NCBI GenBank assembly: GCA_039105265.1
Contig: JAPFFF010000027.1
Location: forward strand, 124,001-188,000
DNA from: Tritrichomonas musculus
Lineage: Eukaryota; Parabasalia; Tritrichomonadida; Tritrichomonadidae
Length of the DNA: 64,000 nt
Direction: 5' to 3'
The position numbers and the translations under genes were made by a program. Shown in pieces: positions 1 through 64,000 of this stretch. Position 1 is the stretch's first letter. The number at the start of each line of letters is the position of its first letter. The notes below the pieces were generated by a model. That model saw only the letters and a list, made by a program, of their open reading frames with translations, was not told the origin of the DNA and did no database searches.

Positions 1-1279
1 AGCGGAACAACTGGCTCGCCGAAGGGCCTCCCTGTTACCCGAAAACGATGGCTCTACGACGCCGAGCACGGTCCTTTTCAAGAAGGTGAAAGGTCGGTCT
101 GTCTATCGTTCAGTTCACTAGCGCACGGAATGGTCCGCGGCATCGTCTGGCAGCTCCTTCATGTCGGCGGCCAAATAGCATTCGCGCGCAATGATTTCGA
201 AGGAATTCTTCAAGATGCGAAGACAATAGAGCCATCGTTGATAATGTTGATGCCGCACCTCTGGAACGATCTCTATCACAAATATAAAGAGGTCATTCAA
301 AAGTTGATCGTTGGATACTTAGAAAAAGTGGAGAAGATAACGAGTCCTAGTCAAAACTTGATCGATCTCCTTGTCAATTGTTGCGAAGAGGAAACTCAGA
401 AAAACCCAATCATAACGGACATCCTGAAAGAAGCGAAAACGATCATTTTGAACTCAATTGGAACGAAATGCAAAGTCATTGGAACAGGTGGTTCTTCGAT
501 CAGTGATCAAGTACTCCACTTTTTGAAAGACATTTTCAAAGAAGCTCAAAACTTCAATGCATACGGAACAACTGAAGTTCCGGGCATCTCCACAAACGGA
601 AGGATATCAGACAACATTGAACTGAAGCTCGTCGACTGTCCCGAGTGTGGCTACGTTTCAACCGAAACCGACCATGGTCACTGCCTACAGGGGAAACAGA
701 GAAGAGTCAATCAAGTCGACAAGGCAGAATTTCAAGGATGGTTGGTACTACACCCAGGACATTGGAAGACTAGACTCATCGGGAAACTTGTCAATCATTG
801 ATAGAAAGTCGGACTTGGTCGAGCTCTACGTCGACGGAAGAAGCGAGTGGTTTCCGACTGGTCCTCTCGAGAACCTCTACCTGAGCAGCTCAAAACTGAT
901 CAAGAACATCTACCTGCACGGCGACAGAATGCAGAGTTACATGGTGGCGGTTGTTGTTCCAATTGAGAGTGAAAAAGTTTCACGTCATCAAATTTTGAAT
1001 GAATTGAGAGAAACCGCCAAGGCTCACAATTTAGGTCCTTCAAAAATACCACGTGGAATTGTGATCAGTGACCACGAATTGACGCCTTCAACCGGTGAAC
1101 TGTCACCCACAAACAAGCTCCGAAGATCGGTTTTATTGAAAAACTTCAAGGGTCAAATAGACTCAGAATATACGCGAATAACCGTTCTCGAAGAGAAGAA
1201 AGAGAAAATCAAGAAAGACGAGAACTTCGACTATTCCCAAATTTACCAAAAAAACTTGCCAAATGACAAACTTAATTAA
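1..1279 (+). pseudogene. Long-chain acyl-CoA synthetase (AMP-binding enzyme), 5'-truncated and frameshifted
   Basis: Adenylate-forming enzyme that would activate fatty acids to acyl-CoA with ATP and CoA. The window opens inside the ATP-binding P-loop (SGTTGSPKGL at bases 1-30). A second family signature, GYVSTE, lies near 651, and the C-terminal motif DGWYYTQDIGRLDSSGNLSIIDRK lies around 730-810. The first part reads in frame 1 to a stop at 801. The family match then continues in frame 2 from about 660 to the stop at 1279, so one frameshift falls near 655-680, with the usual RGE segment poorly preserved there. Base composition is clearly more GC-rich than the flanks. The N-terminal half lies outside the window. 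It is either a pseudogene or an intact gene with a sequencing error; the clean reading on both sides leaves both open. Confidence 0.8.
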
Positions 1280-1396
1280 ATTACTTTTTAATCAAAATAC
1301 ATAATTAAGCAAGATAAATTAAAGAATGTTATTTAAAAATATTATTATTGAAAAATTATTTTTTTAATCAAAATTGGAATTCATATGAATGAATTT

Positions 1397-2926
1397 TTAT
1401 GGCGATGATGATTCACGACCAACTTTTTTCTTTTTGCAAACTGCAAAATATACAACGATCACGGTTACTATTATAATAACAGCAGCAGCACATCCAACAG
1501 CAATTCCAATTATAGCACCTTTAGATAATTTTGATTTTTTATCATCATTTTTTCCAGTATTATTATTATTATTTCCATTAGTATTCTCGTCATCATTTCC
1601 ATCATCAGGATCGTCTTCATAATCATCCCCAGGAGCAATTAAACCTTCATCAATAAGATATTGCTTTTTAGTAATGCATGAACCATCACTTCTAATATAT
1701 CCATATTTACAATTTGTGCAAAAATCAATACTATATCTGCATTCTATGCAATTTTTGTCTGTACAAGGAACGCATTTTCCATGATCTTTGCTATTTTTTT
1801 CCAACAAAAAGTTAAATCCTTTTTTACATTCTTGACAAATAACAGTATCTTTTTTGCATTTTAAGCAATTTTCATCTTGACATTGTTTACATTCACCATT
1901 ACTTAAAACATATCCTTCGACACATTTACTACAACTGTTATCATTACATATTGGATTATCATATGGGTCACAAGATGTTTCTGATGATGAAAGATGGTAT
2001 CCATCTTTGCATTTGTAACATTTGTCTACACTTTCATGACAATCTTTACAATTTTCAACTTCGCATTTAATGCATTGCTTATCATTATTTAAATAAAACC
2101 CTTCTTTGCATTGGTAACATTGACTGGAATTAGAATGTAAACAATCCCCATTTATACAATTTCGGTCAGGACAATCATATTCGCATCTTCCATTTGAAGA
2201 AACTTTGAATATAAGAACATTCCTACAAATTGTACAAATTTTATAATTTTCACTACAATAGGCACATAATGGATCTTCACAATTGATGCATTTTCCATTT
2301 TCATTTAATCCATATAACGGAGAACATTCAATACATTTAGATTCATCGCATTTATTACAATTATCAGGGCATTTTTGACATTGATTGTTTCCATCTAAGT
2401 AATATTCATTTATGCATTCTGTACATGTTTCTTCATCTTCTGTAGTTATTTTGCATAGTTTTGTAGTTGGTTCGCAAACTTTATTTATATTTACTTCGAA
2501 ACCAGGCCTGCATACTTCGCATTCGCTCATGTTATAACTACATGATAGGCAATTTTCATCGACACAATCCTCGCATTTTCCGTTATTTACTGGATCAACT
2601 CTGCATTTGTTGCAATATTTATAATTTGATGAGCAATCTTTGCATCTATGATCTTCACATCTTACGCATTCTCCTTTTTCGTTTAATCCAAATTTTTCAT
2701 CACAAGAAGTGCAACCAGACGGACCACATGATTGGCAATTCAATGGACACAGAATGCATTGTCCATATGTTATACTATCATATTCAAGATCAATATATGT
2801 GGTCATTCCTAGAGATTGGCACTTCGTGCATTGTGTTTCATCTTTTGTGCATTGATCGCAACCTGTAAACTTATCGCATGCATTTTGAATAAATGGAAAT
2901 AAAAGGAAGATTAGAATTATATTCAT
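1397..2926 (-). CDS. CxxC-rich type I surface membrane protein
   Basis: Predicted cell-surface protein of 509 residues. It begins with a hydrophobic signal peptide (MNIILIFLLFPFIQNA). The ectodomain is built almost entirely of cysteine pairs in CxxC spacing (CDQC, CTKC, CNKC and similar), like the furin-type or Giardia variant-surface-protein-like repeats expanded in trichomonads. A low-complexity Asp/Asn stretch follows (about 440-460). A single membrane helix (about 469-495) and a short basic tail with KKKK complete it. The layout is that of a type I protein with the Cys-rich part outside. The start is the only ATG that gives the signal peptide. It is transcribed away from the host intergenic region to its right. 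Its ligand and exact role cannot be told from sequence. Confidence 0.85.
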   Translation of the reverse strand: MNIILIFLLFPFIQNACDKFTGCDQCTKDETQCTKCQSLGMTTYIDLEYDSITYGQCILCPLNCQSCGPSGCTSCDEKFGLNEKGECVRCEDHRCKDCSSNYKYCNKCRVDPVNNGKCEDCVDENCLSCSYNMSECEVCRPGFEVNINKVCEPTTKLCKITTEDEETCTECINEYYLDGNNQCQKCPDNCNKCDESKCIECSPLYGLNENGKCINCEDPLCAYCSENYKICTICRNVLIFKVSSNGRCEYDCPDRNCINGDCLHSNSSQCYQCKEGFYLNNDKQCIKCEVENCKDCHESVDKCYKCKDGYHLSSSETSCDPYDNPICNDNSCSKCVEGYVLSNGECKQCQDENCLKCKKDTVICQECKKGFNFLLEKNSKDHGKCVPCTDKNCIECRYSIDFCTNCKYGYIRSDGSCITKKQYLIDEGLIAPGDDYEDDPDDGNDDENTNGNNNNNTGKNDDKKSKLSKGAIIGIAVGCAAAVIIIVTVIVVYFAVCKKKKVGRESSSP

Positions 2927-3639
2927 TGTTCAGTTAAAAATAATGCTTTTCTGTTAAATTGGGCACATAAAAGATTTAAATTGAAAAAGTTTAATAAATA
3001 TCTTAAAAAAATAAAAAATAATATTTAAACAAAACTTCAAATATCTTAAAAAATAATAAAAAATATCTTCCTCGCTACAAATACGTTTTTTTCCTGTTAT
3101 TTTTTTGAATAAAATTGAGAAAAAAAATTGAATGAGTAAAACGTAAAAAAATTCATAATAAATTAGTGATGTTAAACGCTCAATTATTCATTGAATTTTT
3201 TTCAAAGGTAATAAAATAATTTCTGATAAATTTTTAAAATCTCTTTAAACAAAAAAATAATGACTTCCGATTACATTCATCTCCAAATTTAGCATTTTAC
3301 AAAATAACCATTCAAAATTAAACATAAAACATAAAACAAAACTTACAACTTTAATGAAAGATAGATTGAAAGGTTTATCATAAAAACTCAATTTGTTAAG
3401 AATTCATTTCGCCATATAGGTTAAAACAATCCAATTTATCAAGCAAAGTTTTTGGGAAATATCAAAGCTGCACGTAACAGCTCTATAATAAATAAATACT
3501 AGATTCAAAACAAAAATCAATTTTCAGAAAAAGTTTATTAATTGAAAAAAATATTTTCTTATAGCTCTCAACTCCAAGTTACACATATCATAGAAGAAAT
3601 GTAACTTGAATTTTGTTACGTATTCTTTTTTTTTTTTTT
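2927..3639. other. AT-rich intergenic DNA
   Basis: About 0.7 kb upstream of the surface-protein gene. No coding-like frame, RNA gene or strong repeat is seen. It is rich in A- and T-runs and presumably holds the promoter of the gene at 1397-2926 close to its start. Confidence 0.5.
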
Positions 3640-4343
3640 TTTCCTTCATAACATTATTGTGACTTTTCAAAACAGCTTACAAATAAATACTTTAATTTGT
3701 TATTCATTAAAACGAATCCAAATTCAATTCATATGAAATATAACGTGCTTTCACTAAACACAGAGCAATTCAACAAATCCAGAGCAAACAACTTTTTCTG
3801 ATGATATAAGGTCAATTTATTAAATTTTATTTAGAAAAAGTTCTAATATCGAACAAATATAAAAAAATCGTTTACATTTATTTTGATCAATCAAAAAAAT
3901 GATTTGACCTTTTGCTCTGGATATATTGAAGCGATCTGCCTCAAATGAAATAACGTTATGCCCACTTTATTTGATTTTTTTTTTCCATAACATTATTGCG
4001 ACTTTTCAATTTTTACAAAACAGCTTACAAATAAATATTTTAATTTGTTAATCATTAAAACGAATTCAAATTCAACTCATATGAAACATATGCCCACTTT
4101 ATTTGATTTTTTTTCCATAACATTATTGTGACTTTTCAAAACAGCTTACAAATAAATATTTTAATTTGTTATTCATTAAAATGAATTCAAATTCAACTCA
4201 TATGAAACGTATGCCCACTTTATTTGATTTTTTTTCCATAACATTATTGTGACTTTTCAAAACAGCTTACAAATAAATATTTTCATTTGTTATTCATTAA
4301 AATGTATTCGAATTCAACTCATATGAAATATATGCCCACTTTA
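3640..4343. repeat. ~121-bp tandem repeat block
   Basis: The motif TGCCCACTTTA recurs at 3959, 4091, 4212 and 4333, giving periods of 132, 121 and 121 bases. Each unit also carries CATAACATTATTG, ACAGCTTACAAATAAATA and CAACTCATATGAAA. A more diverged copy starts near 3640 and is separated from the others by about 250 bases of unrelated sequence. The copies are close to identical in the last two units, so expansion looks recent. No protein is encoded. Confidence 0.8.
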
Positions 4344-4562
4344 CTTTGTCAAATTTTCTTTTTTAGAATTGTGGGGATTAGTAAAAAATAAACGTACACT
4401 GACATACCAGCTTTTTCATAATGTAGTAAATTTAAAAAAGTGCTTTTTTTTTTTTTATTTCTATATTACTACTATTATCACATCTGTGAAAAAGATCGCT
4501 GAGCTACCTTTAATAGTAATAACTTTATTATTACTTTTTTCTTTTCCACTTTTCGTTTTACA

Positions 4563-4676
4563 GCTGCCTCACTCGGCAATGCTGAAATATATTCAATATC
4601 ATCTGGTGAGAGGAAAGTCACTCCACTAGGAAAAGTACTAAATCACTCATCATACATCTCAAAGAAACAAGAATAA
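4563..4676 (+). pseudogene. Coding-like C-terminal remnant
   Basis: A short frame with balanced composition (begins AASLGNAEIYSISSGERK and ends SKKQE before a TAA) stands out from the surrounding AT-rich DNA. No start or upstream coding part is visible: a T-rich tract ending in ACAG precedes it. It may be the tail of a lost gene. Family not recognised. Confidence 0.2.
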
Positions 4677-4839
4677 ACTCATTAGTTAAGGCCAAACGAA
4701 TTTTTTTTACTCAATTTAATTTAATCTATAGATTACTTCAATTAATTTTGAATATCACCAAAAGTTATTATTATTTATAATATCATCCAAAGATATTATT
4801 TTGAATTATATACAAAAGTATATTTATAATATTTAGAAT

Positions 4840-5833
4840 ATTGACATCAATATCATCAAAATCTATTAAAAGTTTGATTATTTTAATGTTATTTTTTTCA
4901 ACTGCTAAATTTAGTACTGTTTTACAAAATGATATTATATTAGAATTTCATTAAAAAATATAATTTTATATATAATTAAAATATATGATTTTGAATTATA
5001 TTGAAAGATGAGGGTTTGAATTACATTAAAAACTTAGATTTCGAATTCCATTGAAAACCAAAATTTTGAATGTAATTGAAAATACACTTTTGAATATCAC
5101 TGAATGATATAATTATGAATATTATTGAAAAATGTATTTTAGAATATAACTGAATGATATAATCATGAATATGATTGAAAGTTGAAATCTTGAATTACAA
5201 AAATATATTTATAATATTAAGAATATTGACATCAATTTCTTTATTTGCTAATAAAAGTTTGACTATTTCAAAGTTTTCTTTTTCCACTGCCAAATATAAT
5301 GGTGTCTTGCAAAATAATATTATGCTAAAACTTCATTGAAATAGAAAATGTAAAAACTTGATTAAAAAATGCAATTTTATATATCATTCAAATATATGAT
5401 TTTGAATGTTATTAAAAATATAATTCTAAATGTAATTGAAAAGTATTTCTTTTAATTTTATCAAATAATATTTTAAAATATATCCAAGATTGACATCAAG
5501 TTTATCATTTGTTAATAAAAGTTTTACTATTTCGATGCTTTTTTTTTTTTTTTCAACTGCCAAATATAATGGTGTTTTATATGATTATAATATATTAGAA
5601 TTTCGTTGAAGATATGATTTTAGATTTCATTTAAAAACATGATTTTGAATTTTCAAAAAATATTTGATTTTCAAATTTTATTAAAAAATATGATTTTGAA
5701 TTGCATTGAATGATTTGATTTTGAATATTGTTTAAAATATATCCAAGATTAGCATCAAGCTTATTATTCGTTAATAAAAGTTTAACTATTTCGATGTTTC
5801 CTTTTTCAACAGCCAAATATAATGATGTTTTAC
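4840..5833 (-). pseudogene. Decayed ankyrin-repeat array
   Basis: Four ankyrin-repeat segments can be read on the minus strand near 5830-5740, 5590-5490, 5320-5228 and 4935-4850 (for example TPLYLAVEKENFEIVKLLL and LYLAVEKGNIEIVKLLLTN). Each is followed by 100-280 bases of AT-rich spacer with stops, made of an imperfect ~30-bp unit around GATTTTGAAT and ATTGAAAA. The repeats no longer join into one open frame. Ankyrin proteins are a very large family in trichomonads and mediate protein binding. This is a relic unless the spacers are removed from the RNA; they lack GT at the 5' edge, so that is unlikely. Confidence 0.7.
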
Positions 5834-6076
5834 AAACAAATATTCAAATTTCATCGAACAATATAATCTTAATTTCATTTAAAGATATATTTTTGAATGC
5901 AATTAAACTATATAATTATATCATTAGAATATTTATTTTAATCAAATACTTCATATTTTTATGTTAAATAATAATTTTGAGATTCTTTTTTAGAACGTGA
6001 AATTTTTTATGTCACATTTCATACTACTCTGGAAAAAAATACGCTAAAGATTAAATTTTTTTGGCGTATTTTTGCT

Positions 6077-6091
6077 TGGCGTAAATGCCTA
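6077..6091. repeat. Solo end of a MULE-like inverted-repeat element
   Basis: The reverse complement, TAGGCATTTACGCCA, matches the terminal repeat of the element at 23432-23957 (TAGGCTTTTACGCCA) at 14 of 15 bases. GGCGTA also occurs just upstream (near 6063). No convincing partner end or target duplication is seen, so this is probably a decayed or solo terminus. Confidence 0.35.
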
Positions 6092-6180
6092 CTCCAAAAT
6101 AATAATAATCAATTCAAAAAAGAAAACAGTCAAATGACGAATACAGCGAATCAAGTTAAACAATTCAATGTGAATCTTAA

Positions 6181-6536
6181 GGCTGCAGTTCTTAAAAAAT
6201 TCAAAATTGAGACCTATTCAATTTTTTTTTTTTTTTTTAATTCACATGGCATAATAAATTTTGAAAAACAAAATATTTTGAGGCAATATGAAAAAGAAAA
6301 TGAGCCAAAAAGCATTCTTTTAAATAGTATTCTCAATATTCAACATTTTACAAAGCATCAATATTTATAATTGAAATATTATTACTTAAAATATGAGCTT
6401 TTCACTAAATTTTCCACAAATCTATGCAATATACCAATTATAAAATCATTTATATTTGAGAAATTCTTAATTTAATTAAAATAAATATACTTTTTTTATT
6501 TTTAGCAAGAAATTTTAATTTTAATTTTTATTTCTA

Positions 6537-6567
<31 letters not shown>

Positions 6568-7115
6568 GAAAATTTATGAATGTTTTTTGAGTCTAGTTTC
6601 TAATATATCATATCTTAAGAATTCTTTTATCATTTTAACTTTTTGATAGATACATCTCAATTTAAGAAGGTATTTATCATAATGTTTAGTCATATAATAA
6701 GAGTAATATGTCAATATTTCTTGTGAATAAGAAAATAATGAATAATCTAGAATAATATTTTCAATCTCTGAAACCATACACAAAAAAATTTCATAAATCT
6801 CCCTATTAAGTAATATGGATTTGTACATAATAATTGCAAAATTATAAGAAAATTGTCTTACTATTTTTCGATTTTGATATTGTATTTAACTAAAACTAAA
6901 TATTTTATTCTAATTTTCATTATTAAATATGTAAATTTTATGAAAAATATTAATATTCAGCTTAATATTAAGCTTTTTACTCCTGTTTTATAAAGATATA
7001 ATCATTTTGATAATTTCTATTAAAAAAATTATAACAGATGATTTTCAATATGTCTCAAAAAAATAACGAATAACATTCAAAAAGCTCGACTTTGAATGTC
7101 CTCAGAACCGCAGCC
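6181..7115. mobile_element. Inverted-repeat DNA element copy 1 (935 bp, TTAA target duplication)
   Basis: Both ends begin GGCTGC(A/G)GTTCT and remain similar for about 25 bases (shared ATTCAAA). TTAA flanks the element on both sides (6177-6180 and 7116-7119). The interior is AT-rich without a convincing transposase. It interrupts the small coiled-coil gene at 6134-8310 and belongs to the same family as the copy at 7394-8246. The class is unclear: 4-bp duplications occur in several DNA transposon groups such as Sola and Ginger, and TTAA also in piggyBac. Confidence 0.8.
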
Positions 7116-7393
7116 TTAAAAATACGATCAATGATTTAAATAAAAAGATTTAAAGCAAAAATAATGAAATTGAAAAACTAAAAAAAGAAGTTGAAAAAAT
7201 GAAGAAAAAAATTCAGTCTGGTGAAATGAATAGAATTGAAAATAATAACAAAGCTGATGCTGATGAATATGATTACGACATCAATGATGAATATAATAAA
7301 GATGATGTTCTAGAAAAGAATGAAGTCACAAATGTTGATAGGATTGATAATAAGAAACAAGAAGAAGGAGGAGGAGAAGAAGAAATTTGTGAA

Positions 7394-8246
7394 GGCTGCG
7401 GTTGAAAAGATATTCAAATTTGAGACCAATTGAATATAGAAATTACTGTTTATATTTATTTAAACTAACAAAAACACTTTTTTTACTACTTTTGATGCAA
7501 ATTGATTCGCAGTCCAGGTTCAAGGTTTTTTATTGTATGATGTATCAATCAGAACTTTTTTTTTTTAATAGTTTGAAATATAAAACTAAATTATTTAGAA
7601 AATCTTTATATCTCAAAGAAGTTGACTTAGATTCTTTTATAATTCATCAAAAATACCAAAATCTTTACATGAGCTATTATTATTTATCTTTTAGTCAACT
7701 TTTTTTGACTTTATGATATTTATTAGTATATTTCGACTTTTTTTAAAAAAAACTACGTAATACATTTGCAAAATTATCATTTATATGCAACATGATATGA
7801 CATTTTCATTTACTTTGATTTCAAACTCAAGAATGAAATTATGCATTTCCATTATATTTACCAATTCAATCAACATCGAAAAATTAATTTAATATTTAAT
7901 AATAAAATGCTTTTTTTATTTCTTATTTTATTTTTTTTTATTGAATTTTTTGATATTTTCACGAAAATAATAATCAAGTTTACCTTGTAGCTTTGATTGT
8001 GCTTTGCCAAAACCATCAGATGCGAAATTAAGACCAATCCATTTGGCTTGCTTCATACTTTTCTAATTATCAATTTTATTAATACCGTTTCAGACCATCA
8101 TTTTTTAAATGGATTAAAAAATCTGACACAGTGTCAAAAAAAAAATGTAAACGGAATTGTCTATCGGAATTGATTGAATAAGTCTCAATTGTAAAACGTG
8201 CATTTTAGAAAAAGTTAAACTTTTGAATGCCTATTCAACCGCAGCC
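7394..8246. mobile_element. Inverted-repeat DNA element copy 2 (853 bp, TGAA target duplication)
   Basis: The ends are GGCTGCGGTTGAAAAGATAT on the left and, read inward from the right, GGCTGCGGTTGAATAGGCAT. TGAA lies on both sides (7390-7393 and 8247-8250). The terminal GGCTGCGGTT is shared with copy 1. It holds an open frame of about 100 codons (7402-7716) that resembles nothing known and is probably chance. Non-autonomous. Confidence 0.8.
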
Positions 8247-8535
8247 TGAAGAAGAAGAAATTGATGAAGATGATGATAATGAAGATAATTCAGATGATTT
8301 TAAAAAATAAAAATTTTATTTATTATAAATGTTTTTATTGCTTTTTTTCTTTTACTACAAGATAAATTATTCTAAAATTAATTCTCTCAAAAAAAAATTA
8401 GGCAAATTAGGTAAATTAAAGAAATATTTTGAAAATTAAATGATTGGTTAAAAAGCGTAAAAATATAAAATTTTGAATATAAAAACTAATTTTGTGAAGA
8501 AAATTATTTAATTAAGTAATGTAAATTCCAGAATC

Positions 8536-9546
8536 TTAGTCATTCTTATGCTGGAATTCAAAGGCTTCAATCTTCAATATGCATGCTTCGATTTCTTCCT
8601 TCATATTTTGTTGTTTTGAAGTTAACTTTTTACCATCGCTTTCATCAAATAAGTCGTAATTGTTTGATTTCAATGTTTCGAAGATTTCGTCAAATGATGG
8701 ACGACTTTCTGGTTCATATGAAAGACAACGGACAATTAATTCACGAACCCAATCTGAAATTGTTCCTGAAAATGAAGGAAGGGCACCACTTGTGATGTTT
8801 TTCATGCTGAACTTCGGATAACTTCCTGTGACAATATAAATGAGTGTTATTCCAAATGAATAAACATCAATTTTGTTTGTGTATCTCGTACTTTCGTCTT
8901 CATCATCAAAAAGTTCTGGTGCCATAAATATTGATGAATCAATTCCTTTTGATTGAGTAACATTGAATTCTTCTTCCTTGGCTAGGCTGAAGTCGCTGAT
9001 GCGGACGTGATTGTCTTTACTGAGGAGGATGTTTGAAGGTTTCAAGTTGCGGTGCATGTAATTTTTGTGGTGAATGTAGCGCATGCCAAGAACAATTTCA
9101 ATTGTGATTCTACACTTCAGTCTATCTTCAAGTTTATTGTTGGCAATCGCTGAATCAAGTGAGCCTGGTTCAAGTGACAAGATGAGAGAAGGTGGGTGAT
9201 CAACATCTCCATAGTTAACTGCAATGATGTTTTGGATGCATGGATGATGGAGAATGAACATGATTTCACCTTCGGAAAGGAATCTTTGTACAGTTTTGTG
9301 GTTAGAGTCTATCAATTCTTTCATTGCATATTTGTCATTCTTGATGACAAGCTTAACACTGGATGTGCTGTCTTCACCAATAACAGAATCAACAGTGTAA
9401 TCATTGAAGTCAAAGAACTGGACTTCTGGAGACTCCTCTTTAAGTGCAAAAAAGAAAATTTTTATTTGATCAAGATGAAGAATTTTTTCCTTTAGCTTGT
9501 CATTTTCTTCTTTTATTTCTGAAATATCATTCTTTAAATTAGTCAT
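8536..9546 (-). CDS. Protein-kinase-like domain (probable pseudokinase), C-terminal part of an ankyrin-kinase locus
   Basis: The 336-residue frame encodes a short coiled coil (1-40) and a full kinase fold. The glycine loop is degenerate (IGEDSTSSV, about 56-64), the ATP-binding Lys is present (AMK, Lys76), the catalytic loop reads HRNLKPSNILL (165-175) and the metal motif reads DFS (185-187) in place of DFG. APE is at 209-211, and DVYSFGITL and a final RPSF motif follow. Replacement of the catalytic Asp of HRD by Asn predicts loss of phosphotransfer, so a scaffolding or regulatory role is more likely. Upstream the same frame continues as a coiled coil and an ankyrin repeat, interrupted by TAA at 9586-9588. 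The ATG at 9544-9546 therefore lies just after that stop and may or may not be used. Confidence 0.7.
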   Translation of the reverse strand: MTNLKNDISEIKEENDKLKEKILHLDQIKIFFFALKEESPEVQFFDFNDYTVDSVIGEDSTSSVKLVIKNDKYAMKELIDSNHKTVQRFLSEGEIMFILHHPCIQNIIAVNYGDVDHPPSLILSLEPGSLDSAIANNKLEDRLKCRITIEIVLGMRYIHHKNYMHRNLKPSNILLSKDNHVRISDFSLAKEEEFNVTQSKGIDSSIFMAPELFDDEDESTRYTNKIDVYSFGITLIYIVTGSYPKFSMKNITSGALPSFSGTISDWVRELIVRCLSYEPESRPSFDEIFETLKSNNYDLFDESDGKKLTSKQQNMKEEIEACILKIEAFEFQHKND

Positions 9547-11242
9547 CTCTTCATTTTCTTGTTCATCTTTGAATGATTTATCCTTTTATTCGATGTTTTC
9601 AAGCTCTATTTGAGCTAATTTCTTTTTCAAATCATCGTTTTCATGTTCAATTAGAGATAGCTTCTGCTCCAGCTCAATGTTTTCTTTTTCTAATTGTTTG
9701 ATTTTAGATTGAAGTGCCTTGTTATTTCCAGGTATATTTGGTTCAGTTTCAGCTTTTGAAAGAATATCAACAATTTCTTGATTTCCTTTTTCTTTTGCAT
9801 AGTCAATGGCAGTTTTGTAAATTTTTCAATTTAAAATATCATAAATATTTATGTATTTCAACAAAATGAGAAAAAATTGATGCATAATTCTATAAAAATA
9901 AATCAATTCATTTAAATATCTTTGATAGCAATGTCAATGTCATCACGTGCTAATAGCTGTTGAACAATATCAGTATAGCCTTCTCGGGCTGCAAAAATTA
10001 ATGCCGTCCAATATATTTATTTAAATGTAATTCCATAAATAATTGAATGTTTTAATGCCATGAAAATATTTGATATAAATTTCATAAAAAAAATAAATTA
10101 TTAGAATTCTTCTGTAATTGACATCAACTCCTTTACATGATAATAAATATTGAACAATTTCTGAATAGCCACTTTTGGCAGCAGTAATTAATGGTGTATA
10201 ATTGAATGCTTGAGTAAAATGCCATAAAAAATAAGGAAATTGAACAAAATTTAAATCAAAAGTCAAATTACATTAATTATATAATAATTAAATATCTATG
10301 ATATTGATGTCAATATTTTCAGATGATAATAATATTCGAACAATTTCTGAATAACCATATAGTACAGCTTTACAAAATAGGCCATTGTTAAAATATTGTA
10401 TATTTCAATTATATGAAAAAAGTTGAATTTTGATATCATAAATTCTTATGAATTTGAATATCTAAGGCATTGACATCAATATTTAATCGTGAAAATATTT
10501 CTTGAGCAATTTCTGTATGGCCAAATTTTGCTGCTTTGGAAAATGCTCTCTTATAAAATAGTTTGAATAAATTCCATTCAAAATTGAATATTCAATCCAA
10601 TGAACGATCAATTTGAATCTTATTAATGATGTTGCATTCAAATGTCTTTTGAGTCGGTATCAATATTTTTGTGTGCTAACAATTCTCGAAAAATTTCTTT
10701 ATGACCTTTTTCGGATGCAATAATTAATGCTGTGTCATTAAATGTTTGCTTTTAATTCCATAAATAATTGAAAATTTCAATATCATGAAAAAGCTTGTTT
10801 TGAATATCATGAATATATTTGATTTTTAATGTTTTCAATGTTGATATCTATTCCTTCATTTGATAATAATTCTTGAACGATTTCTTTATGGCCTTCTTTT
10901 GATGCAAGAATTAATGCTGTATTATTAACTATTTGATTTCAATACCATAAATAATTGAAATTTTCAATTTTATGAAAACGCTTATTTTGAACACGATGAA
11001 TACATTTGATTTTTAATGTTTTTAATGTTGATATCTATTCCTTCATCTGATAATAATTCTTGAACGATTTCTTTATGACCTTCTTCTGATGCAAGAATTA
11101 ATGCTGTATTATTAAATGTTTGCTTTTAATTCCATAAATGATTGAAAATTTCAATATCATGAAAAAGCTTGTTTTGTATACAATGAATACATTTGATTTT
11201 TAATGTTTTTAATGTTGATATCTATTCCTTCATAGGCCATAA
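9547..11242 (-). pseudogene. Ankyrin array and coiled coil upstream of the kinase domain, interrupted
   Basis: On the minus strand about eight ankyrin repeats run from 11242 to 9775 (examples TALILASKEGHKEIVQELL, TPLITAAKSGYSEIVQYLL, TAIDYAKEKGNQEIVDIL). A coiled coil follows (KQLEKENIELEQKL, 9720-9590) and then TAA at 9586-9588 just before the kinase frame. Each repeat up to the last is separated by about 80-90 bases of AT-rich spacer with stops. The spacer always falls at the same point, after the DIN-x-x-DI end of one repeat and before the F/Y-N-x-TAL start of the next. The 5' end breaks off abruptly at 11242. Ankyrin plus kinase fusions are typical of trichomonads. It is scored a pseudogene because of the stops and missing 5' end. 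Confidence 0.7.
10650..11242. repeat. 187-bp tandem units in the ankyrin array
   Basis: TTGATATCTATTCCTTCAT recurs at 10841, 11028 and 11215, a period of 187 bases in both intervals. Each unit holds one 33-codon ankyrin repeat and one ~88-base spacer, and the last copies are nearly identical. The unit that was duplicated therefore already contained the spacer. A further, more diverged copy precedes them from about 10650. Confidence 0.8.
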
Positions 11243-11380
11243 AGGAAACCAAAACGCGGGTATTTGATATTGCTTTTGCTATTTTCCCAAATATTTTGAT
11301 AAAATGATAAAAAGTATCGGCCAAAAATTCAAATTGAAAGTTTCAAGTTCAGAAAAATTCAGAAGATAAATGAAAATCTG

Positions 11381-11423
11381 CTACATGATATTTTCTCACA
11401 AGAAATATGAATTTATCATGTAG
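11381..11423. repeat. Inverted repeat able to form a hairpin
   Basis: CTACATGATA (11381-11390) and its complement TATCATGTAG (11414-11423) form a perfect 10-bp stem with a 23-base loop. It lies in the otherwise featureless DNA (11243-12632) between the broken ankyrin array and the Myb gene. No function can be assigned. Confidence 0.5.
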
Positions 11424-12632
11424 TATCCTTATTCATTGCATTGAAATCTTGTATAATTCAATATTTGATTGAAATTTCAAATAATATAATTTAGATCTTT
11501 GAAATAAATCATTTTATTACCGGATAATATTATTTTTTATGCATTAATAAATGTATTAAAAACTTTTCAGGAAGGAATCATAGCCAAAATCTCCTAAATA
11601 ATGAAAAATTTAATGATCTTACATTTTTGATATTTAAATCTAGCTACCTTATTCAATATTATTTAATTTGCGTTATTTATGAAAAAAACATTTATGATTT
11701 TTTGCTCCTTTCTTTGATAATAAATAGCTTCCGCATAATTGGCATTGATATGCTTTAGAAACATGGATTTTATCTTCCATAATCAATCTGATTTCGATGA
11801 AAATATTATTATATTGATTTTTGTATATTGTTGTTTTAATCATATTGGGATGCCACACTGTTATTTCTTGCATTTTTACAAAAATATAAGCGACCAAATA
11901 AATCATCAAATATGATTTCAATGAACTCATATAATTTTTAAAATGAAAAAGTTTTAAAAATTGAACGTCGCTCTGAATATTTTTCAATACCCAAACTATG
12001 ATTTTTATTTGTTTTGCCTATTTTGAAAGAATGAATGCGAATTATTAAAAATGAATGATAAATTAATATTTCCCATGAGGTTTTCTTTTGATAAAGCATG
12101 TTTTAAATAATGAAACCAGACTTTTTTTGAATATATATTTTTAATTAAATAAGATAGATAGACCAAATAAAAGCATTATACATATGTATATATATATTTA
12201 TATAATTATAAATATATTGCCTTTCTTAAAACTCTAAATTTTCCCAAAAAATAGATCATCATATTATTTAATTCGACAAAAATCGCATAAATCAGAGAAT
12301 AATGATTTTTATATGTTTGTTTAATAACATATACCAAATATTTAAAATTATATTATATAATTTTTTTGCATAGCAGATCAAGAATTTAATATATATCGAT
12401 TTGTTTAAAAACCAAATAGCATCACAAAAATGTTTGAATGACCTCATACAAATCGCCATACTAACTTTTGATTTATTATATGAAAAAATGAAAAATCCAA
12501 GCTGGATTTTTTCTCCATCCAGGATAACGGGTATCCTACGATAAAATCCAAAATGGACACCATTAATGCATTATAATTTATTTCTAAATACTTTAAATAT
12601 CTGATATCAGATATTAAAAATAAAAATCTTTA
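11424..12632. other. AT-rich intergenic DNA
   Basis: No supported gene. A 104-codon minus frame at 11673-11987 has a CxxC...H...C cluster near its end but no ATG at its start. The remainder is AT-rich, including TATATA runs near 12180. The terminator region of the Myb gene lies at its right edge. Confidence 0.45.
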
Positions 12633-13610
12633 CTAAGAAAAAATATTAAATTCATTGTCATCAAAATTATCATGATGAAATTCATGACAATTTTGATAAT
12701 TTTCAATGTCATTCAAGTTTTCTTGATTAATATTAAAATTATAACTTTCATTAATACCAAATTCTTTTGATTCATCATTCCACTCTATAATATTATCTGA
12801 TTTTATATCTTGATTCTTTGATTTTTCTACAAAATGATCCATTCGACTAACTGTATAATTAAATCTATTTTTGATAGCATTTGCAGTCCGAGATGGGAAA
12901 AAGAGTCTTATTTGAGACCATTTTGGCCCATACTCTTCGAATTTTTCAGCTAAAAGTAAGTCTTCTTCTTTGGTCCAATTTGAATGAACGTATCCTGGTG
13001 CTAAATAATTCATATATCGATCTCTACACTGTCTGGCTGTTTTATTTGGCATCATTGAAGCTATTAGTCTCCAGTTTTTAGGCCCAAAAATGCTAACAAT
13101 ATTTTTTAACATGCTGTCTTCATTTATTGAAAATTTAATACGTGATTTTAGTTTTTTATCTTCCTCGGCTTTAATTGTGGAATCAATGTTTGATATTTTT
13201 GGTTGTGCTATATTGAACTGAATATCATACTTATTTATCAATCTTAACATTGAAATTGCCATTTGCTGATCTAACACAGAGTTTTGATGTATAGAGTAAT
13301 TTATTGAGGATTGAATTTTTTGCAATTGTAATCGATCTTTTTTTGACATATTCATTGTTTTTTGAGTTTCTTTATGATTAATGAAAAATATGTTTTCATT
13401 TTCCAAAATGCTTTGTTCTTTTCCTTCAATGCTTTTGATACCATCGTTTTTAATTGATGGAATTTCGTTGGTACAAAATAAATCGCTGCTTAAATTTATA
13501 ATTGTAGAATTGAAATCTTGCGCAACATTTTGTGTTTTTAATTTAGTTTTAGATGAATCATTTTTTGAATTATAGCCATTAATTTTTGGTAGTGGAAACG
13601 ATTTTTCCAT
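12633..13610 (-). CDS. Two-repeat Myb-like DNA-binding protein
   Basis: A 325-residue nuclear DNA-binding protein with two tandem Myb repeats. The first, at 158-205, has Phe160 in place of the first Trp, then Trp180 and Tyr199 as core aromatics. The second, at 210-255, has Trp212, Trp231 and Phe250. Recognition helices are TARQCRDRYMNYL and TANAIKNRFNY. The ~150-residue N-terminus is Ser/Asn-rich and looks unstructured; the C-terminus is acidic. Two-repeat Myb proteins are a large family in trichomonads, where some bind promoter elements. This one probably acts as a transcription factor on unknown targets. It uses the first ATG of the open frame. Confidence 0.85.
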   Translation of the reverse strand: MEKSFPLPKINGYNSKNDSSKTKLKTQNVAQDFNSTIINLSSDLFCTNEIPSIKNDGIKSIEGKEQSILENENIFFINHKETQKTMNMSKKDRLQLQKIQSSINYSIHQNSVLDQQMAISMLRLINKYDIQFNIAQPKISNIDSTIKAEEDKKLKSRIKFSINEDSMLKNIVSIFGPKNWRLIASMMPNKTARQCRDRYMNYLAPGYVHSNWTKEEDLLLAEKFEEYGPKWSQIRLFFPSRTANAIKNRFNYTVSRMDHFVEKSKNQDIKSDNIIEWNDESKEFGINESYNFNINQENLNDIENYQNCHEFHHDNFDDNEFNIFS

Positions 13611-14519
13611 ATATTGGATCGATTAATTTTCGATTAACAATAAAAGTGAAGTATCATACATACACAAAAGTCATAATGGATACAACTTTTTCAATGTTAA
13701 ACACCAGAATTTTTGATAAAATATTGAATTTTAATCAAATAAAAAAATTTGTTAGAATTATGAAATGCGAACAATTACTTAACCAAATTCATTTCTTTTT
13801 AGTTTTTACTTATATATGAAAATAATATATCATCGTAAACAGAAATAATTCATAACCTTTTTAAAAATGATATGAATATAAAACTATCTTGAAATATAAT
13901 CATTATTTTCTTTTTATATTTTATTAATTAAAGTATATTAATTAAAATAATAATTGTTTGCTATTTTAAATCATCTATTACAATTTTTAATGAAAGATAT
14001 AATTGAAATAATATACTAAATTCTAGAGCATTTTTTATTACAAAATCAGTTTTGTAAAATTGGAAAATGTTTTGCAAAATAAGAAAATTCACAATTTGAA
14101 AGGGAATATTAATCAAGCACATTAATCGAAAAACCGATTAAAATTCGTAAAATAAAATCATTTATTTTTCAATAACAAATTTGTTTTAAAATTTTAAATG
14201 AACTTTTTCTTAAGGTGGATCCGATAAACCTCTCAATTTTTAAACGAAAAAAACATAAATATCTCATCATAAACTATATTTTATTCTCTAATTGAATTAT
14301 TATTTAATATGTATATAAATGAATGTATTTATATTTTTAATATATATTTTCAATTTAACTAAATCATCAAAATATTATTTCTAATTTATGACATGTTTTT
14401 AATATATTAAAAATTGCATCATAACTATTTGGAATGGTTATTTCTCTGTAAATTGGATATATTTTTATGTATATATGGTTTAAATAAACTTTTTGAAGAT
14501 TAAACTTTTATAAATTCAG
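13611..14519. other. AT-rich intergenic DNA
   Basis: About 0.9 kb with no supported gene or RNA. Small frames here lack family resemblance and have the composition of random AT-rich sequence. It holds the presumed promoter of the Myb gene at its left edge. Confidence 0.5.
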
Positions 14520-15490
14520 CATTTTGTCCCTGCAGAACCATATAAAAAGGAAACCAATGATAATTGGAAACACTTTCCGAGTTATACAATTGATTTGCAT
14601 ATTTTTTCATGATAGGAGTATTGAAATATCTAAAACAACATATGCTAATATTAAAACTAATGGCAACAATCATGGCGGAGGAAATGCTAGGTCATTATTA
14701 GCTATAATAGCTGATTCATATTTCCCTAACTCTAAGTCATAAATAATGAAATATATCAGGTCATTATAATATGGTAATGATTGTGCAATCATTCATATAT
14801 ATGAAAAAACAATATTAAATATAAATATTGAAATCATTGATTGCATATTTAATCAGAATATAGCTTATATAAGTAGTGATGCCATTTCAATACCAGCTAC
14901 TAGTTTTTTGTTAACTCAAAAGATATACCTCTTCCTGGTTCAGAACCAACAGAAATACAAATTGAATCATCCTCAGATCAGAGTCAACATAATTCATGCA
15001 CATAACTCAAGTCAAAGAAATCATCATCAAACAAATTGGCAGGACTGTAGATTGACTCCACACTACCAAAATCCCCTGATGAATCATATCAAAATCAGAA
15101 AAACTAATATTAATATTAGTTCCTTCAACATCGTTAGAATTGTCATGTGATTCATCATTAGAAAAAAAATCGAAGTTGATTTATCGTCAGAAGAAACTCC
15201 AGTTGATTCGCCATCAGAAGAATTACTCTCAAATTCATCTAATGAAGAATATTAAAGTCATAAATCATCAGATAAATTGCATGTGGATGACTCATCACCA
15301 TAAATTTATTAAAAATTATTATTAGGACCAAGTCAGGTTGATTTGTCTTCAGAAGAAACTTCAATTGATTCATCATCATCAGAATTACCAGTTGTTTGTA
15401 TCCCTAATTTTTCATGGAATGATATATTGAAATTATATGAAAAATATTTTCTTACATATTGCAATAAAAAAGTAATCACATCATTAATTT
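14520..15490 (+). pseudogene. Degenerate Ser/Glu-rich coding remnants
   Basis: Several short pieces with coding-like composition lie in different frames: one ending NHGGGNARSLLAIIADSY (to 14742), then acidic Ser-rich pieces (EVDLSSEETPVDSPSEEL near 15170-15250 and VDLSSEETSIDSSSSEL near 15337-15390), and a last piece IPNFSWNDILKLYEKYF (15400-15460). The repeated VDLSSEET motif points to an internal duplication. Stops and frame changes break it throughout. The parent gene is not recognised. Confidence 0.35.
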
Positions 15491-15902
15491 GACTTTAATT
15501 TTGATTCTTTCATCAAACTTTTTGAAATAAAATTTTTGACAATTTTTTAATTTTATCAAATAATTGTCCTTAGAGGTCAAATATATTAAACATCAAAATA
15601 TTACTCCACATTACACAAATATGATTTTATACAGTTTAAAGCAATGTCTTATTTAAATTTACAGAAGTTATTTAATATGATTTCAATTCTTTTCTTAACT
15701 GTATTCTCTCAACTCTTTTTAATTATGTTTCATTAAAGATTTATCACATTTAAATTTAAGTGATTTTTATTACGTTACATCAAGTATTTATACAATTTCC
15801 AAAATTATTTGTTAAACAATACTAGTAAAATTTTTGATGACATTTTGATGAATTTTAATGGAGTTTAATATAATTATTTAAACAGTCTAATTAATTTTGA
15901 AT

Positions 15903-16676
15903 ATGCTTGATCATCTAAATATATTGAAAGCTTATGGAATTTTTCTTAGTGATGAAGAAAACCCTCCTTCAATTCTTCATGAATATTGTCCTGAAAATCT
16001 CGAACAAGCCATTAAGAAAAAATTATTTAAAACTTTCAAATTGTTTGTATCATTTATCAAATAGCTGAAGGAACGAAATATATTCATTATAGAAATATAA
16101 TTCATAGGGATTTGAAACCAACAAATATTCTAATTGCATAGGATGGTAAAATAAAAATTGCAGATTTTGGAATCTCTAAATTGTTTTCAAATGAAGAACA
16201 AACAATGACAATTAGATTAGGAACTCCAAAATTCATGGCACCAGATGTGTTAAGAGATAATGATTATAATGAAAATTATCTATAAAAAGTATTGAGAAAA
16301 ATGTGTTTTATTTTTGTGTACCATTCAAAAAGTTGTGCTAACATGATTATATCCACCAACTATTTTAAATATTTGATAGAGATTAATTTTAATTATCACG
16401 TTGGCTGGAAATCTAAAAGGATAAAAATGACAAAACCCAATAAAATATGTTCTCCTTCAATTTTTAATAAAGAATGCTTTTATTTTATGTTTTAAACATA
16501 AAGATGCTTCTAGAGATTTTCAAACTAGATCTATTAAAACACAATCTGATTCAAAACCTAGAATTATTATGGATAATTTATTTCCAATTACCTTCAGAAA
16601 AATGGCAAAGAAGCCTTTCAATATTGAAAAAGCTTTTAAAAAGTTGAATTATTTGAATATTCAAGATTCAGCATAA
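15903..16676 (+). pseudogene. Decayed protein kinase gene
   Basis: Kinase signatures appear in order but in a broken frame: NMLDHLNILKAYGIFLSDE and a hinge-like ILHEYCPENLEQAI near the start, [12 protein letters not shown] around 16101-16135 with the catalytic Asp kept, a premature TAG right after it, IADFGISKLF with intact DFG, LGTPKFMAPDVL, then more stops after 16280. The final piece KAFKKLNYLNIQDSA ends at 16676. Stops and frameshifts show it is dead. Conservation of HRD and DFG implies that its ancestor was an active Ser/Thr-type kinase of the trichomonad-expanded set. Confidence 0.75.
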
Positions 16677-16807
16677 TTGGGACGAATTCTTTTAATAAAA
16701 ACAGATATTATTGCAAAAATCTTTTAAAATATGCATTATATTTTCAATTTATTTTATTCAATTTTTTTTGATTTTATAATTGGCCTTATAAGATCAAAAT
16801 GAAATAA

Positions 16808-18434
16808 ATGATAAATGAAAAAATTGCCCAAATTTTATCTGAAGCAGAATCACTGGGCTGCCCAGCTCAAAGGGAAGCGTTAATTAAAGAGTACACTACA
16901 TTCAAAATCGGAGGCAAATGCGATTTACTTGTTAATCTCAATGGAGAAGAAAGTGCAATCAAGCTCATTCCACTTGCTGAACGTCTTGAGGTTCCATATT
17001 ACATTTTCGGGAAAGGATCCAATCTTATTGTTGATTCATCTGGGATTGATGGGGTAGTTTTTGTATTTGGTGATAATTTTTCCAATATAGTACAAAAAGA
17101 CGATACAACTTTAATTTGTTCCTCCGGAACATCAATTCCACAAATATGTGAAGCCTGCTTAGAAAAGGGCCTAAGTGGATTTGAATTTGCATATGGTATT
17201 CCAGGAACTCTTGGTGGCGCTGTTTACATGAATGCAGGTGCTTGGGGAGGAGAAATTAAAGACGTTGTCACCGATGTAAAAGCAATGGATCGACAAGGGA
17301 AAATTAAAGTATACAATTTAAGTGAACTTCACTTTTCTTATCGTCATAGCCGTTTTTCAGAAACCAAAGAAGTAATTTTATCTGCACATATTCACCTTAA
17401 AAAAAGTGATAAAAATGAAATTAAATCAAAAATGGATGAATTATACCAAAGAAGAAAATCAAGACAGCCAATCGAATTTCCAAGCGCTGGAAGTAAACTG
17501 AAAGTAAAAACTCAGACCACTAATTGAATATAATTTGAATACTTTATATGATCGTTATAAATTTTTTATATTCAAATTCTTGATCGTATATACGCTTTTA
17601 TATTCAAAAAATGGTATGAGTTTTTTCCCAATTGAATTTTATTAATTTTCAATGATTAATGATTTAAAATTGAATAAAAATGGGTTTTACTAAAAAAATA
17701 GTTTTGCTCTTTTTTTCATTAGGATCGCTTTCTATTTTCATGAAAATTAATATAAAAATAATTTTCTTATTGTAAAAAAACAGTTGATACGTACTGCGCT
17801 ATGTCGTGCGGTTCAATGAGATATGATCAAAAAATAAAAAGAGTAAAAAACCTTGTTTTGGCGCATAACTGAAAATTTTTAATGACGTCTTCTTGTTGTT
17901 GAGTGTATTACGTGAAATTTGGTGTTTTTGATTGAAAATTGGTTAAAAATTTTATATCTGAATAGATCAAATAATATAACAAATTGTAATGTTTAAAGAG
18001 TAAAAAAATTCTTTGATGCATATTTAGCGATTACTTGAAGTTTTTGCTGAGATATTGATGAAATTCGAAAAAAAAAATTGGTAAATAAGATTTTGAGATA
18101 AAATTTTATAAAATTTTAAAAATGAGAAGAAATATTTTATGTCATAATAATTGAGGGAAAAAATAGTGGTCTGCCTTTTTACTTTTAGTTTATGTTCAAA
18201 AACCCAGAAGGAACATCGGCGTCACTTTTGATTGACCAGTGTGGACTGAAGGGAAGATCCGTGGGCGACGTGGAAGTGAGTACAAAGCACGCTGGATTCA
18301 TTATAAATAAGGGAAATGCTGACTTTTCTCAGCTTATGAAATTGATTGAAATTGTGAAAGAAACGGTCAAAGAGAAAAAAGGATTCGAACTTCAATGTGA
18401 GCCACAAATAATCTGGGGAAAATCAAAAAGCTGA
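16808..18434 (+). pseudogene. murB: UDP-N-acetylenolpyruvoylglucosamine reductase (MurB), interrupted by an inserted element
   Basis: MurB reduces UDP-GlcNAc enolpyruvate with NADPH and FAD in bacterial peptidoglycan synthesis. Signatures seen are TTFKIGGKCDLLV and GKGSNLIV (FAD binding), GIPGTLGGAVYMNAGAWGG, YRHSRF and FPSAGS, whose Ser is the catalytic acid, then after the insertion FKNPEGTSASLLIDQCGLKG and the C-terminal Glu in CEPQIIWG. The 5' piece ends at an artificial stop (17525-17527) and the 3' piece runs 18193-18434. Removing the element at 17496-18190 and one TA restores a single frame of about 310 codons, the usual length, with Met in place of the common Val before FKNP. A bacterial origin by transfer is likely, since eukaryotes normally lack MurB. 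Its role in a protist without a known wall is unclear. Confidence 0.9.
17496..18190. mobile_element. 695-bp TA-flanked inverted-repeat element (mariner-like MITE)
   Basis: 27-bp terminal inverted repeats at 17496-17522 and 18164-18190 agree at 24 of 27 positions. The left starts AACTGAAAGTAAAAACTC and both end with CAGACCACTA on the inner side. TA flanks both ends (17494-17495 and 18191-18192), as in Tc1/mariner insertions, whose repeats are of similar length. No transposase frame is present, so it needs enzyme in trans. It sits inside murB, whose two halves are otherwise intact, so insertion is probably recent. Confidence 0.85.
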
Positions 18435-21400
18435 TATTTGCATTCATTATTATATTTTATATGATAAGAAAAAATAAATAAACATTATTCAAAATGCATA
18501 TTTTTTATTATTTAATTATAGCTTCGTTTATGATTCATTCTACATGTATATGAAGAGAGAACTAACAAGAATCAGCTTTTATTAAACTTTTTTAAGTAAT
18601 CAGTTTAAAAAGTTTAAAAATTTTGATAAGTAAAAAAAAAAAAAATTCAATATTGATAATCAATCTTTTATTTTTTTTTCATTATTAATATCAGAGATAA
18701 AATCTTTGATTTGATATTGATATCAGAAAAATGGATCAATTATCGATATCGAAAAACGAGACTTAACAAGCCAGAGGTATTCATGTGAAGTGAAAACTCG
18801 TTATTTGATTTTTTTATTTTTACTTCAATTGAATGAATATTTTATCTTATGAAAAAATATTAAGATTATTTACTTCTATATATCCAATACTGACATTTGC
18901 CATAATTGGTTTTAATGGATGTTGAGAATTTAAAAACAATTTAAAAAATAATGTTTCATCTATATCTCGAGTCAAATAAAATATTTATGAATTATAAATC
19001 AATAATAATATTTTATATTTTATTTATAAAATATATTATCTGTTATATATCCAATTTATTAGCCATATATAAATTTAAATGCAAATTTACATTAAAAAAT
19101 TAAGAAAATGACTTATTTCTCAATTGATTTACGAAATAATTATATACTAATTGTACAATATAATAATAATAAATATTTAAATAAATTTTATTATGTAAAT
19201 AAATTACTCTATACTCTCATTTTAAAGAAAAATGTAATTTTATATTTTGCATTATTTTGAATTATTTTTCATCGTATTTTGGTACGTTATTATTTTTTAG
19301 TGACGTGAGATGATTATTTTCGGTGAAGTGAAGTTAATAGTGAAGTGATTCTTGAAAAATTTAAATTTCCTCATTTTCTTAAAAATATTATTAAAAATAT
19401 TTTTTATATAGTAAAATTATTATGTACTATATTATAAAAATAACTTTAATATTTAATATATTGAAAACCAAAAAATAATCACAATACAAAGCAACATATT
19501 TTTTTAGAAATTCAATTAAAAATCATCGTTTAATTGAATTTTTCATTTTTTTTTGTTAATTTATCTATTTAATATATAATGTAAAACTTAAATATAAAAT
19601 TCTAATAGTATATGATATATTATATATAATATATATATAAAATAAAATAATGTTTTAATAACAATACTACTAGGATAAAAAATGTTTATTATTTCAATAT
19701 AAAAAATATAATAACTGAAAAAGTTAAAAATTTATAAAAAATAAAAAAAATATAAACAAGTGTATCTCTAGAAAATAAATATTTTTTAAACATATAAGTA
19801 TTATTAAGTTATCAATATATATATACAATAATAATTAATAAAACAAAATTATATATATATTTATATTTCATCAATTTTTATATAAAATAAATTATATAGC
19901 CTCTCAATTATAAAACGATTCTTATTCAGAAAAATAAAAATAGAAATATCTCAAAAATAGGAGTATAAAATTCTTATCCATTAAAGCACATTCTTAGTTT
20001 CAAAATAAAAATAAAGAAAATATGATCAAAATTACAATATTTCGTCAATTTCTCTACATGAATACCTCTAACAAGCCTAAGTACATATTTATGAACATTT
20101 TGAATTTATTTAAATATATATATAAATATAATTTACGCATACAGACTCATTTAATATTTATTTAACAAAGTATACAACTATATGAGCTTTGTTTTTAATT
20201 TATAATTTCAACATGACAAATGATAATATAACTTTTTTTTTAAAAAAAAATGCCCATAAAATTTTTTTATATTACAAAATCTGTGTTATATTTATTAAAT
20301 CTTATTTAATAAGATTCTTGTTCTTTTTGTAATATTCAAAGTAACTTAGAAATTTGTTCTGATAAGTGGTTTCCAAAATCATTATGAAAATAATCATTAT
20401 GAAAAAAGCATTCTTTATTTAAATGAGATTATTTTCATATTAGGTTTCATAATATGCAATGTCTTAGCAATGATAAATTGCTATTCTCATAATTGTGCCT
20501 TTGAAATTTTTGTATTCAATTTGTCAGCATAATCATCATTTAATTTGAATTGAAAAACGAATTTTTTAAAAATTTTAAATTCATCCTTCTCTCATCATTT
20601 TTTATAATACTTCACCTTGCTTCACTTCTGTACAAAAGAAAATCACGTAAACTATAAATTTTTTTTTGAAAATTTGGTTTGTAGAAGAGTGAGAATGAAA
20701 AATAAAAACCATTATTAAAATTCATATTAATCAAAATTATATTAATATTTTCATAATAATTATTTTTGTTCATTTAATGGCAAAAATGTTTGGCATGTAA
20801 TTGGCAATGAAAATCTTTAATTATATAATATCATGAAAACTGATAATTATTAGTAATAGTCAAATAAGCATATTAAAATAATATAGAACATTTAATTAAC
20901 ATTTTTAAAAGATGTTTTCTTAAAAATCATGCTATTTTTAAATTTAAATCCTATGATCATCTTTGACTATATGTATTTTCAGGAAATCATACATCATTAT
21001 ATAAACAATTAAACCATTATTCGATTTATATCATGATGATGATCCATACATCAATTTCTTTATTAAAAAAAAAAATAATATATTTATATCAAAATCATAA
21101 ATGAAAGCTAATTCTTTTGCATAACTAAATAAAAACCAATAAATTTAATAAAAAATCATTAATTAAACATTTTAATTTAATGAATATGATACAAAATTAG
21201 AGACTTGTAAAAATTCGAATTTTTGTAAGATTTCAATAAATAGTATTTTTAATGGTCATTATTTAGTTCTGTAAAACCTAAAATCAATTAAATAAATGAT
21301 AAAATGCATAATAAAAAGGAAAAAACGTAGTCTTTTGAAAATTGAATAAACTTCTGAAAAAGGATTGAATACTTATAAGATATGTCATGATTTTTTATTT

Positions 21401-21834
21401 ATGATTTTAATCCATATTATGTTTTGTTTAATTAAAAACAAAATAATTGATTATATCAATGAGTTATAACATAAAAATAATGCTTGTGAAAGAGAAAATT
21501 TTTATGAAAAGAATTTTTTGAATGAAAAAAAGTCCTACGAGTGAAAAACACATTGATAATGGTGATTCTATTAAACTATTCTTTACTGATGCAAAGAACA
21601 AAATAAATATAAGATTTCATTGATTAAATAGAATTTTTTATTATTAAAGTAAAAACGAGAATAAATGAAAGAATTATGAAATAACCATAATTATTTTTCC
21701 TTTTTATTTAATAAAAAAGAAAAAAATTGAGATTTAATAAATATCATTTAAAAAAGAATTTAATGGTTTCATTGATTCCAATCCAATTTTATCTTATAAA
21801 TGAATTGATTTTTTATTTCGGTCATGCTTCAGCT
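18435..21834. other. Long AT-rich intergenic region without a recognisable gene
   Basis: About 3.4 kb with very low GC. No frame with family resemblance, no tRNA and no clear tandem array were seen. Two GC-richer patches, near 19298-19355 (GTGAAGTGAAG) and 20605-20657 (GCTTCACTTC), are roughly inverted relative to each other and might be ends of an old element, but the match is imperfect and no target duplication is visible. Confidence 0.5.
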
Positions 21835-22200
21835 TCATTCTCCCATAAATTCAAAAATATTAAAAGAATCAAGTTCTTCATCAAAAAATAATCGTTCGTC
21901 ATTGGTTATCTCAAACTCACTTGCAACTATATCGGTTTGATTCTGGTTATTATCACAAATATTCTCTTCACAAATCAAATTTTTATCAGAATTGGCTTGT
22001 TCACTGCTTGGCTCTTGCGTTGATCTATCATCTAGTAAATTGTTTTCGATCATTTTAATTTTAATGCTATTTATTTTTTCTTCATTTTGTTTACGGGACA
22101 ATTTCATATTTTCCTTATCATCAATCTCAAACACTTCTACAAGGTCTCCAACTTGGATAATAATCCTTTTGATTTTTTTGGTGTATGTTGTTTTCGGCAT
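21835..22200 (-). CDS. Hypothetical protein with acidic C-terminus
   Basis: A 121-residue frame starting at the ATG at 22198-22200 (MPKTTYTKKIKR). The N-terminal 40 residues are basic and then beta-like (IIIQVGDLVEVFEIDD). The middle is a Lys/Glu helix, and the C-terminal half is acidic and Asn/Glu-rich, ending FNIFEFMGE. The composition is more balanced than that of the flanking AT-rich DNA, which supports a real gene. The family is not recognised; a small regulatory or chromatin-associated protein is possible but unproven. No neighbour lies within 3 kb on either side. Confidence 0.5.
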   Translation of the reverse strand: MPKTTYTKKIKRIIIQVGDLVEVFEIDDKENMKLSRKQNEEKINSIKIKMIENNLLDDRSTQEPSSEQANSDKNLICEENICDNNQNQTDIVASEFEITNDERLFFDEELDSFNIFEFMGE

Positions 22201-23287
22201 GATCAAATATGATTAAAAATTTTGATTTATAAAAAAAACGAAATAAACCGTTTTTGTAATTTTTCAAAATTTTGGAATCAGAAAAAATAAATGAAAATAT
22301 TATATGTGTTTAGCAGAATACTTTAATCGTAAACTTGATTTGGACAGTAGAAAAGTTGATTTTATTGAATTCGAGCAAATTGAGTTGTCTACGTCTGATA
22401 CTCAGAATTTTTAGAAAAAAAAAGGATTCAAAATAAAACATGCCATATTCAAAAATGTTTGCGATAATTTTTAATGGTAAAAAAAAAAAAATTGTTATTT
22501 ATTTGATATTACCCAATATATTTACAATATTGAAGAAAGTATTTCAAAATATATGATATTTAAATATTCAAGATTAATGAAATGTTTTATTTCATATACA
22601 GATTGATACATCTCGATATTGCTAACAATTTAATAATTTGGTGATCAATTTTTCTATCCAATATATTTAACAATCTAGATATCAAGAAAACAATTTTTTT
22701 ATGACAGCATTCAAATTTTCAAAGGAAAAAACACAAAAATATAAATTGCTCTAATGCATTTTGCAAAATAACAAAATCATGCACGTATTATTTAAATGAT
22801 ATTTATTATAAAAAGGATAATATATTATTAATTTAATGAATTAATATTTTTTGATCAAATGATTAAAAACCATATCATTTTTCTTGATCATGCTTAATCG
22901 AAAAGTTGAAAAAACTCAATTATTTGACATATTTTATATTCAAATTTAATATAAAATATATTGGATGAACTTATTTTTATAAAATGCGATAATACATATT
23001 TCACAAAATTAAAACTTTCAGAGTATTTATTCCTAATTACTGTTTTAAAAGGATTTATTTGTGAAAAAATTATAAATTTTATTATTTATTGAAATTAAAA
23101 ATACTAATTTATTGCCCCAATCTCATCACAATATTACGGCTTTGAGTATAAACCTAGCAAATGATATATATCGAACTTATCAAATATTTTATATCTTATA
23201 TTACATCAAAAGAAATCATTAATGAAAAAAAATCAACAAATAAATAACTGCAATCAATCTTCAATTCAACAACTACAACAACAACAA

Positions 23288-23327
<40 letters not shown>

Positions 23328-23431
23328 AATGATTGCTGGTATCTAAAAAGTTCCAAAATACTACACTGAAGTAATCAGTTGTTAGTACTAACACCAATGA
23401 TTTTAAAACTGATTTTAATTGAATTAAAAGT
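22201..23431. other. AT-rich intergenic DNA with a CAA/poly-A tract
   Basis: No supported gene. A (CAA)n tract near 23270-23290 runs into about 36 consecutive A residues (to 23324). A poly-A tract could be the 3' end of an old retro-inserted sequence, but no coding remnant precedes it. Confidence 0.5.
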
Positions 23432-23957
23432 TATGCTTTTACGCCATTATTTTTTTGGAAAAAAAACACGCCATAGAGCTGACGCCAAAAAAAATGTTCT
23501 AAAAATTTACGTAAAGTAAAATTTTTATATACTAATCTTGCTTTAAATATACGAAATACTAAAAAATAATTTTCTTTTTGTTAAAGTTCTTTTATTCAAA
23601 ACTTGAAAATTATATCGAAAAAGGCATGACCCCCTACTCATGATTTTTTTCGTGGCGTAATCATTCCCCATTTTATACGCTAATTCAAAAATTGAGAACA
23701 TTCCTCAGAAATCCTCAGAAAAAATAATGGCTTGTCGTACGCCATGCCAATTGATTTTATAATTTTTTTTAATAATTTTTTATTTTTTCTTTTAATTAAA
23801 TATAGTAAAATAACACCAATAATTGTTTTTTAATAAACAAAAATAACTTTTTAAATAAAGAAAAATTGTTTTTTATTTTCACTTGTCTTTTTTCAGCAGG
23901 CATTTACGCCATCTCTTTAAAAAACCATACGCCATTTTGCTTTGGCGTAAAAGCCTA
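23432..23957. mobile_element. 526-bp inverted-repeat element with 10-bp target duplication (MULE-like MITE)
   Basis: Terminal repeats TATGCTTTTACGCCA (23432-23446) and, inverted, TAGGCTTTTACGCCA (23943-23957) match at 14 of 15 bases. AATTAAAAGT is present directly outside both ends (23422-23431 and 23958-23967). A 10-bp duplication is in the range made by Mutator-like transposases. The interior has several further ACGCCA motifs and no coding frame, so it is non-autonomous. Confidence 0.7.
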
Positions 23958-23967
23958 AATTAAAAGT

Positions 23968-25129
23968 TGAGCTAAAATTAATCTATTAACTTATGGAAGA
24001 CATTGATTTCAAATAAATTATGTGATCAAAATATGTCATTATAATCTGATAGTTAAGAAGTGAAAGTAATAATGATTGCAAGAATATTATAATTTGAAAT
24101 ATCTTATTAATTTTAGGTCCAAAAAAAGATCAATATGAAATTAGCGTTCTTACCTTTAAATAAATAAAAAATATGAATTTATTTTAAAAATTTAATTATC
24201 TTACAATCGTTGCGTAAATAATAATATAATGCAGTGATTGTTATTTTGGAAATTGGAAATTTCAAAAGTATTCAAAAAATATTTCAGGAAATTTCTCAAA
24301 TTTCCTGAAATAAAAATAAAAACTTTATATAAAAACTTTTTCAATAATTAATAACTTTTTCTATATCCTAATAAATAAATCTTCTGAAATATTGGGCCAT
24401 TTACTCATTCAATTTGGAAATATTTTTATTCAATTTGGAAATATTTTATTTTTTATGGAAATAAATACATTCAATTTGGAAATAATAACATTCAATCTGG
24501 ATATTTTCTCATTGAAAAATTGAATATTGAAATTTCACATCCGAAATTTCCGCAAATCGTATTTTTCACTAATTCTAATTTTCTCCAAAAAACCTTTTTT
24601 GAAGCTTGCTTAAGTAATTTTATGGCGTTGTGATCAATATTGATATTAAATATATTAAATTAAAATGATTTTATTTTAATAATGACTCCATCTCCAAAAA
24701 TAATAAAAAACTTATATTATGAGAAGAGTTATATATGAATTTATATATAAATTTTATGAAATAAAGGTAAAATTAGTAGGAAGAAAAAAAGAATATTATT
24801 TTTTCTATTATAATAAATATTATCTATATTTGATATCATATTTCTATCAATAAACTTCAAACTTCATGGTGAATTCTTCTTTTTTCATTTATTTTAAAAG
24901 ATTTTTTAAAAACATTTGAAGTTTTTACAAATTTCAAGCAGAAATGAGCAAAGTTCCTTTGAATTTTTAATATATTATATTAAAAATATTAATAAATGAA
25001 AATAGATTTTTTTTTTTGTAGCTTAATATAAGAATTTACAAATATAATTTCCGATCAAAAAATTGAATACTTTAAATCTTCATAATTTCCGATCATTTTT
25101 AAAAACTTTTTATTTTTATAAGATTCCAT
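23968..25129. other. AT-rich intergenic DNA with short repeats
   Basis: Contains a perfect 13-bp-stem hairpin at 24281-24311 (ATTTCAGGAAATT, 5-base loop, complement) and a degenerate repeat of TTCAATTTGGAAATA between about 24400 and 24500. No gene seen. The right edge should hold the promoter of the gene at 25130. Confidence 0.5.
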
Positions 25130-25744
25130 ATGAAAAAAGAAACCAATTTTACACCTTTTGATTCATACTGTTATGAACATCTGACCTTAACGACAAAAAA
25201 TTCACAGGATAGAACTATTTACAAGTGTTTCATCAACAAAACTGTACCTTGTCCTGTTAATTACCAAGTAGTTTCCAAAGCAAAAGCCGAATTAAATAGA
25301 TTATTTCTTCATTTCCAAAAACATCATGAAAATGATCTCATTTCTGAAGCAATTTCATGGGCAAAAAACAATAATATTACAGATTTCTCCAAAATATCTT
25401 CAAATGAATTGTTTTGTATTTATTTTCAAGAAAAAATATTTCCCAAAGGTTCTTTCCAACCAAAATCATTTGATTCTTCTCTTCTAAATCCAAATGATAT
25501 TGGCAAAAATAACGATGGTCAATTTATTGACCTATCTTTGGTTCCACTTGATAAATTGAACCAAATAATCCTAGAAAATGGGATTTTTGAACACATCCCT
25601 TTATATGTAATTGAATCCGAACACCATTCAAAATTCATTGGTCAATTTATGATGTTAGCATATGAATTAGCTAAAAACACATCTATTTCTAGGGAAGATT
25701 TTTTGCAAATTGTCAATAATCTACGTGTTCCTCATAATTTGTAG
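25130..25744 (+). CDS. Hypothetical protein with possible C2H2 zinc-finger-like N-terminus
   Basis: A 204-residue intact frame with ordinary codon use, directly left of Maverick A. Residues about 27-65 have a Cys-x(8)-Cys ... His-x(3)-HisHis spacing (YKCF...PCPV...HFQKHHEN) that resembles the FLYWCH/WRKY-GCM type fingers found in some transposases and transcription factors. The rest is helical with no motif recognised (SISREDFLQIVNNLRV near the end). It could be a host DNA-binding protein or a domesticated transposase N-terminus. The stop is followed immediately by the start of the Maverick terminal region, so its 3' end may have been set by that insertion. Confidence 0.5.
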   Translation: MKKETNFTPFDSYCYEHLTLTTKNSQDRTIYKCFINKTVPCPVNYQVVSKAKAELNRLFLHFQKHHENDLISEAISWAKNNNITDFSKISSNELFCIYFQEKIFPKGSFQPKSFDSSLLNPNDIGKNNDGQFIDLSLVPLDKLNQIILENGIFEHIPLYVIESEHHSKFIGQFMMLAYELAKNTSISREDFLQIVNNLRVPHNL

Positions 25745-26078
25745 AGAGTAGGAGATGGGGGAGCCAAGGGGTAGATACTTTGGCCTTGATTTTCGGGTCC
25801 GATTTTCAATACGAGGATACACCTGTCTTCTAGCATTCATTTTCAGAGTCATGTTTCAATACTTGGAGCCCAAACTTGGGAACAGCGTATTTTAAGAAAA
25901 AAGTACCCAAAAATGGATGTTTTGAAGGGGTTTGGGGCCAAAAATAATGACCAAATTCAGGCCCTATTTTGACGACTAAAGGAAATGTAAAAGAGCAGAT
26001 TTTCATGAAAAATGGGTGAGGGGTAGATATCAATCTTTTTGTAAGGGATAATTTTTTTAATGCAGAGGTAAAGAAAAG
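25745..26078. promoter_or_regulatory. Left terminal region of Maverick A and PolB leader
   Basis: 334 bases, more GC-rich than the host flank, beginning AGAGAGTAGGAGATGG. GGGGTAGATA occurs twice, near 25768 and 26020. Mavericks carry terminal inverted repeats of a few hundred bases, and this stretch is the natural candidate, but the partner repeat is absent because the other end is lost. The PolB promoter must lie here. Confidence 0.5.
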
Positions 26079-29000
26079 ATGAGTCAACCAACGATCGACA
26101 ACCGCCAAGAAATAGATGAGCGACCAGTTGATGATGTATGGAATTTAGCATTAATGCTTGGCATTTCTGAAGAAACACTTGAAGCAATTATTGATGAATT
26201 TCCATATAATTCTGAATTTGAAGATAATGTAATTGATAGAATCCTTGACTTTATTATACCCAAACTTGATGAAATGGGTTATGATGGTGATGCTACTTAT
26301 GGTAGTGTATATTGGTTTGCAAAGGGTTATAATGCTAAGAAAGAAGCTGAAGCTATTGAAGCCGAAGCTATTAATGAATTAATGAATCTTCCATTCCAAC
26401 CAGAAATCAAATATTTGGGAATCCCACATACTCCAAAGCATCCAAAAGCACCAAAAAGATATATTGATAGCAATGATTCAGCATATCTCAATTACATTAA
26501 ACGTAAGCATTTCAATGTTAAAGATAAGGTTAATGATAAGGTTAGGGATATTCTTCGTAAACGTTTTAACGAGAAAATTGAAAAAGAAAATACTCAAATC
26601 CATGCATCCAAATCTAATTATAAGAGAATGCTTGATGATTTACGTAAGCAACCACCTACACTTAAACCGTTACCAGATGATGCTAAACCTTATACTCAAA
26701 TATTGTTTGAGAAAGAAAACCAAGAATTGCTAGAATATTTTGAGAAGTATGGTCATGAATTCAAAAGTATTGATGAAGAGAATCTTAAAATTAATGAGCC
26801 ATATGATGAACTGAAAGCATTAGAATGTTTAGAAAAAGCTAGAAGTAAGCATCCAAAAGATTCAGATGTTGAAGAGAAAAATATAGATAAAGATAAAAAG
26901 AAAGATCCAATTGTAGTGTATTACCTTAACAAGATTCATAAGCTTGAAGACATCTTCCAATATCTTGATAATGTTATGTTTAAGCAAGAAATCAAACCAT
27001 TTAAGCTTACATTTGAGATAGGTGGTGTCTTTGAAATTCCTGAGAAGAATGTATCTCCAGAATCAGATCCAGAGTTCACATATGAAGCAAGACCTGTTAC
27101 AGTAACCAGTCATCAATTTGCAAATACCATTCCAATTGTAATTCAATTTCAGCAAGATTTGGATAGAGTCAAATATTATATTGAATCCAATCTCTATAAT
27201 CATACTACTTTTGGTGCTTCCAATATCAAACTCATTTATGTTTCAAATATAGCATTCACTGTTTCAAGATTAGTTAAGGTTTCTGGTAAGATTGATGACC
27301 TTCCAGTTGAGTTCTTGAAATCAAAATTTGTAATCACAGACAATGAAGATGATGGATTATGTTGGTATAGATTCTTAGCAATATGTTTGGAACCAAAGTT
27401 AGGGGAAGCTAAAACATTTAAACTTAAAGATCGTACGCAAGCAGCTCGTAAACTTTTCTGCAAAGATCATGATGCTGAATATACTACTAGACCTACCAAA
27501 GCTGCCCAAGCATTACTTAAATCATTCAAGGGAATGACATTAGATGAAATGAAAGAGTCAGCCAAGAAGCATCAAATCAACGTTAACATCTATTGCTTTG
27601 ACAAAGAAAGTAATCGTTATGACATTGATCAGCAATGGTATGATGAGAAATTTGGAAATCCTTTTAATGCTTTACTCTTTAGTCAAGGTAATGTCATCCA
27701 TATTATGTATATCACTAATGCAGAATCATTGACTAATATTTGGATATGTCCCAAATGCAAATCGTATGCAATCCGTGGAAAGAATCCAAAGAGAATGGAA
27801 ATCCATAAAGCACATTGTGATGGAAAGTTTCATAAGAATTACATTCCTGAAAGAGTTAGTATGCCATATTGTCCACATATTTTGAATCATCCAGTTTACG
27901 AATATTGTGTAGCACATGATCTTAAATGGCAACCTCAGAGATATTACATGACATATGATTTCGAAACCATGGAGCAATCTGTTAATAAAGAAACTGGTAA
28001 ATCAACTGTAATCAATAGTCGTCTAATTCCATTGTCAGTGAGCTGTTGCATCAAGTCTTCAAAAGGTTTGTTAACGAGACATTTCGATGCTAGATCCAAA
28101 GATTTCATTCCTGAATGGCTTACATTTATGTTCGAGAGAGCTTATGAAATGGTTGATGACAAGGTCCAATTAATGAAAGATATGCTCAAAATCTCTGATG
28201 TCGAAGTCATTAAAAAGCTTGATAAAGGTCTCCTTGATGTACCAGTTTTGGGATTCAATTCAGCAAAATTTGATAGCAATCTCTTTAAAGAATATTTCAA
28301 TTATACTCATCATGATATGTCATGGAAGGTTGATAACAGTTCTTTAATTGGTACTACATCATCTTTGAAGCAATTCATTCTCAAAACATCTACTGATAAA
28401 GGTGTAATTGGATTACGTTTCATTGATGCTCAAGCATTCATCAGTGGAGGTACTCTTAAACAATTTGGTGTTGACTTTGGTGGTGCAGAGAATTCTGTTA
28501 AAGGTACATTCCCATATGAAGCTGTAAATAGTGAGAATTTTGATGATGTCCTAAGTATGTCAGAGCCATTCAAACATAAAGATTTCCATAGCTATCTCAA
28601 TCAAAAGAATGCATTATCAAATAAAGAATATGAAGAATATCTTGAAGATTCCAAAAGATTCATTGACAGATGGGAATATCTGTTAGCATATAATGATAAT
28701 GATGTTGAAATGATGATTAAACCTATTGATAACCTCATTGAAATGAATGCTAAATATGGTATTGACATGCTCTCTAATCTTTCTTTATCACGTAATGCAT
28801 CTGAAATCAAGTATGCAATGGCTTATAAGAACTTTGATATTGACTATGATTATGGTGTTTTGAATTCAAAGAATACATTCAAGCCAACCAAAGAATGGTG
28901 GACATATAAGGTCAATTCATATTATAACCAAGATGAGAAATTCAATTCTAAACAAGAGAAAAGTAAGCAGCCCAAACCTTTTTGCAAAGCAAATTTCCCA

Positions 29001-31949
29001 AAGGGAATAAGAGACCTTTCTAAATGTGTTTCTGAAGCTGATTTCGATGCATTCATGAAGATATATGAAGATCCAGAATTAGGTAAATGTCATCTTTGTG
29101 GTGAACACTTCTCATGGACTAATAAGCCAACATTAGATCGAATCAATAATGAAATAGGTCATGAATTATCCAATTGCAAACTTGCTTGTGAAGTATGTAA
29201 TAGCCTTCGTGCAGATGATGATGACAAGGTTACTCGTTTAAGAATCCAGCTCAAGAAGTTCTGTAAAGTGAATCATTTGCCAATGACTATTACCAATGAA
29301 GCTGAATATTATCGTTTACGTGCTGGTATAACTGGAGGTCTTTCAAATGTCATGCATCGAGTCAATCTTAGAGGTGAGACTTGCATTACACGTTTATATT
29401 TTGATGAAGAAGCTAATAAAGTTGTTGTCAGATATACTGATAATGTTGTTTCACATGTAGTTGGAGTTGATTTCAATTCATTGTATCCTTCAGCATGTTC
29501 TGGTAACTGGCATTCATTCAACAAATATCATGGAGGTATCATGTACATGCCAGGTTCAATGTTAAATTCATATGATTGTTATGATGAGAATGGTAAGCAG
29601 AAACCAAATGTATATCATACTTGTATGAGTATAATCAATTCCAAACATAGGTTTGATAAGAATCCCAAATTCATCTTTCATGCAACTGTTAAGCTTGAAT
29701 GTCCTAAAGATTTGATTAATGATTTCATTAATTTCCCACCTGTATTTCGCAATTTTGAGATCAAAAATGATGAAGATATAATTGGATCATACATGTACAA
29801 ATATGGTAAAGACAATAATATCCATACTGTTGACAAATCTGATACCAAGCTTACAATGACTCTTGATACAAGAGGTGAATTCAAGACTTTTGGTTGCTAT
29901 TATTTATGGTTTCTCATTGACCATGGTTTGAAAGTTGTTGATATCCAGAATGTTACAATATATGATTGCCATAGAGGTTTCAATGCATTCGTTAATGAAT
30001 TTATGGGAGAGCGTCAGAAGATATTAAGTGGAGAGAAGTCTGGAAATGAGAAGTTCTATAAAATTAGTATGAATGGATCTTATGGATATGATGGTCTCAA
30101 TACAGAACATTATGATAAAGTCAAGATTGTAGATCATGATAGAGCCTTCATTGACATTGCAAGTGAGACTTATGTTAACGGATATCCAATTGCAAATGAT
30201 TCATATATAATTCAACGTAAGCCCAAGAATTTCCGATGTAAGACATGTGTTCAAGAGTCATTCTTCACTCTTGATAATGCAAAGTATTGGTATTTGGTTT
30301 TCATTTATGACTTCCTTTTCAAATGTTTAGATGTTGAAAGAATGCATTTCACATCATGTGATACAGATAGTGTTTACTTTGCAATTGCTGGAGATATGAA
30401 TAGACATGGTGAGCAAGTCTTCGATGCAATCGTTAAAGATAAAGAATTCTATGATAAATATATTTATCAATTCATGCCAAATCCAGCTATTGGAACCGTT
30501 GCTGATGAGAAGAAAATATTAGGTGCAGCTGTTGAAAAATATGGTGATAATCAAGTTGCATTGTGTCCTAAATGTTATACAATTTGGAATAATAAAGAAA
30601 ATGGTTCCATGGAAACTAAATCATTGAAAGTCAAAGGTGTATCATTGAAGCAAAATTGTAAAATCCATCCATCAAGTTATCTTAGTGTAATCAATGATAA
30701 CAAAGTCTTTAAGGGTAAGAATATTAATCTCCAAATGAATCGTAAACATAATTCTGATGGAAAGATTTCAATACAAATGTCTAAGGTAACTATTAAGAAG
30801 AATGCGTTGGCTGGATTTCATAACAAAATGATAGTATTGGAAGATCAAACTTGCATTCCATTCATTAAAGGTTTGACTGCTAATGATGTTATTATCAAAT
30901 CATGTGAAGAGTATGCTAAAGAATGTGAAAATGAATTCAAAAATATATTGAACAATAAAGATTTAGATGCTGAATTACTTGAGTTTGGAAAGAATATTTC
31001 TGAGAATGAACCCGAGGTCTCTGCAAATGGAGATTCAAATGATATCCCAACTTATATAAATGATTTTGATGAGAGTCATTGGGATTTACCATTGAGAACT
31101 AGATTTGATGAGAACTTCAAGATTACATTCAATAAGTCCAAACATGGATCCTATGATGGTAAACATATTGGTGATCTTAAATGTAGAAATCAGACTGGAA
31201 TGGTTTTGAGTGTAAATGAAACTCCTGGTTTTGCAGTGATTGACATTGATATTAATAAGAAGTTACCTCAAAAGAAAAGATTTGAAATCAAGCAATCAAT
31301 AATTAGTAAACTCTCTGAAGATGATATCATTATTGAGACTGGAAGTGGTAGTCTTCATATTTATGCAAATCATAATATTCCAGGTTTATATAAGAATGCA
31401 TATGTCAAATGTTTCGAATGTGATGAGTTTGATATAGATTACTTTGCTTCTGTTGATTGCAATTCATATCATGGCCTAATGCTTCCTGATTCTGAAAATG
31501 AGAATGGAAGATATGAATTCTATCAAGGTAATTGGGATTCAGTTATCAAGAGAACGGCAACAGATGTAATCAAATCTTTAGGTGTTGAGTTGGATCTTTC
31601 AGGTAAAAATAGTAAAGAATATGATGATGATGATGAACCGTTAACATACCTTCCTGTAGATGAAGAGATGAAGTTGGTTGATGGATTAGTTGGTATGGAA
31701 GTTCACAATTATGCTTCAAAAATAGATGATAGACTTACTTTGTTACCATTGTTTGGAGCAATTAAGTGTCTATCTCCAGATAATAGAGATAAAGCATTTT
31801 ATAATGTTGAGTTCAAATGTAATTTGACATGCAAAGCTTCAATGAATTTCGAAACAGTCAAGAAAGATGCAAAACATTCAAATATCAATGTATTGTATAA
31901 GATCATCAGAATGTATAATCCAGAATATTACAAGAAAGTATTACATTAA
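26079..31949 (+). CDS. Maverick protein-primed family-B DNA polymerase with OTU-like, HNH-like and primase-like regions
   Basis: 1956 residues; would replicate the element. In order: a long N-terminus; an OTU-like segment (DGLCWYRFLA near 425, His near 545); a zinc-finger-like CPKC...H...C (about 556-583); exonuclease motifs TYDFETM (about 624), GFNSAKFD (about 724) and YNDNDVEMM (about 870); a CHLC...TLDRIN...CN HNH-like insertion (about 1003-1045); polymerase motifs DFNSLYPS (about 1130), KISMNGSYGYD (about 1327) and CDTDSVYF (about 1427). The C-terminal 250 residues contain FAVIDIDI, ETGSGSLHIYA and a following DIDYFAS, resembling the catalytic motifs of AEP primase-polymerases. All polymerase and exonuclease acids are present. 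Its stop overlaps that of the convergent integrase. Confidence 0.92.
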   Translation: MSQPTIDNRQEIDERPVDDVWNLALMLGISEETLEAIIDEFPYNSEFEDNVIDRILDFIIPKLDEMGYDGDATYGSVYWFAKGYNAKKEAEAIEAEAINELMNLPFQPEIKYLGIPHTPKHPKAPKRYIDSNDSAYLNYIKRKHFNVKDKVNDKVRDILRKRFNEKIEKENTQIHASKSNYKRMLDDLRKQPPTLKPLPDDAKPYTQILFEKENQELLEYFEKYGHEFKSIDEENLKINEPYDELKALECLEKARSKHPKDSDVEEKNIDKDKKKDPIVVYYLNKIHKLEDIFQYLDNVMFKQEIKPFKLTFEIGGVFEIPEKNVSPESDPEFTYEARPVTVTSHQFANTIPIVIQFQQDLDRVKYYIESNLYNHTTFGASNIKLIYVSNIAFTVSRLVKVSGKIDDLPVEFLKSKFVITDNEDDGLCWYRFLAICLEPKLGEAKTFKLKDRTQAARKLFCKDHDAEYTTRPTKAAQALLKSFKGMTLDEMKESAKKHQINVNIYCFDKESNRYDIDQQWYDEKFGNPFNALLFSQGNVIHIMYITNAESLTNIWICPKCKSYAIRGKNPKRMEIHKAHCDGKFHKNYIPERVSMPYCPHILNHPVYEYCVAHDLKWQPQRYYMTYDFETMEQSVNKETGKSTVINSRLIPLSVSCCIKSSKGLLTRHFDARSKDFIPEWLTFMFERAYEMVDDKVQLMKDMLKISDVEVIKKLDKGLLDVPVLGFNSAKFDSNLFKEYFNYTHHDMSWKVDNSSLIGTTSSLKQFILKTSTDKGVIGLRFIDAQAFISGGTLKQFGVDFGGAENSVKGTFPYEAVNSENFDDVLSMSEPFKHKDFHSYLNQKNALSNKEYEEYLEDSKRFIDRWEYLLAYNDNDVEMMIKPIDNLIEMNAKYGIDMLSNLSLSRNASEIKYAMAYKNFDIDYDYGVLNSKNTFKPTKEWWTYKVNSYYNQDEKFNSKQEKSKQPKPFCKANFPKGIRDLSKCVSEADFDAFMKIYEDPELGKCHLCGEHFSWTNKPTLDRINNEIGHELSNCKLACEVCNSLRADDDDKVTRLRIQLKKFCKVNHLPMTITNEAEYYRLRAGITGGLSNVMHRVNLRGETCITRLYFDEEANKVVVRYTDNVVSHVVGVDFNSLYPSACSGNWHSFNKYHGGIMYMPGSMLNSYDCYDENGKQKPNVYHTCMSIINSKHRFDKNPKFIFHATVKLECPKDLINDFINFPPVFRNFEIKNDEDIIGSYMYKYGKDNNIHTVDKSDTKLTMTLDTRGEFKTFGCYYLWFLIDHGLKVVDIQNVTIYDCHRGFNAFVNEFMGERQKILSGEKSGNEKFYKISMNGSYGYDGLNTEHYDKVKIVDHDRAFIDIASETYVNGYPIANDSYIIQRKPKNFRCKTCVQESFFTLDNAKYWYLVFIYDFLFKCLDVERMHFTSCDTDSVYFAIAGDMNRHGEQVFDAIVKDKEFYDKYIYQFMPNPAIGTVADEKKILGAAVEKYGDNQVALCPKCYTIWNNKENGSMETKSLKVKGVSLKQNCKIHPSSYLSVINDNKVFKGKNINLQMNRKHNSDGKISIQMSKVTIKKNALAGFHNKMIVLEDQTCIPFIKGLTANDVIIKSCEEYAKECENEFKNILNNKDLDAELLEFGKNISENEPEVSANGDSNDIPTYINDFDESHWDLPLRTRFDENFKITFNKSKHGSYDGKHIGDLKCRNQTGMVLSVNETPGFAVIDIDINKKLPQKKRFEIKQSIISKLSEDDIIIETGSGSLHIYANHNIPGLYKNAYVKCFECDEFDIDYFASVDCNSYHGLMLPDSENENGRYEFYQGNWDSVIKRTATDVIKSLGVELDLSGKNSKEYDDDDEPLTYLPVDEEMKLVDGLVGMEVHNYASKIDDRLTLLPLFGAIKCLSPDNRDKAFYNVEFKCNLTCKASMNFETVKKDAKHSNINVLYKIIRMYNPEYYKKVLH

Positions 31950-33814
31950 ATGTCAATTGCAAACTTAAATCTTGGAATGAATTGTCTATTTTTGTTCTCA
32001 TCTTCGACTTCATAATATCCTCCATGGTAGTCAACAATGTGATACTTTCCTGGTTGAATGATTGATCTTCTTTTAGCCATTGAATCCTTTTCATTATAAA
32101 GCTTCACTGGTGTGCCATTCTCTAGTTTAAATCCAGCTCTACTTGTAACCTTTTCATTCTCTTTCATGATTTGTCTAATGATATAGTTCTCTATTTCTTC
32201 ATCATCTTGGACCATTTGTGGTGTAACATCAAAGCCAACATATTTGGATAACGTTGCATGAGGTACATTGTTATATTGATTGACAAGCTCTTTCATGATA
32301 TTTGGTGTAATGATTCCAACTTCAATGTGGTATGCCATGTCTCGAAGTGTGCGAATCACTCTATCAAGAATCCCTAAAGAACCATGCATTGGATCTGTTT
32401 TCGATTGCTTTTGTTCCTTTTTCATGAAGTCTGGATATACACCCATTTTCATTCTTGGGACTGGTTTGAATTCAATGTTGTGAGAATCATAATAAGCCCA
32501 TGTTTCATGTGCATCGAAAGCTTTCTCTCCATCACCTTGAAGGTATCGAACATCCATTCCTGATTTGATTAATGAGTCCAAAGCATTGATGTATGTGTCT
32601 GCATTTTTAGAATATCTCATGTAATGCTGTTCTTGATTGTCGTGATTAGTTGTGGTGGATACAGGTTTATTCATTGGGGCTGCATATAAGAATCTAGTGT
32701 TGACATTAATTGCAATGAGATATGCATACTTATCACAAAACATTATGTCAATGATGTAAGTCTTTTTTGGACAAACCTTGTGAAGTTGATATAGCTTCTT
32801 ATTCTGCTTTAATGGAAAGTATGATGTTGTAGGTGAATCAGGAGACCTAATATTTGGATATTTAGATTTCAATGCTTTAACTTTCTTTGGTGATTTGAAA
32901 CCAATAGAATTAACTTGAATCTTCTCTGGAGCAATGTTGGATGGATGCTTTTCAATGTAGGTTTGATACCAATCTTCAATTGATGTAAACGAATCAGGCC
33001 AACCTTTAGTTAGCTTTTGAAAGTCAGCGAATGACATTGGATGTCTCTCATCTGAATGTGTTTTAAGGTATTTGATAAGCTTGTCTTCAAATGTGTCATC
33101 GTAAGCTATCGTTGGTCTAGGTCTTTGAGGTTGTGGTTTGCCTCTTTGGGTTGGTGGTATCCATCTTTCATTATATTCTCTCCATAATTTAGTCATATCT
33201 TCTGGATGAATATTCCAATCTCTGAATACATTATTTGCATAGAATTTAGTCTTACCCTTTTGTATTTTGAGATTAAGGAGCCTATTTAATTCCTCATGAG
33301 CTGCTTGCAATCCTTGTTCACGCCTTTCAATCCTTTCACGTTTTCTACGTTCTTGTTTCTCAATAGCTTGACGTTTCTTGTATTCTTGATATTCAATGAT
33401 CTGTTTCTTTGTATATTCCATATATTCAATGACTTCTTTGTTGATTGTTGTGACATTTACCTTAATGAAATTGCTCAATACATTCTCATCTAAATTAAAT
33501 CTAGGCTTGTCATAAAGATGTTTACGTTGATACCATTTAATGATTCTGTCACGAATAAATCTTGAAAATGTTGAATGGCTGTTGAGAAGATTATTTATTA
33601 ATTCCAATGTTCTCGGTTGCTTATAATAGTAATAGACACCTTCATAGTCATCATCATCTTGATGATTAAAACCAGTGAAAGGATCAATATTAGATGGGTT
33701 ATCTATATCAAAATAATCTGAATGGTCTACACTGCTTGGACCCCAAAGTATCGAGTTCTTGATGTATTGAATGATGTGATCCACGTTATTGTTGAGTTCG
33801 TAAGTTTGATTCAT
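31946..33814 (-). CDS. Maverick integrase (retroviral-type)
   Basis: 622 residues; inserts element DNA into the host genome. N-terminal ~330 residues are charged and partly coiled coil (a Glu/Arg/Lys helix near 130-180). The catalytic core runs from about 345 to 560: Asp356 in YIIDIMF, Asp428 in LQGDGEKAF and Asp484 in GILDRVIRTLRDM at the place where the family usually has Glu. A beta-rich C-terminus (YHIVDYHGGYYEVED) probably binds DNA. It converges on PolB with a shared TTAA over both stop codons. The upstream 61 bases are a divergent promoter shared with the small gene at 33876. Confidence 0.9.
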   Translation of the reverse strand: MNQTYELNNNVDHIIQYIKNSILWGPSSVDHSDYFDIDNPSNIDPFTGFNHQDDDDYEGVYYYYKQPRTLELINNLLNSHSTFSRFIRDRIIKWYQRKHLYDKPRFNLDENVLSNFIKVNVTTINKEVIEYMEYTKKQIIEYQEYKKRQAIEKQERRKRERIERREQGLQAAHEELNRLLNLKIQKGKTKFYANNVFRDWNIHPEDMTKLWREYNERWIPPTQRGKPQPQRPRPTIAYDDTFEDKLIKYLKTHSDERHPMSFADFQKLTKGWPDSFTSIEDWYQTYIEKHPSNIAPEKIQVNSIGFKSPKKVKALKSKYPNIRSPDSPTTSYFPLKQNKKLYQLHKVCPKKTYIIDIMFCDKYAYLIAINVNTRFLYAAPMNKPVSTTTNHDNQEQHYMRYSKNADTYINALDSLIKSGMDVRYLQGDGEKAFDAHETWAYYDSHNIEFKPVPRMKMGVYPDFMKKEQKQSKTDPMHGSLGILDRVIRTLRDMAYHIEVGIITPNIMKELVNQYNNVPHATLSKYVGFDVTPQMVQDDEEIENYIIRQIMKENEKVTSRAGFKLENGTPVKLYNEKDSMAKRRSIIQPGKYHIVDYHGGYYEVEDENKNRQFIPRFKFAIDI

Positions 33815-33875
33815 TTGGTTTTTGTTAAAGAGATGTTTATATGTTTGCTGTTGATATTTTAATGAGAGCCAAAGA

Positions 33876-34130
33876 ATGGAATCAAATACAAATGAAAATG
33901 AAACATTAGCATTACCACCATTAAAGAAAAGACATGAACGTAAATCTTTTGCAACGCAGACATTAAAAATGATTGCATCGAGATTGCAGTATTATCGAAA
34001 GATCTTAAGTGAACCGGAATCTGACAATCCCAAGAAAATGAAACAACGTGAACGAATCCAAAAGAAATATGATCATTGCATGAAAGTCCGCAAACTACTC
34101 AATAGAGCTGCTGCTAATAGGTATATCTGA
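33876..34130 (+). CDS. Small basic coiled-coil protein of Maverick A
   Basis: 84 residues, strongly basic and helical (LKKRHERKSFATQTLKMIAS and KKMKQRERIQKKYDHCMK). It has its own ATG and lies divergent from integrase across 61 bases. No family recognised. Size and charge would suit a nucleic-acid-binding accessory protein, which is inference only. Confidence 0.6.
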   Translation: MESNTNENETLALPPLKKRHERKSFATQTLKMIASRLQYYRKILSEPESDNPKKMKQRERIQKKYDHCMKVRKLLNRAAANRYI

Positions 34131-34182
34131 AAGATAATATGTCCAAAGGACTATCTCTAATAACTTTTTAACGAAGACACAA

Positions 34183-34404
34183 ATGAATATGAATGAGAGG
34201 TTCGTTCCATTGGTTGGTTTCGAGAATGATTACGAAATTATGATTGAAAGTCCAAATATCATTAAGCGAAAAGGTACCAAATCATTCAAGGGAATTGTTG
34301 GAGAATATTATAACAGAGATGGAATCGTTGCTGTTGAATTGAATGGTAAGATGTATCTCAAAAATGATTTGATTGAAAGACAATTTAAAAAAATTAGATG
34401 CTAA
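34183..34404 (+). CDS. NUMOD4-like fragment (remnant of an HNH-type protein)
   Basis: 73 residues. The start FVPLVGFENDYEI followed by P..IKRK matches the N-terminus of the HNH protein at 49877 (FVPLIGFEDSYEI and PFTIKRK), the pattern of NUMOD4 domains that precede HNH nucleases. The HNH part itself is missing, and the frame stops after RQFKKIRC. It may be a truncated homing-type nuclease or a stand-alone DNA-binding protein. Confidence 0.55.
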   Translation: MNMNERFVPLVGFENDYEIMIESPNIIKRKGTKSFKGIVGEYYNRDGIVAVELNGKMYLKNDLIERQFKKIRC

Positions 34405-34420
34405 ATCTATTTTTGCATTA

Positions 34421-35073
34421 ATGAAAATGACTTTGAGGCAAGCACGTATACTATCCAGTGAGACAGATAATACGATAAAGCAAGAGCAACAGACTAATGT
34501 AAACATTAATATCAAACCAACTCAAAAGCATCCAAGAGCAAATTCCATTCCCCTTTATCCAAATGTTCAACCTCTGAATCCAAATGTAAATTTTATTCAG
34601 CTCCCCAACCGGAAGTTGCTCAAGGGAATGGTCCAATTACAAATACTCAGATGACGAATCCGGAATATCAATCAGTATCTCCACAACCAACAAACAATCC
34701 TTTCCATTTAGCACAAGACAGGGGTATCGCAGATTTGGGAAATGAATTAGATGAGCTTGACAAGAAAAACAGATTTCTTGAAATGCTAGTTGAAATGTAT
34801 GAGAACAATCCATTAAAAGTGAATTCATATGTTGTCTGTGAAAGCAAGTTGTTGATGGAAATGATCAAATTATTAACTGGATGTGAGAAAGTTGAATTAG
34901 TCTTGAATGAAGATATTGGATGCAGCGGATGCCGTGGAAAATCAGATAAGATCATCTATGTTTCAAAAATATTGGTAACCAAAGAAGGTAAAACCGAAGA
35001 CCTAAAATATGCTTATAATAACATTTACAGTCAATTCATCAAGTATGGAATATCATTGAAAATGGTATGCTAA
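34421..35073 (+). pseudogene. Unknown Maverick A protein, reading frame broken near 34600
   Basis: Two frames appear to be one gene. The first part starts MKMTLRQARILSSETDN (34421) and runs through a Pro/Asn-rich stretch (YPNVQPLNPNVN). Coding character then moves to the next frame near 34595-34610 (SAPQPEVAQGNGPITNTQMTNPEY) and continues to 35073. The second part has a coiled coil (ELDELDKKNRFLEMLVEMYE) and a compact end with a CSGCRGKSDK motif. If only the second frame is used, the start is the ATG at 34651, giving 140 residues. A mutation, sequencing error or programmed shift cannot be separated. Function unknown. Confidence 0.5.
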
Positions 35074-35096
35074 AAGCAAAAATAATGTTGATATTT

Positions 35097-35780
35097 TTAG
35101 AATTGGAATTCTGGATGATATTCTGATACGAAACTATTCCATTCTTCAACTTTTTTGCGAGCATCATTCAATTGTTGTTTAAGATTTTCATTATCAGGAT
35201 GTTCTGTGAGCTGTTTCTTAATGTTGTTGTAATTATTAATATCATATCTCAAATCATCTTGCTCATTTGGATCAAGACTATGTGCATCATCACGAACTCC
35301 CCAACATTGTTTGTTGACTAATTCTGTATCAATCTTTAATGTAAACTTCTTGGCAATTTCTTTGAAGACTGGCTTAGCATTCTCAACAGTATCTGGTTTA
35401 TGTTGTTTTTCAAGTGTTTCGTGAACCTTGTTATTAATAGACTTCATGATGTCTGAAACAGTGAAAGCATATTCAATGTCAACCCATTCTGCCACAAAAT
35501 GTATGATATCTGGATGTACATATACACCACGAAAACCATTAGGTGCATCATTTAAAATGTATTTTGGAGGTTTGGATGGATTTCGTTGAGACCAATATTG
35601 GCATATTTGGTTGAATCTATCACTTTTGATGAAATGACGAGATGGTTTTGAATCGTTTCCAAGTTTACTTGCATTGATGTATCCATCTTTGTCACGAATC
35701 ATTACAGATATTCCATTGAATGTGCCACGAGTGAATGTTTCACCTGAGTTTGTTGTGAATGTTTCGACTTTGCTGTTCAT
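35097..35780 (-). CDS. KilA-N domain protein
   Basis: 227 residues with a KilA-N domain at about 18-125: GTFNGISVMIRDKDGYINASKLG, a conserved Trp/Tyr middle, then GVYVHPDIIHFVAEWVDIEYAFTVSDIM. KilA-N is a DNA-binding fold of large DNA viruses, phages and Mavericks. The remaining C-terminal part is helical and charged (KKVEEWNSFVSEY). It probably regulates element transcription or replication. Convergent with the broken gene at 34421-35073 and downstream of the hairpin-repeat block, which lies in its promoter region. Confidence 0.85.
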   Translation of the reverse strand: MNSKVETFTTNSGETFTRGTFNGISVMIRDKDGYINASKLGNDSKPSRHFIKSDRFNQICQYWSQRNPSKPPKYILNDAPNGFRGVYVHPDIIHFVAEWVDIEYAFTVSDIMKSINNKVHETLEKQHKPDTVENAKPVFKEIAKKFTLKIDTELVNKQCWGVRDDAHSLDPNEQDDLRYDINNYNNIKKQLTEHPDNENLKQQLNDARKKVEEWNSFVSEYHPEFQF

Positions 35781-35849
35781 GTTATTCTTTTCGGTTTCGA
35801 TAAAAAGTTAGTAGTACATAAAATTAAATGAGTTTGAAAATGATTGATT

Positions 35850-36300
35850 TTAAGCTGAAAAATGTGAGTGGACGAAATCGTCCGGTCGTCAAACCCTTCA
35901 AAATCAATACCAAAAATGAAGGTTAGGAGACACATACTTCTGACTCTTCAAAATCGATATCAAATCTCAATGGTTCTACCAAAGTTTTGAAAATCATTGA
36001 TTTCATCAACAAAATGCGAAGGTCGGGATTCCGCCAGTCGCCTAAACCTTCAAAATTGGACCCAAAAATGAATGCTTGGAGACAAGTTTATATGACTCTT
36101 CAAAATCAATATCAAATCTCAATGGTTTCACCAATGTTTTGAAAATCATTGAAATCATCTACCAAAATCGTTCCCTCGGAATTCCGAGGTTAGCCAAATC
36201 CTTCAAAATCAATATCAAAAATGAAGGCTAGAAGACAAGTTTATATGACTCTTCAAAATCAAATGCAAAAATGAATAGTTCTACTAATGTTTTGGACTTC
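35850..36300. repeat. ~152-bp tandem repeats, each carrying a short hairpin
   Basis: CTTCAAAAT..A..C(A)AAAATGAA recurs at about 35894, 36046 and 36199 (periods 152 and 153). Each unit has a small GC-rich stem-loop at the same place: GGACGAAATCGTCC (35870-35883), GGTCGGGATTCCGCC (36021-36035) and the perfect palindrome CCTCGGAATTCCGAGG (36174-36189). Stem sequences differ while pairing is largely kept. It lies between the KilA-N start and the structured RNA candidate. An origin, enhancer or RNA element are all possible. Confidence 0.75.
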
Positions 36301-36446
36301 CTAAGAGTCTACTATTTTACAGAATTTTGAAGAATTTTTGACTTGTGACATGAAAAATAATTTGAAAAATTTTGCATAATTATTGCAATATATGTATGAA
36401 GGAATAGGGTTAGAACCAATTAAATAGTAAATAGAAAACATATAAA

Positions 36447-36802
36447 TGTTAGCGCTAACTGGTACAGTCGTAGAGTCATGAAGCATGTCTCCCAGCTTCG
36501 GTGGCAGGCATGAGTTCGATTCTCCTCGGTGCCGATTTTTCGTATTATTTCCGGTCCATATTTGTGATAGAGCCCAAGCGAACTAAACACCTTGGGTAAG
36601 CTATTACTTGTGGATTATGGGGTAATACGGGCATTTGCCGGCATTTGCAATCCTTTGTAATGAAAGATTCGTTCTTTCCCCAGCCATAGTGGATGCAGAT
36701 CCTTTCCTATAAGGGATGATATAATCCCGGGTACATATTGTTCCTTATTCGAATGCAGTACGCATCCACGTAGACGGATTGGTTTTTGCATTTTTGCTTT
36801 TA
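36447..36802 (+). ncRNA. Candidate structured Maverick RNA, copy A
   Basis: Non-coding stretch with strong local pairing. It starts with the palindrome GTTAGCGCTAAC, then tRNA-promoter-like boxes (TGGTACAGTCGTAGAG near 36459; GAGTTCGATTCTC at 36511-36523) and a T-run at 36535-36539. Three hairpins follow: CCCAAG/CTTGGG flanked by ATAG/CTAT, GGATT/AATCC with an inner GGC/GCC, and GAAAGA/TCTTTC. A perfect 8-bp stem GTGGATGC (36688-36695) / GCATCCAC (36761-36768) encloses CCTTTC...AAGG and GGGAT/ATCCC. GGTTTTTGCATTTTTGCTTTT comes last, from 36780. The same order and nearly the same spacing occur in segment B at 47121-47450. Strand is inferred from the boxes and T-run. Confidence 0.55.
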
Positions 36803-39800
36803 AGATTTGAATATTGCAAGAGTGGTTTCATTTATTTTTGCTGTGACCTTTCCAACAATTGATTGCTGAATGCGTAAAGTCATTGCATAATCTTCATCCA
36901 AGATCTTTCCATTATAGAGAATTACGTCACCAATTTGATAGAGATTTGCATCATCAACTGTGAATAACATGTCTCCATGAGAAGCAAATTTGATACATCC
37001 ATTTTCAACATCCACTTCTGTAATCACTCCAACGAACTCTTTATAGGATCCATTGATTACTACACTACAAATGCAATCAGTTGAATCGTTAGCAGTGGAA
37101 CTAATGAAGGATCCGTTAACATATTTATATACATGTCCACTCATGAATACAGGCTTTCCTGCAACGAAATCAGATATGTTTTGACCTGCTTCGATTGGAC
37201 AGTAGTGAGTGATTGTATTTGAACCATTGGATGTTATTTTGCCAGAAACATATAAATTTGAATCAATTGTTGTATTTCTTGCAGTACCAAACATGCTAAA
37301 TGATTGAAATCTATGACCATCAACATATATAAATACTTCACCAGTATCAGCAGTTTTTGAAGACCTATACATAAAGACAGTATTATAAGTATCATTATAT
37401 CCAAATCTAAATAAAACAAGTGTATTAGAATCAATAGAACTAAAGAAACTTGCAATATTACTTTCGGTACTATTAATTGATAATGAACCATCATCATTTT
37501 TTGATACATATTTATTCAAGTCAACTGGTTCAGGGATATCCGTTTTCAATGCATACTTTCCATCAGCCACATCCTTGGTCTCATACTTATCTAATTCATA
37601 AGCCAATTCATCTTCATCAACAAACTTCTCATCCGCCTGGGCACTAGTGTAATATGGTGTCAAGTCAACTGGTTCTGGGATATCACTCTTCAATGCATAA
37701 GGTTCTAGATCAATAGTAGGAATGTCAGTTTTGAGTGCATAAGGTTCTAGATCTCCACCATAAGTCACATATTCTGTAAAGTATGTTTCGTTAGGATCAT
37801 AATTTAGGAGAGTCTCATCAGAAAAATTGGAATTAACGTTCAAAAATCTGACTTTACCATCTTTCCAGTAATAAATGCTGGTGTCTAACCTAATTTGAGT
37901 ATATCCTTGTTGCCCCGGGAATGTAAACCTTTTCTTGGTATTAGTAGTAGCATTTTGGACTTCTATATTTTGAAGAGTACCATCTATAACATCCCCAGTA
38001 ATACCCACCCAATCTGGTTCGTTCACAGAATTTGTCCACCTTAGTACTATTTTTACACCAAAATTCGTAGGTTTCTTAGCTAAATTAAATACAAAAGAAT
38101 TTCCACCATCCTTTCTGTCAACTTCATATGGGATATTATTAGTTTTAGTGGCATATGGTTCTAGATCAACAGTAGGAATATCAGTCTTGAGTGCATATGG
38201 TTCTAGATCAACAGTAGGAATATCAGATTTTAATGCATAAGTATTCGACACATATCTAGCCGAATAAGCGTTTTTGTCTGTTGGTTCGATAGTTTTGGTT
38301 ATTGAACATGATAGTATTTCCGGTGTATCACCAGTTCCTGGATTGATTAATTTATGGGAGTGATACAGAATCCAAAGACCAGAACTACTTCCGTCGATAT
38401 GCAGTATCTGAGAGGGTTGATTATCATCATCGTCATTGTACGAATAATCTACGTGAACATAATGAGCCGTATAGAAACTGTCTGATGAAACAATATCCAA
38501 CCCACATTGCTCAATCAGTTCATGATGTGTGGCGTAATCCAAATCAGGAATTGTATTATCGTCATTGTACGAATAATCAACGTAAACATAATGGGCCGTA
38601 TAGAAATTGTCTGATGAAACAATATCCAACCCATATTGCTCAATCAGTTCATGATGTGTGGCGTAATCCAAATCAGGAATTGTATTATTGATGATTTCGA
38701 ATTGAATTGTTGTTTGATCCTCAATAATTTCTGGGATTTCACTCTTCATTGCTATTTCATCTGTTCCGTCTTCAGCCAAAATTGATATAATATAAACCAT
38801 CGGTCCTTTACAATATGTTGTTGAATTTTCTAGCAGTAATGTACCATCATACTTCCAAAACAAACTGTATTCAGTACCTTCAACATTAATGAAGTTATCA
38901 CACCAATATCCTAGTGAACTAAAATTACCGGTTGTGAATACATAATCATATTCAATACCATTATATCTAAATTTGATGAAACATTTTTCATAAACATGAT
39001 GACAAATACCGTTTTCTTCTATACTTCTATCAATTTCGAATTGATTTAGCTTTGTTATACTTAAATCATTCATTTTACGATAAGACTGTAAGTCCTGTTT
39101 CTTCGAATACTCTTCTAAATTTGTAAGCTTTGCATAATCATTTAATGTAGTCGTTAACGATTCATTTGTAACCAAATTCTCTGGCATTTTTGGGATCTCA
39201 TTCAGCCAATTTGTTTTATGGTTTTCAATGAGTTTCTTGATAGCAGCAGCAGACATCAATTGCTTATTTGTTAACGTTTCACCTAAACCTAATTCAGAAT
39301 TCTCAACTTTGGTTGTATACTTGATTCTAACTGATAATGGTTCATGACTTCCCATGGTGATAATCATTAAATATGGATCTTCGAAAGTAATTTCATAAAG
39401 TGACCCATTTGATGACTCATTTGATGTGAAACTCTTATCATCATTGATGGAATACGTATTTAACTTGATTACTTCACCTTCATTGTCCACTTTGGTTTCA
39501 ACTTCTAATGTACCTTTCAATGTATCAGTATAATATCTGTGACAATATTTCTCATTTGGGATCTCAATGATGGTATCAACATATGTCAATTCTTTAATGA
39601 TTTCTCTTGATTGATTCACAGATTTGTCTCTAACAACTTCATCAATATCTTCTAATTCTATTCCATCATCTTTATCAGCATCTTTGGCAAATGATAGTTT
39701 AGAAAGACCTTTAATTCCATCAATAGAGATTTGCAATAGATCTCCAGCACCAACTTTCCCAAATGTAAATACAGATGATCCAATGTTAACGAACTTACCG

Positions 39801-41596
39801 GCAATGTAATCAAACCAGCTGAATTTAGGTTGCATATCATCAAATTCTTTCTGCAAACGATTACAATATTTCTCCAAAGATGATATGTCGTTAACAGCTA
39901 TATCAACAACATTCCCTAACGAATTCAATTCAAAGATATGTGATTCAATATTCTCTCCAATGACTATTCCAGATGTTTGGATATTGAAGTTTGTCATCAA
40001 TGTTGTGCAAGATTCAGGTCTAGGTGATACAGAATAGTAACCCGTTGAAGCTAGAAACTCGAATGTATTGCCACCTGGGTATTCAATATTTTCATCAATT
40101 GGGATGTTGAATTCTGGATCAGCCTTCATGTAAACTCTCAAATTATCAGAATCTGTTTCAATAAATGATTCATAACGGTAAGGGATATATTCAAAATAGT
40201 TGTCGGTTTTGATCTCATATGTATGCTCATGCTTCCATGAATATTTGAATCCAATGATGAATTCATAAGTATGTCCATCAAGGGTTAATGTAGCAGAATA
40301 GTCTCCACTCTTATCTTCATTGCATCCAAACCATACACGCCAGACATCATTGGTTTCATCTGGATCACCCATTCTAGTATTGGAACTATATGTTATCATA
40401 CCCTTGTCAAGCATCATCTTTAATGGATTCCCGGATTCAAAATTGATTAGACCTTTCAAAGCAAATATGTTAGCAGCATTCTTCTTGATTGAAATGTATG
40501 GAATGTCTCTATTCAAAGATCCATATGAATTCTCTTTACGCATCTTCAGTGGAATGTTAACGCAATAATTGGTACCAATCCATTTACCTCCAGATTTAGT
40601 AAGCTTGTAATGAGTCCCAAATACGTTATCATGAAGCTCGAATGTCTGTCCTTCAATGAGTGAATTGAATGAATCGGAATCAGGATTATATCCCCAGTCA
40701 GCATAATATAAACCATTTGCAATATCCAAATTGTAATCTCCGATTGACTTGATTGTATAGAAATCTGGTAAAGGAGACCTATAGAGTTTGAAGCAATTGT
40801 CAGCATCAATGAGATTACACTTGAGATTCATTAATGTACCTTCAGCACAATCTTTAATAACTGAGATTTGATGCATTTTCCCAACGAATTTGATCTTCAT
40901 GAATCCATCAGTATATAGTTCAAATGGGTCGTAGATTGCAGATTTCGACATGTATATTCGAGGTTTTGATTCATTGCTGATGTACTTCAATTGATATTTC
41001 TCATCAATGTATTCAATAATGGGATTCGTGAATGATTCATTCTCGAATGAAATATAAGCATTTTCAATTTCAAGATTCTTGGGAAAGATGATCTCAAAGA
41101 CTTGTCCACTTACAGATCCAGAGCAATCAATCTCAAGAATGTTGTATGTTGAATGGCCCTGAGGATCCGAACGGACTTCTCCCTGAGAATCTCTTAGATC
41201 CAAATCACTTAATTTATGGATATTATTTGCATCAATTATGAATTCATCACAACCTTCTTCATAAGTCATTACCTTCTCGATTGCAGATGGAGGAGCATTC
41301 TCTAAAGTTGATATTCTATCTTCATGGTCAGCAAGTTTGGTTCCATGTGTATCGATAACGGTTCGATGTGATTGAATGTCGCTAGTTATATCCGTTAATG
41401 CTTCCCCAAATGTTTCGAAACATTCTTTGACACTTTGAGGTTCACCATATTCTTCACCAAAGAAGATTTTACAACTACCATCTATTGTGGCATCACCTTT
41501 AACATGAATTGAATCAAATATTCCATCACCACCTTTGCCAGAACCTCCTACCAAGGCTCCATCTAATGCATTTTGTTTGGTTAATATTGCAGTCAT
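36800..41596 (-). CDS. Giant fibre-like structural protein
   Basis: 1598 residues. The N-terminus (GGSGKGGDGIFDSIHVKGDATIDG) and a heptad helix (ISDIQSHRT...LADHEDRISTLENA) are like virion-fibre bases. A long beta-rich middle follows. The C-terminal third has many copies of YALKTDIP and DLEPYALKSDIP, the linker type seen in phage and virus tail fibres. It ends in a beta-rich tip (TITHYCPIEAGQNISDFVAGKPVFMSGHVYKY). A 43-residue segment is duplicated in tandem (about 969-1055). A role as a receptor-binding fibre of a Maverick virion is inference from architecture. Divergent from the Gln-rich gene across 44 bases. Confidence 0.7.
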   Translation of the reverse strand: MTAILTKQNALDGALVGGSGKGGDGIFDSIHVKGDATIDGSCKIFFGEEYGEPQSVKECFETFGEALTDITSDIQSHRTVIDTHGTKLADHEDRISTLENAPPSAIEKVMTYEEGCDEFIIDANNIHKLSDLDLRDSQGEVRSDPQGHSTYNILEIDCSGSVSGQVFEIIFPKNLEIENAYISFENESFTNPIIEYIDEKYQLKYISNESKPRIYMSKSAIYDPFELYTDGFMKIKFVGKMHQISVIKDCAEGTLMNLKCNLIDADNCFKLYRSPLPDFYTIKSIGDYNLDIANGLYYADWGYNPDSDSFNSLIEGQTFELHDNVFGTHYKLTKSGGKWIGTNYCVNIPLKMRKENSYGSLNRDIPYISIKKNAANIFALKGLINFESGNPLKMMLDKGMITYSSNTRMGDPDETNDVWRVWFGCNEDKSGDYSATLTLDGHTYEFIIGFKYSWKHEHTYEIKTDNYFEYIPYRYESFIETDSDNLRVYMKADPEFNIPIDENIEYPGGNTFEFLASTGYYSVSPRPESCTTLMTNFNIQTSGIVIGENIESHIFELNSLGNVVDIAVNDISSLEKYCNRLQKEFDDMQPKFSWFDYIAGKFVNIGSSVFTFGKVGAGDLLQISIDGIKGLSKLSFAKDADKDDGIELEDIDEVVRDKSVNQSREIIKELTYVDTIIEIPNEKYCHRYYTDTLKGTLEVETKVDNEGEVIKLNTYSINDDKSFTSNESSNGSLYEITFEDPYLMIITMGSHEPLSVRIKYTTKVENSELGLGETLTNKQLMSAAAIKKLIENHKTNWLNEIPKMPENLVTNESLTTTLNDYAKLTNLEEYSKKQDLQSYRKMNDLSITKLNQFEIDRSIEENGICHHVYEKCFIKFRYNGIEYDYVFTTGNFSSLGYWCDNFINVEGTEYSLFWKYDGTLLLENSTTYCKGPMVYIISILAEDGTDEIAMKSEIPEIIEDQTTIQFEIINNTIPDLDYATHHELIEQYGLDIVSSDNFYTAHYVYVDYSYNDDNTIPDLDYATHHELIEQCGLDIVSSDSFYTAHYVHVDYSYNDDDDNQPSQILHIDGSSSGLWILYHSHKLINPGTGDTPEILSCSITKTIEPTDKNAYSARYVSNTYALKSDIPTVDLEPYALKTDIPTVDLEPYATKTNNIPYEVDRKDGGNSFVFNLAKKPTNFGVKIVLRWTNSVNEPDWVGITGDVIDGTLQNIEVQNATTNTKKRFTFPGQQGYTQIRLDTSIYYWKDGKVRFLNVNSNFSDETLLNYDPNETYFTEYVTYGGDLEPYALKTDIPTIDLEPYALKSDIPEPVDLTPYYTSAQADEKFVDEDELAYELDKYETKDVADGKYALKTDIPEPVDLNKYVSKNDDGSLSINSTESNIASFFSSIDSNTLVLFRFGYNDTYNTVFMYRSSKTADTGEVFIYVDGHRFQSFSMFGTARNTTIDSNLYVSGKITSNGSNTITHYCPIEAGQNISDFVAGKPVFMSGHVYKYVNGSFISSTANDSTDCICSVVINGSYKEFVGVITEVDVENGCIKFASHGDMLFTVDDANLYQIGDVILYNGKILDEDYAMTLRIQQSIVGKVTAKINETTLAIFKS
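38431..38688. repeat. 129-bp tandem duplication inside the fibre-like gene
   Basis: CGTCATTGTACGAATAATC begins at 38431 and again at 38560, a period of exactly 129 bases (43 codons). The two copies differ at only a few positions, including Tyr/Cys and Asn/Ser changes. The frame is kept, so the protein gains one module. Confidence 0.9.
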
Positions 41597-41640
41597 TTAT
41601 ATTAAAGTTAAACAATTTTTGGTGCCAATCAAAGTATAAA

Positions 41641-42954
41641 ATGGTTGACATATTTGATTCATCTAGTAATTCTCGAGCTCAAAGTCCAGTTCTTCCTAAT
41701 GCTCAACATGCTAATCCTAATCTAGCATATCATCAATATCAAAGGCAACAACAACCACCAAATCAACGACAATATCAAAGGCAGCAACCACCACCACCAC
41801 CACCACGACAGCAACAGCAACCACAACAACAACAATATCAACTGCAACCAAGACAGCAATATCAACTGCAACCAAGACAGCAACAATATCAACAACCATA
41901 TCAACAACAATATCAACAACCATATCAACAGCAATATCAACAACCATATCAACAACCATATCAACAACCATATCAACAACCATATCAGCAGCAATATCAA
42001 CAACAATATCAACAACCATATCAACAACCATATCAACAACCATATCAACAACCATATCAGCAGCAATATCAGCAGCAATATCAGCAACAATATCAGCAAT
42101 ATGAGCAACCACATCAGCAACAACATCAGCAACATCAGCAACATCACCAACGTCAACCATATAGACAAGAAGCTGTCCATAGAAATCCTTATCAACCACG
42201 AGCTGCATCGTCATCAAGTCCATCACGATCACCAACTCCAAATCGAATACAACAACAACGGGGTGGCTTCATAAGTCGACTATTTGATTTGAGCCACATT
42301 AATTTAAATAATAAACGAACAATGGATTTAAATGGTTCACATGGTTCAGTATCAGAGCCTAATCAAAATGCATTGAATGTCATTACTCATACTGATGATA
42401 ATAATACAGCTATAGCCATGAGGTCAATTGAGGCAGACATTAGACTTCGAGAATTAGAAAACGAAGATCGTGAAAATAGTCGTAATCATCGAGACAAACG
42501 AAAAAATAATCAATTTGATAACAATTTGATTCCAAATACTGTTCCAGAAACACCTCGAGATACAACAATTAGTAATTACATTCAACATGTGTGTCATTAT
42601 TTTGACATTGATACTCAAAATATAAATATAAATGATGTAGGTTTCACGCGTGAATTCGTAGAGCATATTGCTAAACCAAACTATGTGAATTCAATTTTAT
42701 TCTATGGAGTTGAAGCATGCCATGCCCAAGATAAGTCTTATCTTCTTATAGATTACCATAACCGAAAACGTAAATCAACATTAATAAAAATGGGTAACGG
42801 ATGGTCCTATGAAGTAGTGAGATCTTTGAGACCAAGAGATATAGTTCTTGTTAGATTCATGCTAAATGATTCAATTAGAAATACTGGATCTTTGAAAATA
42901 ACAGAAGATAACTGTCCTCGTTGTCGTGGCTGCCCATGCTGGCCATTCTGTTAA
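41641..42954 (+). CDS. Gln/Tyr/Pro-rich repeat protein with Cys-rich C-terminus
   Basis: 437 residues from the ATG at 41641, chosen because upstream in-frame codons overlap the divergent fibre gene. After a short leader come Pro/Gln-rich runs and a block of YQQP and YQQQ units (about residues 80-160), encoded by 12-base repeats. The central part is disordered and Asn-rich. The last ~130 residues look folded (YVNSILFYGVEACHAQDKSY, LRPRDIVLVRF) and end CPRCRGCPCWPFC, which may bind metal. Function unknown. It is followed after 17 bases by the conserved core protein, suggesting shared expression. Confidence 0.7.
   Translation: MVDIFDSSSNSRAQSPVLPNAQHANPNLAYHQYQRQQQPPNQRQYQRQQPPPPPPRQQQQPQQQQYQLQPRQQYQLQPRQQQYQQPYQQQYQQPYQQQYQQPYQQPYQQPYQQPYQQQYQQQYQQPYQQPYQQPYQQPYQQQYQQQYQQQYQQYEQPHQQQHQQHQQHHQRQPYRQEAVHRNPYQPRAASSSSPSRSPTPNRIQQQRGGFISRLFDLSHINLNNKRTMDLNGSHGSVSEPNQNALNVITHTDDNNTAIAMRSIEADIRLRELENEDRENSRNHRDKRKNNQFDNNLIPNTVPETPRDTTISNYIQHVCHYFDIDTQNININDVGFTREFVEHIAKPNYVNSILFYGVEACHAQDKSYLLIDYHNRKRKSTLIKMGNGWSYEVVRSLRPRDIVLVRFMLNDSIRNTGSLKITEDNCPRCRGCPCWPFC
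41885..42110. repeat. 12-bp tandem repeat encoding YQQP/YQQQ
   Basis: Units TATCAACAACCA and TATCAACAACAA or TATCAGCAGCAA alternate about eighteen times. The third-position differences (CAA/CAG) show the array is not brand new. The reverse strand gives long but meaningless open frames. Confidence 0.9.
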
Positions 42955-42971
42955 ATTAATCATATCAAGAG

Positions 42972-44183
42972 ATGCTTGATAATATTTTTGCGTCAAGGCA
43001 AATGTCAGATATACCAGCACTCCCGCCTCAAGAGAATCCACAACCACAACCATTACCTGAACCTGCACATGAAGAAGTCATTCAAATTCGTCAACCAAAT
43101 AGAAGTAGACAACTCGAATATGATCAACATTTCCCAGCAGAAGAATTACCTGCAGAGGTTCATGAACGTAGACATACAGCAAGAATTCCAATTGGTTTCA
43201 ATTATAATCCAGAAGATGCTGAAGACATCAAGCAGCATACATTAAAGAATCTCGTTAGCAGTAGACAAGCACGTGATATTGTCAGATCCGCAAACTTCAT
43301 GCCAGGTCAATTCGGTTTATGGAATGCCAAACCAACTGGTGGAAATAATAGGTTTCAAGGTGATTTTGAAGACCTTGATGAAGATGGAATTGATGAATTC
43401 GTTGTCAGACGTGATGGCAAAATTGTAGCAGTTAATGGATACACAACCAAAGCATCAGATTTTCCATTCAAAGGTGCATATTATCAAACACATCCAACAC
43501 CACAACAACGTAAAGAAACGTCATATCGCAAATTCTTAAATGATGAATATTATGCACCTGAATATAACGATGATATGTCTGCAATCACTGCATGGGGTGG
43601 AGAAGATCCAACTACTGAAGAATTCAGACGTAAATATAAGAAACATACAACTCATGCACCTACTAAATTCTCTCCATATAGGGCATTCGCACAATTGATT
43701 GTCGCTCCAGCTTGTAAAGCAGCATTCCGTCAGGTAGCAGGTAATAACGTTGAGAAAGCTAAATTAGCACGTAGTATTGCAATAGATCTCAGTGGAAAGA
43801 AAGCTTATGAAGCAACAATGGCTTCTAAATTCTATGATACTAACGTTAAGATTCCATTCCTTAATTCAATTCGTGAACAGTTGCCAGCATTGCGTCAAGA
43901 TTTCGTTTCAATGAAGCGTAGATCAACTCCAGATTATGAAGTCAATTGGACTAATGGAAGCTTATGTTCTAAACAATTCGAACAATGGTTATTCAATAAA
44001 GCAGCTGTTAAAGAACGTATCAAAGCATATGTTCATGACATGTTATCTACACAAAGAGAACAGTTCATTACTGATGTCAAGAACAAGATTGTTGCATCAT
44101 TAAATAGAAATGACAATTTCAGAAATTCATTAACAGATTCATGGGCCATGAAACAACGACAAATGCAAGCAATCTATGAATAA
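42972..44183 (+). CDS. Conserved Maverick core protein (DxNxDG-containing), element A
   Basis: 403 residues. The N-terminal 70 residues are Pro/Gln-rich. The folded part contains DLDEDGIDEFVVRRDGKIVAVNGY, a calcium-loop-like segment that aligns with DLNGDKVDDVILIDRNGNPSIINGY in the segment-B protein at 50319, followed in both by a basic QQRKETSYRKFL / KQERKEMPFNKWI region. A helical C-terminus (REQLPALRQDF, KAAVKERIKAYVHDML) follows. Presence in both elements and a position beside capsid genes suggest a virion or assembly function. An alternative start is the ATG at 43002 (MSDIPALPP). Confidence 0.7.
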   Translation: MLDNIFASRQMSDIPALPPQENPQPQPLPEPAHEEVIQIRQPNRSRQLEYDQHFPAEELPAEVHERRHTARIPIGFNYNPEDAEDIKQHTLKNLVSSRQARDIVRSANFMPGQFGLWNAKPTGGNNRFQGDFEDLDEDGIDEFVVRRDGKIVAVNGYTTKASDFPFKGAYYQTHPTPQQRKETSYRKFLNDEYYAPEYNDDMSAITAWGGEDPTTEEFRRKYKKHTTHAPTKFSPYRAFAQLIVAPACKAAFRQVAGNNVEKAKLARSIAIDLSGKKAYEATMASKFYDTNVKIPFLNSIREQLPALRQDFVSMKRRSTPDYEVNWTNGSLCSKQFEQWLFNKAAVKERIKAYVHDMLSTQREQFITDVKNKIVASLNRNDNFRNSLTDSWAMKQRQMQAIYE

Positions 44184-44217
44184 AAATAATACTTTGTGAA
44201 TCGTTTCAGAACATATT

Positions 44218-45039
44218 CTATATTACATTTCCATTATTGCAATCGATTATGATCTTCTGGTGTTTATTCATATTTTTGTATCGTTCATACAATTCATCAA
44301 ATGATATGCTCATAGTAATCTGATGAGTAATGTATCTCAACTGCTCTTTTGAATATGTCCCAAATACGAATACCGTAGAGACATTTGATTTAATGGTTGT
44401 TGATAGCGATTTCCAGAACTGGACATTCAAGAAGAATGATATATGGTTATGTCGACATGTAGTCATCAGATTGTTGAAATATGATTTCTCATTTGCAAGT
44501 AATTTGTTATTAGCAATATCATCAAATAGTATCAAGGTATGCAACATTGGTGCACGAAAATCATTAACTTTCAATGCTTTGAATATCTCGATTCGTTGCT
44601 CATCAATGATTTGATTCTCTAAATGTTCCTTCCTTATTGTGTAATACAGTTGCTTATAATTCAATAATGCATTAACATATTCTTCAGCATTCTCTTGGGA
44701 AACATATGCTATTGGTATTTCAATGAGTTCCCTTAATGACTCAAATGTAACATCTTTCTGTTCACCTGTTTTGGATATATATATGAGAAGATGTGCTGCA
44801 TTTGGAATTGAAGCTATTTTAATGATTTCTTCAATTGCTGATAACGTCTTTCCGGAACCTTGTTTGCCAACGAATATATTCACAGAATTATAGTAAATAT
44901 TGATGTCTTTGTGAATCTTTCTGATCAATGCATTCGTGACTTGTCCTTTATTTCTTCTCAAGCAATCTCTAACCATATCATGAACGTAGCTGAATGAGTC
45001 TTGATTCCCAAACGAAGTCGTAAAGCTTTGATTATACAT
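44218..45039 (-). CDS. A32-like genome-packaging ATPase
   Basis: 273 residues. Walker A GKQGSGKT at 58-65 and Walker B LILFDD at 169-174, followed by a conserved TTCRHNHISFFLNVQ segment with the sensor Gln, as in the FtsK/HerA-type packaging ATPases of Mavericks and nucleocytoplasmic large DNA viruses. It would pump element DNA into a procapsid. It converges with the core protein at 42972 and lies head-to-tail with the coiled-coil gene at 45171. No homologue is visible in segment B. Confidence 0.9.
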   Translation of the reverse strand: MYNQSFTTSFGNQDSFSYVHDMVRDCLRRNKGQVTNALIRKIHKDINIYYNSVNIFVGKQGSGKTLSAIEEIIKIASIPNAAHLLIYISKTGEQKDVTFESLRELIEIPIAYVSQENAEEYVNALLNYKQLYYTIRKEHLENQIIDEQRIEIFKALKVNDFRAPMLHTLILFDDIANNKLLANEKSYFNNLMTTCRHNHISFFLNVQFWKSLSTTIKSNVSTVFVFGTYSKEQLRYITHQITMSISFDELYERYKNMNKHQKIIIDCNNGNVI

Positions 45040-45170
45040 TTACAGTTAATTAAAATGGATGCAAACATAAGCTTGCAAAAGTCTCAAAAATGGGTGTGCC
45101 CAAAATAGGGCGGACCTAAAATCCTAATGAAAATGGATTCAAAAATATTTGCAAAAAGTTTTTTCGAATA

Positions 45171-45524
45171 TCATTCACCATTAATTGCTTTAACAATGTC
45201 GTTGATGGCTGTCTTGATTGCAAGAATATCACTTTTGAGTTGCTCTATTTCATTCTGTATATCCAAGATTGCAGACTCATTTTCACGATCAATTTGTGGA
45301 TCATTTTGTGATTCATCTACCTGTTTCTTGACAGCTTTCTTTAGACAAAGTACACCTTTGATTTTGGTAATACGATATCCCTCAATGTAATACATCTTAT
45401 TAAGTTTATGAGTCGTAATCTTATCAATCTCGTCTTTATTTTTAGCATACCACAGATTGAATTCATCTGGAGTATTAAATGTTTTCAAATATTCTTTAAT
45501 AGGTCCAATCACTTTTACTTCCAT
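45171..45524 (-). CDS. Conserved Maverick coiled-coil protein, element A
   Basis: 117 residues. The first half (FNTPDEFNLWYAKNKDEI, then LNKMYYIEGYRITKIKG) aligns with the segment-B protein at 57025 (EEFNLFYQKNIEQM, LNKIYKIITNDG). The second half is a coiled coil (IQNEIEQLKSDILAIKTAIND). In both elements it sits next to the pVI-like gene, so it probably belongs to the capsid module. Exact role unknown. Confidence 0.65.
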   Translation of the reverse strand: MEVKVIGPIKEYLKTFNTPDEFNLWYAKNKDEIDKITTHKLNKMYYIEGYRITKIKGVLCLKKAVKKQVDESQNDPQIDRENESAILDIQNEIEQLKSDILAIKTAINDIVKAINGE

Positions 45525-45579
45525 TTGATGTCACATAAAAATAAACAATCACATTAAATCATCAATGGACTCATTTAAA

Positions 45580-45927
45580 TCACTTCAAGATTGGAGTTAG
45601 TCTACCTTTATTTCCACCAAGAATTGGTCTTTGAATCATTTCCACCTTATTGTTTGAATCGTCTTTAATTATTGAATCGAAATTTGTGAAATCTATTGGT
45701 AAAGGTTTTGGTTTGATTGGGTTTGTTTTAGGTGGAATTGGCGCAACTTTATTGAGTAAGTAATCAGCTCCATTAGCAATACTATTAACGATGCCGCCAA
45801 CTGTATCACCAAACATAGGTCCAACTTTTCGTGCTATTTCAATTCCCTTACGAATGTATGGAGATGCTTTCTTTATGAAATTCTTTCCTTTCACCAGCAA
45901 GTTCTTAAACCAGGTTCCGAATGCCAT
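45580..45927 (-). CDS. Small pVI-like capsid-associated protein, element A
   Basis: 115 residues. The N-terminus MAFGTWFKNLLVKGKNFIKKAS is a basic amphipathic helix, followed by a Gly/Ile-rich stretch and a Pro/Lys-rich tail. This resembles the membrane-active minor capsid proteins of the adenovirus protein VI type that Mavericks are thought to encode. The segment-B counterpart is at 56734. It is divergent from the capsid gene start at 45984 across 56 bases, as in segment B. Confidence 0.55.
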   Translation of the reverse strand: MAFGTWFKNLLVKGKNFIKKASPYIRKGIEIARKVGPMFGDTVGGIVNSIANGADYLLNKVAPIPPKTNPIKPKPLPIDFTNFDSIIKDDSNNKVEMIQRPILGGNKGRLTPILK

Positions 45928-45983
45928 TTTCTTTGGGTTTGTATTAAAATCTCAAAAATGTAACTTCACACGAATCTTTTTTA

Positions 45984-46214
45984 ATGCAAGCTCAAAGAAT
46001 GACATATCAGAACGCCCAACTCAAGAACACAGGTAATGACGAAGGTGATGTCCTAAAATTCTTCCAATCAAAACTTCGAAATCTCATTGCATACAATGGT
46101 GGTGATCATACATTTGGATGGTTTACAGAAGATGTTGATGATAAAGATGCTCCCATGCCAATTGGAACCAAAACGAAAATCAAATGGACACATCAAGGTA
46201 GTAGTATAGTATAG
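45984..46214 (+). pseudogene. Major capsid protein, N-terminal fragment (element A)
   Basis: 76 residues that align with the start of the segment-B capsid protein: both have an N-terminal TGN...VL..F....RN.I..N.G pattern, then a D..D..AP...G stretch and a conserved TH. The match and the frame end at about 46205-46214, where GC-rich hairpin sequence takes over. About 85 % of the gene is missing, so element A cannot make its capsid from this copy. Confidence 0.7.
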
Positions 46215-46243
46215 GCGGTGTCTCATACTTCGCCACCGCCTAC
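46213..46243. repeat. GC-rich hairpin at the A/B junction
   Basis: TAGGCGGTG and its exact complement CACCGCCTA are separated by 13 bases. It begins right where the capsid fragment of element A stops. The following ~100 bases stay unusually GC-rich for this contig. Confidence 0.75.
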
Positions 46244-47120
46244 ACTGCTCGCCACCAAGCTCAGGTACACCTTCGCTTGGGCCTCGCTACCCGGCCAAAT
46301 ATCCTCTGAAAACCTATCGTAAGTACACACTCTCTACTTTCACTATTCCACCAATGTCATTTCCAAGGTATGAAGTAGTTTTTGAGATTTCTAATGGTGT
46401 TTTTTGAATTCTACACCCGAAAATACGGTATTTCTTGTATAGGCACGACCCCGAAATATTGAGTTTTGATTGAGTTAATATTTTCTCTCAAATATTTTTA
46501 TGCCAGAAGTATATTTTTTTTCTCTCAAATATTTTGAAAAGATTTTATAAAAATATTCTTAAAAAGTTAACTAGACACCAAGATATTTTAATATTATTTT
46601 TCACTTTTTGAATTTAAATTTTTATTATTTTATTATGGATTTTAATTAATTTTTCAAAATTTTTGTTCCACTTTTTGAATTTAAATTTTTGTATTGCGCA
46701 AGCTTGCTCAGTCTTGTTCAATCTTGCGCAAGCCTTTCGCAACTCTTGCGCAAGTACACCTCTCTGGCATCCTAAAATTTTCATTAAAATTGAGAAATAA
46801 AATTTTTTCCTTTAAAATTATAATATTTGTGAAAGAAAATTTTATTAATAAATTGATAGATAAAATTTTTTATTATTTTTACAAGTTTATGGTTATAATT
46901 TATTAAAATTAATTTTTATAAAAAATGTCGGACTTTCTATTTTTCGAACCATGTAACTTTCCACCAAATATTACCATTGAGCTATGACCCCATACAAGAA
47001 TATTTTTGGATGGTTTATTTTTAAAACTGAATTCTGAATATATTATTTGAGTTATTATAATATATTTCAATATTTATTTGGTTTTATATTTATTCAAAAT
47101 CGAGTTTCCATCTTTGTCTA
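46244..47120. other. Non-coding left part of segment B
   Basis: No gene supported. It contains three copies of the palindrome TTGCGCAAG (46694-46702, 46724-46732 and 46746-46754) within 61 bases and AT-rich DNA on both sides. It may be the terminal region of segment B. Confidence 0.45.
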
Positions 47121-47450
47121 TGCGTGTGTCGTAATGGTTAAACTCCCTACCTAACATCCTAGGTTCGACATATATCCGGAACGCATTTTTTCTGAGTTAT
47201 GAGAAAGAGTGGACTTTGAGTGAAATCTGTGAAAACTTGGATTTGTGGCTAAGTTGTGAGTTGTTCGTTAACAATTATTCCGCAAACAAAAAACTTATTG
47301 AGTTAAGTTTCCATCTTCCTGATCGAGGCCATTAACTTCCCCTAGTTAACGGACGGCTCCTTTCAATAAGGATTTCATTTGGAGTAGATCTCTTTTATAA
47401 GTAATTCAGAAAAAGGCCTCTCAGGGTTGGTTTTTGCACTTTTGTTTTTA
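47121..47450 (+). ncRNA. Candidate structured Maverick RNA, copy B
   Basis: Counterpart of 36447-36802. GTGTCGTAATGGTTAAAC (A-box-like) and AGGTTCGACA (B-box-like) are followed by a six-T run (47186-47191). Three hairpins follow: AACTT/AAGTT, TTGTT/AACAA and AACTTA/TAAGTT. A stem GAGGCC (47325-47330) / GGCCTC (47415-47420) encloses TTAACT/AGTTAA and CCTTTCAATAAGG. GGTTTTTGCACTTTTGTTTTT starts at 47429. The distance from GTTCGA to GGTTTTTGCA is 266 bases here and 267 in copy A, although primary sequence has mostly diverged. TGCGT and ACGCA at the edges of the tRNA-like head can pair, but a full cloverleaf does not form. Confidence 0.55.
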
Positions 47451-47463
47451 TATTTTTATAAAA

Positions 47464-48714
47464 ATGTATCCAACACTAAATCCTACAGAAGAACAAACAC
47501 CTATACCAATTGAATATGCTTACTTTTTAGAAGATGGGGAACGAGATAAAACAAGACCTAATCGTTTTTATTTTAATTATCCTCAAGATTGGGTTACTTC
47601 AAATAGAGGGGAATCAATAATAGGCGTAAGAAATATATGGACAAATAATAGAAGAAGAAAAATTGCTTACACGATAGGAATCAGAAAATATTATAAAAAA
47701 GATTATGATGACAAAAAGCTAAATAACCCAAATCAATCATATGATGACCTTTATTTATCTATTCCTAATGATAGGAAATCAGAATTATTTTATAATTTAA
47801 CTTCTTGGATTCCTTCAGAAAAAGATTTAAGAGAAATATTAAGTGATTTGAGGTATTTTTTAGAACCAGAGTTTAAAAAATATAATGTTGCTCCAATTGC
47901 ATTAAATAAATTTCTTCATTCTTCAATTGATACACAAAAAAAGAAAATAGAAGATGAAATAGAAAAGAAAATGAATGAAACATTACAACTTGATAATGAA
48001 ATAGCAAATAGTGTTGATTTAAATGAAATAGCACAAAAAACATTTCAAAGACAGATTTTATATAATGAGTGCTGGGAATTGAGAAGAAAAAAGGATGAAT
48101 TGGAGGAATCAAAAAAATTAGTTGGACAACCTGTTTTTGATTTAAAGGATGTTGGTATGGATGGATATTATGATTATAACAAAAAGAAATTTATTGAAAT
48201 AATGTACTCACCTTGTAATGAAGATGAAAATAATCCATTTTATGTTGATTTATCAATTAGCTTTCGCATAAGACCTTTTAAAAATGGAATACAAGATAAT
48301 TCTATTAATGCTATTTATGATTTTGTTGATGTTATGAATGTTGGTTATGAACCTTTTCAAAATAATCCAAACAAATACATGGACTTAGAGAATCCTATTG
48401 AAGACAAAAATGAAAATATAGTGAGATATGAAGGTATATGGATGAGAGAAATACAATTTGAGGACGTGTGGGATAGAGTTAGTTGCAAAATATATTCATC
48501 AATAGCAGAACAATCATCAAAAGGATATTTAGGGAATAGTAAAGTTATATTTAACCCAATCAAATACTTCAAGCTAAACTCAACTGATCAAAGATTTTGG
48601 ATAGAATTCTATTCAGGGCGTCATAATCAGATACCAGTAAAGATACCAAATAATGAAACATTTTATATTGAGATGCAATTCATGCCATTCAATAAGAAAT
48701 TGATGTATGTTTAA
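47464..48714 (+). CDS. Unknown segment-B protein, possible minor capsid candidate
   Basis: 416 residues from the ATG at 47464 (MYPTLNPTEEQTP), the first ATG in frame. The central part has a long Glu/Lys coiled coil (about 155-215). The C-terminal ~150 residues look beta-rich (VDLSISFRIRPF, RFWIEFYSGRHNQIPVKIPNNETFYIEMQFMPF). A beta-rich end in a Maverick suggests a penton-like or other structural protein, but no signature proves it. No homologue remains in element A, whose corresponding part may be missing. It follows the structured RNA candidate directly. Confidence 0.55.
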   Translation: MYPTLNPTEEQTPIPIEYAYFLEDGERDKTRPNRFYFNYPQDWVTSNRGESIIGVRNIWTNNRRRKIAYTIGIRKYYKKDYDDKKLNNPNQSYDDLYLSIPNDRKSELFYNLTSWIPSEKDLREILSDLRYFLEPEFKKYNVAPIALNKFLHSSIDTQKKKIEDEIEKKMNETLQLDNEIANSVDLNEIAQKTFQRQILYNECWELRRKKDELEESKKLVGQPVFDLKDVGMDGYYDYNKKKFIEIMYSPCNEDENNPFYVDLSISFRIRPFKNGIQDNSINAIYDFVDVMNVGYEPFQNNPNKYMDLENPIEDKNENIVRYEGIWMREIQFEDVWDRVSCKIYSSIAEQSSKGYLGNSKVIFNPIKYFKLNSTDQRFWIEFYSGRHNQIPVKIPNNETFYIEMQFMPFNKKLMYV

Positions 48715-48725
48715 GACTAATTTAA

Positions 48726-49844
48726 ATGAACAAAAAGCATTTTAAGACAATTAATGAGCTTCATTCTTTTTTTCCTTGGAGATCTGCCTCTAAATTTGTT
48801 CCACTCGCAAAACGATATGGATTCACAGAAGAAGCCGCATTAGATTATTTAAGGAAGATAGTACATGATGTAAAGGTACCAAAGGCAAAGTTTATGAATA
48901 TCTATTCTAAACACTCTGGAGGATATCAAATGGACACATTCATCAATGATAAGACAAAGGATGGTCTCAACTATTTGATGCTAATTAATATTAACACAAG
49001 AAAAGCATATTGTTATCCAATGAAGGGGAAAGGTGCAAAAGAAGTAGTCAAGGCATAAAATAAATTTTTTGAGGACGAACCAGATGTCTATTCGATAACA
49101 TCAGACCAGGATGCTGCTTACTTGTCCAATGATGTATTACAGTTGATGAAGACCAAAAATATTGTTTACACTACTACCGAGGATAATAATCATAATGTAC
49201 TAGGTATCATAAATAGGTTCATGAGAACGATTAGAGACATGGTAGGCGAGAACAGGTTCATCAATGAGAAAGAAATGGATAGTTTAATAGATTCATACAA
49301 CAATTCTCCCCACAGATCATTGGACTATAAGATACCAAACGAGATGACAGAGAAAGATGAAAAAGAATATGTAAAAACCAAGTCGCAAAACAATCCATAT
49401 GACTTTAAGCCAAATGATAGAGTTAGAATTATTCAGGCTAAGGAGCCATTTTCGAAGCGCAGGAACAAGGTAAGCAAGGAAGCATATATAGTTGATTCAA
49501 AGGCTGGGAACCAATTTATAATTAAGTCCAAAGATGAGTCAATAGACAAACTCCCTGGTTATAGGTTAATCAAGACACAAAACAAAAATAAAGGTTCAAA
49601 GGGCAATGAGGCTGAAGTGCCTCTGGCCAAAACACTTAAGGGAGGCAAGAGAGGTATTGTGGAGAAGATTATTTCTTATGATACAACAAAGAACAAATAT
49701 AAAATTAAATACAGCGAAGGTACAGAAGACATCATACCGGCTAAAAATTTACGAGAAGGTGCTCCAACAAAGCTATCTAATCTTGAAGTGGATTACTGGT
49801 CAAAGAAGAAAAATATACCTGTAAAAATACGTCAGTGGATTTAA
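48726..49844 (+). pseudogene. Maverick integrase 1 of segment B, with one in-frame stop
   Basis: One frame of 372 codons interrupted only by TAA at 49056-49058. The core has Asp70 in YQMDTFIND, a second Asp in ITSDQDAAYL and Asn in GIINRFMRTIRDM, where Glu is expected. After it come YNNSPHRSL and a small beta domain (GKRGIVEKIISYDTTKNKYK, EGTEDIIPAKNL) of the chromo/Tudor-like type seen in some integrases. The stop lies between the first and second catalytic residues, so the product is dead unless the stop is read through. The nearby stop-free frame shows that the lesion is recent. It starts 11 bases after the previous gene. Confidence 0.8.
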
Positions 49845-49876
49845 AAATATTTTTATATATTTTTTCACTATGATAA

Positions 49877-50308
49877 ATGTCAACTGAACTGGCTACAGAA
49901 TTTGTTCCATTAATTGGTTTCGAAGATAGTTATGAAATACTTAATCAATATCCATTTACAATAAAAAGAAAGAAAGACAACAAAATTGTAAATGAGTGGA
50001 TTGAAAATAATGGTTACTGTAGATTACATTTAATTATCAATGGAAAACAAAAGAAATTTCAAAAACATGTATTGATAGCTAAGCAATTTATTCCTAATGA
50101 TGACCCCGAAAATAAAAAATATGTTGACCATTTAAACCACAACAGAATAGATAATAGAATTGATAACCTACGTTGGGTATCTGCATCAACAAATGGGCTA
50201 AACATAATTATCGACATATCTTTTAATGTATTCGTTAATCAATCCGTCAATAGTATTTGTTTTTGTTATGTGTCCGCTCTGCTCAATCGTAAACATTCAA
50301 TTTATTAG
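49877..50308 (+). CDS. NUMOD4-HNH endonuclease
   Basis: 143 residues. NUMOD4-like N-terminus (FVPLIGFEDSYEI, PFTIKRKK), then the HNH core VDHLNHNRIDNRIDNLRW (83-100) with Asp84-His85 and Asn residues in the usual places, followed by VSASTN. Such enzymes cut DNA and are common in phages and large viruses as homing nucleases. The last ~33 residues (IIDISFNVFVNQSVNSICF) do not look like the family, so the C-terminus may be altered by a late frameshift. Element A has only the N-terminal part of a relative at 34183. Confidence 0.75.
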   Translation: MSTELATEFVPLIGFEDSYEILNQYPFTIKRKKDNKIVNEWIENNGYCRLHLIINGKQKKFQKHVLIAKQFIPNDDPENKKYVDHLNHNRIDNRIDNLRWVSASTNGLNIIIDISFNVFVNQSVNSICFCYVSALLNRKHSIY

Positions 50309-50318
50309 AAACTAAACA

Positions 50319-52613
50319 ATGTCAAAACAAGATAAAAATAATTCATCTGATAGCTTTGAATTAGATTTAAGTAATATTGATGATGAAACTATATTTGATA
50401 GTGAGGTATCTAAACCTGATGATGATGAAGAACTAGAGGACCCGATAGATTATTTTAAGAACACGTTTCTCAGTACATATAAACTAGAACACCCCAATGA
50501 TTTAATTAATTTGTTGTATTTGATACAAAACAATGAATATACAGGAAGAAGTGTGGGAAAGATTCGTGAAATGAAAGTCAAGTTTCGTCGATTTTTTTCA
50601 TTGATGAACAAAATCAATGCAGGTATTAAAAGTAAAGGCAATCGATTCCTTAGTTTAAAAGAGTACACAACAGATAAAAAAAGTCTTGATATCATTATCA
50701 ATTACTTCAATACTGTTGTCAATGATGATTTGAATTATAGTTCTGATGGTTTTCGTTCATCACCCATCAAACCACCGAGAAAGAGTCAAACACCACAAAC
50801 CAACAAAGGAAGAAGAAAGAGAACAAGCATACATGAACCAACACTTGATACTAATAAACGAAGAACACCAAGAAGAAAACGCATAACTCCGAGTGATTCT
50901 GATGAAAATGACTCGACAATACAATTGCCTAAAGACAGTGAAGATTCATTACTTAATATAACATTAAGCGAATCAGATTCTGAGTCATTAATATTGAAAA
51001 ACGATGATTTATCTGATTCTTTTATTGAACCATCAAAGGAACACAATAAAAATAATTTTTCAACTAATAAAATGGCAGACGACAACAACAATAATAACGG
51101 ACCTCTTCAATCATTATATGATGATGAATTAGATGATTGGCAAGATGATACTGAAGCAGCAACCGAAGCATACAGATATACAAGAACACCTTCAAAACAA
51201 CCATACAGATATGTTGATAATGAAGAAGAAGCACAAGAAATTAAATCACCTTTTGCAAGGAAATACAAAGGATATGCAGAAGATAACAAAGCAGATGATG
51301 AAATACTTGATGAATTAATAAGAAATGCAAAGCAACCCTCAAAGAATACTCGCGGACGTCGTGATAAAAAAGATATGCCTCTTGTTAACTCAACATTAAA
51401 GGATTCATTTGACAAGCTTGAAATACCTCGGGTTGGTGGTAATATATCCTATTACAGAGATAAATTTATTGATATGATTATTAACGGAAACTTCAGAATC
51501 AAATACATTCCGAATGCAGCTTGTCGTGATACAGCTATTGAATACTGTAAGAATTCAGTTGACAAAGACGGTAAACCAAGATATCGTTTATTACCAGAAA
51601 ATGCCAAAGACCCGTTAGGAAACTCAATAACAGACTTGAACGGTGATAAAGTTGATGATGTTATTTTAATTGATAGGAACGGTAATCCTTCAATCATTAA
51701 CGGATACAAGCTTGTATTTGCTTCTCCTTACAAGAAAGTTTGGAAATCTGTTATTAAAACAAAACAAGAAAGAAAAGAAATGCCGTTCAATAAATGGATT
51801 CAATCATTATTTGATAAAGATATCAAGAAAATTGATTGGGATGCTGGTCAATACAAATTAACAAAGGGAAAAGAAATGCAAGAGCTAGAAAATTTTTACG
51901 GTCCTATGGGTCTGGGAAAAGCAAGAGTCAGCAAACGTATTACACCAAGTTCTTATTGGTCATCAATCTTTTCTAAAGTCTGGAAAGTGTATTGGAATGA
52001 CGAACAATTCTTTGTATTATCTCCTTTGAAGAAACTCATCAATTACCTTGCTGTATCAAATATGTTATTTGCTTATCTCTTTGATGCTCCTTTCAAAGAA
52101 CTAATTCAAGACAATAAGTTCAATGGAAAGATATTAACATATGAACAATGGATATATTGGAAACAACAGAACAATAAAGAATATGTTTCAGTATTAGGAA
52201 AGAATGTTCAATCATATGTTGAGAAGATTATTGATAAAGCTATTGATATCACATCAGGAGAATTAAAGGCTGAACCAAGTAATTGGGGTAAACAATTTAC
52301 TGAATTAATGCATTACATTGATTATGTTGTCTTTGGTGTTGGTTTCAATGTTGATGTAAGTAAGCAAGAAGGATATAACAGGTTGAAACGAAATGCAGAA
52401 GGAATTAAAGAAGCATCGCCAGAAGATATTAAGAACGTTAAAGATAATTTCATTAAACGAATCTCTGCAGCAATAGAAAGAGATATATATCCAAATTGTG
52501 GATACACAGCATTCAAAGCACAACTTAAAGAAAGCAAATTGCAGAACAAAAATAAATATGATAATTTTGCTGTTAATCTTAAACCATTACATCAAAGAAT
52601 GAATAATGAATAA
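50319..52613 (+). CDS. Conserved Maverick core protein (DxNxDG-containing), segment B
   Basis: 764 residues. The N-terminal ~250 residues are acidic/Ser-rich and basic low complexity (RRTPRRKRITPSDSDENDS), possibly a separate protein, because MADDNNNNNGPLQSLYDDE near 51072 is a plausible internal start. The conserved part includes DLNGDKVDDVILIDRNGNPSIINGY and KQERKEMPFNKWI, matching the element-A protein at 42972, and a long helical C-terminus. Presence in both elements next to structural genes suggests a virion or assembly role. It ends base-to-base with the convergent gene at 52614. Confidence 0.65.
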   Translation: MSKQDKNNSSDSFELDLSNIDDETIFDSEVSKPDDDEELEDPIDYFKNTFLSTYKLEHPNDLINLLYLIQNNEYTGRSVGKIREMKVKFRRFFSLMNKINAGIKSKGNRFLSLKEYTTDKKSLDIIINYFNTVVNDDLNYSSDGFRSSPIKPPRKSQTPQTNKGRRKRTSIHEPTLDTNKRRTPRRKRITPSDSDENDSTIQLPKDSEDSLLNITLSESDSESLILKNDDLSDSFIEPSKEHNKNNFSTNKMADDNNNNNGPLQSLYDDELDDWQDDTEAATEAYRYTRTPSKQPYRYVDNEEEAQEIKSPFARKYKGYAEDNKADDEILDELIRNAKQPSKNTRGRRDKKDMPLVNSTLKDSFDKLEIPRVGGNISYYRDKFIDMIINGNFRIKYIPNAACRDTAIEYCKNSVDKDGKPRYRLLPENAKDPLGNSITDLNGDKVDDVILIDRNGNPSIINGYKLVFASPYKKVWKSVIKTKQERKEMPFNKWIQSLFDKDIKKIDWDAGQYKLTKGKEMQELENFYGPMGLGKARVSKRITPSSYWSSIFSKVWKVYWNDEQFFVLSPLKKLINYLAVSNMLFAYLFDAPFKELIQDNKFNGKILTYEQWIYWKQQNNKEYVSVLGKNVQSYVEKIIDKAIDITSGELKAEPSNWGKQFTELMHYIDYVVFGVGFNVDVSKQEGYNRLKRNAEGIKEASPEDIKNVKDNFIKRISAAIERDIYPNCGYTAFKAQLKESKLQNKNKYDNFAVNLKPLHQRMNNE

Positions 52614-53732
52614 TTAATTTAAATCAAAACCTCCATTATTGTTATTATTATTATTATTATTTTTGTCATTTGGGTCTGAAACGATTCTAAAACTATAACG
52701 TTTTGTTGATTGTGGTTGTTGCTTCTGGTCTTGCTGATTATCAAGTGAAGTTGACAAGTCTTCAAAAGTATCATTATTTATGTTTTGTTGTCGTTCAGAA
52801 TAATTTGATGTCTTATTAGGATTTGGTGTTTCAAAATAAAAGCCTTGTGATTGATTTTGATTTCTTACATGCCAATCGTCTTCAATTTCCATAGGTTCAT
52901 AGCTTGTTGGATAATTTGGTTTTGTACTTATGGCTGATGCTGAAAAATGAACTTTGTTATCATTTTCTTTTGATTTATGCTTTCTTGGTGGATTGGGAGT
53001 TAATGATTTAATATTTTCTGTTGTTTCATTTGCTGTTGTTTCGTTATCGGGTTTTATATTTGGTTTGAATATAGGATATTCAGTGAATATAGTATCATTT
53101 CGAAAACCTAAATGTGCAGGTTTCTTCGGTTTATAATTCGTATTTTGATTTAAATCGTTCATTGTTTGTATTCTAATATCATTGGTGTCAGAACCTGGTT
53201 CTGTGTTATCATAGAAATCAATTATCGGTATTAAGTTTGGATTATCATAAACGGTGAATGATATATATGTTTTATTTGCATTAGGATTATAACCTGTATC
53301 AGCTGCAGTAATTATATTATTAAATGCATTCATGAATACCTCATAAGTAAAAGCGAAATTTACTCTATTAAAATAAGCTTCACCATCATATTCTACATAA
53401 TAATTTGTTATATCTTTAGGTGTGTTATCATTTAATAATACAAATACAGGTTCTTGAAATCCTGGTAGTATCTTTCGTATAAATATGTATGACGGACTAT
53501 AAATTCCATCACCAATTAAATATAACATCCATGCAGGTCTAGTCGTTAATGTTGTACCTTTATAAATACTTTGAACTTGCCTCGGAAATGTAAAAGTTGA
53601 TGGAAAAATATAAATTGACCTTGATTCAGTAGTCGTAATCATAGCAAATGCAATCGGTGCTACACCATTAATTTTATAATTACTCATATCAGCCAATTGA
53701 TTCGGATTTAAATAAAATACATGAGAATCCAT
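52614..53732 (-). CDS. Unknown segment-B protein with low-complexity tail
   Basis: 372 residues. The N-terminal ~190 residues look folded and beta-rich (SIYIFPSTFTFPRQVQSIY, PAWMLYLIGDGIYSPSYIFI, TYISFTVYDN). The rest is disordered: Thr/Asn-rich, then Gln-rich, ending in a run of Asn encoded by an ATT/GTT repeat on the plus strand. No family recognised. It follows the 53745 gene after 12 bases on the same strand, so the capsid, integrase, unknown and this gene form one tightly packed cluster. Confidence 0.6.
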   Translation of the reverse strand: MDSHVFYLNPNQLADMSNYKINGVAPIAFAMITTTESRSIYIFPSTFTFPRQVQSIYKGTTLTTRPAWMLYLIGDGIYSPSYIFIRKILPGFQEPVFVLLNDNTPKDITNYYVEYDGEAYFNRVNFAFTYEVFMNAFNNIITAADTGYNPNANKTYISFTVYDNPNLIPIIDFYDNTEPGSDTNDIRIQTMNDLNQNTNYKPKKPAHLGFRNDTIFTEYPIFKPNIKPDNETTANETTENIKSLTPNPPRKHKSKENDNKVHFSASAISTKPNYPTSYEPMEIEDDWHVRNQNQSQGFYFETPNPNKTSNYSERQQNINNDTFEDLSTSLDNQQDQKQQPQSTKRYSFRIVSDPNDKNNNNNNNNNGGFDLN

Positions 53733-53744
53733 TTTGAATAGTCA

Positions 53745-54125
53745 TTAATAAATCAAAAGACAACTGAATATAAATGATTCAGGTTCAATAACGTTTCCTT
53801 TCATATCTGTGAACCATAAATGATATTCTTTTTTTGTGTTGTTCAGACACTCATATTTTCTGTATTTGGTTTGTCGTCTGTTAGCAAGCATAATGAAATG
53901 GTCACAGAAAGGCATGAATTCAACTATATCTGAATGAACCATCAAATCACCAACAATATGTTGATTGACAACAGCACCACAATACTTAACAACAATGTAC
54001 TTCTTGTTGCGACTATAAACGAAATCATCAGGAAGATTAAAATCTTTTGTTTGTGTGTGATAGTATCGTTTTGTGATTGGCAACTTCGTTGACTCAAGCT
54101 TTGCTTGTGATTGTTTAGCTTTCAT
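53745..54125 (-). CDS. Unknown small segment-B protein
   Basis: 126 residues. A basic N-terminus is followed by a compact beta-rich domain (YIVVKYCGAVVNQHIVGDLMVHSDIVEF, FCDHFIMLANRR) and an aromatic-rich end (YHLWFTDMKGNVI). The fold looks globular, but no motif of the Maverick cysteine protease (His, Cys in the right order) is clear. Its start overlaps the end of the integrase at 54115 by 11 bases. Confidence 0.55.
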   Translation of the reverse strand: MKAKQSQAKLESTKLPITKRYYHTQTKDFNLPDDFVYSRNKKYIVVKYCGAVVNQHIVGDLMVHSDIVEFMPFCDHFIMLANRRQTKYRKYECLNNTKKEYHLWFTDMKGNVIEPESFIFSCLLIY

Positions 54126-55191
54126 TTTGCGTTTTATAAGTCAAAAAGAATACTTTATAATCATCATTCAAAGCATCTATTGACGAACAAACATATTTTG
54201 TGTACATGATTGGAACTGTTATTATTGTTTTGTTCTTCAGTGTTTTGTTAGTTTGACGCAAAGGATTTAATAGTTTACATTTAACGTTTCCTGATTCATA
54301 ACAAATGAATTCAGCAAGTTCATTGAACACTCTTCTTCGCTTTTCATGTTTCTTTTCTGTTTTTCCGTAATCGGTGTGAATGAGTATTATATTTTTGGGT
54401 TTATATGACAGAAGACCTTTAAATCGTTGTTTTTGTTGAATCTCTTTCAATTGCATTGATTTGGCTCTAATGTATTGCCATTCAAGGTCGCGGTCATCTT
54501 GCATCTGTTGAGGTGTTAGATAAATGTATTTTGATTGTCGTTTGTCAAGGTATTCATCAGTTTCTTCGTCAAATGACGTGTATAAAGGATTCAATAAGCG
54601 AAGAGATGAATGAGGAGTGTTATTGTACCATTCAACCGTTTGTTGTATCAATACATTGTTTGTCATTCGTTGTTGTGATTCACCGAAAGCATTTCGTAAT
54701 GTTCTGATTACGGCATCAACACATTTATGTGCATTCGTGAAAGGTGAATCATCAATGATTAACTTTATTTTGTTTGGTGCTTTGACTTTAATTGACGGTT
54801 TGTTTGTTTGATATAGCTCTTCACCGTTGCAATAGTCTTTGAATGTATTTGATATAAAAGCCTTTTCACCATCACATTTAATTGTTTCAATTCTGATATT
54901 CCTTTTATTGACTAGTTTATCAATTACTTTGATTACATAAAACACAGATTTGTAATCAATTGGTTCAACAATTAAGTATTTGGTGTTTACATTGATAAGA
55001 ACAAGATAAGCTTTGTTTAACGCAAACATTATATCCATTTCCCAACAATGAGGCTCAAATGAGAAGTCAGGTTTTGATAGTTTCTTTACTGTTTTCAATT
55101 GGTAATCCTTAATATAGGGCTCAGTTTTAATGTTTGTGTCTTTGATGTACTTGTATTTAGATTTGAAAGAATAGTTGATTGATTCATTCAT
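54115..55191 (-). CDS. Maverick integrase 2 of segment B
   Basis: 358 residues. Catalytic core acids: Asp53 (WEMDIMFALNKAYLVLINVNTKY), Asp107 (IKCDGEKAF) and Asp159 (HKCVDAVIRTLRNAFG) in place of the usual Glu, as in element A. WYNNTPHSSL follows. The C-terminus is basic and includes KRRRVFNELAEF. Shorter than the element-A enzyme because the long N-terminal extension is missing. Its ATG overlaps the TGA of the capsid gene (ATGA), so expression must be coordinated with it. Confidence 0.85.
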   Translation of the reverse strand: MNESINYSFKSKYKYIKDTNIKTEPYIKDYQLKTVKKLSKPDFSFEPHCWEMDIMFALNKAYLVLINVNTKYLIVEPIDYKSVFYVIKVIDKLVNKRNIRIETIKCDGEKAFISNTFKDYCNGEELYQTNKPSIKVKAPNKIKLIIDDSPFTNAHKCVDAVIRTLRNAFGESQQRMTNNVLIQQTVEWYNNTPHSSLRLLNPLYTSFDEETDEYLDKRQSKYIYLTPQQMQDDRDLEWQYIRAKSMQLKEIQQKQRFKGLLSYKPKNIILIHTDYGKTEKKHEKRRRVFNELAEFICYESGNVKCKLLNPLRQTNKTLKNKTIITVPIMYTKYVCSSIDALNDDYKVFFLTYKTQNES

Positions 55192-56684
55192 TTGAATCGC
55201 AAAAATAAAGCTATTGGGAAAGCATGATAATCAACTTTCTGTGAAGGAATGATTAAACCTTGTCTTAAAATGTCTTCAATTCCTTGTCTTGTAGCTTCAC
55301 AAACTCCAAAGCCTTGCATATTAGATTTACAAGCTGTGATGGTCATTCGATTAACTGTTAATGTTGCTGTTTGAGCAGAATAAGTTTCTTTCAATAATTG
55401 AGCTCTTGCATCATGATATTCATTAACAACTCTGAGAGCTGATTTAGCAACTGTTTTCTCAATTTGCCAAACATAATACTTTCCATCGTTGTGGGTCAAT
55501 GGTGGTTTTGTGTAATCTGGATTTGCTAAACAAATTTCTTCATCAGTTGCTGTTGGTTTGAGGTCTAATTTTGCGAACTCTTCTGCTGTATAACTGAAAT
55601 ACATTGAAAGGTCTGTTGCAATATCATCATAAGTATATGAACCATCGCTTCCAAAGTTATATTGCTCACCAATTCTATAAGTGAGTTTATATTTGATTGG
55701 TGCAGGTGTTGGTTCAGGTGATGGTGATGGTTCTGGTTTATCTTCTTCTTCTGGTGATGGGTCAGGTGTTGGTGATGGTGATGGTGGTACAGGTGTTGGT
55801 GTTGGTGATGGGTCTGGTGACGGAGTTCCTGGACCTGGAATCACTGCTTGATTACCGATTTGTGTGAATTGATGACGAAGATGACCACGGGCTTTGATTT
55901 CCTTTAATCTATCGAGTTCATCCATCGATATTGAATCATTATCTTCAAGAAATACTTTCGCTTCTGCAACTGTGAAAGGGTCTAATACTGCCCAAACAAG
56001 ACCAGCGGGACTAACTTGAAAACGAATTGATAAATCACCAATGATTCCGTTAGGGAATAAATCAAATGCTTGTAAAGCAAGCAAATCATCAAAAGGAACA
56101 TTCAAATCAAATTCGACTTCGCTTCTTCCTGTGTTCTTAAATGAATTCAAATTAACATAAGCTCCTGCATGTGTCTGTGAATAGTTGCTGACGTTTTCCC
56201 ACAATGAATGAACGAATCTGCGGCGTTTCTTCTCGGCTTCTGGTTTAACTGAAGAATATAAGAAGCCTTCACGAATGCATTCATTCTGTTGGTATCCGAC
56301 ATTGACATTATTATGAAGAATCTCTAACCTGTCAAACAACTGATTTGATGATTTGAAACCGACAAATAATTTATATAAATTGTATGGGTCATCGATTTCA
56401 TTTAATTTACTCATATCTGTATTCAATGATAAATCTAATTTAACGTGAAATGTTAAGAAACCTTTATCAATATCACTGACGAAGTGGTCAGGATGTGTTA
56501 AACTTATTTGCGAATACTGCCCTTGATGAAATGGAGCTGGTTGGTCATGACAGTCAACAGTTCTAAATGAAAATGAACGTGTTCCGTCATTAACATTAAT
56601 CATGTTTCTCATCTCTTCAAATGCATGAAGAACGTTTCCTGTTTCAGTGCGAAGGTTATGAGCTCTTTCGTTTCGGTATAACAT
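55188..56684 (-). CDS. Maverick major capsid protein (double jelly-roll type, predicted)
   Basis: 498 residues. The first ~280 residues carry features I associate with Maverick capsid proteins: an N-terminal RNMINVNDGTRSFSF, a conserved LTHPD, YKLFVGFKSSNQLFDRLEIL, VGYQQNECIREGF, and a Pro before IGDLSIRF. A long Pro/Ser/Thr linker (about 282-331) follows, then a second beta-rich part (SALRVVNEYHD, TLTVNRMTITACKS). It would form the particle shell. Fold assignment is from pattern and context; no structure was compared. It is divergent from the pVI-like gene across 49 bases. Confidence 0.7.
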   Translation of the reverse strand: MLYRNERAHNLRTETGNVLHAFEEMRNMINVNDGTRSFSFRTVDCHDQPAPFHQGQYSQISLTHPDHFVSDIDKGFLTFHVKLDLSLNTDMSKLNEIDDPYNLYKLFVGFKSSNQLFDRLEILHNNVNVGYQQNECIREGFLYSSVKPEAEKKRRRFVHSLWENVSNYSQTHAGAYVNLNSFKNTGRSEVEFDLNVPFDDLLALQAFDLFPNGIIGDLSIRFQVSPAGLVWAVLDPFTVAEAKVFLEDNDSISMDELDRLKEIKARGHLRHQFTQIGNQAVIPGPGTPSPDPSPTPTPVPPSPSPTPDPSPEEEDKPEPSPSPEPTPAPIKYKLTYRIGEQYNFGSDGSYTYDDIATDLSMYFSYTAEEFAKLDLKPTATDEEICLANPDYTKPPLTHNDGKYYVWQIEKTVAKSALRVVNEYHDARAQLLKETYSAQTATLTVNRMTITACKSNMQGFGVCEATRQGIEDILRQGLIIPSQKVDYHAFPIALFLRFK

Positions 56685-56733
56685 TTATGATTGAATAAAA
56701 AGGAAATAAATCACTTTTATCATTAATTAAATT
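56685..56733. promoter_or_regulatory. Bidirectional promoter between capsid and pVI-like genes
   Basis: Only 49 bases separate the two divergent start codons. TTATCATTAATTAAATT lies just before the plus-strand ATG, and TATTCAATCATAA before the minus-strand ATG. Both resemble the trichomonad initiator (TCA with following T/A and TCATTA). The same divergent pair in element A is separated by 56 bases. Confidence 0.45.
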
Positions 56734-56988
56734 ATGGGCGTAGGTATATTCAACAAAATCAAGAACGCATTTAAATCAATTGGCGGTAAAGTTAAATCAT
56801 TTGCTCAGAAAGCAGTTAAAGCAATTCCAAAAGTTGTTGATGTTGGAAAGCAAATCATGGACAGAGTTAAACCGATTACACAATTCATTCCTGGTGTTGG
56901 TCAGGTTGTTGACGCAATTGATACAGGTTTAAATGTTGCTGACAGAGTTGGGAGATTTGGTAAATCAATATTGAATGAAGTTAAATGA
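56734..56988 (+). CDS. Small pVI-like capsid-associated protein, segment B
   Basis: 84 residues: basic amphipathic helix (GIFNKIKNAFKSIGGKVKSF), then VKAIPKVVDVGKQIMDRV and a Gly/Val-rich FIPGVGQVVDAIDTGLNVADRVG segment. The pattern suits membrane-active minor capsid proteins of the adenovirus protein VI type. It corresponds to the element-A gene at 45580 in position and character, although residue identity is low. Confidence 0.55.
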   Translation: MGVGIFNKIKNAFKSIGGKVKSFAQKAVKAIPKVVDVGKQIMDRVKPITQFIPGVGQVVDAIDTGLNVADRVGRFGKSILNEVK

Positions 56989-57024
56989 AAAACAATGAAT
57001 TATAATGATTTAATATAATTATAA

Positions 57025-57501
57025 ATGAATGAAAACATTAATGAACTTAAAGTAATAAACGAAACCATTAATGAATCAAAAGTGTTTAAATCAGTTGAAG
57101 AGTTCAATTTGTTCTATCAAAAGAATATCGAGCAAATGAAATCACAAACGACTAACTATTTGAACAAGATTTATAAAATCATCACTAATGACGGTAATGA
57201 ATACAAAATCACTAAACGTAATTGTACAGACGGTAAACGATGTGGTGGCGACATTTATTTGAAGAAAGTTGGGAACACAATCACTAAAACACTTGAAAAC
57301 GACAACATCAAAGCTGATATATCACTAATGAAAGAATCATTAAATGAATTCACTGAACAAATCAATCAATTAAACAACAAAAATAAAATACTTGAAGAAC
57401 ATATCAATAAGCTTTCAAATGTTGTTGACCAACAATCAAAAGTCATTAATGAATATGTATTAAATGTTGTTGCTCCTGACAACCACCGAATGATTAAGTG
57501 A
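57025..57501 (+). CDS. Conserved Maverick coiled-coil protein, segment B
   Basis: 158 residues. FKSVEEFNLFYQKNIEQM and LNKIYKIITNDGNEYKITKRN match the element-A protein at 45171. The segment GKRCGGDIYLKKVG follows, and the C-terminal half is a coiled coil (EQINQLNNKNKILEEHINKL). It sits 36 bases after the pVI-like gene on the same strand, keeping the element-A order. Probably part of the capsid or assembly module. Confidence 0.65.
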   Translation: MNENINELKVINETINESKVFKSVEEFNLFYQKNIEQMKSQTTNYLNKIYKIITNDGNEYKITKRNCTDGKRCGGDIYLKKVGNTITKTLENDNIKADISLMKESLNEFTEQINQLNNKNKILEEHINKLSNVVDQQSKVINEYVLNVVAPDNHRMIK

Positions 57502-57693
57502 ATCATGATGATTTAATGATTTAGTCGTTTTTGGTGGTGGTTCATGAAATACATTACCTTTTTCATTATAACATTTCACTGTCGGTGCTGAGTTTATTTT
57601 TGTTCTCTTCTTTTGCATCGTTAATTGTAATCTATCAAAATAGTTTTTGTGTTTATCATCATGAACGGTTCTCATTTGATTAATAGCAGACAT
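57460..57693 (-). CDS. Small unknown segment-B protein
   Basis: 77 residues, basic and His/Lys-rich, with no recognised motif (MSAINQMRTVHDDKHKNYFD). Its 3' end overlaps the convergent coiled-coil gene. Its ATG lies 14 bases from that of the divergent gene at 57708, which favours a real gene pair driven from TTAATTGTTATTAA. Function unknown. Confidence 0.4.
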   Translation of the reverse strand: MSAINQMRTVHDDKHKNYFDRLQLTMQKKRTKINSAPTVKCYNEKGNVFHEPPPKTTKSLNHHDSLNHSVVVRSNNI

Positions 57694-57707
57694 TTAATTG
57701 TTATTAA
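57694..57707. promoter_or_regulatory. Very short divergent intergenic (TTAATTGTTATTAA)
   Basis: Only 14 bases separate two divergent ATGs. The sequence is near-palindromic. If both genes are expressed, their core promoters must overlap each other's coding starts. Confidence 0.3.
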
Positions 57708-57935
57708 ATGAGTGAACTAACAGAATACAAGAAAGAAATACCAGAATTAAAACGTATCAAACGAGGATTGAAAGAAAAGTGTTATGATTACAAACAATGT
57801 CTCAACAATATCAAATCAGGAATGTTAGGCTCTGATGGTCTTGCCGTTCGTGAGTCTCTTATCGAAGACATCAACAGCCTCAAAAATAAGGTTCATCAAC
57901 TTGAGAAAGAATTAAATGAATTGTCTAATAAATGA
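57708..57935 (+). CDS. Small coiled-coil protein of segment B
   Basis: 75 residues, almost entirely helical and charged, with a heptad pattern at the C-terminus (INSLKNKVHQLEKELNELSNK). The last 11 bases overlap the convergent gene at 57925. No family recognised; it could be an assembly or accessory protein near the element terminus. Confidence 0.45.
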   Translation: MSELTEYKKEIPELKRIKRGLKEKCYDYKQCLNNIKSGMLGSDGLAVRESLIEDINSLKNKVHQLEKELNELSNK

Positions 57936-58131
57936 GTTCTTCAAGTTCAGCAATTAATTCAGCAGGACCGTTGAATTTCTTTAGTTGTTCAATAAAGTGA
58001 TTTATCTCTTTTAGTACTTCATCTATGATATCATCATTATCGTAGAGGTATTTTAAAGCGGGTCTCCATCCTTTTAGCTTTTTATTGATTCTATTAATGA
58101 GAGTGCTTAATGTTTCGGCTTGGTTTGACAT
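57925..58131 (-). CDS. Small helical protein at the right end of segment B
   Basis: 68 residues, helical (LSTLINRINKKLKGWRPALKYL, VLKEINHFIEQLKKF). Starts at an ATG 8-14 bases after an A/T tract and ends overlapping the 57708 gene. Function unknown. It is the last Maverick-type gene before host DNA. Confidence 0.45.
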   Translation of the reverse strand: MSNQAETLSTLINRINKKLKGWRPALKYLYDNDDIIDEVLKEINHFIEQLKKFNGPAELIAELEELIY

Positions 58132-58325
58132 TATAAATTGCTGATAAAAAAATAAAAAATTTTTGAAAGTTCTATTTTTCGTTGTTGTTATTTTTGGTCA
58201 TTAGTCGTGTTGACGGTGGGCTTTAGCCCGACGGAAACCGACTGATATATACTACTAAACAAGTTCAAAGATGTAAATTCAAAGATGAAGATTCAAAGAT
58301 GAAGATTCAAAGATGAAGATCAAAA
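58132..58325. repeat. Segment B right edge with hairpin and 14-bp repeats
   Basis: GGGCTTTAGCCC (near 58218-58229) can fold on itself. From 58264 to 58319 the 14-base unit TTCAAAGATGAAGA occurs four times with one variant. The boundary between segment B and host DNA must fall in this stretch. Confidence 0.6.
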
Positions 58326-59057
58326 GTGGCGACCGTTAACTTTAAAATTTATCTGACCTCCCAAATCAACACCCTATCTCTCTCTCGTGCGATAAAATAT
58401 GGATCTGAAGATTATCTGATAACGAGCATTATTGGCAGTGCCAATGGCCATTATTTGAATGAATTCAAAAGAATTAGTTTTCCCGAAAATTCAGCAGTTA
58501 GTACTATTTATGAATATTCATTTTATTTATCTGGAGTTGAGACTATTTCTATTCCAGCGAGCTTAATTGAATTGAAGATAGGATGGTGTTGTTATACAGA
58601 TAATTTGACGAATATTATAATTCCAAAATCAAATAATCGATTTTTATATAAAGACAACAAGTATTTGCTTTCAAAAAGTGACCAACAAAATGAAGACTTT
58701 GACATTCTTTTGCTTGCTAGGCGAGATATCAAAGAAGCATTGATTCCATCTAGCGTTAAAATCATTTCTACTTGTGCATTCTTTTCATGCAAACATCTTT
58801 CAAAAGTTGAATTTGAAACAAATTCAAATTTGCAAACAATTGAAAATACGGCATTCTCAAATACCAATATCAAACAGATTTATATACCTTCAAGTGTTTC
58901 AACGATAAGTGATTGTGCTTTTCACTATTGTGAAAATCTTCAAATTTTAGAAATATCAGAAGAATCAAAGTTAAAATTTTTAAATATTTCATTTTTAAGA
59001 TCTTGTGATAAAGCCAATGTTATGATTCCACATAAAATAAAAATAATTAACTCATAG
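58326..59057 (+). pseudogene. BspA-like leucine-rich-repeat protein that has lost its start codon
   Basis: Frame of 243 codons with LRR_5/BspA-type repeats: FKRISFPENSAVSTIYEYSF, ALIPSSVKIISTCAFFSC, QIYIPSSVSTISDCAFHYC. Such proteins are highly expanded in trichomonads and many are displayed at the surface. It begins at GTG GCG with no in-frame ATG: a TGA at 58314 precedes it and the next codons lack Met. The N-terminus otherwise looks complete, so an original ATG was probably lost at the Maverick edge. The C-terminus ends early, after MIPHKIKIINS, without the membrane anchor found in some family members. Confidence 0.7.
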
Positions 59058-59945
59058 TGTACCTTTGAAATGTCAAAAAAACCTGGAGAGTTCTAGTTAA
59101 CTTTTTGTGATACATCAATTGTATTTCAAAATTATTGATCAATCATTTCAATGGTTAATAATTTACTGTGAAAAAATATATTTATTGGCCCTTAATGATT
59201 TAATGGTACTAAATATAAAATTGATATACAATTATAAGTAAATTATTTAATGAAATTTGCAATTATTTTTTATTTGATAAAATCAAAGGGGATCAGATAA
59301 TTATCATCATACTTGGATTTTCTATAGTTATTTGAACTGTAAATTTTAAAAATAAAAAGATATTGCCATAATTTATTATTAGTTTTCATATCACATTACA
59401 TTTTATCATATGATTTTAATATTTTTACAACCTAAAATAGCAAAGACAGAAACTCCAAATATTTTTACTTCCTAGGAATTAGGTAGGGTTTTGTATCCGA
59501 GGGTCCAAAGGGTCTACCTTATTCTACTAAGTTTAACTTTGTTGCAATGTAAATTCTAATTTTATGTATAATTTCTTCATAGGTCCCTCGAATTTGATGA
59601 CTTATCTAAAAAATTCGTATAGTAGAATGATATCAGAAGAATACTTTTTTCGTTGACAAATTAGCAAAGCAGCCTGAAAGTACTATTTAAGCTCATCATC
59701 ATAAGCATAAGTACTATTTAAGCCCAGAAATTCCAGAAGGTGTTTTAAATAGAAGGATTAATTATCAATATACTTCTCCTACCAAAACTCCAAACAAATT
59801 AGAGATTAAAAGTAAGCTTAAAAAACAAAATCATAATAAAAAGTAAGAAAAAAATATTTTTGATAAAACTTTCAAATAAAGAATTTGCTTGTATTTACCT
59901 TTACTTAAAGACAATATAAACATATTGTTTATATTAATGAACTAT
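59058..59945. other. AT-rich intergenic DNA
   Basis: No supported gene or RNA. Slightly GC-richer text near 59470-59520 has no recognisable match. Probably decayed host sequence downstream of the BspA-like gene. Confidence 0.45.
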
Positions 59946-60215
59946 TCATTGTATTATTTCGCTCTTTCTTTTTTTCAAAATAATGAAGACAATTAATGCA
60001 ATAACTAGCACACCAGCGGTAGAGCAAACAGCAATCAGTGCATATTTAAGAACATTGCTATTATCATTTTTTTTTTTTTTTTGACTGTTATTTGCTGTTA
60101 ATAAATTATAAATTTTATCAAGTGTTTCTGGTTTATGAAGCATCAGGGTATGCGACCATAATTCAGCATCATTTTTCTTCCAGTCGTTGCACACTATGTT
60201 TAAAAATCTCATAAA
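59946..60215 (-). pseudogene. C-terminal fragment of a membrane-anchored protein
   Basis: From MRFLNIVCNDW the frame reads through a short soluble part (HKPETLDKIYNLLTANN), a Lys/Asn linker, one membrane helix (YALIAVCSTAGVLVIALIVFIIL) and a KKRKSEIIQ tail. This is the usual C-terminus of trichomonad type I surface proteins. No ATG-led start or ectodomain is present upstream, so it is a fragment. An A-run encodes the Lys stretch. Confidence 0.5.
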
Positions 60216-60242
60216 ATATATAATCTTATATGAAGAATTCAA

Positions 60243-61314
60243 GATTCACGAACATATCACATTCTTTATGAATTTTTTTTTAAAAACCAAAATTCCAATA
60301 AATCCACCATTTTCAAAAATAAAATCCATGTTGACATGCTTAACATAAAATATTATTATATTACTAATAAAATTTTTAAGAAAAAGATTCAATTTTTAGC
60401 CAATTAAAAAATTTTTAGAGTCCCCATACATTTGTTTTTTTGCACCCAGTTACTAAAAAAACGATTTTTGAAAATATTTTTCAAAAAAAATTGATCGTTT
60501 AGGAGAAATTTTATACTCTTTTGGCCATAATTTTTTCAATGGTAGTGCTCTCAGAATCATAATATTCTTTGAGTTTTTTCAATATTGAAAGGTTTACATG
60601 AAAACCGATCAGTAAACCCTTAATATTATATTTAGTTAATCTTAATCTGTCGATTTCTATGATAAAATATAATTGGGATGAAAAAGAAGCATAACAAAAA
60701 TGGAACCTCTCGCCAATAGATGTTGTCAATCCTTGAATATTCCGATAGGAAATGATGGACAATTATACGTATAATTCTTTAGACATTCACTATTATCTAA
60801 AGAATTAAAAGATGCAGAAGAATGGACCATTTGCTCATCATAACTTCCCATGATTCAATTTTATTGTGGCCATAAATGATGTAAAAAGTGTTTTATCAGT
60901 AAATTTACAAATATAAGCATAATAGTTGGAAGCTGGCCAGTATATAAATTGGTTAACCAGGGACAAAAGTATGAGTTTTACAATGACTTTCCATCGTATG
61001 ATTCAACATCAAAGGGAATTCAAAATGAATCACAAATATGAAATAGTATCAAATGTTTTTTTTTTTAACAAAAAGTTCGTTTTGCGATTATTTTGATGAT
61101 TAAAAAAATGCCACATTCAATATTCAAAATTACATTCTAATCTCATTTTGAATCATGCTTTCAATTATATCAAGTTCAATCAAATAATTATCAAGATTGA
61201 AGATGCTGTGTGAACAAGCAATATATAGAACATTCTCCTCAGATGATAAGTGGTTAAAAACTATATTTAAAAAGTAGAGAGATGGATTATTAAAATATAA
61301 ATAATATAAAAAAA
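60243..61314. other. Intergenic DNA with decayed coding pieces
   Basis: A minus frame at 60511-60762 lacks an ATG. A plus piece near 60930-61037 (WPVYKLVNQGQKYEFYNDF) has coding-like composition but no start. On the minus strand, 61130-61300 has ENVLYIACSHSIFNLDNYLIEL, perhaps ankyrin-like. None is intact. Confidence 0.35.
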
Positions 61315-61387
61315 GTGCGATGGACGGACTCGAACCATCAACTCTGAGAGCATGAATCTCATGAACTACCTTTTGTTCCACATCGCA
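61315..61387 (-). tRNA. tRNA-Met (anticodon CAT)
   Basis: Complete cloverleaf on the minus strand: 7-bp acceptor TGCGATG/CATCGCA, D-stem GAAC/GTTC, anticodon stem TGAGA/TCTCA with loop TTCATGC (anticodon CAT), 5-base variable loop, T-arm GATGG/CCGTC with loop TTCGAGT, and a discriminator base C. A run of seven T follows on the transcribed strand as Pol III terminator. The anticodon stem lacks the GGG/CCC pairs of initiator tRNA, so it is probably the elongator. No intron. Confidence 0.93.
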
Positions 61388-61436
61388 TCTCTGTTGTTTC
61401 CATAATGTTTTCAATTATTAACTCATATATATATAT

Positions 61437-61612
61437 TTATTCCGGAATGTGGGAATCCGGGTTATTGCTTTCCGGAAATCGAGAATCCGGAATAATACGT
61501 TCTGGAATCTTATATCCGGGTTATTGCATTCTAGAAATTGAGAATGCGGGATATTGCATTCTAGAAATTGAGATTCCGGGTTATTGCATTCTGGAATTTG
61601 AGATTCCGGGGA
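61437..61612. repeat. 30-bp minisatellite
   Basis: CGGGTTATTGCATTC-type units recur with CGGG at 61517, 61547, 61577 and 61607, a period of exactly 30 bases, with more diverged copies upstream from about 61437. The plus strand reads PGYCILEIEI ten-residue repeats but without a credible gene. Confidence 0.8.
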
Positions 61613-62805
61613 AATGTTAAATGAGGAAGAAGAATCTACGAGAATACTTGTTGAATTGGACTCTGGTAAAGGGCGCTGTACAGAATTGTTGTAAGATGGA
61701 TTAGATTATTCTATTAAACTATGGAGTTCATTGAAAATTGAAAAACTGTCTTGAGAATTGTCGTTAGGTTCGTCATTGTAGTCCTAACTAAAATCACTGT
61801 CCTCATCATCTGTAAGATCTGGGTCAATAACAGCATTGTTTTCAATTTTCGACAGAAAGGGAAAGTTTTGATAAGCAACATGTTTAAACGAGAATTTAAG
61901 ATAATCAAAATGAGAGATTGAGTTAATGTTCGGCTCTCCCAGGTGAGCTAAAGTCCCGCTGATTATCTTAATATATTTTTTATCCAAATGAATAGTTTTA
62001 AAAGAATTATAAAAAAACAACTTTTTATACGCAGTTAGATTACAAACCTTTTGAATATATCCTTCAATGTGCTCAGAAAACATTGGATAACGAAGAAATC
62101 ATCGCAAAATTGTACAATTAGAACTGCTTCTAAAATGCACTCATTGTGGCAAATTTTTATTAATAATAAGGTACAAATCCAGTACGTTTAGTAACCGCAA
62201 TTTTTTTTGACATTGGGAAAGAATAAAATGTCATTTTATTCTTTCATTTCATATAGCATGTCATAAAATTTGTTTAAATTGTAAAATATGTCAAAAACAA
62301 ACCTAGTCAATTTAAACTTTTTCTGAGACATGCAACTATTCAAATATTTAATGTTCTCCTTTTCAAAAAATAACCTACTGGATTTGTACCTTAAAAGATC
62401 ATTGATTTTATTTATAAATAATTTATATAATAGATATTTATATAGCTTATATGATGCCAATTTAGAAAAAGAACTTGTTTAACAAAATTATAGGAAGGAT
62501 CAACTAAAGTATTGTTAGTCTTTTCTGAAGAACCTTCAAAAAGTGGAAATCATTCAGAAAAAATAATCTAAATAAAATAATTGAAAAAACAAATCTTTTT
62601 ATATTTTTACATAATTTTTAAAGAGATTACATACCGCCTAGCGGGCGTCGAGCGAGGCTGAGCGAAGCGAAGCCGAGTCGAGACCACGCGGCTGGCGGTA
62701 AGAATCGGTAAAAATTTTGTAACATAAAAAGATTATTTTAAATTTAACGACTTTTACTTTTTACTCTATAACTTTTTTATTTTGTTTTCTATTATATTAA
62801 ATCAT
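61613..62805. other. Intergenic DNA with a possible small frame
   Basis: A minus frame of 99 codons from an ATG at 62081-62083 to 61784 (MFSEHIEGYIQKVCNL, ending DPDLTDDEDSDFS) might be a small protein or the tail of a lost one. Evidence is weak. Nothing else is supported except the GC-rich hairpin at 62632-62700. Confidence 0.3.
62632..62700. repeat. GC-rich imperfect palindrome
   Basis: Starts TACCGCCTAGC and ends GCTGGCGGTA, with further pairing inside (GGCT/AGCC around GAGCGAAGCGA). At roughly two-thirds GC it stands out strongly in AT-rich DNA. Inner motifs GAGCGA, GCGAAG and CGAG repeat. Could be a small mobile palindromic repeat or a structured RNA end. Confidence 0.7.
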
Positions 62806-64000
62806 TTAATTTTTATTTTGCTTTTTGTTTTTGATAATTTTTTTCTTTTGTTTGCTCCGTATTATTTTATTTTTCTTTTGAATTTGTGCCTTGAATGATT
62901 GAAATTCATAAATATCATACTCTTCAAACATTTGTAATTCGTCTTGAAGACAATATTCTTCATTGAAACTATATTCTTCCAAATTATGATCAAAATAATG
63001 ATATTGAAAATGTTTTGAGAAATAATGAAATATTTCTCCTCTAGCTATATCGAATGGTGTATAATTATTTCTAATGATATAGTTGGGATTTCCTAAATTG
63101 TTTTCAATGATGATTTTAACAATATCTAAATTATTTCCTTTTGTTGCATAATATAGGCAATCCTGCATCATTCGATTACTCATATTCACCATTAATTTCA
63201 CAAAATAATAATATCCATATAAGGATGCAATTTCAATTGGTTTCATTCCTTTTTGGTCTACTCCAAAAATATTATAATCATCTTCATCAATTTCATTAAG
63301 TATTAAAAAAGCTTCATAATTTGATGAATATAGGCATCGAATATAGCATTCTGTATCAATTTTGACTTCATAATTGTCAATTAAATATTCAATCAATTCA
63401 TTCCTCATATAATAAATTGCTAAATATAAATAAATCTGCTTTGATTTATATTCGTCATCTTGAATCTGATCCTCAGTGATATGAATGATGTCATAATTAC
63501 CACCAGCGATTGAATATTTCAAAAGATCTTCATAATCAACATTTTTAGAATTTAAAAAGAGATATTTGAAACACTGAAGAGATCCAAATAATGCAGCAAA
63601 TTCAATGAGAATTGAGTTATTATATAAACTATCGATATATTCTACTTTAAAAATTGACATTTGTTGATTTTCATCAAAATTACTTAAAATAATTAATTGT
63701 TGAAGCTTTTGGACATCATCATCATATATTGCTTTTATATAAGGATTTGTTAAATCGATAATTTGTGAATGAATTGAATCCATAGGATTCATATTCCTAC
63801 GATATGGCCTGTAATTTAAAAAACAGATTCGATTTGGATTATTTGAACATTTTAAAAGTTGATATATAATAAAATATGGCATAGAAGCAAAAGCATTTCC
63901 ACTGGGAATAGACATTTCATTTGTTATGAAGTTGGAAAAAGGTTTATCTGATAATAATTTGACCATTGCATCAAAAAGATGAGGGTTTGCATAAACAACC
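62806..64000 (-). CDS. Ankyrin/DUF3447-type protein (5' end beyond the window)
   Basis: At least 386 residues, and the frame stays open to the window edge, so the true start is outside. Repeat-like helices include NNSILIEFAALFGSLQCFKYLFLN, DLLKYSIAGGNYDIIHI, KPIEIASLYGYYYFVKLMV and DCLYYATKGNNLDIVKIII, typical of the trichomonad ankyrin proteins that begin with a DUF3447 region. The N-terminal visible part (FSNFITNEMSIPSGNAF) is globular. The C-terminus is a basic tail of Lys/Asn/Gln (about 365-386). Likely a protein-binding scaffold; partner unknown. Confidence 0.75.
   Translation of the reverse strand, partial: VVYANPHLFDAMVKLLSDKPFSNFITNEMSIPSGNAFASMPYFIIYQLLKCSNNPNRICFLNYRPYRRNMNPMDSIHSQIIDLTNPYIKAIYDDDVQKLQQLIILSNFDENQQMSIFKVEYIDSLYNNSILIEFAALFGSLQCFKYLFLNSKNVDYEDLLKYSIAGGNYDIIHITEDQIQDDEYKSKQIYLYLAIYYMRNELIEYLIDNYEVKIDTECYIRCLYSSNYEAFLILNEIDEDDYNIFGVDQKGMKPIEIASLYGYYYFVKLMVNMSNRMMQDCLYYATKGNNLDIVKIIIENNLGNPNYIIRNNYTPFDIARGEIFHYFSKHFQYHYFDHNLEEYSFNEEYCLQDELQMFEEYDIYEFQSFKAQIQKKNKIIRSKQKKKIIKNKKQNKN

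What the first reader, a model, noticed from the sequence alone, without database searches (positions are those of the whole stretch)
36447..47450. A structured RNA candidate shared by two diverged Mavericks
Both elements carry a non-coding stretch with the same order of parts: tRNA-promoter-like A and B boxes, a T-run 22-23 bases after GTTCGA, three hairpins, a closing stem around a CCTTTC...AAGG hairpin, then GGTTTTTGCAYTTTTGYTTTT. The distance from GTTCGA to GGTTTTTGCA is 267 bases in one and 266 in the other. The stems differ in sequence but keep pairing (GTGGATGC/GCATCCAC against GAGGCC/GGCCTC). Compensatory change plus fixed spacing indicates selection on RNA structure. I know of no described RNA of this kind in Mavericks.
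Basis: partly seen in the sequence, partly recalled or inferred. Interest (0 to 1): 0.75.

Follow-up and report, generated by a model that had tools for sequence, protein, structure and literature searches.

The report
Maverick-borne Pol III-like structured RNA family
Virus-like jumping elements in the genome of a mouse gut protist carry many copies of a roughly 330-letter non-coding unit whose folded shape has been kept while its letters changed, so they very probably make an undescribed structured RNA; the second, similar-looking stretch in this window is not shown to be the same RNA.

Summary
Copy 1 (36448-36787, +) belongs to a real structured-RNA family in Tritrichomonas musculus. A 15-base core word (up to 1 mismatch) occurs 252 times against 11 for its reversed control. 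On 35 model-aligned matches (30 distinct) domain D2 keeps 96.0% of cells paired, 17 pairs changed on both sides, 0/500 shuffles as good; slid partners give 27-54%. Pairing is strand-specific: 152 G-U cells against 1 A-C. Of 74 core-containing stretches, 72 have A box, B box and a T-run, 71 the TTGG/TCGG-T5 end; 29 of 30 representatives have a further T>=5 run within 30 bases. RNA domains were swapped between copies. KilA-N or PolB genes flank 5 of 9 contexts examined. No Rfam match.

Its scored copies are >=99% identical, so covariation is untestable.

No transcript was tested. Best reading: a Pol III-type three-domain RNA of Maverick-like elements; function inferred.

The parts
36448..36459 (+). 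12-base perfect palindrome just upstream of the A box; part of a 5' leader or a protein site
   Evidence: GTTAGCGCTAAC in copy 1; other families carry a different perfect palindrome at this place (e.g. L037, L084) or a partly palindromic word (L069, L080)
36460..36540 (+). Domain D1: hairpin that carries the A-box-like word (36460-36470) and the B-box word (36514-36522), closed by 36461-36465 with 36529-36533, then T5 (36536-36540)
   Evidence: The closing stem occurs as GGTAC/GTACC and GGTAT/ATACC in relatives, 64 of 69 parsed. ARAGORN calls no tRNA here and Rfam no tRNA
36541..36648 (+). Domain D2: helices P2-P5 with the loop CGAACTAAACACC (invariant in the sample, which was chosen by a core word overlapping it), and hairpin P6
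   Evidence: CM R1 hit at 36540-36648, E=3.7e-14; pair counts
36648..36787 (+). Domain D3: hairpin P7, closing stem P8 (GTGGATGC/GCATCCAC and outward to TTGG), long inner hairpin P9, 3' T5 (36783-36787)
   Evidence: CM R2 hit at 36648-36786, E=1.6e-20; stem variants
36791..36801 (+). Back-up T-runs (T5, T4) after the 3' T5
   Evidence: 29 of 30 representatives have a T>=5 run within 30 bases after the first
35097..35780 (-). KilA-N gene of the host element, pointing away from the unit
   Evidence: Pfam KilA-N E=1.5e-16; KilA-N genes also flank L020, L026, L027, L032
36800..41596 (-). 1598-aa ORF that converges on the unit; its stop codon lies in the back-up T-run
   Evidence: no Pfam match
44218..45039 (-). 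A32-like packaging ATPase, supports a virus-like (Maverick-like) element
   Evidence: Pfam Pox_A32 E=5.1e-06, 26.6 bits against a cut-off of 22.8
47120..47191 (+). Copy 2, tRNA-promoter-like part: outer stem ATGCGT (47120-47125)/ACGCAT (47181-47186), A-box-like 47127-47137, B-box-like 47162-47168, T6 (47186-47191)
   Evidence: not folded better than shuffles (z=-0.7)
47192..47409 (+). Copy 2 body: one long imperfect foldback (not the three-domain fold of copy 1)
   Evidence: z=-3.3 for the body, -3.9 for the whole unit; pairing probabilities; inverted repeat 47187-47199/47402-47414
47429..47449 (+). Copy 2 3' end: GG, then T5, T4 and T5
46200..58256 (.). Element 2, a Maverick-like element bounded by inverted AGTAGTATA termini; copy 2 lies between its left end and the first gene (47464)
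   Evidence: the same left end stands upstream of the homologous gene in fetched relatives such as L150 and L157; rve-like integrase 54115-55191, E=3.4e-05, below cut-off

Best explanation
Copy 1 is a gene for a structured non-coding RNA carried by Maverick-like elements. Host RNA polymerase III would bind the internal A and B boxes in the 5' hairpin (D1) and transcribe through D2 and D3 to the T5 after the closing stem, with further T-runs as back-up, giving an RNA of roughly 310-350 nt. The T4-T5 run after D1 would end part of the transcripts early, giving a hairpin of about 80 nt as a second product. The long RNA folds into the D1 hairpin, a multi-helix domain with a conserved loop (D2) and a closed stem with a long inner hairpin (D3); the conserved loops are most simply protein-binding sites, so the RNA probably works as the RNA part of a ribonucleoprotein used by the element, comparable in kind to virus-encoded Pol III RNAs. 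SHOWN: family, strand, pairing, T-runs, modular exchange, virus-like genes beside part of the copies. INFERRED: transcription, polymerase, ends, protein partners, function. Copy 2 is a separate Pol III-like unit with a foldback, whose relation to copy 1 is unproven.
For: Copies: 352 DNA candidates, 40 scored at 79-100%; core word 252 v 11. 7 loci (L026-L032) share the unit at 82-85% but no flank similarity to the window by blastn at E<=1e-10. Pairing: anchor-based parsing (67 of 69, 25 distinct rows) gives 97.5% paired v 24-49% when slid, and 11 both-side pairs v 0-2; tree-aware null, sum of G 408.5 v maximum 207.9 in 300 simulations, paired 0.949 v maximum 0.893; model-aligned D2, 0/500 shuffles on all five measures. 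Closing stem P8 pairs in many distinct variants, among them a 17-bp stem in L069 and a 20-bp stem of other sequence in L081. Hairpin P7 is replaced by hairpins of other sequence at the same place. Strand: 152 G-U v 1 A-C cells. Pol III signals: A box-B box-T4+ pattern in 72 of 74 and TTGG/TCGG-T5 end in 71 of 74 core-containing stretches; no internal T5 in 30 bodies (9.2 expected by shuffling, rows related); second T>=5 in 29 of 30. 20 of 20 host tRNA genes examined are followed at once by T>=5, and 19 of 20 hold an internal T4, so the T4 found after D1 in 21 of 69 copies need not stop Pol III. Modular exchange: win1 v L034 D1/D2/D3 identity 0.83/1.00/0.65.
Against: No transcript data. 48 of 69 copies have T5 after D1, the length directly after 4 of 20 host tRNA genes, so the long RNA may be a minor product there. 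The tRNA control is 19 tRNA-Lys and 1 tRNA-His, close to one gene family. The 69 copies were parsed by a pattern that itself requires both T-runs, so only the 72/74 and 71/74 figures bear on their presence. The copies are related and recombining, so counts are not independent and one tree is only approximate. The helix anchors were set by eye after seeing the sequences, and the alignment was fitted by a model. In one search helices P1 and P4 are not significant alone (p=0.06, 0.10). One part of helix P5 is kept in only 81.7% of cells, and P6 has two mismatches in 17 of 64 copies. All copies analysed hold the exact core word, which biases its conservation. Model R2 also hits the opposite strand in 13 of 50 matches, at 27-45 bits. 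That element 1 is a Maverick rests on KilA-N, the A32 ATPase and, in relatives, PolB below cut-off; its ends were not found, and 4 of 9 contexts examined (L024, L028, L035, L037) gave no Pfam family above cut-off.
Confidence: 0.68

Rival explanations
1. Only D1 is transcribed: Pol III stops at the T4-T5 run and makes an ~80-nt hairpin RNA (vault- or VA-like); D2-D3 are transcribed otherwise, for example as part of an mRNA.
For: T5 after D1 in 48 of 69 copies; T5 is the length directly after 4 of 20 host tRNA genes.
Against: 21 of 69 copies have only T4, which 19 of 20 tRNA genes hold inside. D2 and D3 covary, D2 on the + strand; they avoid internal T5 and end in T5 plus back-up T-runs, as a Pol III gene would.
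Confidence: 0.15
2. A tRNA-derived SINE-like mobile repeat that jumped into Maverick-like elements; no function for the element.
For: A and B boxes at the 5' end, a repeat unit with unlike flanks, high copy number; 5 of 30 representatives have an A7-A10 run just after the 3' T5.
Against: Maintained pairing with many both-side changes; no significant flanking direct repeat in 15 of 15 loci tested (lowest p 0.13); no A-run of 7 or more after the 3' T5 in 25 of 30 representatives; KilA-N or PolB genes beside 5 of 9 contexts examined.
Confidence: 0.08
3. A DNA-level element: cruciform, replication or recombination site in the spacer between genes, folding as single-stranded DNA.
For: Palindrome upstream; several hairpins are near-palindromes (P6); some copies lie in inverted duplications (L069); the opposite strand gives 13 of 50 hits to model R2, 27-45 bits.
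Against: 152 G-U against 1 A-C cells in D2: pairing is that of one strand read as RNA (the alignment was fitted by a model, so this leans somewhat towards pairing). A and B boxes and terminators have no role in this reading.
Confidence: 0.07
4. Copies 1 and 2 are one RNA family, with copy 2 a very distant member.
For: Same order of Pol III boxes, T-run, folded body and TTGG-T5-GCA end; global alignment of win1 and copy-2 bodies z=3.9, or 2.5 without the last 12 bases; 22 of 30 representatives p<0.05 with the 3' end, 8 of 30 without its last 12 bases.
Against: Models R1 and R2 do not find copy 2 at E<=10 with filters off; the claimed stem has pairing probability 0; 22 of 30 representatives show no significant similarity outside the last 12 bases.
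Confidence: 0.12

Closest known systems
MHV68 TMERs (tRNA-miRNA-encoded RNAs of a gammaherpesvirus)
   Same: Virus-borne, internal tRNA-type Pol III promoter at the 5' end followed by hairpins (described from recall; one search gave a search listing and abstract openings only, e.g. PMC8223928, PMC4838037).
   Different: No tRNA cloverleaf here (ARAGORN and Rfam find no tRNA); the downstream helices are conserved by compensatory change as one fold. Copy 2, with its long foldback, resembles a TMER more than copy 1 does.
Adenovirus VA RNA and EBV EBERs (recalled)
   Same: Short structured RNAs of DNA viruses made by host Pol III from A/B boxes.
   Different: Those are about 160-175 nt (recalled); no Rfam match to any family here.
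phi29 pRNA (recalled)
   Same: A structured RNA of a protein-primed DNA element; Mavericks also use protein-primed PolB (recalled).
   Different: No similarity detected by Rfam search; no link to packaging shown.
tRNA-derived SINEs (recalled)
   Same: 5' A/B boxes, dispersed unit of 300-350 bases.
   Different: No target duplications found, no consistent A-rich tail (5 of 30 with A7 or more), conserved fold, virus-like genes beside part of the copies.

Membership tests
tRNA gene | A and B boxes | tested here: met
   Pattern of A-box word, B-box word and T4 or longer in 72 of 74 stretches; L111 and L113 lacked it
tRNA gene | Cloverleaf recognised by ARAGORN or the Rfam tRNA model | tested here: not met
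   (only 61315-61387); 0 genes in 3 of 3 unit loci
Any Rfam 15 family | Match to a covariance model | tested here: not met
   Only chance-level matches with E>=1.8 for the two units; three sub-threshold snoRNA matches in a repeat of L070 outside its units
SINE | Target-site duplications | tested here: not met
   15 of 15 loci not significant
SINE | Partner LINE with shared 3' end | not tested
   No LINE search made
Virus-type Pol III ncRNA | A/B boxes plus T-run terminators | tested here: met
   with tRNA control; sequence signals only
Virus-type Pol III ncRNA | Transcript made by Pol III | not testable with these tools
   No RNA data held
Virus-type Pol III ncRNA | Borne by a DNA virus or virus-like element | tested here: inconclusive
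   KilA-N, A32 ATPase or PolB beside copies in the window, L020, L026, L027, L032, PolB 23.4 and 23.2 bits against a cut-off of 25.8; nothing above cut-off beside L024, L028, L035, L037
Maverick/Polinton (element 2) | Inverted termini | tested here: met
   AGTAGTATA at 46200 (+) and 58248 (-)
Maverick/Polinton (element 2) | Integrase and PolB | tested here: inconclusive
   rve E=3.4e-05, below cut-off; no PolB found by Pfam
Maverick/Polinton (element 1) | Inverted termini and capsid genes | tested here: inconclusive
   No convincing inverted repeat brackets 25-46 kb; capsid not tested
Copy-1 RNA family (membership of copy 2) | Hit to models of D2 and D3 | tested here: not met
   filters off, E<=10; D1 was not modelled

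The most novel reading that the evidence does not exclude
Maverick-like elements of trichomonads encode a trans-acting, Pol III-made structured RNA that they need: either a cofactor of protein-primed replication or packaging (a eukaryotic counterpart of phi29 pRNA) or a decoy of host small-RNA silencing. Co-resident element families swap its domains as modules, and several unrelated RNAs of this layout (copy 1, copy 2) arose or were acquired separately.
Probability: 0.3. Interest if true: 0.85.

Novelty: new variant of a known kind. Interest (0 to 1): 0.7.

Why it matters
Mavericks link transposons and large DNA viruses (recalled) and are estimated to fill about a third of two trichomonad genomes, T. 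vaginalis and T. foetus (passages of PMC10120064), yet the searches made here listed no described structured RNA of theirs. A covarying RNA with Pol III signals, in hundreds of copies, gives a concrete handle (northern probes, two covariance models R1 and R2) on whether such elements use host Pol III and an RNA cofactor, and shows RNA domains being exchanged as modules.

Tried and rejected
Fixed 267/266 spacing as evidence: rejected, copies range 120-296. Cross-copy compensation of the two stems: rejected. Hyperconservation of copy 2 as evidence of selection: the unit is 99-100% identical in 36 loci while the next gene is 83-96% (17-36 loci per 50-base step), but most of those loci were picked by unit identity and neighbouring non-coding blocks are nearly as conserved (97.7-99.8%), so I read it as a mosaic young element with a variable gene, not as proof. 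Substitutions within copy 2 (10 variable positions in 37 of 37 loci; 8 lie in pairs, 6 keep the pair): too few to count. Relatives in viral contigs: core pattern 0 hits; the 3' motif hit 9 contigs that look like phage coding sequence on reading and were dropped; the 416-aa protein found none. A layout pattern tuned to copy 1 found only copy 1 in the window, not copy 2.
Full report
WHERE WE ARE. The genome holding the window (G000, 193,395,805 bases) has a first contig of 11,419,247 bases, exactly the longest contig of the published Tritrichomonas musculus assembly (193.49 Mb, 29.47% GC; passages of PMC11978803). So the host is a mouse gut commensal trichomonad.

The named words are at the named places. 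The 3' motif is far from chance in the window (2 seen, 0.11 expected with up to 3 mismatches); genome-wide it occurs 227 times with up to 2 mismatches against 28 for the reversed pattern. GTTCGA by itself is at chance frequency.

COPY 1 IS A LARGE FAMILY. A DNA search gave 352 candidates, of which the tool scored 40, at 79-100% identity. The 15-base word AGCGAACTAAACACC occurs 252 times with up to one mismatch against 11 for the reversed control. Seven loci (L026-L032) match the unit at 82-85% but share no further DNA with the window at blastn E<=1e-10. ORFs beside the copies differ by family: KilA-N (window, L020, L026, L027, L032), polymerase B (L026 and L032, E about 3e-05, 23.4 and 23.2 bits against a cut-off of 25.8), paralogous small basic proteins beside others. 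The ORFs searched beside L024, L028, L035 and L037 gave no Pfam family above cut-off, though L024 and L037 share two flanking stretches with the window element at 69-75%. KilA-N and PolB are annotated Maverick genes in T. vaginalis (Table 2 passage of PMC7845603).

THE FOLD. From 74 stretches that hold the exact core word, 69 had both ends (L012, L033 and L036 lacked the 3' end, L111 and L113 the 5' pattern) and 30 were kept as representatives. Helices were first read by short sequence anchors, set by eye after seeing the sequences, in 67 of 69 (L023 and L100 did not parse). P2 occurs as CGTATTA/TAATACG, CGTGTTA/TAGCACG and CTGTGTTA/TAACACAG; P3 as GGTCCATA/TGTGGATT and GTATCATA/TGTGGTAT; P6 as CATTTG/CAAATG, CATTTA/TAAATG, CATCTA/TAGATG and GCATTG/CAATGC, with two mismatches in 17 of 64 copies, copy 1 among them. 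On 25 distinct rows 97.5% of cells pair, against 24-49% when the partner is slid by 1-3 bases; 11 pairs change on both sides, against 0-2. A null that re-places substitutions on the tree gave a sum of G of at most 207.9 in 300 runs against 408.5, and a paired fraction of at most 0.893 against 0.949 (35 distinct rows, 45 pairs). In that test P1 and P4 (p=0.06 and 0.10) and many single pairs are not significant alone, and because modules recombine, one tree is an approximation.

A covariance model of D2 built on 11 rows (R1) found each of the 33 sources given, 35 matches (the sources were part of those held). On that alignment 96.0% of cells pair, 17 pairs change on both sides, 0 of 500 shuffles reach any of the five measures, and slid partners pair in 27-54%. 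This alignment was fitted to the structure; the anchor-based one was not fitted by a model. Among the same cells there are 854 Watson-Crick, 152 G-U and 1 A-C, besides 41 other mismatches: the + strand read as RNA is what is kept, which a DNA palindrome or an antisense RNA would not show. Against this, the D3 model R2 also hits the opposite strand in 13 of 50 matches, at 27-45 bits, as expected of long stems.

The closing stem P8 pairs in a whole range of sequences (67 of 69 parsed; in one of these, L119, only six pairs formed because the anchor was misplaced), for example a 17-bp stem in L069 and a 20-bp stem of other sequence in L081. Upstream of it, hairpin P7 is replaced by hairpins of other sequence in different families. 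Identity per domain shows exchange of modules: copy 1 and L034 have identical D2 but 0.83 in D1 and 0.65 in D3; L083 and L087 have 0.99, 0.85 and 0.99.

POL III SIGNALS. A-box and B-box words lie in the two arms of the D1 hairpin. D1 is not a tRNA: ARAGORN and Rfam find none. The A box-B box-T4+ pattern is in 72 of 74 stretches and the TTGG/TCGG-T5 end in 71 of 74. In the 69 with both (the parse requires them) the run after D1 is T5 in 48 and T4 in 21, and the 3' run T5 in 68 and T6 in 1. In 29 of 30 representatives another run of five or more T follows within 30 bases, although these tails are largely unlike between families; the 30th tail was cut short. No body of the 30 holds an internal T5, where shuffles expect 9.2 (related rows; A5 is also absent with 3.2 expected). 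As control, 20 host tRNA genes are directly followed by T5 (4), T6 (13), T7 (2) or T8 (1), read off the printed ends, while 19 of 20 hold an internal T4; 19 are tRNA-Lys and one tRNA-His, so this is close to one gene family. It suggests that T4 is read through and that T5 may be a leaky stop. Thus both an ~80-nt and a ~330-nt product are possible.

COPY 2. Element 2 runs from 46200 to 58256 between inverted AGTAGTATA ends, with copy 2 between the left end and the first gene. Its scored copies are 99-100% identical (86 candidates, 40 scored), so covariation cannot be tested; ten variable positions in 37 loci say little. The 416-aa gene behind it has 1301 candidates, 100 scored. I fetched 500 bases upstream of 20 of these genes (18 at 51-54% identity, 2 at 87%), chosen outside the loci already known to carry the unit: 0 of 20 hold it, and several (L150, L157, L158) show the left terminus and the gene joined without it. 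On the other side at least three genes of the same 53-54% class (behind L039, L042 and L055) do carry it. So it is a presence/absence segment, spread over gene classes by exchange or by gain and loss. Models R1 and R2 find copy 1 (E=3.7e-14 and 1.6e-20) but nothing at copy 2 up to E=10 with filters off. Similar layout, homology unproven.

RIVALS. A SINE-like origin is disfavoured by the kept fold and by the absence of flanking direct repeats (15 of 15 loci). A DNA-level role is disfavoured by the G-U/A-C asymmetry. A short D1-only product cannot be excluded. Function is inferred; T. vaginalis has PIWI-like Argonautes and ~34-nt small RNAs that cover Maverick genes (passages of PMC7845603), which makes a silencing decoy a reasonable candidate beside a replication or packaging cofactor.

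KNOWN OR NEW. No Rfam 15 match for the two units or 5 relatives beyond weak sub-threshold hits, and only a tRNA at 61315-61387 in the whole window at gathering score. Paper searches for Trichomonas or Tritrichomonas with Maverick, Pol III, structured or non-coding RNA, and Maverick with Polinton and noncoding RNA (listings of 25 of 32, 10 of 10, 15 of 31, 15 of 16, 2 of 2 and 10 of 27 papers) list no such RNA by title; I read passages of three papers only, and the library lacks most papers of subscription journals. VA RNA, EBER and phi29 pRNA are named from recall; TMERs from recall plus a search listing.

Noticed in passing
L018 (inner part of D3), L035, L092, L113 (D3), L082 (D1): Small palindromic hairpins (e.g. 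TTTGCATGCAAA, GTCCACTCCGTGGAT, TCCGCTTTGCGGA) are inserted in the RNA's hairpins at different places; they look like mini mobile hairpins or recurrent stem extensions.
   Followed up: no
L069 1-1035 and 1449-2483: Inverted duplication with 99.9% identical 1035-base arms, each holding an RNA unit; other inverted pairs of core-word hits lie 1.3-13 kb apart on C3, C4, C6, C13, C15, C24 among the 100 places listed. Could be element ends or assembly fold-backs.
   Followed up: partly
window 47464-48714: First gene of element 2 is a variable cassette: genes of 53-100% identity stand behind a near-identical RNA unit (e.g. L039, L042, L055).
   Followed up: partly
window 46700-46799: Highly variable block (52-71% identity) inside the otherwise well-conserved leader of element 2.
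   Followed up: no
window 1397-2926: ORF with a sub-threshold match to Giardia variant-specific surface protein (E=2.1e-06, 27.4 bits against a cut-off of 31.4).
   Followed up: no
window 41566-42954: ORF with 12-base tandem repeats encoding a glutamine-rich tract, with ORFs of 168 and 152 aa open on the other strand.
   Followed up: no
D1 of the copy-1 family, e.g. L020, L026, L093: The part of the hairpin between A and B boxes is replaced by other sequence in some families while both boxes stay.
   Followed up: partly
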